The position numbers and the translations under genes were made by a program. DNA of 38,990 nucleotides from Boseongicola sp. (lineage in GTDB: Bacteria; Pseudomonadota; Alphaproteobacteria; Rhodobacterales; Rhodobacteraceae), in NCBI GenBank assembly GCA_028824715.1, contig JAPPCV010000119.1, forward strand, positions 1 through 38,990, written 5' to 3'. Every line of letters starts with the position of its first letter. The stretch's first letter is position 1. Under the pieces are notes generated by a model. It saw nothing but the letters and a program-made list of their open reading frames with translations. It was not told the DNA's origin and made no database searches. This document shows, piece by piece, positions 1 through 38,990 of the stretch.

Positions 1-103
1 AGTTGGAATCCCGCACCGGGCGCCCCGTGACCGGCAAGAGGCCGTTGCGTTTCAGCGCGTTGTGCGGGATGAGCGGCCGATCGGGGGCTGGAAGTTCCGC
101 TTA

Positions 104-375
104 ATGAAAGATCTCCTGGTCAAAGTCGCGAAGCTCCAGGAGCGGGGGCACCTACATCGCCGCAACCGAGCAGCCTGCGGACACCTCGACCGCCGCCGGC
201 AAGACATTCTTCGACATGCTTGGCGTCTTTGCCGGGTTCGAGATCAGCCTGCGCCGCGAGCGGCAGGCCGAAGGAACCGTGGCCGCGAGGCGGAGGGGTG
301 CCTGTCGCGGGCGGCCCCGAAGATCGACATGGACGGAATCCGGGATCGCATTGCCGATGTGCTGTCTCCGACCCG
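104..375 (+). pseudogene. Serine recombinase (resolvase) remnant, frameshifted
   Basis: Conserved resolvase text is scattered over two frames. Around 104-150 the frame reads MKDLLVKVAKLQERG, like the resolvase stretch before the TxxxD region. From about 165 another frame reads TEQPADTSTAAGKTFFDMLG followed by VFAGFEISLRRERQAEG, the core motif of small serine recombinases (normally IDTSTPxGRLMFxMLGxxAEFER). From about 320 the first frame resumes with KIDMDGIRDRIADVL, resembling the C-terminal helix-turn-helix entry. No single frame covers the domain and the N-terminal catalytic serine segment is not visible, so the gene is dead. It abuts a TnpB remnant on the other strand. Serine recombinase plus TnpB is the IS607 pairing, but the recombinase looks more Tn3-resolvase-like, so I do not assign a family. 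Confidence 0.65.
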
Positions 376-710
376 AACCGGGAGCAGGTCTTCGTAGAGG
401 CGAACAAGCGCCGCGCAACGAAGATCGTGTTGCCTCGCAGGTCCGCCTTGCAGTCAAGCCGACGCCTGAACGCGGCCCACGAGCTGTCCATAGCCTCCTG
501 CGACAGCCGCCTGTTCCGGGACATGTTCCCCATGGCCAGATCCCGGACCACGATCGTGTCGAGGCGGCGGGTCAGCACTTGGCTGGCTTCGTGGAGCATC
601 GCCTGTCGCCGGTCCACCACCCGCAGGTGAAGGCGCGCAACCTTCCGCCTGGCAACCTGGTGGCGGTTGCTGTCCTTCTCCTTGCGCGACAGCTTGCGCT
701 GAATGACGCG
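360..710 (-). pseudogene. tnpB: TnpB (IS200/IS605 OrfB-type) C-terminal fragment
   Basis: The minus-strand translation starts with RVIQRKLSRKEKDSNRHQVARRK, then carries LDTIVVRDLAMGNMSRN and ends with SSWAAFRRRL and STKTCSRFG. This is the order seen in the RuvC-like half of TnpB: basic helix, central RuvC strand, then the start of the zinc ribbon. The normally acidic residue in the VVxEDL strand is Arg here, and the zinc ribbon has lost its second Cys (CSRFG instead of CSxCG). The N-terminal half is absent in any frame upstream. It is an inactive fragment. A TnpB N-terminal fragment lies at the other end of the window (37331-37683), but the two need not come from one copy. Confidence 0.7.
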
Positions 711-725
711 TGACATGCACGGATC

Positions 726-971
726 ATGACCTTTCTGTCGGATCTCAGGGCCAAGCGGAAACGGCTGGTCGCCCAGGACACGCCCATGACAGCCGAAGAG
801 CTGCACGAGACGATCGAGGCACAGATCCTGGAGAATGAGCGAATGCCCGGCGCGCAGGATCTCGCGGACGCCGAGCGTGCGCTGATCAAGCATCGCGAGC
901 CCGGTGAAGCGCCCCACTGCCTTGACGAGTTTGACGCCGTGCTCGACCTGGACGCTCAGAGGCACTGCTGA
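726..971 (+). CDS. Small hypothetical protein (81 aa)
   Basis: A short open frame with protein-like composition, acidic and Leu/Glu-rich, including MTAEELHETIEAQILENER and DLADAERALIKHREPGE. I recognise no family. No convincing Shine-Dalgarno sequence precedes the ATG at 726; an internal ATG at 786 is an alternative start. It follows directly after the two decayed transposition genes and may itself be a leftover. The opposite strand is also open here but is Arg/Ser-rich, as expected for a shadow frame. Confidence 0.3.
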   Translation: MTFLSDLRAKRKRLVAQDTPMTAEELHETIEAQILENERMPGAQDLADAERALIKHREPGEAPHCLDEFDAVLDLDAQRHC

Positions 972-1005
972 AGTTCGCCCTGCGCCGCATCTCTCGACGG
1001 AACGA

Positions 1006-1042
1006 ACATCCAGCCAATGTCAGGCCGACATTGGCTGGATGT
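1006..1042. repeat. Perfect 15-bp inverted repeat with 7-nt loop
   Basis: The arms ACATCCAGCCAATGT (1006-1020) and ACATTGGCTGGATGT (1028-1042) are perfect reverse complements around the loop CAGGCCG. No T-run follows, so it is not a standard intrinsic terminator. It lies between the insertion-sequence relics and the promoter of the gene at 1175. It could be a mobile-element end hairpin, an operator or a transcript-end structure. Confidence 0.8.
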
Positions 1043-1105
1043 CGCGGCAGCCCCGACCGCCTCTCGTGAATGGCCTCCGGAAAGGCCGCTCGATCGACGC
1101 CCGCA

Positions 1106-1134
1106 TTGACTTAACATATTGAAACACATAGAAT
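1106..1134 (+). promoter_or_regulatory. Sigma70-type promoter for the gene at 1175
   Basis: TTGACT at 1106-1111 and TAGAAT at 1129-1134 are separated by exactly 17 bases. They sit in an AT-rich island (about 1105-1175) that stands out from the GC-rich surroundings. Transcription would begin near 1141, about 35 bases before the ATG. This is inference from consensus similarity. Confidence 0.6.
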
Positions 1135-1174
1135 TGGTAACATAAATTGAAAAATCGAAGGTTCTTTTAACAAA

Positions 1175-2173
1175 ATGATGGAATTCAACGATCTGGATGC
1201 AAGGGTGGCCAGAGAACGAATCGACATGACCCAACTCTGGAACGCCCGGAGCGAGGCCGACCAGAGGCGGCGGCACAGCTTTGCCGGCTCCATGAACTGG
1301 GAGACCCGGAACGGAAGGCAGTATCTCTACAGCCGGAAGGGCAGGGTGTCAAAGTCTCTCGGCCCCCGCTCGGACGCGACCGAGAGGGTCTTCGCGGCCT
1401 TCACCGAAGGCAAGAGGGACAACGCCGCCCGGCTGAAGACCCTGAAGGGCGAGATGGAGAGGCAGGCCGGCGTCCTGCGGGCGCTGGACGCCGGGCGGCT
1501 GCCGGTGACGGCCGCGCAGACCCTGCGCGTCCTGGGAGATCACTCGAAGAGGACGAACATCCGCGTGGTGGGCACCAACGCCCTCTACGCCTACGAGGCC
1601 CTGGCAGGCGTCGTCTTCAGTTCCTCCTCCACGGCGACGGGCGACATCGACTTCCTGGTCGACGACCGCAACCGGCTGAAGCTGGTCACGGACGACGGCG
1701 ACCCGACCGGCCTGGCACGGCTGATCCGGGCGAAGGTGGACAGGACCTTCCAGCCGAGACGTGCGGGCGACTTCCGGCTGACGAACGACAAAGGCTACAT
1801 GGTCGAGTTCATCCGTCCGCAGCCGAATCCCGTGTGGCGAAAGCGCCCGGGCGCGGACCCACTCGAGGAGGGGGACGTGGCCCCTGCGCCGATCGTCGGG
1901 CTCCAGTGGCTGGTCAACGCGCCCGCCGTGGACGCAATGGTCCTGGACGCGCGCGGCTTCCCGGCGCCGATGCTCTGTCCCGACCCGCGCTTCTGGGCGC
2001 TGCACAAGCTCTGGCTGTCTCGCCAGCATGGCCGGCAACCGGTCAAGAAGGCGAGGGACGCGTCCCAAGGCCACCTCGTGATGAAGCTGGTCCGCGAACG
2101 CCTGCCCCACCTTGCCTTCGACGAGGACTTTCGCGCGAAACTGCCAGGCGAACTGCGCCGCATGGCCCCGTAA
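1175..2173 (+). CDS. Nucleotidyltransferase-fold protein, GSU2403-like
   Basis: A 332-residue cytoplasmic protein. Residues about 130-165 contain VVGTNALYAYEAL followed by ATGDIDFLVDD. The small-residue turn and the D157-x-D159 pair look like the metal-binding Gx..DxD signature of the nucleotidyltransferase fold. The overall layout matches GSU2403-type proteins (NTP_transf_8): a basic N-terminal helical region, then the NTase core, then a C-terminal part with FWALHKLWLSRQ. The family is uncharacterised; the fold is shared with minimal nucleotidyltransferases and AbiEii toxins, so a role in a toxin-antitoxin or defence locus is possible but not shown. Start: two adjacent ATGs at 1175 and 1178, preceded by GAAGG at 1157-1161, which is a weak and distant ribosome site. 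The gene looks intact. Confidence 0.75.
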   Translation: MMEFNDLDARVARERIDMTQLWNARSEADQRRRHSFAGSMNWETRNGRQYLYSRKGRVSKSLGPRSDATERVFAAFTEGKRDNAARLKTLKGEMERQAGVLRALDAGRLPVTAAQTLRVLGDHSKRTNIRVVGTNALYAYEALAGVVFSSSSTATGDIDFLVDDRNRLKLVTDDGDPTGLARLIRAKVDRTFQPRRAGDFRLTNDKGYMVEFIRPQPNPVWRKRPGADPLEEGDVAPAPIVGLQWLVNAPAVDAMVLDARGFPAPMLCPDPRFWALHKLWLSRQHGRQPVKKARDASQGHLVMKLVRERLPHLAFDEDFRAKLPGELRRMAP

Positions 2174-2419
2174 CCGGATTCGCAGACGGCCTTGAAGAGC
2201 GGTGAGAGGGTCCGTTTTGACATCCCGGACCTGGCCGCCATCACCGTTTGACAAGACAAGGGACCGTGAAGCCGCAGCTTCTCGTGTTGAACCTTGAATC
2301 GGCCGGGCTCGTCCCGAGCGGACTCGAACGGTGGCGGCTCGCCAAGTTTCGGCAGCTCGAATGCATGGGCACGGATTTCAGGACGGGTTCGATCCGGCTT
2401 CTGGAGTGGGGGCCGTTCA

Positions 2420-2763
2420 TGTGAACGCGGCGCCGCGTCCGGCACTTCGTCGATGCGGCCGTCATTGAGCAATTGCATCGGCAGCGCGACCTCTGTCTCA
2501 AACGGCCGTTCCCAGGCCAGTTCAGGTTCTCCGACCGAGGCCACGACATCCTTGAGGCTCGCAGCAGCCAGCCCGGCACCGGGAATCTGCCCTGCCGGAA
2601 TGCGCAAGCCCGCCTCTTCGCCTTCCACGTGATCAGCCTGTTTTCCCGCGTCCAGCCATAAGCCGTCGTGCGGGACACTTCGAGCCGCTTCGCGGCCTCG
2701 GAAACGCCGAGAATTCCCTCGCCGCCGCGCCGGGCCACAAAAGGCCGCACGCGCCTCACTCAT
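2420..2763 (-). pseudogene. Frameshifted HTH antitoxin, MbcA/ParS/Xre-like
   Basis: The start MSEARAAF (ATG at 2763) is in one frame. A second frame continues with GILGVSEAAKRLEVSRTTAY and GWTRENRLITWKAKR, a helix-turn-helix. The first frame then resumes with AGLRIPAGQIPGAGLAA, DVVASVGEPELAWERPF and LLNDGRIDEV, which resembles the C-terminal toxin-binding region of MbcA/ParS-type antitoxins. The two shifts lie near 2740 and 2610. The 3' end is not clear. A RES-type toxin gene would be expected downstream on this strand but none is visible. Divergent from the Fic gene, with an AT-rich spacer at about 2840-2960. Confidence 0.55.
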
Positions 2764-2978
2764 GTCCGGTTTCCGGTGCTCGGAAGGTGCGCTTCGCTCC
2801 CGTTCCTGCGGGGTTGACCTGATTTCGCGCGAAAAATTGCCGGCCGCGGAGGACAAAGACCCCCGCTTTCCGGCCTTCCCGCCATCTGGAGAATCGTAAA
2901 ATTTTCATTTGACCATTCGCGTAATCGCCTTTTTCGCAAGGGCGCAAGAAACATGAATCGTCAAAAGGGGAGTGGACC

Positions 2979-4430
2979 ATGGACAGGAAGGAAAGGATCG
3001 TCGCCCTCCTCGCGGAGCTGGGGCCGGCCAGCACGGAGGACATCCGCCAGACGATCGCGCCCGAGATGACTCGCCAGGCCCTTTGGCACAATCTGAAGTC
3101 GTTGCAGGCCGACGGCTTCGCGACGTCCACGGGCGCAGGGCCCTCCTCGCGCTGGCTCCTGCATGGGCCCGCCGTCGTGCGCCGGCATCTGGAGGCGCCT
3201 CCCGACCGCCGTCGCCCTGTCGGATACGACACGGTCTTCCTTGATTCCTACGTTCCGAACAGGACGTTCTTCCTGGGCGAGCGCGACCGGGACAGGCTGA
3301 GACAGGCCGGAACGCCGCCCGCCGGGCTTTCCGGCCTGGCTGACGAGCGCGTCCTGAAGCGGTTTCTCGTCGATCTGCCCTGGAAATCGTCCAGCCTCGA
3401 GGGCAACACGTATTCCCTGGCGGAGACCGAACGCCTCGTGAAGTTCGGCGAGGAGGCGGAAGGCCGGACCCGGGAGGAGGCCGTGATGGTTCTCAACCAC
3501 CGCGACGCGATCGAGTACATTTGCCCGGACCCGGACGTGCCCGCCATCTCGGCGATGACTCTTCGGAACATTCATGCCCTGGTCTCGTCCGAACTCCTTG
3601 ACGACCCGATGTGGGAAGGCGCCCTGCGCACCCACCCGGTCATGATCGGGGAGTCGGCGTACAGGCCGTTCGAAGACCCGCACAGGATCAGGGAGACGTT
3701 CGAGACGATGGTCTCCAAGGCCGCCATGATCCGCGATCCGTTCGAGCAGGCCTTCTTCCTGTGCGTCCACGTTCCCCTCCTCCAGGCCTTCATGGATTGC
3801 AACAAGCGGACTTCCAGGATTGCGGCGAACATTCCCCTGCTCGCAGCCAGGGCCTCTCCGGTCTCCTTTCTCGAAGTCTCTCACCGGGACTACGTGGACG
3901 GCCTGCTGGGAATCTACGAGATGGCGGACGTCTCCCTGGCACGCGAGCACTTCGTGGAGGCCTACATGACGTCGGCGTCCCGGTACTGGTCGCCGTCCGT
4001 TCACGCCAGCGCGCCCTCGCTGGCGATCCTCGAGAACCGGGACTTCATCAGGAACGCGGTGTGCGAGCTGGTGAAGTCTCACGGAGGATTCGACGCCGAA
4101 CGCGCGGCAGGGATGGTGCGCGAGAAAGGGTTGTCCGACCATCCCGAGGTGCTGGAGCACGTGAGACGCAGCATCGAGGGCCTCCACGAGGGCAACCTAA
4201 TACGCTACGGACTTCGCCGGGCGACCTCGAGACGCTGCGCGACCAGGGCGAGGCGCGTTCCGGCCCAAACGGCGGGAAATCCGGCGGGCACGGCGAGGGA
4301 GGCGTCGAAAACGGGTGGACGCCGCCGGAGCCTGCGCCGTTCGATGAGTCGTCCGATCCCTTCAAGACGGGCTGAGGGCGCGCTTCGCGCCCTCGATCGA
4401 CCTGGAACGACCTGCTTGCACGCGCCATGA
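2979..4430 (+). CDS. Fic-family protein with N-terminal winged helix
   Basis: Residues 1-60 look like a winged helix-turn-helix (ASTEDIRQTIAPEMTRQALW). Residues 137-143 (SSSLEGN) match the alpha-helix inhibitory motif of Fic proteins, with E141 as the inhibitory Glu. The core at 264-280 is HVPLLQAFMDCNKRTSR. Aligned to the canonical HPFx(D/E)GN(G/K)RxxR motif, the catalytic His is Gln269 and the Gly is Cys274, so canonical AMP transfer is doubtful. From memory, a subgroup of Fic proteins shares this QxFxDxNKRxSR form. AAGGGGA at 2965-2971 is a good ribosome site. The last residues of this frame are Arg-rich and unlike the family. A one-base deletion in a C-run near 4210 would restore GDLETLRDQGEARSG and a stop at 4373-4375, just where a hairpin begins, so the true end is probably 4375. 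Confidence 0.8.
   Translation: MDRKERIVALLAELGPASTEDIRQTIAPEMTRQALWHNLKSLQADGFATSTGAGPSSRWLLHGPAVVRRHLEAPPDRRRPVGYDTVFLDSYVPNRTFFLGERDRDRLRQAGTPPAGLSGLADERVLKRFLVDLPWKSSSLEGNTYSLAETERLVKFGEEAEGRTREEAVMVLNHRDAIEYICPDPDVPAISAMTLRNIHALVSSELLDDPMWEGALRTHPVMIGESAYRPFEDPHRIRETFETMVSKAAMIRDPFEQAFFLCVHVPLLQAFMDCNKRTSRIAANIPLLAARASPVSFLEVSHRDYVDGLLGIYEMADVSLAREHFVEAYMTSASRYWSPSVHASAPSLAILENRDFIRNAVCELVKSHGGFDAERAAGMVREKGLSDHPEVLEHVRRSIEGLHEGNLIRYGLRRATSRRCATRARRVPAQTAGNPAGTAREASKTGGRRRSLRRSMSRPIPSRRAEGALRALDRPGTTCLHAP
4374..4394 (+). terminator. Strong GC hairpin at the end of the Fic gene
   Basis: GAGGGCGCG and CGCGCCCTC form a perfect 9-bp stem around a CTT loop. The stem begins on the stop codon of the frame-corrected Fic reading (TGA at 4373-4375). 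There is no T-tract, so it may act only partly as an intrinsic terminator. It lies between two convergent transcription units. Confidence 0.55.
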
Positions 4431-4491
4431 CCAAGGGCAGGGCGGCAGAGAGGCATCGCGTGATGGAGGGCATGTCCGGTTAGTTTCGCCT

Positions 4492-4896
4492 TCAAGGTCT
4501 TTGGGGCACAGGCAACCCTGCGAGCTCTTCGGGACATGCTGCGCGGGGAGGCCCGCCGAATCCCCTGAGCGTCTCGTCCACCCCGGACAGCCGGACAGGA
4601 ACCGGCGGGGGCGGGTTCATGTCCAGGACGAGATGCCAGAAGGCCCATGACCGCCGGTCCCAGATGCCCGGATGCGCGTTGCGCAGGGCGTTCCTGAAGG
4701 CCTCGTCGCCGAAATGCCGCCGGGTCAGGACGATGTCGTCCGCGAGGCCGTGGATCATGACGTGGTTCAGGAAGAACGTCTCGTCCTTCAGCGTCTCCTC
4801 CGGCGGCCTGAACCAGACAACGCGCTTGGCGACATCGGAAAGCGCGCCAAGGTCGGCCCGTCCTTGGCCGGCAAGGCCTGCGCGTTCAGACGGCAT
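4492..4896 (-). CDS. Hypothetical protein, third gene of AbiEii locus
   Basis: About 134 residues from the ATG at 4896, which overlaps the AbiEii-like stop by about 11 bases; AAGGTG lies a few bases upstream. An in-frame upstream start at 4935 is possible. Recognisable blocks are KRVVWFRPPEETL, FLNHVMIHGLADDIVLTRR, and NAHPGIWDRRSWAFWHLVL. I recall similar short proteins next to AbiEii/AbiGii nucleotidyltransferases, but no function is known to me. No signal peptide or membrane segment. The tight overlap implies translational coupling with the upstream gene. It appears intact even though its upstream partner is frameshifted. Confidence 0.65.
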   Translation of the reverse strand: MPSERAGLAGQGRADLGALSDVAKRVVWFRPPEETLKDETFFLNHVMIHGLADDIVLTRRHFGDEAFRNALRNAHPGIWDRRSWAFWHLVLDMNPPPPVPVRLSGVDETLRGFGGPPRAACPEELAGLPVPQRP

Positions 4897-5586
4897 GGCG
4901 GAACACCTTGTCGCCGACGCCTTCGCAAAGCGCATCCCTGGCCCTGAATCCGGGGAGGGATCCGGGATCGACCTTCTTCACGGCCTCGCCCAGGGCCTTC
5001 CGGACCTCTTCGGGAACGAGATGCAGGTCACCGTCTCCGTAGAACGCAAGGGCCTTCATGGTCAGGACCGGATTGAAGGCCGGCCCGTGAACGGCCTGTG
5101 CGGCCCCGAGCATCCTGTCCATGGAAAGACCCGAGTCCAGGAGGGCGCCAAAGTCGACGAAGTCCTTGGCGGATGCGCGGTTCTGGACCGAAAGGGCCTT
5201 GGTCGCCGCGATGTCGAGGGCCGAGGCGACGGGAATTCCGGGACCCGCCGCCCTGTCAGGCTCCTGGACGCTGCGCAGGCCAAGGCCTCCGAAGAAGAAG
5301 ATCTTGACATACCCCTCGAGGTCGAAAAGGCATTCCAGTATGCTCTCTTCCACCCGGGTTGCGACAGGATTCTAAGGTACGGGATCTCCTTGCACAGGCT
5401 GTCCGGACTGAAGGCCGTGCGGGAAAAGAAGTCGAAATCCAAGGATTCGCGATGCGCGAGTCTCAATGCAAGGGCCGTACCTCCGTAAAGGACGAATCCG
5501 TCCGGAGTGTCGCCAAGCCTGTCCCACAACCGCTTCCGGGGAGCGGGAAGGATTTCCGTATGGAAGGTTGCGAACATGGCTTTCAT
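4886..5586 (-). pseudogene. AbiEii/AbiGii-type nucleotidyltransferase, frameshifted
   Basis: The N-terminal part, from the ATG at 5586 (or 5577), contains VLYGGTALALRLAHRESLDF followed by DFFS, the GG..R.S.DFDFFS core of the AbiEii/DUF1814 toxin family. The C-terminal part is in another frame: EESILECLFDLEGYVKIFFF, then VASALDIAATKALSVQNRAS and AKDFVDFGALL, also typical of the family. The shift is near 5370; restoring one base joins PYLRNPVATRVEES smoothly and gives about 233 residues. AbiEii-type proteins are toxins that add nucleotides to RNA and act in abortive infection and type IV toxin-antitoxin systems. As the sequence stands the toxin cannot be made full length, unless the shift is a sequencing error. 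Flanked in operon order by 5630-5923 and 4492-4896. Confidence 0.75.
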
Positions 5587-5629
5587 GATAGCCGTTTCGA
5601 CCCTGGCCCTCAACGCCCTAGCCGGGCGC

Positions 5630-5923
5630 TCAGGACGTCGGCGAGGCGTCTCCGGGCATCCCGGCCTCCGTCCGGACCGTCCGTGCCTCATGCGCATTGA
5701 CGCCGGCCACCTGGAGCACGTCGACGGTGTCCGTCCTCGAAGGGCTCGTCCACGAATCCACGGGACCCTCCCGGACCGGTTCAGGGTGGCGTCCCGGCCT
5801 GCCGCCGCTTCCGGCCTCGGCGCTGTCGGCACGCGTTGACGAACCGTGCAGCTCGAACCGGATCGCGCCATGGAAGAGGCGGTCAAGGATGGCGTCCGCG
5901 GTGCCCCGGTTCAGCGATGCCAT
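5630..5923 (-). CDS. Hypothetical protein upstream of AbiEii-like gene
   Basis: About 97 residues from the ATG at 5923; a TTG at 5974 would add 17 residues and no clear ribosome site decides between them. The N-terminus MASLNRGTADAILDRLFHGA is helical and protein-like; the rest is Gly/Arg/Thr-rich and gives no family. It ends 43 bases before the AbiEii-like ATG on the same strand, the position held by the antitoxin (AbiEi or equivalent) in type IV systems. An antitoxin role is inference from position only. The second half could also be out of frame, given the frameshifts around it. Confidence 0.4.
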   Translation of the reverse strand: MASLNRGTADAILDRLFHGAIRFELHGSSTRADSAEAGSGGRPGRHPEPVREGPVDSWTSPSRTDTVDVLQVAGVNAHEARTVRTEAGMPGDASPTS

Positions 5924-6093
5924 GTCACGGACGACATGGTTGCCCTGAATGAAGCCAGGTGGCGCCCTTCGCAAAAATTGGCAGATCGAGACATCGGTTC
6001 AACTCACCTGGCGATGGAATCGGGCGCTGTTCACGCCAAGGCAACCGTGCGCGACAGTCTCCTATGCCTGCGTTGACACTTCGTCACACTGCC

Positions 6094-6993
6094 TCACGGC
6101 GGCGCTGGTACATCTTGCGGCGTCCGCGTCGCCCCGAAGGCACCGACAATGTGGGACTGTTCGAAGATCCCCGCCGCCTCCTCGTGCCCAGGACCGTAGA
6201 AGCCGCCCTGGATGTGCGCACCCGACTGGCCTCGCTTGAAGGTCCCGTCCGGGCCGACCTCGAGGTTGGAGAAGATCACGGCCTCGACGCTGTGCGCTCT
6301 ACCGCGGTCGATGTTCTTGATGCCGCTGAACGCCGCATCGAGCCCGCCTGCGGCCAGGTCGTAGTTCAACGCCGCCGTCCCGACCAGCCGGTCACCCTCG
6401 TCGTCCCCGGCGACGGGCGTTCCCACCATGATCCCGAGCCATGTCGCGGACCCGCCCAGCGGGCGATCCGTGAGATCTCCGAGAGCCAACGCGTACAGGT
6501 AGGTGGACTCGATCCCTTCCACGGCAAAGCGATCGTTGAAGAGCCCGAAGGAGCCATGCTCCATCCAGGCGCCGAACGCGGTCCGCTCCAATCCTGGAGG
6601 CCGCCCGGTTTCCGACACGAGCGTGATGCCGTGCGCGGAGCCGATGGCTTGCGCATCGCCCCGCAAGACCGGGAAGTTGGCGAGGTCACGCTCGTGCGTC
6701 TCGCCGCTCGCGGGATCCTGCAGCTCGCAACGCGTCCCCGAGCAAGTCGCCAGCAGCTGGAACGCAAGATGCCCGTCTGGGTGGACGACCTCAGCGTGCG
6801 TCGTGGACAGGACAAGGGCATCGGCGCGCGCGGCGATTCCTTGCTGGCGCGCCTGCTGCGCCGCCCCAGTCTCTTCCGGCGCCGACAGGCCGGTCAATTG
6901 CCTGACATCGATATCTCCGCCTCCGCTGCACGCCGCAAGCGAAATGACGGCAATGGCCGCCAACGCCAGTCCGCACCCCGAATATCGTCTCAT
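6094..6993 (-). CDS. TbpB-like surface lipoprotein
   Basis: 299 residues. A signal peptide ends in the lipobox SLAAC with the lipidated Cys at position 22, followed by SGGG, so an outer-membrane lipoprotein is expected. The C-terminal half is the transferrin-binding-protein-like 8-strand barrel: WLGIMVGTPV, then RLVGTAALNYDLAAGGLDAA, then a GxFKRGQSGAHIQGGFYGP strand pair and a terminal HEEAAGIFEQSHIVGAFGA. That end (GxFYGPxxEEAAGxF...GAFG) is the hallmark of TbpB-like proteins such as Slam cargo. GGAGG lies 8 bases before the ATG at 6993. Iron, haem or other ligand binding is not deducible. A Slam gene is present at 28873-30285 and could export it. Confidence 0.75.
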   Translation of the reverse strand: MRRYSGCGLALAAIAVISLAACSGGGDIDVRQLTGLSAPEETGAAQQARQQGIAARADALVLSTTHAEVVHPDGHLAFQLLATCSGTRCELQDPASGETHERDLANFPVLRGDAQAIGSAHGITLVSETGRPPGLERTAFGAWMEHGSFGLFNDRFAVEGIESTYLYALALGDLTDRPLGGSATWLGIMVGTPVAGDDEGDRLVGTAALNYDLAAGGLDAAFSGIKNIDRGRAHSVEAVIFSNLEVGPDGTFKRGQSGAHIQGGFYGPGHEEAAGIFEQSHIVGAFGATRTPQDVPAPP

Positions 6994-6999
6994 GCCGGT

Positions 7000-7986
7000 T
7001 TCCTCCTTTGTTGCCGATCAACCCGCCGGACCCTCGGCCACACGCTGCCTGCCACTGGAGGCTCGTCCCGGAGTGCGCCGGCTCATTTTCCGAGCAATGC
7101 CCGCGGCGGCGCCGAAACCGGTGACCGGTTCGCCCGATTTCTGCGGTCATTTGTACCCGGTTATCCGTTAAGTGTGCGTGTGAAGACTGGCATCCAAAAT
7201 TAAATCTCCATTAAGACGGGACTGCTCCACCCGCCCACAAGCAGATGGGATGACAGATGGAGAGTCACCTTATGCGAGCGACGAAAACCCTGACTGGCCG
7301 ATTCCGACGATCTGAAGCGGAAGAGACAGCACATGCTGCCGCCAGTTACCGCAGGAATCGCCGTCAGACGTTGAATCGAAGTGGAGGCGGAAGCGATTCA
7401 AGCCTGGCTCGCATGGTGGCGTCAGCTTGCAGGACCGACATTCGTGACAATCCAAAATGGAACGGTTCTGGCTTGCCGTTTCGGGAGCGCCTGGAGCCGC
7501 CTTGGTGACGAAGACACCACAGAGGGAACGGGGCACGGGTTTTCGAACGGGAGCAGGATGTTGCTGAGGCGCAATCTCGTCCAAGGCGTCTCGCAGCCGG
7601 AGCAGGCGCGGCCGTTCGGGATCAACCGCGCGAAGATCTGGCACCGGGTCAGGACGGGGCAGCTGGGCGGGGACCTGTCGGCCGGTCCGTGCGGGCAGTC
7701 GCTGCGGCCACCGGTCGCTCGCTACCCGTAACCTCTTCAAGTCAATCATCGACGCGTCCCTGGACGTACTGAAGGTTCCGACAACGCCGCTCTCCGACGG
7801 CAATTCGCTTCTCCGTCAAATGGAGGACTTCCAGCCAAGGCTACGTGCGCACCGTCAACTTGATCGTCGTACCGGAATCGGGCATCCGCTTCCCGGGACA
7901 CATGACAGAAATTCTCCCTCACGGCGGAAAAGTCATTTCAAAGAGGCTCGATAAACTCTCGACCAGGATTTACGGCGGGAACATGC
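7000..7986. other. Intergenic, no gene recognised
   Basis: About 990 bases between divergent lipoprotein genes. The first 200 bases hold the ribosome site and probably the promoter of the gene ending at 6094, and are locally AT-richer around 7170-7215. Open frames at 7381-7731 (+) and 7270-7803 (-) have mixed composition without a ribosome site or recognisable domain. I see no gene here. Confidence 0.4.
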
Positions 7987-8751
7987 GTGCTGCTCGTGGT
8001 CGGAGCGTTCACGCTGGCGTCCTGTGGCGGCGGCGGATCGCCCGCCGCGAGGGAAGCGGGGACCGAGATCGTGGCGCGCGCGCCCGAAGTGACGATCACG
8101 CCACCCGAGACCCATGCCCCGCAGGCGATTGGCACCATCCCCGCGCTGACCCTGACTGCCGGCGGGGACCCATGCGAAGTGGACATCGCTCGCTACTTCC
8201 AGGATCCGGGCAATGACCTTCTGAGGTGCTCCGCAGAGTCCAGCGGCCCGGATATCGCAAGCGTCGACGTGTCCGGCCCCACGCTCGCCCCTGGTTCGGC
8301 AGGCGAGGCGACGGTCAAGGTCATTGCCAGCGACAGCAGGCTGGAAGCGACACAGACGATCACGGTAACCGTGCAGGAACTGGCCCAAGCGCCAATCGAG
8401 GCGACGCAAACCGAGAATTCTCCAACACCGGAGACGTCTCCGCAGCTGCAACCACAACCACAGCCGCAGAGCGAACCGGAGACGACATTGACAGGCATTG
8501 GTGTCAAGGTGACGCCCTCGAACGATGGTCAGCGCGCCGACTTCAGGGTCAAATTCGTGCCGGAAGACGCCGAACTGACCGTTCTCGACATTGCCGTGAA
8601 CCCGTCGGGCCGGATCAGGCACCTGACGTCGTTTGGAAATACCCGGTACTTCAGATTCAGTTGCGCCAACGGCTACCACGGTGTCGCCACGATCTCGCTC
8701 AGCATGCAGCGCACGGACGTCGAAACATCGGTACAGGTCACCTGTCGATGA
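7987..8751 (+). CDS. Lipoprotein with cadherin/Ig-like domain and Pro/Gln linker
   Basis: The N-terminus LLVVGAFTLASCGGGG is a lipoprotein signal with lipobox LASC. The reading frame offers only GTG at 7987 as a start, giving a very short signal without the usual basic residues. An ATG at 7983 lies one frame away (ATGCGTG...), so a small deletion at the 5' end is possible. Residues about 45-125 resemble the repeat common in secreted proteobacterial proteins (IGTIPALTLTAGG, DIARYFQDPGNDLL, then GEATVKVIASDS), a cadherin- or Ig-like sandwich. A linker rich in PQPQPQ follows near 150-160, then a C-terminal domain of about 90 residues with two Cys that I do not recognise. No TbpB-like barrel is present. 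Confidence 0.6.
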   Translation: MLLVVGAFTLASCGGGGSPAAREAGTEIVARAPEVTITPPETHAPQAIGTIPALTLTAGGDPCEVDIARYFQDPGNDLLRCSAESSGPDIASVDVSGPTLAPGSAGEATVKVIASDSRLEATQTITVTVQELAQAPIEATQTENSPTPETSPQLQPQPQPQSEPETTLTGIGVKVTPSNDGQRADFRVKFVPEDAELTVLDIAVNPSGRIRHLTSFGNTRYFRFSCANGYHGVATISLSMQRTDVETSVQVTCR

Positions 8752-8854
8752 TACGCAAACGTCATTTGGATCCCAAATCTCGGCGCCGCTTCCCGCCCGG
8801 CGTTTCTCGCTTTCAATTCTCGCCACGAAGCTCAACCTTCCCGGAGGGATTGCG

Positions 8855-9296
8855 ATGACGGATGTTTCCCTTGCCGCAACGGGCGTTGCCGGAGCCGACC
8901 ACGGCGAGACGCCGGCGTCTCCATGCGAAGCTGACCCTGGTCCGAGGCGTCGTCGCTGGCCTGTTTCCGGGAAGGTCCTGATCTTCGCGGAGAGCTTCGC
9001 GCCCAACGGCTCGCTCAGGTCGGCGGCAAGGCGTCACGGCGTGGCCCGGTCAACGCTCTCCGAATGGCGCGCCCTGGCGAGGGAGGGCAGGCTCGGACCC
9101 GTTCCGGAGGTTGCGGCGCCGGCGACGGAAACGCCCCTGGGCCGGCGCGGACGCGCCCATGGTCCTGCGCATTGACGTTTCGGCACCATCGCCTTCGGTC
9201 ACCGTCGAGGCCGGGGAGGTCGTGGTGCGGCTTCCCTGGGACCGCCCCGTGGAGCGCATCGCTGTCGTGGCCTCGGGGCTGGTGCGGGCGCGATGA
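8855..9296 (+). pseudogene. tnpA: IS66 TnpA (accessory HTH protein), frameshifted
   Basis: From the ATG at 8855, with GGAGG 7 bases upstream, the frame reads a helix-turn-helix: RRRRWPVSGKVLIFAESFAP then SLRSAARRHGVARSTLSEWR and ALAREGRLG. This is typical of IS66 OrfA. The frame closes at 9175, but the expected tail (APMVLRIDVSAPSPSVTVEA, PWDRPVERIAVVASGL) continues in another frame to 9296. The shift is near 9150, in a GC run. TnpA of IS66 is a DNA-binding helper needed for transposition. Confidence 0.65.
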
Positions 9297-9704
9297 TCAT
9301 TCCTGGCTCGCAGCGGATCCGGCTGGCGACCCGGCCCCTGGACATTCGCCGCGGCCACGACGCGATTGCGGCGACCGCGGCGCTGGAACTCGGTGTCGAC
9401 ATCAATTCCGGCGTGCTCGCGGTGCTCCTGCACGACGTCCGCGTCGAGATGCACACGAACTTCCTGGAGAACCGGATCCGCCCCCTGAAATCTGACCAAG
9501 AATGACACGCTGTTCGCCGGCCGCGACGAAGGCGCCGTCTCCTGGTCCCGCGTCGCGACGCTCATCGAGACCTGCAAGGTGAACGGCGTCGGGCCGTACG
9601 CCTGGCTCAGGAACATGCTGGAGAGGTTCGCCGCCGGCCACCCGATGCCCAGTGTCCACGAGCCGCTGCCCTGGAACTTCGGCGCCCGCGCCGGAAATCG
9701 GTGA
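9293..9704 (+). pseudogene. IS66 tnpB 5' end joined to tnpC 3' end
   Basis: The ATG at 9293 overlaps the tnpA stop (ATGA), the usual IS66 coupling. It reads MIIPGSQRIRLATRPLDIRR GH then DAIAATAALELGVD, the start of IS66 TnpB. After about 9420 it changes to VRVEMHTNFLENRIRPL, the conserved near-C-terminal block of the IS66 transposase (normally DTNxxENxIRP). A one-base shift near 9495 leads to TLFAGRDEGAVSWSRVATLI, ETCKVNGVGPYAWL and GHPMPSVHEPLPW, ending at 9704. A deletion of well over 1 kb relative to a full element is implied. No active transposase remains. Confidence 0.7.
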
Positions 9705-9878
9705 CCTCGGCGCCCAGTCGCGATCCAGGAACGAGCCTGCCGTCAACCCGAACCCCGGCATGGGATCCAGATGCTTGCGCAACTTCATTTTGACAAAAGC
9801 GAGCAATTCCATGTTGGTGGTGACATAGTTTTCGCGGTATCTTCGGGCACGTACCATTTCTGGACAGGAGGAAGTCCG

Positions 9879-10889
9879 ATGCGTGTGAACCTTGTGGCGG
9901 CGGCCCTTGCCATCATTGGATCAGTCATGCTGGCGAGCGGGGCGGCCAACGCCCGGACGGCTGCGGCCGATGTCGTGGACGATGCAACGCTCAAGGCCTT
10001 TGTCGAAGGGGCTGCGGCGGACATCGCGGCGATCACGAACATCAACGAAGGCGCGAAGCTCCGGGAAGGCCTGAAGGCGGAGGGTGACTGGAAGTCCGGG
10101 TCGATGTTCCTCATTGTGTTCCTGAAGAACGGGGACCCGTTCATCCACGGAGGCGACCGCTCGGCGGAAAACAAGAACCTGCTCGACGTCGAGGACGAGA
10201 ACGGCCTCAAGGTGGTCGCCGAACTGCTTGCGGCCGGTGCCCAGGGAGGCGGATTCGTCCGGTACCAGGACGGGGGCGAACAGAAGACGGCATACGCCGT
10301 CGAATACACCTCCGGGATCACCGGAAGACCCTTCGTGCTGGTCGGCGGCTACTCGCAGGACGTGTCCCATGTCCCGATCCGTATCGCCGACCTGCCCAGA
10401 CCCGCCGTTACCGCCTCACAGGTCGTGGACCGCGACACCCTCGTCGCCTTCGTCGAGGCAGCGTCCAGGGCGTATCGCGACGCCGTCCTGTCCCCCGGCT
10501 ACAAGGACCTTGCCGGGGTCAGGAACGCCTTCAGGGTGGAAGGAGGGGACTGGAGGTCGGGCTCCGTCTATCTGTGGATCGTGAGCGCCGGCGGCATCAT
10601 CTTCTTTCACGCAACCGAGCCGTTTCGGGAAGGCAGGCAGACGGACCTGACGAGGACGGACATCAACGGGTTGAGGTTTGCCGAGGAATTGATCGGTGGC
10701 GCGCGGCGCGACGGAGCCAAGTTCCTGGAGTATTACTACGACGACCCGACCGTCGAGGGAGACGAGGACACCGGATCCCCGAAGCTCGGCTACGCGGTGA
10801 GCTTCCCCGGGGCCAACACGACCCAGAGGGTCGTCGTCGGCTCCGGCATCTATCTCGGCGGCGGCAACGCCGGCCCCGACGCAGATTAG
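9879..10889 (+). CDS. Secreted tandem Cache-domain protein
   Basis: 336 residues from the ATG at 9879, chosen because AGGAGG ends 6-7 bases upstream and because it starts a clean signal peptide (MRVNLVAAALAIIGSVMLAS, cleavage near GAANA). Two homologous units follow: residues about 33-160 and 180-325. Each begins V-V-D-x-x-T-L-x-A-F-V-E, has a central G(D/G)W(K/R)SGS strand, then N-G-L-(K/R) and a long last strand pair with YAV. These look like small single-Cache ligand-binding domains. There is no membrane anchor, kinase, methyl-acceptor or cyclase part, so the protein is probably soluble in the periplasm. Ligand unknown. No partner gene is adjacent. The reading frame is intact. Confidence 0.7.
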   Translation: MRVNLVAAALAIIGSVMLASGAANARTAAADVVDDATLKAFVEGAAADIAAITNINEGAKLREGLKAEGDWKSGSMFLIVFLKNGDPFIHGGDRSAENKNLLDVEDENGLKVVAELLAAGAQGGGFVRYQDGGEQKTAYAVEYTSGITGRPFVLVGGYSQDVSHVPIRIADLPRPAVTASQVVDRDTLVAFVEAASRAYRDAVLSPGYKDLAGVRNAFRVEGGDWRSGSVYLWIVSAGGIIFFHATEPFREGRQTDLTRTDINGLRFAEELIGGARRDGAKFLEYYYDDPTVEGDEDTGSPKLGYAVSFPGANTTQRVVVGSGIYLGGGNAGPDAD

Positions 10890-11571
10890 GAGCTGGACGG
10901 TTTCGCGTGTCGGTCGTTGCTTCCCTGTCTGCAGCGGGCACATGCCGCGGGCGGGTGGCAGCGGTATCATTCAGTCCCGACAAGTGGCCGATCCCCCGGA
11001 AGGATTGTGGACCGTCTCAAGCTGCCCTGGCTACGCGTCCTGCGTCGCCGGTCCCAGAAGGACCGCTTCGCATGGCGCGGGGTCAGGCTCTTGTCCGAGG
11101 ACTTCTGGCCTCCGGCAAAGATCTTGCACCCGTGGCCGGACAGGCGACTTGCCGTCAACCACTCTGGTTGGGAACCTCGTGCCTCAGCAGGCTTGTGGGG
11201 ACCTGCGTGGGACGCGTCGGGCAGCCAACGATCCTGCCGCGCCCGCCAGCGAAATTCGGCATGCCAGCAACCGGTTTCGCGCACGATACGGTTTCCGCAT
11301 CGGCCCGGATGCAATCTCGAAGGTCGCAGGAAAGACCTGGCGACTCGAAGAAGTCAAGGCTTTCCGTCTCAATTGCAACTTGCGCAATGTCCAGATTGAA
11401 CCATTTCATGTCAGTCGTGTAAGGCACTGGCTCATATGCGCCCAAGTCACCGAATCAGCGCTGAGTCAGCACGAGCGCTGGATTCACGCCCCTGTCCGCG
11501 CATGCTCCGACAGGGGGGACACAGCCATGATTCGTTCCCGGCCGGCAAGCCCAAGGGGAGATCTTGATCAA
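10890..11571. other. Intergenic, no gene recognised
   Basis: About 680 bases after the Cache gene and before the 3' end of higA. Short frames on both strands are Arg/Ser/Pro-rich and lack ribosome sites. I find no terminator with a T-run. Confidence 0.4.
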
Positions 11572-11877
11572 TCATGCAGGCTGATACCGCCGGACATCGA
11601 TCTCGTCAGCGCGCGCCCGCATTCGCGTCGCGTCGTGCCACGCCTGCATCCTGAACAGCAGGTCCATGCTGAGGCCGAACGCCTTCTCCACCCGCAGCGC
11701 CATTTCAGGCAACAGCGAAGCGTTGCCGTTCACGAGGTCCGAAAGCGTCGCGCGGCGCACGCCGAGAATCCGTGCGGCCGCAGCAACGCTCAAACCCGAC
11801 TCCTCAAGGGCCTCGATTCGGATGAACGTTCCGGGATGAGGGGGAGCCATCCCCATCTTGATGCCGCTGCTGGTCAT
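11572..11877 (-). CDS. higA: HigA-family antitoxin
   Basis: 101 residues from the ATG at 11877, which overlaps the higB stop by one base (TGATG). The protein has the HigA layout: PPHPGTFIRIEALEESGLSV, then the helix-turn-helix AAAARILGVRRATLSDLVNG, then LPEMALRVEKAFGLSMDLLF and a tail with RMQAWHDATRMR. HigA binds HigB and the operator of its own operon. The gene is intact although the toxin gene upstream is broken. It would be translated only if transcription still passes through the higB remnant. Confidence 0.85.
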   Translation of the reverse strand: MTSSGIKMGMAPPHPGTFIRIEALEESGLSVAAAARILGVRRATLSDLVNGNASLLPEMALRVEKAFGLSMDLLFRMQAWHDATRMRARADEIDVRRYQPA

Positions 11878-12166
11878 CAGTGACAGTCCTCCAGGTTCAG
11901 GCGCTCGATCGCGCCGTCGCGTTCCTCGAACGTGATCCGCCAGTTGCCCGACACGGACACGCTCCATTCGCTGCTGCGATCGCCCGAAAGCCGATGCACC
12001 CTCCATCCGGGCGGCGCCTAGCGGATGAAGCCGTCCATGGTCTCCGCCATGGCCAAGGCCGCCAGGATGCCACGCACCCGCTCCGCCAGGTCCTGCTTCA
12101 GGTGCCGGGGCGAATCGTCCTCGTACAGCAGACGCAGCCCCGATGGCGAATGGAACGGACGATCAT
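11877..12166 (-). pseudogene. higB: HigB toxin with frameshift and in-frame TAG
   Basis: The start MIVRSIRHRG (ATG at 12166) is followed, after loss of one G from a G-run at about 12138-12141, by LRLLYEDDSPRHLKQDLAER and VRGILAALAMAETMDGFIR. An in-frame TAG at 12020-12018 comes next, and the same frame then continues APPGWRVHRLSGDRSSEWSV and SVSGNWRITFEERDGAIERL to the stop at 11877. This is a complete HigB/RelE-like mRNA interferase (about 95 residues), including the conserved SGNWRITF strand. Two independent lesions make the toxin inactive. The order higB then higA is standard for this family. Confidence 0.8.
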
Positions 12167-12520
12167 GCGCGAATGTGTACGGCAATGCCGTGCATGCAGC
12201 AAGGGCACTCTGCATCGGAGACGCTTGGTTGCCGCACTGTTTCGTGAACCGGAATGATCGATTCGGGCCGAACGACAGCCGCCGTCGGCGCGATCGCACC
12301 GGGGCTTTGCGATGCCCATCAATCAGGGTGAATGCGAGACGGGAAACGGGAAAGCCATTCCCGGCGGGCATGCATGGCGGCGACCGGAAACGGCAACCGA
12401 TTCCGTGGTCACCACCGAGTGAAGAATGGATTCCCGGTGCCGGTCAGCAGCAATCGACCGATACGGCGATCCGGCGCCTGGAATCGCCGCACGGACCGGC
12501 CGAGGAAATGCGCCCGGGGT
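12167..12520. other. Intergenic between higB and the next lipoprotein gene
   Basis: About 350 bases. Holds the region upstream of higB, where its promoter and operator would lie, and the sequence after the lipoprotein stop at 12521. I see no clear promoter consensus, hairpin or gene. Confidence 0.35.
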
Positions 12521-13384
12521 TCATTCTCCCAATTTCCCGCCGAACACGCCCTGGATCCTGTATCCGTCGCGCAGGTACCAGAACGTGGCAGCCACGGCTT
12601 CCCCGTTGGGACCGTAGAAACTGCCCGTTGCCGTCCCTCTCTCTTGCCCCGGGGACGTCTCGAACTGATCTGGGACCAACGTGAACGTCGCGGTATCCTG
12701 AAGCGGGTCGTAGTCGGGGTCGGTCCGGTTGGTCCCCACGTCGCCGCTGAACCACATCCCGGGCAGGTAGTCGCGGCCGCCATCGGGCAACTCCTGCCAC
12801 ATGTCGCTGAGAAAGACGTTCAACACGTCATCCGCACCGGGTCCGTAGTGGTCCCGCGACCCGTAGGAGGCGTTCATCTGCCCGACCACCCGGTTGGTTT
12901 CGTCCTGCCCGCCGGACCTGTCTCCGTACACCCGGCCCCAGACATGGCCCGTATATCGAAACACGCTTGGCAGTTCCTCATTCCGCGGCAGGTTGTCAAC
13001 CAGGCCGGTGGGTGTTCCTTGCACCAGCCAAGTCGAGCCGCTGTCGGTCAGCATGGTCTCCTCCACCCGGAAGTGGTCCTGGGAGAACACCGCCCAGAAA
13101 CCCCAAGATTCTTGATCCAATTGCTCGTCCGGGGGCGGGTCCGCAGGCGGGGCGACTCGTGGAGGCGGGCTCGCAGGCGGAGCCTGTCGAGGAGGCGGGT
13201 CCACGGGCGGAGTGACTCGAGCAGTCGGGTTCACAGGCGGGTCCTGCTCGGGGAGAGGGCTTGACGGCGTCGAGCTGACCCCCATTCCCCTGTCCTGATG
13301 CAAATCGCCGTTCCGGGTGCCGCCGCATCCCCCGCAGGAAATCAGCAGGAAAGCCGATAGCGTGATGAAAATGCAGTCCTTCAT
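12521..13384 (-). CDS. TbpB-like surface lipoprotein with proline-rich stalk
   Basis: 287 residues from the ATG at 13384 (MKDCIFITLSAFLLISC); an in-frame start at 13417 would add 11 residues. The lipobox is LISC, followed by GGCGG. Residues about 30-85 are a low-complexity stalk rich in PPVDPPP, PPASPPP and PPADPPP, encoded by short imperfect DNA repeats at 13130-13250. The rest is a beta-rich domain ending in ATGSFYGPNGEAVAATFWYL and IQGVFGGK, the TbpB-like barrel end also seen in the gene at 6094. The stalk would hold the barrel away from the membrane. The gene starts 115 bases after the giant autotransporter stop on the same strand, so co-transcription is possible. Likely Slam cargo by analogy. 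Confidence 0.7.
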   Translation of the reverse strand: MKDCIFITLSAFLLISCGGCGGTRNGDLHQDRGMGVSSTPSSPLPEQDPPVNPTARVTPPVDPPPRQAPPASPPPRVAPPADPPPDEQLDQESWGFWAVFSQDHFRVEETMLTDSGSTWLVQGTPTGLVDNLPRNEELPSVFRYTGHVWGRVYGDRSGGQDETNRVVGQMNASYGSRDHYGPGADDVLNVFLSDMWQELPDGGRDYLPGMWFSGDVGTNRTDPDYDPLQDTATFTLVPDQFETSPGQERGTATGSFYGPNGEAVAATFWYLRDGYRIQGVFGGKLGE

Positions 13385-13498
13385 GGAGTCATGATGACTC
13401 CCGTGAGGCAGCCTCACGAGGCAGCACCGGACAAGGGGCCGAGCCGCCTGGCGACGTGGGGCTGCCCTCCGGACTGTTCCCCGGGTTCCTGTCAGCTC

Positions 13499-16400
13499 TC
13501 ACCAGCGCGCCTGGATGTGGAACCCGGTCGTGTGCTTCGACGCCGCGCCGGCATTGCCGTCCACCGCTTCGCTGCGCGCCGCCTTCAGCGCGAAGCCGAG
13601 CTCGGACGCGCCGCCCTTCACCAGGTCCAGTCGCCAGCCCAGGCCGTATTCCCGTTCGCCGTCGGACACCCCGATGTCGATCTCCGGCGTCGAGGTGAAG
13701 CGGCCGCCGAAGGCCGGGAAGCCGTAGCCGTAGTGCAGCTTGAAGCTCCGGCTCTCCAACGGGTCGCCGCTGTCGTCGGCCGCAAGCCCCGCCAGGTTGC
13801 GCTGGCTGAGCAGCGTGTCCATGCCGCCCGACGACGCCTCGCCCAGGGCGTGGGTCACGCGGAGCTTCGGGCCGCGCCCGTGTTCGGGTCGCGGCTGCCA
13901 GACGAGGGAACCGGCAACGCCACGCACGCGGAATCCCTTTGACTCGTGGGTCAGGAGGCCCCGGCCGGAGAGCTGCAGCCGGAGGCCGCTCTCCGGGCGT
14001 GTCCAGTCGAACCCGGCCCCGGCGTCTAGCCCGAAGCCGGTCTCGGCGTCGCCGCCGTCAAGGCGCACACCGAACTCCATCGCGGGCTCCAGCGTGCCGT
14101 CGCCAAGCTCGAGGCCGTGCCAGGTCCCTTGCAGGCCAAGGCGGAGCCGGGTCGCGTCACCGGTTGCCCCGGCGAGGATGCCAGCGTCGGAGAGCAGCGC
14201 ATCGGTGCGCGTGCGCACGGCCAGCGCGTCGGTCTTCACGGCCAATTCAGGGCCGCCTGCCGGCGACGCCTGAAGCAACACCCCGCGCAGCCCCGCCGCC
14301 GCCATCATCAAGTCCAGGTCGGTCCGCAGCGTCCGGCTGTCCCCCGGTTCCGCATCCGGTCCGGGATCGGGCGTCAGGGCCAGCGAACCCGCGCCGTAGC
14401 CGATCACGCTCCATGCGGTCACCCGGTCGGTGATGGCAAGGCGGCCATAGGGGTAGAGCCCGGTCACCGTGCTCTCCACCTTCCCTGCGGAAGCGCCTCG
14501 ATAGGTGCCCTCGCCCCGGGCATGGGACAGCATCAGGCCCGTGGTCGAACTGCCTGCCCGGAACAACGACACGTCCCCGCCGCCTGGCCGGAATTCGGGG
14601 CCGCGCGTCCAGTCCGCACCAAAGAGCGCGCTCGTCACCTCGCCCGACAGGGCAAGGTCGCCCTCGCGCCCGTCGAAGCTGCTCGACGCGCCCCGGCCCC
14701 AGAACGAGACCAGGCCGCCTCCCGTGCCGTCCCCTGCGGCCGCGAACCGGAACGACGAACCGGTCAGCAGATCGAGCGCGGTCACGTCCCTGTCGTCCTC
14801 CTGCGATCCCGGCCGGACGGCGTCCGGGGCCTCCGTCTCGCCACGCAGCCAGGAAGACTGCGCATCCAGCCGTCGTTTCGCCTCCTCCTCGCCGTCACCG
14901 CCCGGACCGGCACTTGCCGCGGCCCCGACGCCCTGGCCGGCCAGCTTCACTTCCACCCCCGCCCGAGGCGTCGCACTGATGCGCTCCTCGACGGAGTCCA
15001 GAACCTGTTCCGCCACGGTGCGTCCGAAGCGCGCAAGCCAGGCCGACGGCATCATGTCGCGGTTCCGGATCGTGCCCACGGCCACGCCATCGGCAATCGT
15101 CGCCCGCGTCGGATTGCTCAACTTGAGCGTGAGGGTTTCGCCGTCATCGTCATGGTCGTCGTCGAGCACCGGCACAGTGACGGTCTTTGCCGTCTCGCCG
15201 CGCTCGAACGTGAGTTGGCCCGAGACGGCCGTGTAGTCCAGACCCGCCGTCGCCGTGACGTCCTCCGTCTCGTAGTCGACCTTGACCCGATAGGGCGCTG
15301 CCTCGCTCAACGTCACGACAAATTCCAACGCAGCGCCCGGGCCTTCATCGACTTCCGCGTCCGCCACCGTGATCTCATGCGCCGGACCGGGCACGGTCAG
15401 GGAGATCGCGCTGGAAAGGGGCCGCTTGTCCGCCGTGCAAATCGCTCCCTCCGCATCGCAGTCGGTCGTGGCGGCCAGCGCCAGCTCCAGGTCCCGGCTG
15501 GACGTCGGCATCAACCTGATCGCCCACAGGTCGTTGCGCTTGTTGCCTTCGTCGTCCTTGACCTGCCACAGGGTGTCGATGTCGCCGTCGACCACCGTGA
15601 GGGCATGGTCCCGAAGCGTCCGCACCTTGATGTTCACCGGCTCGCTGAACAGCACGCGGACCACGAACTTCCGGCCGTCTCCGGAATGGCCGGGCGGGTA
15701 TTTCTCCCATTCGGCGGTCAGCCTGGGCGCGGCCGGCAGAGCCCGGCCCTCCCGCGTTTTCCCCGGATGCCTAAGCATCACCGACGGCCCGTTGGCACCC
15801 GTGATCGTGCCGTCGTTCAGCGTCATGCTGTCAGCCAGCAATGCCATGCTGCGAACGGGGCTCTGGGCGTCCGTCACCGTGTGGGCGAAGACAAGCGTGG
15901 AGCTGCCCGACCCGCTGGCGTAGGGCGCCTGCACGGTCTCATCGTCAACGGTCACGGAGACGTAGGGGACTCCGTCCTCCGTCGTCACGAACACGTTTTC
16001 GCTGAAGTCGGCCGCAACGCTGACGCGCTCGCCCTCCGTCCATCTGCCGTTCCGGTCGTCATCGTCGAGTATCTCGACTCTCCTGACGAACGGCTGGTAG
16101 AGTGTCGTGGTGCTGCCTTCGTCGCAATCGGTTTCGTCGGCCGTGTTCCGCTGGAAGACGTTCGAGGCCTGGTTGCCCAATCCCGTCTCGGCATGGGTCA
16201 CCGCGTCCGCGGGAACGCTCACCGCAACCGGCTGTCCCCAGTCGATGGGTGTGATCCGGAGCCGGTATCCCAAGGCCCAGCTGTACGGGCGATCGACGAG
16301 TTCCGCAGTCGCGTTGACGAGCGTCACGTCATCGGCCGGCGCGAATCCGTTCACCGTTTCGTAGTAGAGAAAGAGAGGATGCCCCGTCGTGAACCCGACA

Positions 16401-19400
16401 TTGACGATGAAGGTGCCCGCGTCGTTCCCGGGCGTCGAGGGATCGTCGTAGTCACGGCACACGGTGGCGGGCACGTCGGTGTCTGCCGACATGTCGGAGT
16501 TGCCCGTCTTCACCTCCGCGCGAAAGTCCAGGGTCGTGTCGACCGACACCGCCTCGGCATCGTTTGACAGCGCCCAGCCGCGTGCGTGCCTGGCACGCAT
16601 CCGGAAGGCGTAGCGGACATTCGCGTCGATGCGGTAGCTTGTGCGCAGGCCAATGCTGCCCGCCTCGCAGTCGGCTGCATCCGATGCGGAAAGGCCATAG
16701 AAATCCTCGTCGGCCCACTCGTCCGCGAAGGAGGGATGGACCCTTCTCTTCTGGATCGCGAAGCTTCCCAGGTCGCTCACCACGACATCGGTGGGCTTCC
16801 AGCACAGGTCGACCGTCGGCTCTCCATCTGCCGTGTCCTCGACTGCAAGGCCCGCGGCCGTCAGCCCGTCGAGCGCGATCGTCGCGTTGGCCTCCACCGC
16901 TTCGGACACCGGGCCGGCGCCGTCGCCGAAAATCGCCGAAACCCGGTAGTGGCGGGTCTCGCCGGCCTTCAGGCCCGACACGTGCGTGTAGGCCGTGCCG
17001 GTTCCGTACGTGTTGGCCATTACCTCGGCCCAGGAGGAACCGCCGTCATAAGACGCCTCGATCCGGTAGCCGAAGACCGTGCCGGAGGGCGCCGTCCAGT
17101 TCAGCACGACCTTGCTGACGGTCGCTTCGGCCGTCAGCCCGGTCACCCGGCCAGGAACGTCTGACGCCGTGTCGTTGTCCGATACCGTTACCGCGACATC
17201 CGCCGCCGCCACCGAGCCGTAGTCCGCCCCGGACACCGCGTGCGAGACCGTCGCCGCGTCGACCTCCGCGTCCGCGTCCTCGGCCGCGCTGACCGTCACC
17301 GTCTGCGCCGTGTCCCAGTCCGACGGCGTGAAGGTCAGCGCACCGCTCACCGTCACGTCCGCATCACCGCTTGACCGCGACGGCGTCACCGTCACGTCGC
17401 CCGTCGGCTGGCTGTCCAGAACCACCGTGTAGGTCGCCGTGCCCCCCTCGGGCACCGGAAGCGCCGTCTCCGAGACCGTCACGCCCCGCGTGTCGTCGTC
17501 CTCGATGGTCAGCGCGGTCCCCGTCACCGACAGGCCGCCGACCGTCGTCGTGCCCCCGACTGTCAGGGACTCGCCGTCCTCGTCCAGGCCGTCGTCCACC
17601 GGCGCCAGCGCGAACGTCGCCGTGCCCGTGATCTCGCTGGCGTCGATCGTGAGCGCGACGTCCGCGACGGTCCCGTAGTCCGTCCCCTCGACCGCGCCGT
17701 CAGTGCCCGCGCCCACCGAAACCGTCACCGGCACGTCCGCCGTCAGCGCCGCGCCGTCCAGCGTCCCCGTCACCGTGATCGTCGTCGATCCTGCGCCCTC
17801 GGCGAGCGCGTCCTGCGACAGGCTCAGCCGGATCTCCGTCGACGCCGTGTCGTTGTCCGATACCGTTACCGCGACATCCGCCGCCGCCACCGAGCCGTAG
17901 TCCGCCCCGGACACCGCGTGCGAGACCGTCGCCGCGTCGACCTCCGCGTCCGCGTCCTCGGCCGCGCTGACCGTCACCGTCTGCGCCGTGTCCCAGTCCG
18001 ACGGCGTGAAGGTCAGCGCACCGCTCACCGTCACGTCCGCATCACCGCTTGACCGCGACGGCGTCACCGTCACGTCGCCCGTGGGCTGGCTGTCGAGGAC
18101 CACCGTGTAGGTCGCCGTCCCGCCCTCGGCCACCGGAAGCGCCGTCTCCGAGACCGTCACGCCCCGCGTGTCGTCGTCAACGATCGTGCCGGTGACGTTC
18201 ACGGCCTCGGTTGCCACGAGAAGGCCGCCCGTGGACACTCGCCATCCGATTTCCAGCGTTTCGTCCTCCTCGTCGATGTCGTCGTCGACAATGGTCACTT
18301 CCAGGCTCGCCGATGTCTGTCCTGCTGGTATCGAGATGCTGGCACGGCCGAACGACACGAACCGCCCGTAGTCGTCCGATTCCGTCGCGGTGCCGCCGAC
18401 TCGCGCAGACGTGGCGATGTAGGCAACCTCGCCGTCCACCGGGTGGTCCAGGTTCATGACGAACGTCATGGCACCCTCGTCTTCGTCGACCGACACGTCT
18501 TCCATTGTCGCCGTTGCGGGGGAATCGTTGTCGGGACCCACTATCACCAGCAACACCGTCCCGTTCCTTCCGAATGTCGCCGGAGCCGTCGCATTGCTCA
18601 GGTTGATGACCACGTTGCCGACGTTCGTCGGCTCGTACACCGTGTCGTCCAGGATCGAGAGAGTGAACGTCTTCCGCGTTTCGCCCGGCTCGAAGACCAG
18701 CGTGCCGCTGGTCGACGTGTAGTCCTCTCCGGGCGTGCTGGAGTCGCCGCTGTCCTCCGTGGCGTAGTCCACGCTCACCCGTTCGGAGAGCGCCGGCGTC
18801 AGGGAGACCGCGATCTCAACGTCGCCCTCGTCCTCGCCGACGTTGATGCCATCGTGCGCCCATTCGAGCACCGGCGCGGCGCGCGTCACCTTGACCAGGT
18901 ACTCCTTCTCGGTGACGCCGTCCTGCGCGGTCACCGTCACCTTGACGGTGCTCTCGCCGAACGCGAGAGCCAGGTCCGCCGTGTTCGGGGTGCTCGTGTC
19001 GTCGTCCCCCGCTATCGAAACGCTCGCGCCGCGGTGGTTCTCCGTTGCGGAGACCGTCACGCTGGCGGCGGTGTTTTCCACGTCCGCCTCGTATTCGAGG
19101 GTTCCGGCGGCGAACGCCGGCGTCAGGCTGACCTGCGTTCCTCCGACACTGACCGACAGGGCCTTCAGGTCCGCGTCTGCCGAGGCCGCGTCGTCGTTCT
19201 CGATGGTTCCGGTGGCCGTCTTCGGCGTTCCGAGCACGGCGTTCGAGGAGGGACCGGCGAGCGTCACCGTGAGGGTCTCGTCGCCTTCATGGTTGCTGTC
19301 GTCGCCGGTGGCGACGGAGATGGTCCCGGTCGTCTGCCCGGCGGGGATGGTCAGCTGCGCGCCGGCCACGGGCGCGGTGTAGTCCGCCCCGTCCGCGTGG

Positions 19401-22400
19401 CCGCTGTCCGAGGTCGCCGTGCCGTCCGCCGCGGCGTAGCCGACAGTCACGTCGGTGGACGCGGCCGGGCTCAGCGTCACCGTGAAGGCGAGCGCGTCGC
19501 CCTCCGTCGCCGTCGCGTCCGCGATGGTCAGGGTCGGCGTTCCCTCGTCGTCCTCGATGGTGCCCGTGGCCTCGCTGATGGCGATGCTGGCGTCCGAGAC
19601 GTTGCTCAGCGTGACCTTGAAGGTCTCGTCGCCCTCCGCGAGCGCGTCGTCGGCCAGCGTCACCTCGACCGTCTCCGAGGTCTCGCCGGCGGCGAACTCG
19701 AGCGTTCCGGAGGCAGCGGCGTAGTCCGTGCCCGCCTTCGCCGAGCCGTCAGAGGTCGCGTAGTCGACCGTCACGGCTTCGCCGCTGGCCGCATCCAGCG
19801 TCACCGCGAACTCGATCTTGCCGTCGTCCTCCGCCGCGGTCGCGCCCGCGATCGACAGCGCGGGCTCGGCGGTGTCGTTGCGCGCCACGCGGCCCGTGAA
19901 GGCCGCCACCCCGTTGCCCCAGCGGTCCTGGAGCCTGTCGGTCCCGGGCGCGTAGCCCACCGTCACGTGCTGCGCGTGGCCCACGGCGGAGGCGAGCGTG
20001 ACGGTCACGCTCGCGCCATCCACGTCCACGCCCGTTGCCGCCCTGGCCGTGCCGTGGACCGTCACCGTGAAGTCACCCGGCGCCGGCTCGGAATCCTCGT
20101 CCAGGTGGTCCGGAACGCCGCTCGCCCGCTCGAAGGCCAGGACCAGCTCGTTTCCGTCAACGACCGCGCCCCCCGCGCCGGCCGCCAGCGCCGGTGCGGT
20201 GGTGTCGACCAGCGAACCGGTCGTGTGGCTCCCGTGCCGGACGTTCACCGCCCGGTTGCCCGCGTCCTCGATCGTCCCGCCGTTCAGCACCAGGCCGCCG
20301 TTGGTGAGAAGCGTCCCGGCCGCATCGACGTTGCCGGGAACCCCGATCGCGCCCTCGTCGCCCGACACGTCCGCCGGCACCGTCCAGGCGAACACCAGGT
20401 CCGTGCCGCCGGACCCGCTCTCGTATGCCGCGTCCTGCCGGCCCGAATCGCTGGCGGAGAACTTCAGCGCCGGCACGCCCGAACCCGTGTCCACCGTGAC
20501 CGCGCTCTCGAACTTCACGGTGAACCGCACCGTCTCGCCGGGACCGTAGACCGGATCCCCCGTCACGGTTGCGGGCACCGTTGGCGTGGACGTCACCGCG
20601 ATGCTCTCGATCCATCGCGTCTTGATGTTCGCGCCGTTCGGGACCGCCGCGTGATCGAGCACCGCGGCCTCCGTGGTCCCCTGGTTGACGATGCTGCCGC
20701 CGTTCAGCTCCAGCGCGTTGGCGGCCACGCCGATCCCGTCCGTGTCGTCGTCGTCCGCCGCCGTCACCGTCTTGCGGAACACCAGCACGGTGGCCGAGCT
20801 CGCGCCCGGGTCATGGAGCGCATGGCTGTCGGCGGCGGGCGTGCCGTCCAGCAACAGCGCCACGCGCGGCGTCCCGGTCACGTCGACAGCGGCATCGAAG
20901 GTCACGCTCACCTCGATCGTGTCGCCGAGGTCGTACTCCCCGTCCGAGGGCAGGCTGGTGAAGGCGATGGATGAGACCTCGGCCGCCGTCACGTCGTCGT
21001 TCTCGATCGTCCCTGTGGCCGTCTTCGGCGTTCCGAGCACGGCGTTCGAGGAGGGACCGGCGAGCGTCACCGTGAGGGTCTCGTCGCCTTCATGGTTGCT
21101 GTCGTCGCCGGTGGCGACGGAGATGGTCCCGGTCGTCTGCCCGGCGGGGATGGTCAGCTGCGCGCCGGCCACGGGCGCGGTGTAGTCCGCCCCGTCCGCG
21201 TGGCCGCTGTCCGAGGTCGCCGTGCCGTCCGCCGCGGCGTAGCCGACAGTCACGTCGGCGGACGCGGCCGGGCTCAGCGTCACCGTGAACGCGAGCGCGT
21301 CGCCCTCCGTCGCCGTCGCGTCCGCGATGGTCAGGGTCCGCAGGTCGGGACGCTCCGTCGCCTCCGTGGACGGCGTTCCCTCCAGCCCGTCCCGGGTGGC
21401 GATCACGCGCACCGTGTAGTCCGTGCCGTCCGCGATCCCTGGGATGGTGTGGGTGGTTGTCGAACCCGAGGAGACGGCCGCTTCCCGGTTGTCGGACGCC
21501 GCTGTGGCAAAGGTCTCGGTCCCGGACCTCCACTGCACCTTGTAGCCGTCGGCGCCGGTCACCTCGTCCCAGGCCACGTCCAGCTTGCCGCCGCCGGGCG
21601 TCAGGACGACCCCGGTCACCTGGGCCGGCGGGCTGTCGTCGTCGACGATGACGATCTCCCAATCACATGTCGAGCTGCAAAGGGTGCCGTCGGCCTTGGC
21701 CAGGGACACCGCGTCGGGAAAGCCGTACGGAATCAGCTGGAGCGAGAAGTCCTCGCTGTCCTCGGCGAGGGCGTCGTCGGTGATGGTCACGTCCAGGGAC
21801 TTGCTGGCCACGTACCTTCCGTCCTGCGCCGCGAAGTCGGAAGCCTGGAAGCTGACGAAGCTGGCAGGGATGCGCCCGTAGTCCAGGCCTCCCACCGCCG
21901 TCCCGTTCCGGGTCCTGGCCAGGATCCTGAACGTTGCGTCGGTCGGCTCGGGCACGCCCGCCGCGGTTTCCGCGACGATGCTGATCGTCTGCGTTCCCGA
22001 GTCCTCGCGGAACACGTGATCGGTGCTGCCGGGCCGCACCACGATCGCCGGATTGGCCGCCACCATCGCAACGCTTGCGGACGCGTCGGTGCCGACGGCA
22101 TAGGCCGAATCCGCCGAGATCGTGGCGGTCAGGGTTCCGTCGGACGTGGCGCCGCCAGAGAAGTCGCTGGAAGCGAGGGACAGCGTCGCGGACGTCTGGT
22201 TGGCCGGGATCGTGACCGTCCGGGACAGCGTGCCGGCCGGAAGGAAGTCCTGGTCCTGCGTGAAGGCGAAATTCACGTCGAGCGCCTCGGCGGTCGCCGC
22301 GGCCCGCGTCACCGTGAACTCGATCCCCTGGAGGTGGAAGGCGAGCGTGGACACGCTGGCGGCGATCGAGACGGTCGGCTTCGCATGCGTCACCTGCAGA

Positions 22401-25400
22401 GTGTAGGTCCTGTCCGCCCGCGGAGGCCGGACCGCGGTGACGGTGATCTCGGTCTCCGCGCCGTCGAGCCGCACCTGGTGTCCGTCGGCGTTGCCGTCCG
22501 CATCGGCGGGCAGGATCGTTGCGTCGCCGCCTTCCGCCGCCGAGGCCGACACGGTCACGAATTCGTCGGTGCCGAGCGTCGTGGCGTCATACGCGGTCGT
22601 GTCGGCGTCGAACTGCGGCGTCAGGTCGAGCGATGCGGTGCCGTGCGTGATTCCCAGCGAGGCGAGCTTCGCCGCGGCCAGCGTCTGTCCGCCATCCACC
22701 CGGTGCCCGCCCTGCGTCGCCAGCGTGGTCGCGCCAAGGTCGGCGTCGCGCTGGCCGATGCTGGCCCGGATGGTCGCGCCGTTGAGCGCGAGGGCGTCGG
22801 TCCCGACGCTGATGCCGTCGCTGTCGAGGTCGCCGGCCTGGACCTCGTATTCGAACGTCAATGTCCCGCTTCCGGACTTGCCCGCGTAACCGAAGCTCGT
22901 GGCGGAGGATCCGATGTCCACATCGAGGCCGGGCGAGCCGCCGTCCGTGTTCACGTCCACGTCCCGGTCGAACTTCACCGCGACGGCGATGGTCTCGCTG
23001 CTCGCGTAGGTGTCGGTGGCGTGCAGGGGCTGCGAGGTGACCGTGACGCCCGAGACGCTTGGCCTCGGCTGCGTCACCTTCAGCGTGTAGGTCCCGTTCG
23101 GCCGCGGCGCCCTGACCGCGGTGACGGTGATCTCGGTCTCCGTGCCGTTGAGCCGCACCTGGTGTCCTGCGGAGTCGGTGTCCGCATCGGCGGGCAGGAT
23201 CGTTGCGTCGCCGCCTTCCGCCGCCGAGGCCGACACGGTCACGAATTCGTCGCTGCCGCTCGTCGTGACGTCATACGCGGTCGTGTCGGCGTCGAACTGC
23301 GGCGTCAGGGCGAGCGATGCGGTCCCGTGCGTGATCCCCAGCGAGGCGAGCTTCGCCGCGGCCAGCGTCTGGCCGCCGTCCACCCGGTGCCCGACCTGCG
23401 CCGCCAGCGCGGTGCCGCCGAGGTCGGCGTCGCGCTGGCCGGTGCTGGCCCGGATGGTCGCGCCGTTGAGCGCGAGCGCGTCGGTCCCGATGCTGATGCC
23501 GTCACTGTCGAGGTCGCCGGCCTGGACCACGTATTCGAACGTCAGCGTCCGGTTCCCGGACATGCCAGCGTAGCCAAAGGTCCTGGCGGAGGAACCGATG
23601 TCCACTGCGAGGCCGGGCGAGCCGCCGCCCGTGTTCACGTCCACGTCGCGGTCGAACGTCACCGCGACGGCGACGGTCTCGCCGCTCGCGTAGGTGTCCG
23701 CCGCGTGCAGCGGCGACGACGTGAGCGTGACTCCGCCGCTCTCGATGCCCGGCACGTCGCGCACGATGGTCACGGGAAGCTCTCCCGGCGCCAGCGCGCC
23801 CGAGCCGTACCCGGCGCCGTCGCCCGTGTGCGTGAGGGTCTTCGCGGCTTCCTGCGCGGAGACTTGCGAGGCCGCCGTCACGGTCACCGTCTGCGCGTCG
23901 TTCCAGTTGTCCGGCGTGAACGCCAGGCTCTCCGGCTCGACGGTCAGGCCGTTCCCGGCGCCCGCGACGGTCACGTTGACTGTCCTGGACGGCCGCTTGC
24001 CGAGCTTCAGCGTGTAGCTGGCGGTCCCCCCCTCGGCCACCGACAGCGCGGGTGCCGAGAACACGTAGCCGTTCTGTGCCGTCTTCTCCTCGACCAGCAC
24101 CGGCAGGTTGACCGGCGCCGCCGGATCGTACCCGCCGCCCGCGGCCCGATGACGCAGCCTGAATTCCCGGTTCTCCGTCACGCCGTTGTTGCGCGCGGCC
24201 ACGATGACATTCTGCGGCTCGTCCCAGTCGTCCGGCGTGAAGGTCAGCGTCACGCTCGCGCCGGACAGGTGGGTGGAGCCAATCCACAGCGGCGCGCTGT
24301 TGCGTACCGTGACCTCCACCGTCACGTCGCTCGCAGGCTGGAGGTTGAGAGCGACCGTGTACGAACCGTTCGATCCACCCTCCTTGACGTGCAAGCGGGT
24401 CGTGTCGAGGACGATCGCCGCCGAAACCGAGTCGGTCACCTCCACCGCCACGCTCGCGGTGCTTCCCTCGTAGTCACCCCCGCTCGCGGTGTAGGTCAGT
24501 GTCTCCGGATCGTTGGCGGCGTCCAGGTCCGCCGCGGCCTCGACCGTCACCGTCACGGGCGTGTTCCAGGCGTCCGGCTCGAACTCGATCGTGTCTGGCG
24601 TGACCGTGAGATCTGTGTTGGCCGTGCCGGCAAGCTCCAGCGTCACCTTCTCCGTGGGCAACGTCGCGAGCGCGACCGTGTAGGTGGCGCTGCCGTTCTC
24701 GGACACCGGCAGGGTGGTCCGGGAAAGCAAGATCGCGGGCGTGTCGTCGTCCGTCACGTTGACCGGCAGCTCGGCGGTGACCGCGCCGTAGCCCCCGCCG
24801 CCAGCGGTGTGCGTCAGCCTCGCGGTGCCGGGCGCGGCGTCGTTGTCGTGGACCGCGCTCACGCTCACGGTCTGCGCCTGGTCCCAGTTCGACGGCGTGA
24901 ACGTGAGCTGGCTCGTGCCAAGCGTCAGCCCGGCACTCCCGCCGGCGGCGATCGAGACGCTCACGTTGGCGCTCGGCCTGGTCGCCAGCGCCAGCGTGTA
25001 GCTGTTGCTTGCGCCTTCGGTGACTTCGAGGGACGGTGTTGACAGCACGAGCCCTGCCGTGTCGTCGTCCTCTATGGTGCCGGTCGCCGAGGCCGCGGCG
25101 CCCAGTTCGGCGTTGGACGACGGGTTCGAGATCGCGAGCGTGAACGTCTCGTCGGATTCGTCGAGGGAATCCTGCGTCGTGGGGATGCTGATCACGGTCT
25201 CGGTCTGCCCGGCGGTGATCGTCGCAGTCTCGCCGGTTGCGGCGGTGAAGTCGCTCGCGGACGCGGTGTCGCCGGAGCCGATCGACGTGCTGTACTCAAC
25301 CGTCACGTCCGCGTCGGTCGCGGCCCTGATGCTGACGGCGAAGCTCACGTCCGAGCCCTCGACGGCGGCGCCGCCGGTCACGCCGACGACCGGCTTGCCG

Positions 25401-26380
25401 TCGTCGTCGAGAATCGTTCCCGTGGCGGACGCGTCGGTCCCGAGGTCGGCGTTGGACGACGGGCTGGACAGCGTCACGGTGAAGGTCTCGTCGTTCTCGT
25501 CTGCGCTGTCGCCGGTCGTGTCGATGCTGATTGCCGCGACGGTGTCTCCGGCGGGAATCGTGAGCGTCCCTGACGACACGGCGGTGTAGTCCGTTCCCGC
25601 GCTCGCGGTGTCGTCGCCGGTGTCGTACTGCACCGTCACAGCGCCGTCGGTCGCATTGTCGAGGGAGACGGCGAACCGCACGGCGTTGCCCTCGATCGCC
25701 GAAGCGTCCGCGATGCTCAGCGTCGGGTCGGCGTTCCTGTGGCCCCGAATGTCGAACTGCACAGGGTCGCTCGGGGCGGTGGTCCACGAGGTTCCGCTTC
25801 GCTGCAGGCGGGAGTTCCCGATGCTCCAGCCCGGGAGAGACGCGCTGTCCTCTCCGGACGAAGCCGTCTTGCCCCAAGCCTGCCAGTCGGTCTCGGCCTG
25901 CTCCTCGTTCAGGACGATCCAGTAGGTTGTGTCTGCCTGCAGGACCGTGCCTGCGGGCGCCGTGTAGGCGAAGAAGTTCCCGGGCACGTAGGCGACGTCG
26001 GGAGTCTCGAGGGCGGCGACCAGCGTGCCCGGCCGGCCGGCGCTGTCCGACTTGATGGTGACGAAGGTTCCGGTGTCGCCCGTGAAATCGAGGAACGGCC
26101 GGAGCCTGACGGACGAGAGCGTGTAGCCGGTGCCGTGCGGGCCCGTGGTGAAGCTCTGGGCCTCGACCACGCGGCTGGCGCCGGCGTTCTGCTGCTGGCC
26201 GGTGTTGGAAACGAGCGTGGCAACCGTCTGCGCCTCGGCGCCGGTGGCGAACAGGCTGGCAAGAAGCGCAAGGACGGCGGCCACGGACAGGACGCCGGAG
26301 AACGCGCGGCGCCGCCGCTGCACGTGAGCCTGCCCGTTCTCCGACCACTCGTTACCGCGAGTTTCACTGCGTCCGTGCAA
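13499..26380 (-). CDS. Giant autotransporter adhesin-like protein (about 4,290 aa)
   Basis: Start taken at TTG 26380, where GGAGG ends 4 bases upstream; in-frame TTG 26416 or the GTG in front of QRRRRAFSG are alternatives. A basic segment precedes the signal peptide VLSVAAVLALLASLFATGAEA. Approximate residues: 52-218 choice-of-anchor-R-like; 220-440 two Calx-beta; 443-835 tandem sandwiches with EGGTASYTL-type starts; 876-1331 two SwmB/cadherin-like units of 228 residues; 1332-3770 further Calx-beta, fibronectin III (near 1590 and 3080), SwmB-like and cadherin-like domains with Asp-rich joints such as DDDTRGVTV. At 3775 comes SAWLARFGRTVAEQVLDSVE, the usual lead-in to an autotransporter barrel; 3887-4293 is the barrel, ending in HIQARW. 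Type Va secretion of a long calcium-stiffened rod for adhesion is inferred. The frame is intact over 12.9 kb. Several internal segments are duplicated at DNA level. Confidence 0.85.
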   Translation of the reverse strand: MHGRSETRGNEWSENGQAHVQRRRRAFSGVLSVAAVLALLASLFATGAEAQTVATLVSNTGQQQNAGASRVVEAQSFTTGPHGTGYTLSSVRLRPFLDFTGDTGTFVTIKSDSAGRPGTLVAALETPDVAYVPGNFFAYTAPAGTVLQADTTYWIVLNEEQAETDWQAWGKTASSGEDSASLPGWSIGNSRLQRSGTSWTTAPSDPVQFDIRGHRNADPTLSIADASAIEGNAVRFAVSLDNATDGAVTVQYDTGDDTASAGTDYTAVSSGTLTIPAGDTVAAISIDTTGDSADENDETFTVTLSSPSSNADLGTDASATGTILDDDGKPVVGVTGGAAVEGSDVSFAVSIRAATDADVTVEYSTSIGSGDTASASDFTAATGETATITAGQTETVISIPTTQDSLDESDETFTLAISNPSSNAELGAAASATGTIEDDDTAGLVLSTPSLEVTEGASNSYTLALATRPSANVSVSIAAGGSAGLTLGTSQLTFTPSNWDQAQTVSVSAVHDNDAAPGTARLTHTAGGGGYGAVTAELPVNVTDDDTPAILLSRTTLPVSENGSATYTVALATLPTEKVTLELAGTANTDLTVTPDTIEFEPDAWNTPVTVTVEAAADLDAANDPETLTYTASGGDYEGSTASVAVEVTDSVSAAIVLDTTRLHVKEGGSNGSYTVALNLQPASDVTVEVTVRNSAPLWIGSTHLSGASVTLTFTPDDWDEPQNVIVAARNNGVTENREFRLRHRAAGGGYDPAAPVNLPVLVEEKTAQNGYVFSAPALSVAEGGTASYTLKLGKRPSRTVNVTVAGAGNGLTVEPESLAFTPDNWNDAQTVTVTAASQVSAQEAAKTLTHTGDGAGYGSGALAPGELPVTIVRDVPGIESGGVTLTSSPLHAADTYASGETVAVAVTFDRDVDVNTGGGSPGLAVDIGSSARTFGYAGMSGNRTLTFEYVVQAGDLDSDGISIGTDALALNGATIRASTGQRDADLGGTALAAQVGHRVDGGQTLAAAKLASLGITHGTASLALTPQFDADTTAYDVTTSGSDEFVTVSASAAEGGDATILPADADTDSAGHQVRLNGTETEITVTAVRAPRPNGTYTLKVTQPRPSVSGVTVTSQPLHATDTYASSETIAVAVKFDRDVDVNTDGGSPGLDVDIGSSATSFGYAGKSGSGTLTFEYEVQAGDLDSDGISVGTDALALNGATIRASIGQRDADLGATTLATQGGHRVDGGQTLAAAKLASLGITHGTASLDLTPQFDADTTAYDATTLGTDEFVTVSASAAEGGDATILPADADGNADGHQVRLDGAETEITVTAVRPPRADRTYTLQVTHAKPTVSIAASVSTLAFHLQGIEFTVTRAAATAEALDVNFAFTQDQDFLPAGTLSRTVTIPANQTSATLSLASSDFSGGATSDGTLTATISADSAYAVGTDASASVAMVAANPAIVVRPGSTDHVFREDSGTQTISIVAETAAGVPEPTDATFRILARTRNGTAVGGLDYGRIPASFVSFQASDFAAQDGRYVASKSLDVTITDDALAEDSEDFSLQLIPYGFPDAVSLAKADGTLCSSTCDWEIVIVDDDSPPAQVTGVVLTPGGGKLDVAWDEVTGADGYKVQWRSGTETFATAASDNREAAVSSGSTTTHTIPGIADGTDYTVRVIATRDGLEGTPSTEATERPDLRTLTIADATATEGDALAFTVTLSPAASADVTVGYAAADGTATSDSGHADGADYTAPVAGAQLTIPAGQTTGTISVATGDDSNHEGDETLTVTLAGPSSNAVLGTPKTATGTIENDDVTAAEVSSIAFTSLPSDGEYDLGDTIEVSVTFDAAVDVTGTPRVALLLDGTPAADSHALHDPGASSATVLVFRKTVTAADDDDTDGIGVAANALELNGGSIVNQGTTEAAVLDHAAVPNGANIKTRWIESIAVTSTPTVPATVTGDPVYGPGETVRFTVKFESAVTVDTGSGVPALKFSASDSGRQDAAYESGSGGTDLVFAWTVPADVSGDEGAIGVPGNVDAAGTLLTNGGLVLNGGTIEDAGNRAVNVRHGSHTTGSLVDTTAPALAAGAGGAVVDGNELVLAFERASGVPDHLDEDSEPAPGDFTVTVHGTARAATGVDVDGASVTVTLASAVGHAQHVTVGYAPGTDRLQDRWGNGVAAFTGRVARNDTAEPALSIAGATAAEDDGKIEFAVTLDAASGEAVTVDYATSDGSAKAGTDYAAASGTLEFAAGETSETVEVTLADDALAEGDETFKVTLSNVSDASIAISEATGTIEDDEGTPTLTIADATATEGDALAFTVTLSPAASTDVTVGYAAADGTATSDSGHADGADYTAPVAGAQLTIPAGQTTGTISVATGDDSNHEGDETLTVTLAGPSSNAVLGTPKTATGTIENDDAASADADLKALSVSVGGTQVSLTPAFAAGTLEYEADVENTAASVTVSATENHRGASVSIAGDDDTSTPNTADLALAFGESTVKVTVTAQDGVTEKEYLVKVTRAAPVLEWAHDGINVGEDEGDVEIAVSLTPALSERVSVDYATEDSGDSSTPGEDYTSTSGTLVFEPGETRKTFTLSILDDTVYEPTNVGNVVINLSNATAPATFGRNGTVLLVIVGPDNDSPATATMEDVSVDEDEGAMTFVMNLDHPVDGEVAYIATSARVGGTATESDDYGRFVSFGRASISIPAGQTSASLEVTIVDDDIDEEDETLEIGWRVSTGGLLVATEAVNVTGTIVDDDTRGVTVSETALPVAEGGTATYTVVLDSQPTGDVTVTPSRSSGDADVTVSGALTFTPSDWDTAQTVTVSAAEDADAEVDAATVSHAVSGADYGSVAAADVAVTVSDNDTASTEIRLSLSQDALAEGAGSTTITVTGTLDGAALTADVPVTVSVGAGTDGAVEGTDYGTVADVALTIDASEITGTATFALAPVDDGLDEDGESLTVGGTTTVGGLSVTGTALTIEDDDTRGVTVSETALPVPEGGTATYTVVLDSQPTGDVTVTPSRSSGDADVTVSGALTFTPSDWDTAQTVTVSAAEDADAEVDAATVSHAVSGADYGSVAAADVAVTVSDNDTASDVPGRVTGLTAEATVSKVVLNWTAPSGTVFGYRIEASYDGGSSWAEVMANTYGTGTAYTHVSGLKAGETRHYRVSAIFGDGAGPVSEAVEANATIALDGLTAAGLAVEDTADGEPTVDLCWKPTDVVVSDLGSFAIQKRRVHPSFADEWADEDFYGLSASDAADCEAGSIGLRTSYRIDANVRYAFRMRARHARGWALSNDAEAVSVDTTLDFRAEVKTGNSDMSADTDVPATVCRDYDDPSTPGNDAGTFIVNVGFTTGHPLFLYYETVNGFAPADDVTLVNATAELVDRPYSWALGYRLRITPIDWGQPVAVSVPADAVTHAETGLGNQASNVFQRNTADETDCDEGSTTTLYQPFVRRVEILDDDDRNGRWTEGERVSVAADFSENVFVTTEDGVPYVSVTVDDETVQAPYASGSGSSTLVFAHTVTDAQSPVRSMALLADSMTLNDGTITGANGPSVMLRHPGKTREGRALPAAPRLTAEWEKYPPGHSGDGRKFVVRVLFSEPVNIKVRTLRDHALTVVDGDIDTLWQVKDDEGNKRNDLWAIRLMPTSSRDLELALAATTDCDAEGAICTADKRPLSSAISLTVPGPAHEITVADAEVDEGPGAALEFVVTLSEAAPYRVKVDYETEDVTATAGLDYTAVSGQLTFERGETAKTVTVPVLDDDHDDDGETLTLKLSNPTRATIADGVAVGTIRNRDMMPSAWLARFGRTVAEQVLDSVEERISATPRAGVEVKLAGQGVGAAASAGPGGDGEEEAKRRLDAQSSWLRGETEAPDAVRPGSQEDDRDVTALDLLTGSSFRFAAAGDGTGGGLVSFWGRGASSSFDGREGDLALSGEVTSALFGADWTRGPEFRPGGGDVSLFRAGSSTTGLMLSHARGEGTYRGASAGKVESTVTGLYPYGRLAITDRVTAWSVIGYGAGSLALTPDPGPDAEPGDSRTLRTDLDLMMAAAGLRGVLLQASPAGGPELAVKTDALAVRTRTDALLSDAGILAGATGDATRLRLGLQGTWHGLELGDGTLEPAMEFGVRLDGGDAETGFGLDAGAGFDWTRPESGLRLQLSGRGLLTHESKGFRVRGVAGSLVWQPRPEHGRGPKLRVTHALGEASSGGMDTLLSQRNLAGLAADDSGDPLESRSFKLHYGYGFPAFGGRFTSTPEIDIGVSDGEREYGLGWRLDLVKGGASELGFALKAARSEAVDGNAGAASKHTTGFHIQARW
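17163..17500. repeat. 338-bp repeat copy A within the autotransporter gene
   Basis: Matches 17841-18178, offset 678 bases. The first 243 bases of the two copies are identical, including third codon positions; the last 95 differ at a few places. The unit encodes the sandwich domain that starts VSETALPVPEGGTATYTVVL. Confidence 0.9.
17841..18178. repeat. 338-bp repeat copy B within the autotransporter gene
   Basis: Partner of 17163-17500. Identity over the first 243 bases points to recent duplication or gene conversion. Between the copies lies one Calx-beta-like domain, so the duplicated unit may have been 678 bases with loss of similarity in half. Confidence 0.9.
19190..19535. repeat. 346-bp Calx-beta repeat copy A
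   Basis: Nearly identical to 20993-21338, offset 1,803 bases; the copies differ at only a few bases. Encodes a Calx-beta domain that begins LTIADATATEGDALAFTVTL. Confidence 0.9.
20993..21338. repeat. 346-bp Calx-beta repeat copy B
   Basis: Partner of 19190-19535. Differences include one that changes STDVTV to SADVTV in the protein and a few silent ones. Confidence 0.9.
22387..23754. repeat. Tandem 684-bp duplication within the autotransporter gene
   Basis: Two head-to-tail units (22387-23070 and about 23071-23754), exactly 684 bases or 228 codons apart. Each encodes a SwmB-like part (FDRDVDVNT, GSPGLxVDIGSS, DALALNGATIRAS) and a cadherin-like part (LAAAKLASLGITHGTASL, LTPQFDADTTAYD). The units are more diverged than the other repeat pairs. 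Confidence 0.85.
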
Positions 26381-26527
26381 GGTCCCTCCATGTGCCGAAG
26401 GCTTGCCCGGCAACAATTTGCACCAATGTAAGGCCGTGGCTGGCGAGCCGGAGACGATCTGCAGCGGACCGGTCCCGGATGACTTGCTGCGGCGCGGAAT
26501 CTGTAGGACAGGCCGGAAGTTCCCGCT

Positions 26528-26543
26528 TCCCCAACATTGGGGA
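26528..26543. promoter_or_regulatory. Inverted repeat TCCCCAA-CA-TTGGGGA
   Basis: 7-bp arms are perfect complements around two bases, about 150 bases upstream of the giant gene start. The size suits a dimeric regulator's operator. No regulator gene in the window can be linked to it. Confidence 0.4.
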
Positions 26544-26620
26544 GAACCGGAAAAATTCCTGCCTTGCCCCGGGACAGGAATTCATGGGGCGGAGTCACTG
26601 ATCATCGTTTCAATTCAGCG

Positions 26621-26656
26621 TGTTACAGGATTTCGAGCGGGATTCGGCCTGTAACA
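26621..26656. promoter_or_regulatory. Inverted repeat TGTTACAGG-N18-CCTGTAACA
   Basis: 9-bp perfect arms with an 18-base spacer; arm centres are 27 bases apart, about two and a half helical turns. It lies about 240 bases upstream of the giant gene start. It is a candidate operator. Confidence 0.45.
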
Positions 26657-27059
26657 ATGTTTCGCAGAGTTCGACCTTCGGCTGTACATATGGCGGGCAT
26701 CGACAACCGGGAAGGAGCGCGAAATCCTGGTGATTCGGCACGCACTCGCGAGATTGCGTGGCCCACCGTCGGCACGATTGCCCGTTCAGAACCGGTGCGC
26801 ATCGTCCACTGCCGTCCCCGACGCGCCTAGGCCGTCGTCCAAGGCCAGGAAACAAGACCGCCGGCAATTGCCGCGCGGGATCGCCACAGGAGCGAAAGCG
26901 GGAAACGAGGACGTCCCGGCAACCTGTCCAGTCAGTTCAATCCGACGCGGGAAGATTCGTCCCGATCCGAACGAAAGAGCGTGGGAAATCCACGCTTGGG
27001 CATTCCAAGAAACAACGCGCGCGCGGCCGTCAAGCCGCCGCCGGAAGCTCGCGGTCCTG

Positions 27060-28601
27060 CTATCGGGCGGCCCCGAACGCCGCCGAGAGATCCGGGTGCT
27101 CCAAGACCCCGGCCGCACCTTCGTGACGCGCGCCCACGAATGTGCCTGTCACGTTTCCGGGATCGTCCCCGGCTGCGAAGACCGAAACGAACACTTCGGT
27201 TCCCGCCTCTGTCCGAACCCCGATGGTGTAGCCGAGGTCGCCATCGCCCCAGGGAAGACCGCTGCCTGGTGCGCCGGGATGGGTCTCCCGAGCCCAGGAT
27301 TCGAGGTCACTGAAGTCTGCCCGACCCTGCAGGCTTGCCAAATCGATGCCGATTTCCGCGTCCCCGGCCACCGGGCGGCCTGCGCCGGTGAAACCCAGCA
27401 ACGATCCGATCCATGTCGCCGTGCGCCGTCCTGTCAATTCCGGGTTGTGTCGCAGCCGTGTCTCGGGCACGGACCCCCAAGCCCAGGGCCTGCCGAAGCC
27501 GTTGCGATACCCGGCCCCGAATTGCACGGTGCCCGAATCCGTGCCGCCAAGGCTCGTCCGGCCGGCAACGTGAAACCCGTCGTCTTCCCACGGTCCGAGA
27601 TCGACGACGCTCAAGTCGGAGACACGCGTTCCGGCAGCGATCTTGATCTCCGCCAGCATTGCCTCGCCCTCAACCGTCAGCCAAAGACGGGGCACGGCGT
27701 TCAGGTTGCGCGGCAGGATGGGCACGAGCAGGGCGTCGGGATACAAGTTCGGATCGACATGCGCTCCCAGCCCCCAGGCGTGCAGGATCTCGTGGGTGAC
27801 GACGAACTCCATCCGCTTGCTGTTGCGCCCAACCGCTGCTCGGTCGATATAGGTGTACCCGCCCAGAACCCGAGACTCCCTGCGGTCGAAATTGGACCCA
27901 CCGATCCCGAGTATGTTCGGTTCGTAGTGCTCGCTCTCTTCAAATTCCGGCCAAAGCGCCTTCCCGTCGGTGAAGTGGATGTGAATTTCGTTTTCGGGAA
28001 TGTCTGCAGTGGCAAGTCGCTCGGGAATGTCGGGGCCAAGCAGGATGCGGTTCTCCCAGGGCAGGCTGGTGTTGATGTTGCGGAGTGCCGCAATGGTTGC
28101 CCTGCGTTCCGAGGCACGCGCCGTGCTGTCGATCCGCAGCGTCTTCTGCGCTCCGAAATCGACGAAGACCAGGTCGCCCCCGCCTTCGCGATCATGCTGC
28201 GTCTGGAAGGCACGGAGGAAACGGACCACCTCCGCCGCGCTGGCACTGCCGTCGCGGCCCAGCGGGTCTCGCCAGCGTCCGGTGCCAACCTCAAACGCCC
28301 CATGGCGGGACCGAGTCTCAAGATCATCGAGATCCGGTCTCTCACTCGCAAAGGCCGGGCCGATCCCGACACGGCGGTCGCTGAAGCGGTAGGAGACGCG
28401 CACCTCGGCGGGCAGGGGCTTGGCAAAGGGATGAGGTGGCGGAGAGGGCGGCATTGGCGCTGGTGCCGGGATCGGCGGCGTGGCGCCTTCGCCGCCACCT
28501 GTTGACGGTCCACCCCCGCCGCCGCAGGCTGACAGCAGCAGGGTGGCCGCAAGAACCGTTGCCGCCAAGCCGCGTGGCCGTGTTTCACAAGCACGCTTCA
28601 T
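27060..28601 (-). CDS. Lipoprotein: metzincin-like protease module plus TbpB-like barrel
   Basis: 513 residues from the ATG at 28601 (GAGGAG 9 bases upstream). The signal peptide ends in LLLSAC with Cys26, then a GGGGGP linker. Residues about 60-290 resemble a zinc protease domain with the motif HEILHAWGLGAH at 270-281: HExxH with the general-base Glu, then Gly and a third His at position 12 instead of 11 as in classical metzincins. The following VDPNLYPDALLV lacks an obvious Met-turn Met. After a conserved joint (DLGPWEDDGFHVAGRTS), residues about 390-513 form a TbpB-like barrel: TATWIGSLLGF, GDAEIGIDL, RADFSDLE, then VTGTFVGARHEGAAGVLE and AAFGAAR. The Slam gene lies 271 bases upstream on the same strand. 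Inferred: surface-displayed metalloprotease exported by Slam. Substrate unknown. Confidence 0.75.
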   Translation of the reverse strand: MKRACETRPRGLAATVLAATLLLSACGGGGGPSTGGGEGATPPIPAPAPMPPSPPPHPFAKPLPAEVRVSYRFSDRRVGIGPAFASERPDLDDLETRSRHGAFEVGTGRWRDPLGRDGSASAAEVVRFLRAFQTQHDREGGGDLVFVDFGAQKTLRIDSTARASERRATIAALRNINTSLPWENRILLGPDIPERLATADIPENEIHIHFTDGKALWPEFEESEHYEPNILGIGGSNFDRRESRVLGGYTYIDRAAVGRNSKRMEFVVTHEILHAWGLGAHVDPNLYPDALLVPILPRNLNAVPRLWLTVEGEAMLAEIKIAAGTRVSDLSVVDLGPWEDDGFHVAGRTSLGGTDSGTVQFGAGYRNGFGRPWAWGSVPETRLRHNPELTGRRTATWIGSLLGFTGAGRPVAGDAEIGIDLASLQGRADFSDLESWARETHPGAPGSGLPWGDGDLGYTIGVRTEAGTEVFVSVFAAGDDPGNVTGTFVGARHEGAAGVLEHPDLSAAFGAAR

Positions 28602-28641
28602 CGCTACAAGCTCCTCGTCCCTCGCTCCCTTGGCCGTCAAG

Positions 28642-28656
28642 GGTCTGCATCAGACC
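28642..28656. promoter_or_regulatory. Short palindrome GGTCTG-CAT-CAGACC upstream of the protease lipoprotein
   Basis: Perfect 6-bp arms around three bases, about 40 bases before the ATG at 28601, in the spacer after the Slam gene. It could be an operator or a small hairpin in the transcript. Confidence 0.3.
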
Positions 28657-28872
28657 AAGGCGCTTGATGTGGCAGGTCCAATTCGCCCGGGACTGTCCAT
28701 CGTTCGCGAAACCGGAAACCTGAAGACCGTCGCGCACCTCGACTCCCAACGTCCACCGGCTCGGACGGGAGTGCGCGACCCGGGACTGGACAGGCCTCGC
28801 TGCATTCGCCGCGATTCTTCAGGACTCAGCTCGTCTGCAGCTTCGTCGATCATGATGACAGGAACCCTCCGT

Positions 28873-30285
28873 TCAGAACTGCCTCACGAAGCTGATTTCG
28901 CCAAAGGAACGCTCGTAGTCCTGGAAGACGGCATTCGAATCTCGTACGGAACGGCCCAGCGTCAGGCGCGGGCTGAATCCGCCGATCGTCAGGTCGCGCT
29001 TGGTCAGGTTTGCGCTCAGACCCGTCGTGCGGTCCTCGCGCCGCCCACCGTCAGTGGTTGAAAACCCGATCTCGTCATACCTTGTCCTGTTCAAGGAGGC
29101 TTCCAGCCCGATCGTGAACCCTCGGGGCAGGTCCCGGCTGAATCCAAGGCTCAGCCCGTAGGTCCTGGTCCGGCGTGTTGCCTGGTCCGGGCGGTCGCGT
29201 TCCCCGAAGACGGATGCGTTCAGGAACATTACAGGTGTGGCCTGGTAGCGGACGCCGAATCCGAGGTTGGCGACAGGGCCGTCACGGTCAGGCTCCTCCT
29301 TCCAGTTGCGCTCGCGCCAAGAGCCATTGAAGTTCAGCAAAGTCCTGCGCCCGCGGATGTGCTGTCCTTCGAAGCGAAGCCCCAGTTCGTCGTGGGAAAC
29401 GCTTGACCCCTGCCAGTGACGGCTTGCCACGGCAAGCAGGCTCGCTTCCGTGCCGGGCGCAATCAGCCAGCGCGGACCTGCCTGGGCGCCCAGCGTCATC
29501 CTGTCGAAGCGACTGCCCGCATATTCACGGCGAGAGACGTTGCCGCCGAAACGCAGTCGCGTGCGTTCGCCGAACGGTCGCTCGTATTCCCAGCCACCCC
29601 AGAGGAGCACTCCCACTCCGGAAGTCGGTTTATCATCGGGAGTGAATGGAAGCCGCCCGAAAGGGGTGTCGACCAACTGCGCCCGCTGGGCCGGGGCCGC
29701 ACCGATGTTGGTGTCCGGGGCCAGCCCGATCCCGCCATACGCGGACCAGCGCCGACGGGCGCGGATCTCGGCCAGAAACCGGTTGACGTTGGCCACGACA
29801 GGCGCCGGGACGTCTCCTGCCAAGACTCGTTCAAAGTGCCGCCGGGCCAGGCCGTCCTGGCCCTTCAGGAAGAAGGCGCGGGCCAGTTCCAGCCGGACCC
29901 GGGTCTGATCGGGATTGGCGGCTAGCATGGCCTGGAATGCGGCGATGGAGACATCCAGGAATGCATCACGTTCAGCTTCCCCGATCCCGGGGCGATGGGC
30001 CAGCGCCAAGGAGACCATGCCGGTCTCGAACAGCAGATTGCCTGCACGCGCATCGCGAGCCGCCAGGGGGCGAAGGATGGCGAATGCCGCCTCCCACTGA
30101 CCTTCGCTGAGCAGCGCGGCCGCCGACCCGATCAGCGCATCCGCCGAAACAGCAGCCGGCTGTGTCGCCGGCGCGCCGTCCTGCCCATAGGCCGATCCCG
30201 CGGGGACGACCAGCGAGACGGTCAGCAAGGCTCCAAACAGAAACGAAGCGAGGCTCACGCCAACGTTCTTGCGAGTTGTTCCCAT
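28873..30285 (-). CDS. Slam: surface lipoprotein assembly modifier (DUF560), type XI secretion
   Basis: 470 residues from the ATG at 30285 (AAGG about 10 bases upstream). A signal peptide is followed by a helical repeat region at about 45-170 (ALLSEGQWEAAFAILRPLAA, QTRVRLELARAFFLKGQDGL, ARRHFERVL), the TPR-like domain of Slam. The junction RRRWSAYGGIGLAPDTNIG is the signature start of the DUF560 barrel, which runs to the C-terminus with many alternating strands and ends SFGEISFVRQF, a terminal-Phe outer-membrane signal. The length fits known Slams (about 480-500). Slam proteins move TbpB-like lipoproteins across the outer membrane. The next gene on this strand is a TbpB-barrel lipoprotein, the classic Slam-cargo arrangement. 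The gene is intact, unlike the porin remnant upstream. Confidence 0.88.
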   Translation of the reverse strand: MGTTRKNVGVSLASFLFGALLTVSLVVPAGSAYGQDGAPATQPAAVSADALIGSAAALLSEGQWEAAFAILRPLAARDARAGNLLFETGMVSLALAHRPGIGEAERDAFLDVSIAAFQAMLAANPDQTRVRLELARAFFLKGQDGLARRHFERVLAGDVPAPVVANVNRFLAEIRARRRWSAYGGIGLAPDTNIGAAPAQRAQLVDTPFGRLPFTPDDKPTSGVGVLLWGGWEYERPFGERTRLRFGGNVSRREYAGSRFDRMTLGAQAGPRWLIAPGTEASLLAVASRHWQGSSVSHDELGLRFEGQHIRGRRTLLNFNGSWRERNWKEEPDRDGPVANLGFGVRYQATPVMFLNASVFGERDRPDQATRRTRTYGLSLGFSRDLPRGFTIGLEASLNRTRYDEIGFSTTDGGRREDRTTGLSANLTKRDLTIGGFSPRLTLGRSVRDSNAVFQDYERSFGEISFVRQF

Positions 30286-30829
30286 CAATTGCAGACCTTT
30301 CGTGCTTTCGGGACGCTTTTCGTCCCGACTGAAACTGAATTCTCTTCGCTCGACTGTCCTCGAACTCGACAGCAGTCGAATCAACTCTCGGTGACTCCCG
30401 GCAGTTCCGCAAGGGGACTTTGTGTCTTGCTTGATACCGGGCCGAGCGGAACTCTCGTCCGTCATCCCGCCACCCCTGAAGTCGCATCGATCTTCTTTGC
30501 GTCCAAGATGCAGGACGAATTCAGCTGTCCATCTTGCATCGCGGGCCTGGCCGTCACTTTGGGCCACATCCATTCCGTCGCGGCTTCCGTGCAGATGTTG
30601 GGAGCGTTCCAAGTGACGGGACCCGCAACCCGCCCGGTGATGCACCGTCCTGGTTCGGACGGCGTCGCGATCTTGAGTGGCCTGTCATGGTGAATGAACC
30701 CGTCAACCGTCACATCGAATGCGTCCATGTCTCCTGCCACCAGCTTGTGCCCTGGTCGAACGAATTCCGCTGCACGCAAGTCAATCTCTGTTGTGTCATC
30801 GCCCTGGGTCGAATGCGGCACCAATGCCG

Positions 30830-31400
30830 AAGTGAACCTGTTCGCCATTGTTCGAAGCGAAAGCCGTGAAGTTGGCTGAACCGGAAACGAGGGACGCAAA
30901 AGCTCCGTACGCATCCTCTTCAGCAGCGGGGTCGTTGTCGTCACGGGAGCCAAGAGCCAGCTCGATGCTTGCATGGCCGAACCCAGCGTTCAGGCCAGCA
31001 ACAACGTTTGGTTGTCACCGAGTCTTTAGGCGCGGATCCCGAATCCGACAACGCCTATGCCATAGTCCTTGGCTCAACTCAACGCCTGATCACCTTCCGG
31101 TCCAGGGATGTCATCCGAAGCGTATAGTGAAAGCTCGCCCATGTGCAGTGCCAGCGTGCAGTCGGGAGTTTCGACATCCGCGATATGGGTGATTTCCGTC
31201 AAGCGTCCAAACCGGTCATGCCTATGCCACTGCTTGGTCAACGGCCTGCTTTGCGGCACCGGCCGAATCACCAAAGTTTAGCCTGCCGAACGCGCCAGCC
31301 ACGTGGGCGCTGCCTCCCGTGCCCGCAGCGCCGCCACCTGCGTTGTCAGCGTGGATCGAACCGCCGAACGCTAGGTCTTTGTCCGTCTCACTGGAAGCCG
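30830..31400 (-). pseudogene. Porin remnant (Rhodobacterales-type general porin)
   Basis: Porin-like pieces occur in order in several frames on the minus strand. Near 31250-31390 the text reads DLAFGGSIHADNAGG, then AHVAGAFGRLNFGDSAGAAK, a typical strand and loop around the GxFGxLxxGD motif. Near 31080-31220 it reads LTEITHIADVETPDCTLAL and GELSLYASDD. Near 30850-31000 it reads AGFGHASIELALGSRDDNDP then AAEEDAYGAFASLVSGSANF. Stops and shifts separate the pieces. The 5' end with its signal peptide and the 3' end were not found. An outer-membrane channel gene has decayed directly upstream of the Slam gene. Confidence 0.6.
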
Positions 31401-31994
31401 TAAAGCTGGTAGGGATACGGCGGCTGAAACCGATAGGCGCAACATGACAATGTCAGGCCACATCTGCCACGAACAGTGCCCGCCGGTTGGTCAAGACTCT
31501 TGAAGTCCCGGCAGTACGAATTCTTCGAATGGCCGCTCACTGCATTCCTGCCTGGCCGACGCTTTCGATGAGATCCTTTGGCACAGTGTGATAGATGTCG
31601 CAGATGACGAACCCGGTGAGTTTGCGGCAGGGCCTGGATCCCGCATTCCTGGCCCCAGACGGAAGACCCGGATGGGCATCCGGTGAACTTCGACACCAGA
31701 GCCCATCTGCTGGAACGAACGTGTTCTTCGCGCGCTCGGTTCATTGGAATGGGGCGATCTGTCAGACCGGATTGCCGGACACCCGGCACTGTGCCACTGA
31801 CGCCAGATTGTGTCGGAAGGATCGCAATGCGGCACAAACCGGCCCGCTGCTGCGAACTGCAGCGTATGGTGCCATTGTTCGTCATGCTGGCGCGATGCCA
31901 AGCGGCTGACCGTTGGCCCCGTGCTGGTTGGCGACTGAGTGCCGAAGAAGACCGGCGCGGGCAGATTCTGGAACAAGCCTTAGGAGCATCTGCC
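31401..31994. other. No gene recognised between porin remnant and integrase
   Basis: About 590 bases. A long minus-strand frame (31388-32044) runs into the integrase and is Arg/Ser/Cys-rich. The integrase reading frame is also open upstream to 31683, but GGAG at 31983-31986 and family length favour the ATG at 31995. I see no gene here. Confidence 0.4.
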
Positions 31995-33185
31995 ATGCCT
32001 TCCAATCGCAATTTCCGCCTGACAAAACGTACCGTCGAGGCCATTCAGGCGAGCGGTGCTGACGCCGTCTACTGGGACGGCAAGCTGACCGGCTTCGGAC
32101 TTCGGGTGCGCAAGTCAGGACGCAAGTACTACGTCGTGCAGACACGGGTCGACGGCAGGTTGCGCTGGTTCACGATTGGCCCGCACGGCCCGATCGCTCC
32201 CGACGAGGCCCGCGCAAAGGCGCTGGAGATTCTCGCCGATGCGAGGAAGGGCTTGGATGCACGCGCCCCCGGGACGCGCCATGACAACAAGCGAAGCGTG
32301 TCCGATTTGTGCAGGCGGTTTCTCGACGAGTACGTGCCAAACCATTGCAAGCCGAGGACGCAGGCGGAATACAGGCGTTTGGTTGCGCTGTTCATTGCGC
32401 CGACGATCGGGGAAATGGGGACTTCGGACGTGCAGCGCAAGGATGTCGCCGCGCTGCATCACGATCTTCGTGCCCATCCCTACCAGGCCAACCGGACGCT
32501 CAGCGTGCTTTCGAAGATGTTCACTCTCGCCGAGGTCTGGGGTTGGAGACCGGATGGTTCCAACCCGTGCCGGCACGTCAGCCGCTACAAGGAGCGCAAG
32601 CGCGAACGCTTTCTTTCGGAAGAGGAGACCACGCGGTTGGGTGTGGTGTTGCGCGAATTCGAGGATGACATGCCGTCGGCGGTCGCGGCGTTCCGGCTGT
32701 TGCTGCTCACCGGCTGCCGAATGTCGGAGATCCGCGATCTCAGGTGGGAGTACGTCAAGGCGGACTGCATCGAACTGCCCGACGCCAAGTCTGGCGGGCG
32801 TGCGGTGCCCCTGGGTCCGGAGGCCCGCGCGGTGCTCGATGCCATTCCGCGTGAGGAGGACAATCCATGGGTCATCACGGGCCGTCGGCGTGGCACCCGT
32901 CTCCCCGACCTGCAGCGTCCATGGCAGCGCATACGCAAGCGAGCCGGGCTGGATGACGTGCGCATCCACGACCTTCGCCACACGTACGCCTCCCGGGCGC
33001 TGGCGCTCGGCGAGAGCCTGACCATGATCGGAAGGCTGCTTGGGCACACTCAAGTGCAAACGACGGCACGCTACGCCCACCTCGCCCGGGACTCAATCCA
33101 AAGTGCGGCGTCGAGGGTTACAGGCAGCATCGGCGTTGACCTCCTCGACGATGGCAATGACAGGCCAGGGGAGGACACGGATTAA
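31995..33185 (+). CDS. int: Tyrosine-type site-specific integrase
   Basis: 396 residues from the ATG at 31995 (GGAG 8 bases upstream). The N-terminal LTKRTVEAIQASGADAVYWD and GKLTGFGLRVRKSGRKYYVV form the DUF4102-like arm-binding domain of phage and island integrases. A core-binding helical domain follows (about 95-190), then the catalytic domain. Visible active residues are R242 (TGCRMSEI), the Lys in DAKSGG, H325 and R328 (HDLRHTYAS), H351 (GHTQ) and the nucleophile Y360 (TARYAH). All are in place, so the enzyme should be active. No tRNA or obvious attachment duplication is seen next to it, so the element it once moved cannot be bounded. Phased repeats at 33566 may be its accessory sites. 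Confidence 0.9.
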   Translation: MPSNRNFRLTKRTVEAIQASGADAVYWDGKLTGFGLRVRKSGRKYYVVQTRVDGRLRWFTIGPHGPIAPDEARAKALEILADARKGLDARAPGTRHDNKRSVSDLCRRFLDEYVPNHCKPRTQAEYRRLVALFIAPTIGEMGTSDVQRKDVAALHHDLRAHPYQANRTLSVLSKMFTLAEVWGWRPDGSNPCRHVSRYKERKRERFLSEEETTRLGVVLREFEDDMPSAVAAFRLLLLTGCRMSEIRDLRWEYVKADCIELPDAKSGGRAVPLGPEARAVLDAIPREEDNPWVITGRRRGTRLPDLQRPWQRIRKRAGLDDVRIHDLRHTYASRALALGESLTMIGRLLGHTQVQTTARYAHLARDSIQSAASRVTGSIGVDLLDDGNDRPGEDTD

Positions 33186-34632
33186 CTCCGACGAACAATG
33201 ACGAGGTAGCAACGCTTCAAGCAGGCGAATCCGGATTGCGATGATCGGAACGTGCTGGCCCGCGGCGCGCTCTGTGCCGAATTTGCGGAGTGGGTCGTGA
33301 CCCAGATGCAACGAAGGATCGGCGGCACTCATTCGCGCGATGAACGGGCTTCGAAGTGACGACAGTAACCAGGCACTCGAACGGAGGATCCGTTGCGGCA
33401 TTCGGCGCCATTGGCAATGCTTGTCGGGAACCCTCACGAGTTGCAATCCACGAGCGGAATCGTGGACGCGGCCACTTCAGCCCCGAACGCGGCGGACCCT
33501 GACAAGGACTTGCGTCGAATTGATCCCTGCACGAGCCCAAGGGTCCGCAAGCCTGCACGTCGGACTGGCAAACAGTTGGCAAGCCATTGGCAAACAAGTT
33601 GCGTCGAAGCCGAGGCGCTTCAGGTCACGTCGAGTCGTGGTAAAATCCTTACGGGATATGTATAGGGGGGCTTTCATCTCGCAGTCACGAGCATCGCGGA
33701 AATGGCCTCTGACGACAGAGCAGAGGCGAAGTGGCATGCGAGCGACGGGGGGCGATCCGTCCGGCCGGGTCGGTGGCTCGCAAGCGACCGGGACAATCAC
33801 CTTGTGGGATCCTTCGTCGCCGAGAAGGACTGAACCGCACGGCCAAAGGCGTTGAACTGCAAGCCAGGAAGACAATGGAGACGGGGATCCTCGCCTGCTG
33901 GCGCAGGTGACGTTCCGTCCGCATGACTCACGGCTGTTCCTTGCCTTGACCCAAGAAATTTACCAAATCAAGGATTGCAGGGCACTCCGTTGACGCGGAG
34001 CGGCGTGTCCGGAGTTTCGGCGGCAATTCAGGAGAGCGGCTTTGGGCAGGTGGCCCGCCACATGGAACAAGACGTGAAACATGGCGACCGGCGGAGCGAT
34101 TTTACCGATCAGGCGGAACGTCGATGAAGACTGGCGGTGATGATCACGTGCCCTTGCTGGTCCGCTCGAGAATGAAGAGACGGACGCAGCGGCGAGGCGC
34201 ATTCCGACTGCACTCACCGAATCGAGGATCGGTGCCTTGCCGGTCGTGAAGAATGCGTGAAAGGTGACGCTCGACCTGGCATTGAATTGCACAGGTGAAG
34301 GGCGGTGCAAGCGATCATCGCGCGTCCGGTTGACCAGGACGGCTCGATGGATTCTTGCAAAGGAGGCCAGGATGCCGAACCCGAGATGGCAGGACACCCT
34401 GTCGGCTCCCGTGCGCACGCATGGTGGCCGCCAGGCGGACCCTTCAGCGCGGAGGTTGTTCTCGTGGCGCGCGAGCGCTTCCTGCAACGCACGTCGACGG
34501 GGTTTGCGTGGCGCGCCGGTGTCCGAGGATCCATGCGAACGCGGCGAATGTCAGAAGGCCAACGCATGCCATCAACACTGGCTTCGTGGGAAAGTGCCGC
34601 CGCCAGTTTCATGCCTTCGTGATCCGGGAACA
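33186..34632. other. Region after integrase, repeats but no gene recognised
   Basis: About 1,450 bases. It holds the phased TGGCAA repeats and an AT-richer stretch at 33635-33670. Open frames on both strands (for example minus 33960-34487 and 33477-33875) lack ribosome sites and families. It may be decayed mobile-element DNA. Confidence 0.4.
33566..33597 (+). repeat. Three TGGCAA repeats with exact 11-bp period
   Basis: TGGCAAACAGT, TGGCAAGCCAT and TGGCAAACAAG follow each other without gaps, beginning at 33566, 33577 and 33588. The 11-base period puts all three copies on one face of the helix. Position 380 bases after the integrase suggests arm-type integrase, excisionase or other protein sites. 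Confidence 0.6.
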
Positions 34633-36120
34633 ATGAATGAATCGGCCAGTCCTGAAGCCTGCCCGCGCCTAGTTCCGGGCAGACATGGGACGCCCTGGGC
34701 AGCCCCGCTCCTGATCGGCCTAGTGCCGCTCTTGGCCTCATGCGGCGGAGAGACCATACGGGAGGCCGTGGGCGATCGAGGACTCCCCTTGCAGACGGCC
34801 TTGCATGCGCATCAGGCGCCGCTGGTCGACCTCGGCGACAGGTTGCACGTGGGAGCCGACGTCGCTGCCGCAGACGGCGACCTGCCGGTTGTTGCCGTCC
34901 ACGGAAGCGTCGACGTGTCGCACGGGACGGTCCGCGACGGCATCGGCGCCGCGGAGATCGTCGCCTACCTGCGCGCGGACGCCGCCTCGTACCTCGCTCC
35001 GGACGACGACCCGATGGCCTCCGATGCGTTCCTGTCCGACGGTCTCGTCTTCCGGTTTGCCGAGACGCCGCCGACCGTCCGCGTCGCGGAGGGCACGCCA
35101 GCCGGGCTGGTCGACGAGACTGTCCGCGTGGTCCAGGCAATCAATGCGGCGCTGCCTCGACATTGGCAGCTGCGGTTCAGCCCCGAACCCGCGCCGGCCG
35201 TCATGCCGGCCCCTCCTGACGGCGAGATCCTGGTCAACTTCGTGGCGCAGGCGACCTGGCCCAGCGAATCCGATCCGGTGGTCGACCCGGACCTCGGGCT
35301 TGCCGTGCCGGAATACGCGTTCGCTCCCACGGGCGATCCGCAAGCCCCGGTTCGTCTCGAGATCGTCGCGGGCACGGTCTGGGTGGACCCCTCGCGGACC
35401 GAGGGGCTGGAACGGCTGGGCGTCATCGCGCACGAGCTCATGCACCTGCTAGGGCGAAGCCACGTGGATCCCGGGCGCTTCCCCGAGACGCTGATGGTGG
35501 CCGGTGGCAGCGAATCGCTGACCGGACACGTGCTGCACCCGCTTGATCGCGAGGCCCTCCACGCGGTGTACGGACGCCTGTCGACAAGCGCCGCGCCGGA
35601 CCGGATCGCGGAAGAGCTGGGCCCGTGGTCAGACACTTCATTGCACGTGCAAGGGCGATCCGGGGCCGGTGACGGGGAGACGGTCTTCGGCACGGCGCTG
35701 CGGAACGGCCTGGCACAGCCTTGGGCGAACGGGCCGGCTCCGGCTTCCGGTCCGGGCGACAACGCCGCGCTCTCGGGCAGCGTACGCTGGTCGGGCCGGC
35801 TGCTCGGGCTCACGCCGCGATCGGAAACCGTCGCGGGGATTGCCGAACTCGTCGTCGACTTTCCGAACATGTCGGGCACCCTGGACTTCTCCGGACTCGA
35901 GCGCTGGCCCGCCAGCGCGGCACCAGGATCGGAGGGAAGCGGATCCACGTGGCGCGACGGCCGGTTGGGCTACCAGGTCACGGTAAGGGGCAACACGTTC
36001 GTCCAGTCCGGTGGCGATGCGGGCCTGGTTACCGGGGCGTTCTTCGGCACCTCCCACGAAGGCATGGGCGGCGTTCTTGTGCGCGAAGACCTGAGCGCCG
36101 GATTCGGAGGCACGCGCTGA
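34633..36120 (+). CDS. Second metzincin-like protease plus TbpB-barrel lipoprotein
   Basis: 495 residues from the ATG at 34633, the first start that yields a lipoprotein signal; the lipobox is LLASC with Cys37 after an unusually long N-region. A weak GGGA precedes the start. Residues about 60-340 contain HELMHLLGRSH at 267-277, an exact HExxHxxGxxH zinc motif with catalytic Glu268. It is followed by PETLMVAG, a plausible Met-turn, and LDREALHAVYGRL, which matches the end of matrixin-like catalytic domains. The joint ELGPWSDTSLHVQGRSG and the barrel (SGRLLGLTPRS, MSGTLDFSGLE, VTGAFFGTSHEGMGGVLVRE) match the protein at 27060-28601, so the two are paralogs. There is no Slam gene next to it; the one at 28873 may serve it. 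An active surface metalloprotease is inferred; the substrate is unknown. Confidence 0.78.
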   Translation: MNESASPEACPRLVPGRHGTPWAAPLLIGLVPLLASCGGETIREAVGDRGLPLQTALHAHQAPLVDLGDRLHVGADVAAADGDLPVVAVHGSVDVSHGTVRDGIGAAEIVAYLRADAASYLAPDDDPMASDAFLSDGLVFRFAETPPTVRVAEGTPAGLVDETVRVVQAINAALPRHWQLRFSPEPAPAVMPAPPDGEILVNFVAQATWPSESDPVVDPDLGLAVPEYAFAPTGDPQAPVRLEIVAGTVWVDPSRTEGLERLGVIAHELMHLLGRSHVDPGRFPETLMVAGGSESLTGHVLHPLDREALHAVYGRLSTSAAPDRIAEELGPWSDTSLHVQGRSGAGDGETVFGTALRNGLAQPWANGPAPASGPGDNAALSGSVRWSGRLLGLTPRSETVAGIAELVVDFPNMSGTLDFSGLERWPASAAPGSEGSGSTWRDGRLGYQVTVRGNTFVQSGGDAGLVTGAFFGTSHEGMGGVLVREDLSAGFGGTR

Positions 36121-37330
36121 GATCGCGTTCGGGTTCCGGATCGCCGGACAACTTCGCGCTCGCGGTGATCCTTGCCGACCGCCGCGACGCGGAGAGCCTC
36201 GCCGGAACCCGGCGCCGGCTGCAGCTGGACCGCAGTGTCGCCATCGCCGCCCGGACCCTGCCCAGAGACGCCAAAGCGTCCGGGACCCGCCGGAACGCCG
36301 CCAGACATCCAGAACGGATCATCCGGGGCCGGAAACGGTGCCGGCACACGGGCGGCCCTGCAGCCACGGAATCCGGCCGGAACATCCCGATACGGTCTCC
36401 GTTCCTCGTCCTCCCTGGAGTTCAGCCGCAGCGTGGGAAAGTCCTGCCCGAAGTTTCCGCCCATGCCGGTCATCATCAGGGCCACGTTTGCGCGACAGGT
36501 CAGGAAACAAGCTGCCGACGCTGGCCCTGCGGCAGTTCGCCGTCTGGCGGGGCGTCTTCTCCAAATCAAGTGTTCCCGGATTGGTGCGCCGCGCCGGGCT
36601 TCGTGGCAGGCAGGTCCCGGTGGGTTCAAGGCTGGGGATCAGCCAACACCTTGATCCGCCAGACCTTTCATCCCGACGCGACATCGCCCGCAGTGGATTT
36701 CTGCGCCGGAATCGAAACCCCATTTCAGCAGAATCGGTCAAGACCGTGCGCAAGCCTTGTCCGGCTGCAGGTTGATTCTGCACGACGGTCTCACGGGTCA
36801 TCTCGGCTCGTCACCGTGCGTTCCCGGATTTCTGGACCGACATTCCGGTTTGCAGGACGCGCTCGCCGCCGCCTTTTGTCGCGAGGTCGACCTGATCCAG
36901 GGTCTTCCCGTCAACAAGCACCTCCCGGCCGGCATCGACGAGTGCCGCGGAGGCTGTCAGTGAAACCTGATCGGGACGCATCACCAAGTTCGCCAGCATC
37001 AGGAGGCGCGTGCTCGCGGGCCAAGTGCACGGAGTGCTTCCGCCTTTTCACGCGTTCGCCCGCGCGTGCTGGGTGGAGGCAGGCGTCGTGCAGATGGCCC
37101 GCCGCCTCATGTTGGGCTGGATCCCGGACGGACCGCATGACCCGGCCTGGGACATCCTGTTCCTGGGCGACGCGTTCCCGGTCGACCGGCATCTGCGAGG
37201 GGCCGGGCTTGGGCGAGGATGGGACTTGTCGTTCTCGCTTTGCGGTCTTGCCATTGCCCGTCTGGCTTGCATGTGCGAACCGCCATCAACCTTGCCTGTG
37301 CCGGGCACTGCACGGAAGCCGCTGCAAGGA
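36121..37330. other. No gene recognised before the TnpB fragment
   Basis: About 1,200 bases. A minus-strand frame at 36811-36999 (starting MLANLVMRPDQVSLTASAAL) has natural composition but no ribosome site or known family; it could be the tail of a lost gene. Other frames are shadow-like and Arg/Ser-rich. Confidence 0.35.
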
Positions 37331-37683
37331 ATGGAAACAGCGCGCGTTTTCAAGACCTGCAAGTTCCGCCCTCGCCCGACCGACGACCAGGCGGCGCGGC
37401 TTGGGCAGTGGCTTGCATCCGTGCGATGGCTCTGCAACGCCGCGCTCGAGCAGCGCGAGACTGACGGAAGACGGAAGGGCACGGACCTGCATGGCCGTCC
37501 AACGAATTTCAAGGGGTGCGGGAAAGACACGGACGACGTGATCATCCAGGACTCCGAGATTGGCTGGCGCATATTGGCCAAAGACCCGGACCTTGCCTGG
37601 CTGACAGACCTTCTGGCGCAGTGCCGCCGGATCGCCTTCCAGGGCCCGGGCAAGGCGTTTGACGGATTCTTCAAGGGGCGGGG
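37331..37683 (+). pseudogene. tnpB: TnpB N-terminal fragment
   Basis: From the ATG at 37331 the frame reads METARVFKTCKFRPRPTDDQ, then LGQWLASVRWLCNAALEQRE, and further WLTDLLAQCRRIAFQGPGKA and FDGFFKGR. This is the N-terminal half of TnpB: the KxFRxxPTxxQ start, the RxxxNxAL helix, and the helix that ends FFxGR. After about 37683 the similarity stops at the junction with the RES-toxin remnant on the opposite strand. The RuvC-like and zinc-ribbon parts are missing, so it is inactive. Confidence 0.7.
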
Positions 37684-37696
37684 CGGGTGCTCGGCC

Positions 37697-37842
37697 TCAC
37701 GGAGTAACGCCGACGGGGTTGAACCGCCCTCCATGCTTGGCCGCCCCGTCGCCGGAGAGCGGCGCCCAGGACCAGCGCGGGTTGTGAGCCCGGTAGACCG
37801 TCCCCGCAAAGCGGCCACCCGTGAGAGCGGTCAGGCAAAGCC
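37697..37842 (-). pseudogene. RES-domain toxin, truncated after its N-terminus
   Basis: The minus strand reads ALTGGRFAGTVYRAHNPRWS, then SGDGAAKHGGRFNPVG, the conserved start of RES-family toxins (GxxYRAxxxxw..SGxGAxxxGGRFN). After VGVTP comes a stop at 37697, where the family would continue with the strand ALYLS and at least 100 residues. The loss coincides with the end of the TnpB fragment, so one rearrangement truncated both. RES toxins break down NAD+; the fragment lacks most of the active site. Its start overlaps the antitoxin stop. Confidence 0.75.
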
Positions 37843-38181
37843 TCCCGCCGCGACGCGGTCGAGATAGGCATGAAGCTTCCAGGCCTCGCCGTTCCGCACC
37901 AGCTGGTCCGGGGTCCGGTTTCCGAATCCCGGCAAGGGTTCGGACCGGAACCAGGCATAGGCCGCCAGAAGCGACCACGTCTGCGGTTCGACGCGGTTCA
38001 GGATCTCCAGCATCTCGCGGAGGCGGGTCTGCGTCTTCACCGCCCGGATTCGCGCCGCGCGCGAAAACGCGTCACGCCCCAGGCCGAGCGTCTGGGCGAT
38101 CTCGCCCCTGGTCGTTCGCAGGCCGTGGGCGATGCGGACGGGCGAGAAGTGCTGGTCGGACACGTAATCGGACAGTTGCAT
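37831..38181 (-). CDS. Xre/MbcA/ParS-type antitoxin of the RES module
   Basis: 116 residues from the ATG at 38181, preferred because GAGG lies 6 bases upstream; in-frame ATGs at 38193 and 38199 are alternatives. Residues about 10-60 look like a helix-turn-helix (SPVRIAHGLRTTRGEIAQTL, GLGRDAFSRAARI). Residues about 60-116 are the toxin-binding domain: LREMLEILNRVEPQTWSLLA, AYAWFRSEPLPGFGNRTPDQ, LVRNGEAWKLHAYLDRVAAG. This family neutralises RES toxins and represses its own operon. The partner toxin follows at once on the same strand but is truncated, so the antitoxin is an orphan. Confidence 0.8.
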   Translation of the reverse strand: MQLSDYVSDQHFSPVRIAHGLRTTRGEIAQTLGLGRDAFSRAARIRAVKTQTRLREMLEILNRVEPQTWSLLAAYAWFRSEPLPGFGNRTPDQLVRNGEAWKLHAYLDRVAAGGFA

Positions 38182-38349
38182 GGCAAACCTCATGTTCAAT
38201 CACGCGAGATGCCGTCAAACAATGTCGTTTTCAAGGCCACCGGCACTCAGGATTCTCAATGTGGAAGCGTTCCGCGCTCCTTCATCTATGACGGCCTTGA
38301 GGTGTTCCCGCTTCTTGCGGGAGTCCAGCATGTGCCCGTTGCGCGCGCG

Positions 38350-38724
38350 TCACCGTCGCGTAAAGGGCCGCCATGTCAAGACCGACCGACTGTCGAACGA
38401 TGAAGCAGCCGGTTGCACACGGACATTGTTGGCGGGGCCGAAGCAATGGGTGTGGCAAGCCATGGAACAGAGCAAGGCAAGACACGCACGATGTCGCGGA
38501 CATGGAGCCATCCGGGCCAACCGCTCGCCGTGTCCATCGAGCGTCGAGTCAATGTCGAGGTGAACATGGACCAGGACCGCAATGATTGCGGCTCCGATGC
38601 CAATTGCCCAGCGAACATCGCGCTTGACCAAGGCAACATCCGTGCCCACGCCTCTGGAGTCGGACCCTTCCACTATCCGAAGGCGGCGATCAACGCTCGC
38701 CAACGTGACATCCTCATGTGCCAA
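38350..38724 (-). CDS. Small putative membrane protein
   Basis: About 124 residues if the TTG at 38724 is the start; no good ribosome site is seen. The first 75 residues look real: ASVDRRLRIVEGSDSRG, then VKRDVRWAIGIGAAI with a single hydrophobic segment, then DSTLDGHGERLARM. This resembles small inner-membrane proteins with a helical head and one membrane span that occur in phages and genomic islands. The last 50 residues are Cys-rich and unlike the rest, so a frameshift is possible. Function unknown. Confidence 0.3.
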   Translation of the reverse strand: MAHEDVTLASVDRRLRIVEGSDSRGVGTDVALVKRDVRWAIGIGAAIIAVLVHVHLDIDSTLDGHGERLARMAPCPRHRACLALLCSMACHTHCFGPANNVRVQPAASSFDSRSVLTWRPFTRR

Positions 38725-38819
38725 GCGTCAAATGCTGTGAACTGTCGCTGATCAGGTCAATGCAAGGATGCCGGCCTCGTCTCAATCTTCATCCTTTCTT
38801 TCCGCCAGTCAGACCCATC

Positions 38820-38990
38820 TCAAGCCCCTTCGTACAGCCCGAGGCTCGCCAGGAAAGAGCTGCCCCGGTGTTCCGGCGCAACGACGGTCTCGGCCAGGAC
38901 CGGACGGATGCCGCGGGCCGCAGCGAAGTCCTAGTCGGATCTTCATCTCCAGATATTCGCGAAACCCCTTGTCATCAACACGATGACCGG
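38820..38990 (-). pseudogene. Acetyltransferase-like 3' end, frameshifted and cut by window edge
   Basis: The minus strand reads DFAAARGIRPVLAETVVAPE, then HRGSSFLASLGLYEGA and a stop at 38820-38822. The (A/V)APEHRG and FLASLGLY pattern resembles the C-terminus of GNAT-type acetyltransferases, which I hold with low certainty. Upstream, EYLEMKIRL is in another frame; removing one G from the CTAGGAC context would join them. The 5' part lies beyond the window. Confidence 0.35.

Follow-up and report, generated by a model that had tools for sequence, protein, structure and literature searches.

A Slam gene paired with a metzincin-type barrel lipoprotein in Boseongicola sp.: a candidate surface protease as type XI secretion cargo

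The closest described systems are the Slam/type XI secretion (T11SS) pairs whose cargo is of the TbpB, HpuA, haemophilin or NilC type. In these a SlipAM protein adjoins a lipoprotein, and the cargo combines an N-terminal effector with an NF041636/PF01298-type C-terminal barrel. In the available extracts of the literature, Slam cargo comprises adhesins, haemophores, and metal-binding and complement-binding proteins. About ten T11SS cargo architectures are given in the extracts of one survey, which name no protease and which list DUF1194, thymidylate synthase and lactoylglutathione lyase at the Cluster 3 T11SS loci of marine Rhodobacteraceae (PMC12282271). In our searches of open-access literature we found no report of a protease as Slam/T11SS cargo. 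Proteases are carried by another kind of system, the lipoprotein autotransporters of the NalP type, in which a serine protease is carried by its own translocator.

The locus described here lies in a window of 38,990 nucleotides, by which we mean the whole stretch of DNA that was analysed (Table 1). It has the same layout as the known T11SS pairs, with a SlipAM protein next to a lipoprotein of effector-plus-barrel architecture, and differs from them in having a metzincin-type domain as its effector. With the Cluster 3 loci it shares related hosts and a Slam gene accompanied by a barrel lipoprotein, whereas a Pfam scan of 13 window proteins gave no match to the DUF1194, thymidylate synthase and lactoylglutathione lyase families. 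The likeness to NalP would be functional, namely a protease tethered by its lipid to the outside of a Gram-negative cell, but the window system would use a zinc-type domain and a separate Slam.

Table 1. Positions, strands and supporting evidence of the features in the window
Feature	Position	Strand	Evidence
Fusion lipoprotein of 513 aa with metzincin-type domain; candidate Slam cargo	27060..28601	-	ORF and translation, ATG at 28601; 22-member alignment
Signal peptide, lipobox LSAC, residues 1-26	28524..28601	-	Read from sequence
Gly/Pro-rich linker, residues 27-60	28422..28523	-	Read from sequence
Metzincin-type catalytic segment, residues 125-338	27588..28229	-	Profile A4 matches to PDB metzincins and serralysin-like proteins
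HEILHAWGLGAH, zinc motif, residues 270-281	27759..27794	-	22-member alignment
Residue 292, candidate Met-turn position, Leu in window protein	27726..27728	-	Alignment column
C-terminal TbpB/Slam-cargo-type barrel domain, residues 386-513	27063..27446	-	NF041636/PF01298 matches of family members
Slam/type XI secretion outer-membrane protein, 470 aa	28873..30285	-	PF04575 E 7.5e-20; ATG at 30285
SlipAM barrel of Slam	28876-29748	-	PF04575
TPR stretch of Slam	about 29809-29958	-	TPR_19 E 3.9e-6, above its cut-off
Second fusion of same family, motif HELMHLLGRSH, same type of C-terminal domain, start uncertain	34264..36120	+	36% identity to first, E 9.8e-43
Further candidate cargo: small lipoprotein with TbpB_B_D barrel and without protease motif	6094..6993	-	PF01298 30.4 bits vs 26; slam_lipo E 7.2e-7
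Possible further cargo: lipoprotein-like protein matching TbpB_B_D weakly and in part	12521..13417	-	PF01298 22.4 bits, below cut-off 26

The original prediction of an intact DUF560/Slam gene was confirmed by a SlipAM match (PF04575) over residues 180-470 that spans profile positions 1-288 of 288 and scores 72.1 bits against a curated cut-off of 22. With regard to the N-terminus, the TPR_Slam profile (PF24575) gave 21.6 bits against a cut-off of 35.2. This Slam is the sole SlipAM match in the assembly (5.24 Mb, 98% complete). The lipoprotein gene expected on the same strand downstream was found in place, 271 bases away, and Slam directly precedes the fusion in seven of the eight genomes of the genus. 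In a scan of 28500-30600 nothing resembling a promoter was detected, nor did the intergenic stretch contain a terminator-like site on the minus strand; this result is uninformative.

The fusion protein alone gave no relevant family in Pfam, NCBIfam or the PDB sequences, and the case was therefore built on its relatives, using an alignment of 22 members with 31-92% identity to the window protein. The cysteine of the lipobox (C26), the latter judged by eye, is nearly invariant among them, and dN/dS was 0.19-0.29 in all 15 pairs formed by six close fusion genes.

In textbook metzincins the zinc motif reads HExxHxxGxxH, and a Met-turn is expected after it. The motif of the window protein, HExxHxxGxxxH, is one residue longer. 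Both spacings occur in the family, the exact metzincin spacing in four members and the extra residue before the third histidine in 18. H270, E271, H274 and G277 are identical in all 22 members, and H281 is kept in 20, the replacements being Arg in L046 and Asp in L062, one of each among the 18 members with the longer spacing. The site H270/H274/H281 is thus present in the N-terminal part as predicted, and its conservation in the alignment argues that the motif is more than a chance occurrence. The candidate Met-turn column holds Met in ten members, Leu in 11 and Val in one. The family has HExxHxxG, in most members a third histidine, a candidate Met-turn and profile matches (see below) in common with matrixins (M10A), serralysins (M10B), leishmanolysin and astacin; unlike these, it consists of lipoproteins with a Slam-type barrel and mostly has the longer spacing.

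When the catalytic-domain profile (A4) was compared with the PDB, 57 of the best 60 matches of 107 were metzincins, the best of them at E 0.0055; these E-values are weak, and the top single match was MJ1213 (E 0.0035), which is not known to be a metzincin. In per-genome searches of alphaproteobacterial genomes the same profile matched proteins of serralysin-like type, with E-values of 4.3e-7 and 2.4e-6. The Pfam family Matrixin M10A (PF00413) matched three of the 22 members with E-values of 0.1 or lower, the lowest being 0.0014; it gave 17.6 and 15.5 bits in two long members, below the cut-off of 24, and left the window protein unmatched, and the other matches were SprT-like (two of 22) and further weak families. 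An hhalign comparison of the family with 12 matrixin-like sequences reached Prob 94.3. The score fell from 55.3 to 12.5 when the zinc motif was masked, and 60 motif-keeping shuffles gave a mean of 42.6 and a maximum of 48.9. Since the zinc motif supplies most of the score, we discounted this signal as main support and gave it less weight than the PDB and serralysin profile matches. As judged by profile comparison, the family is homologous to known metzincins, while the window protein alone has no such match; the domain would be expected to adopt a metzincin fold and to bind zinc.

Such a domain could also be displayed by Slam and yet be non-cutting, binding metal, peptide or a host ligand in the manner of classic cargo. 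Ligand binding is typical of known Slam/T11SS cargo in the available extracts of PMC12282271, the third histidine is absent in two of the 22 members, the Met-turn column is mixed between Met and Leu, and the L047 fusion has as its neighbour a TonB-dependent receptor gene, the usual partner of binding cargo. We nevertheless consider this unlikely, as the catalytic E271, not required for binding alone, is present in every member, and the lipoprotein subtilase near the L047 and L053 fusions hints at proteolysis.

The C-terminal half of the original prediction, a TbpB-like domain, stood through the relatives but was undetectable from the window protein alone. NCBIfam NF041636, 'Slam-dependent surface lipoprotein' (slam_lipo), matched 15 of 26 C-terminal domains of the family, with the scores shown all below the curated cut-off of 80, and PF01298 matched 11 of the 26, L045 passing the cut-off at 31 bits against 26. 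The C-terminus of the window fusion, searched by itself, matched neither NF041636 nor PF01298. Taken at the family level, these matches suggest that the domain belongs to the Slam-cargo type. The barrel profile gave four weak matches in the PDB, two to ficolin, one to an antibody and one to GNA2132 (E 1.8), which we take to be a known Slam cargo; the last was too weak to be used as support and was set aside.

Across 337 alphaproteobacterial genomes, all 13 strong matches of the catalytic profile also carry the barrel. Slam was present in 5/5 of the fusion genomes against 17/332 of the others (p 7.5e-7, or 4/4 and p 1.1e-5 when the own genome was left out), and in Nitrospirota in 5/5 of the genomes with the barrel protein against 5/193 (p 1.0e-7, or 3/3 and p 4.5e-5 without the two genomes known beforehand); these are Fisher tests, which ignore shared ancestry. 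For the fusion alone, without the genomes known beforehand, the Nitrospirota count was 1/1. Co-occurrence across genomes provides a link to Slam that is independent of adjacency, Slam not being adjacent to the fusion in the non-rhodobacterial loci.

The same data bear on whether the protease might be a periplasmic or otherwise exported lipoprotein with a merely structural barrel, Slam serving other cargo. This agrees with the restriction of adjacency to rhodobacterial members, with the failure to find Slam in 3 of the 26 fusion genomes and in G001, and with slam_lipo scores that, where shown, stay under the curated cut-off. It is even less probable than the non-cutting alternative, however, given the co-occurrence in two groups (Alphaproteobacteria and Nitrospirota), the lack of a barrel-less catalytic domain among the 13 strong matches, and the NF041636 matches of 15 of the 26 barrels.

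Moreover, the window contains further candidate cargo (Table 1). The second fusion matched slam_lipo at E 7.9e-4 and the barrel profile at E 3.7e-49, and the protein at 12521..13417 had no NCBIfam match. In this genome a single Slam probably has several barrel lipoproteins as cargo.

We consider it about two-thirds probable, on sequence evidence, that Slam (type XI) and the fusion form an export pair at this locus, with a surface protease as the cargo. The fusion would be lipidated at Cys26 and delivered to the outer membrane, where Slam would recognise the C-terminal barrel and pass the chain, still unfolded, to the outside; there the metzincin-type zinc domain would fold, tethered by the lipid and the Gly/Pro-rich linker. 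A reading in which HExxH occurs by chance or as a non-metzincin motif, and the domain is no metallopeptidase, is very improbable. HExxH is common by itself, no domain was matched by the window protein and the motif makes up most of the hhalign score, but H270, E271, H274 and G277 are invariant in members down to 31% identity and the catalytic profile leads to metzincins and to serralysin-like proteins. The earlier interpretation of a Slam-exported surface protease is supported element by element, and from these elements we infer export, surface location and proteolysis. The export system itself is known, but the cargo class that the fusion represents is probably new.

If the protease is Slam cargo, the barrel would serve as a general address tag not for binders alone but for enzymes too, and the question arises how the cell carries a protease through the periplasm unharmed. 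The extracts of one study report that TbpB is translocated unfolded by Slam (PMC9090332), which offers a possible answer, in that unfolded passage would keep the protease domain inactive inside the cell.

Relatives of the fusion were found in MAGs of several phyla, several of them with sponge-like bin names; a search of plasmids gave no relative. A tentative and somewhat doubtful extension is that they form a matrix-metalloproteinase-like family displayed by Slam, unnamed in Pfam and NCBIfam and gene-transferred among sponge symbionts of several phyla, as a shared surface tool whose substrates might be the host extracellular matrix, which it would cut, or extracellular proteins, which it would process. 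The available extracts of a study that surveyed about 1200 sponge MAGs report no collagenase genes (PMC8163846), an absence that such a family, if real, could partly explain. With such a family, sponge microbiology would gain a candidate surface protease, one without a name in standard annotation.

With regard to the genes around other fusions, the TonB-dependent receptor gene at L047 adjoins the fusion, and the subtilases at L047 and L053 lie near it. Asked whether they carry the Slam-type barrel, the subtilases had no match to its profile. Their ends look autotransporter-like by eye, and in NCBIfam they matched autotransporter proteases weakly and mycosin more strongly.

The Slam gene of the window encodes a protein of 470 residues that is typical of its family. 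Besides a TPR stretch and what looks by eye like a signal peptide, this protein has the whole SlipAM/DUF560 domain (E 7.5e-20; 72.1 bits, cut-off 22). It gave the only SlipAM match in its 5.24-Mb assembly, which is 98% complete. The fusion lies 271 bases further on and is a lipoprotein of 513 residues: its lipobox reads LSAC, a linker rich in Gly and Pro is present, residues 270-281 are HEILHAWGLGAH, and the C-terminus closes with GVLEHPDLSAAFGAAR. Re-reading of the window sequence showed that the original prediction, a Slam-exported surface protease, had all of the coordinates, strand, gap and motif right. Searched alone, the fusion had no Pfam match and no relevant match among PDB sequences, and three NCBIfam models hit it at chance level only (best E 0.034). 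Because the window protein alone has no informative family match, its nature was read from its relatives.

Features of the window and of related loci (L numbers, loci in other assemblies)
Feature	Location	Strand	Remark
NTP_transf_8 protein	window 1175-2170	+	PF12281
Fic protein	window 2979-4427	+	PF02661
Barrel-type match	window 12533-12661		PF01298, below cut-off
Barrel-type match	C26:21127 (same genome)		PF01298, below cut-off
4305-residue protein	window 13499-26416	-	domain matches: Calx-beta/cadherin-like/fn3/SWM repeats
Fusion	window 27060-28601	-	
Slam	window 28873-30285	-	
Tyrosine integrase	window 31683-33185	+	PF00589, E 5.4e-19; about 89% DNA identity in L034
Second fusion	window 34264-36120	+	start uncertain
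Barrel fusion	L046:4644-6320		MAG titled Dehalococcoidia
Lipoprotein subtilase	L047:8453-10846		autotransporter-like end
Lipoprotein subtilase	L053:2061-4370		autotransporter-like end
Barrel-bearing open frame	L054:3-491		adjoins the next
Barrel-bearing open frame	L054:406-2052		HExxHxxG
HEIMHSLGVRGH protein	L099:916-2139	-	without barrel

To characterise the zinc domain, we aligned 22 rows, namely the two window copies and 20 usable full-length or near-full-length members from 29 related loci, the long form being left out. H270, E271, H274 and G277 were identical in every row, and 20 rows retained the third His, the exceptions being L046 (Arg) and L062 (Asp). Most rows carry an extra residue before the third His relative to the textbook metzincin motif; the exact HExxHxxGxxH spacing occurred in four (the second fusion of the window, L057, L059 and L061). 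The column 11 residues past the third His, occupied by Met (10 rows), Leu (11) or Val (1), is a candidate Met-turn as judged from the alignment. Profile A4, built from the catalytic segment (residues 125-338), was searched against PDB sequences with E up to 10 allowed and gave 107 matches. Of the best 60 of these, 57 were metzincins, headed by MMP-14 (E 0.0055). The top match overall was MJ1213 (E 0.0035), presumably not a metzincin, of which three forms stood among the best 60. Pfam matches of the 22 single members were weak and mixed (M10 in three, astacin in two, SprT-like in two, leishmanolysin in one). When the family was compared with 12 matrixin-like sequences by hhalign, a probability of 94.3 and a score of 55.3 were obtained; the score fell to 12.5 with the zinc motif masked, and the real score lay modestly above all of 60 motif-keeping shuffles (mean 42.6, maximum 48.9).

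With regard to the C-terminal domains, 15 of 26 matched NCBIfam NF041636 ("Slam-dependent surface lipoprotein") with an E-value of 0.01 or better, with the 80-bit cut-off unreached in all five proteins for which score and cut-off were both given. At E up to 0.1, 11 of the same 26 matched Pfam TbpB_B_D and one HpuA. L045 combined a TbpB_B_D match (31 against a cut-off of 26) with a weak matrixin match within one protein. TIGR04515 matches on two of the 26 were judged to be chance. In the window's own genome the barrel profile found nine places, two of them the fusions; two of the remainder exceeded the PF01298 cut-off. Two further PF01298 matches in the genome fell below that cut-off. Nine or more barrel proteins thus occur in this genome beside one Slam. 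Long fusion forms (L042, L045, L049 and L050; open frames of 1130-1398 residues) have barrels both mid-protein and terminally, and their motif, HEIGHxLGAW, lacks a clear third His. The two adjoining frames of L054 are possibly tandem fusions.

The catalytic domain and the barrel tended to occur together, and with Slam. Among 337 alphaproteobacterial genomes, A4 gave 13 strong matches (E below 1e-20) in five genomes, and a barrel was present in all 13, once in a stop-split gene. Three weaker matches were found besides the fusions (E-values per genome): two with HEIGHAxGLKH and RTX-like repeats (4.3e-7 and 2.4e-6), serralysin-like by eye, and one with HEIMHSLGVRGH (3.8e-8), which has the long spacing of the window fusion. 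The protein bearing the last, at L099, may be the closest non-Slam relative that the catalytic domain has. At E <= 1e-10, a threshold of our choice, Slam was present in 5/5 fusion genomes of this sample versus 17/332 others (p 7.5e-7; this and the following p-values ignore shared ancestry). Counting in barrel-only genomes gave 7/8 versus 15/329, the miss (G323) having a short fragment only, and removal of the window's own genome, known beforehand, left the fusion genomes at 4/4 (p 1.1e-5). Of 198 Nitrospirota genomes, three had the fusion and two the barrel only, and these five had the top five Slam scores: 5/5 versus 5/193 at E <= 1e-10 (p 1.0e-7), and 5/5 versus 30/193 at the looser E <= 1e-3 (p 1.3e-4). 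Without G082 and G083, in which both genes were known beforehand, the figures were 3/3 for barrel proteins (p 4.5e-5) and 1/1 for the fusion.

Slam was moreover detected in 23 of the 26 genomes that carry the 29 loci (three loci share these assemblies), none being found in those of L039, L042 and L046. Within the genus, 7/8 genomes have it immediately upstream of the fusion, G003 twice; a contig break falls inside the fusion in G004, and the Slam frame is broken in G006. It is also upstream in L041, convergent in L038 and about 10 kb away in G333. In the stretches covered around the fusion, none was found in L039, L040 or the non-rhodobacterial loci, and L042 gave a weak match (E 3.5e-5).

T11SS cargo are described by a two-domain model, with a barrel that directs them to the outer-membrane protein and an N-terminal effector (accessible text of PMC9100927 and PMC12282271), and Slam1 is reported to move unfolded TbpB with the help of Skp (accessible text of PMC9090332). 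By analogy, the lipidated fusion would pass through the periplasm as an unfolded chain, and its metzincin domain would fold outside the cell on a lipid tether; for the fusion, its fold, zinc binding, proteolytic activity, export and place on the surface are all predicted. About ten cargo architectures are described in the accessible part of PMC12282271, a protease not being among those named, and none is named as Slam cargo in the corresponding parts of PMC8406197, PMC5449769, PMC9090332 and PMC9100927. We found no report of a protease as Slam/T11SS cargo in an open-access library, and the protease-barrel fusion would apparently be an unreported cargo class of a known Slam system.

We searched 61 genomes for the fusion, covering the window's own genome, genus, family and class. 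It was found in 8/8 genus genomes (in G001 only as a C-terminal piece, at the edge of a contig) and in 0/29 genomes from the family's other genera; 24 other class members gave one match (G048), limited to the signal-peptide region. A scan for close relatives in the genomes of 84,980 species returned the 29 loci, every one titled as a MAG, from Boseongicola, Silicimonas, Rhodobacter, Rhodobacteraceae, Alpha- and Gammaproteobacteria and Pseudomonadales, and from Nitrospinota/Nitrospinae, Nitrospira, Binatia, Deltaproteobacteria and one Dehalococcoidia. Since Dehalococcoidia are not expected to have an outer membrane, the contig of L046 may be misbinned. The accessible text of PMC8163846 lists Coscinoderma, Carteriospongia, Rhopaloeides, Aplysina and Cliona orientalis as sampled sponges, and reports no collagenase genes identified in its sponge MAGs. 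The bin names COS, CAR, RHO, APA and CO among the relatives match these sponges respectively and point to a sponge origin of those MAGs, the jk18x and p16x bins lying outside the name match. The SB bins we likewise take to be of sponge origin. It is a bold possibility that these proteins target host matrix.

Between the window and L034, the fusion proteins are 92% identical (dS 0.23) and the adjoining Slams 47% (dS about 2.0), with flanking DNA at 91% and 89% identity on the two sides. These comparisons suggest an exchange of the Slam gene next to a cargo that stayed conserved (window 28600-31900). Both Slam types are present in G003, a fusion with each, and L008 and L035 have Slam fragments also beyond the far side of the fusion. 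Broken fusion copies occur in G002, G003 and G007; dN/dS values of 0.19-0.29 over 15 pairs of six close fusion genes are in line with selective maintenance of the gene. In a tree built from 23 members, Pseudomonadota as a label has to change three times, and starred branches force at least two of these changes. The second fusion is placed there beside a copy from the same genus, within a clade that includes Nitrospinota and has partial support. The tree is consistent with gene transfer, though paralogy or misbinning could give a similar picture. The integrase near the Slam locus suggests a possible island.

As for other neighbours, the subtilases of L047 and L053 are homologous (58% identical) and lie within about 13 kb of the fusion, and L042 has a partial lipoprotein subtilase near it, a hint of extracellular proteolysis. 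Against this hint counts a TonB-dependent receptor, the usual partner of binding cargo, which adjoins the fusion in L047. The 4305-residue repeat protein of the window is a candidate giant surface protein.
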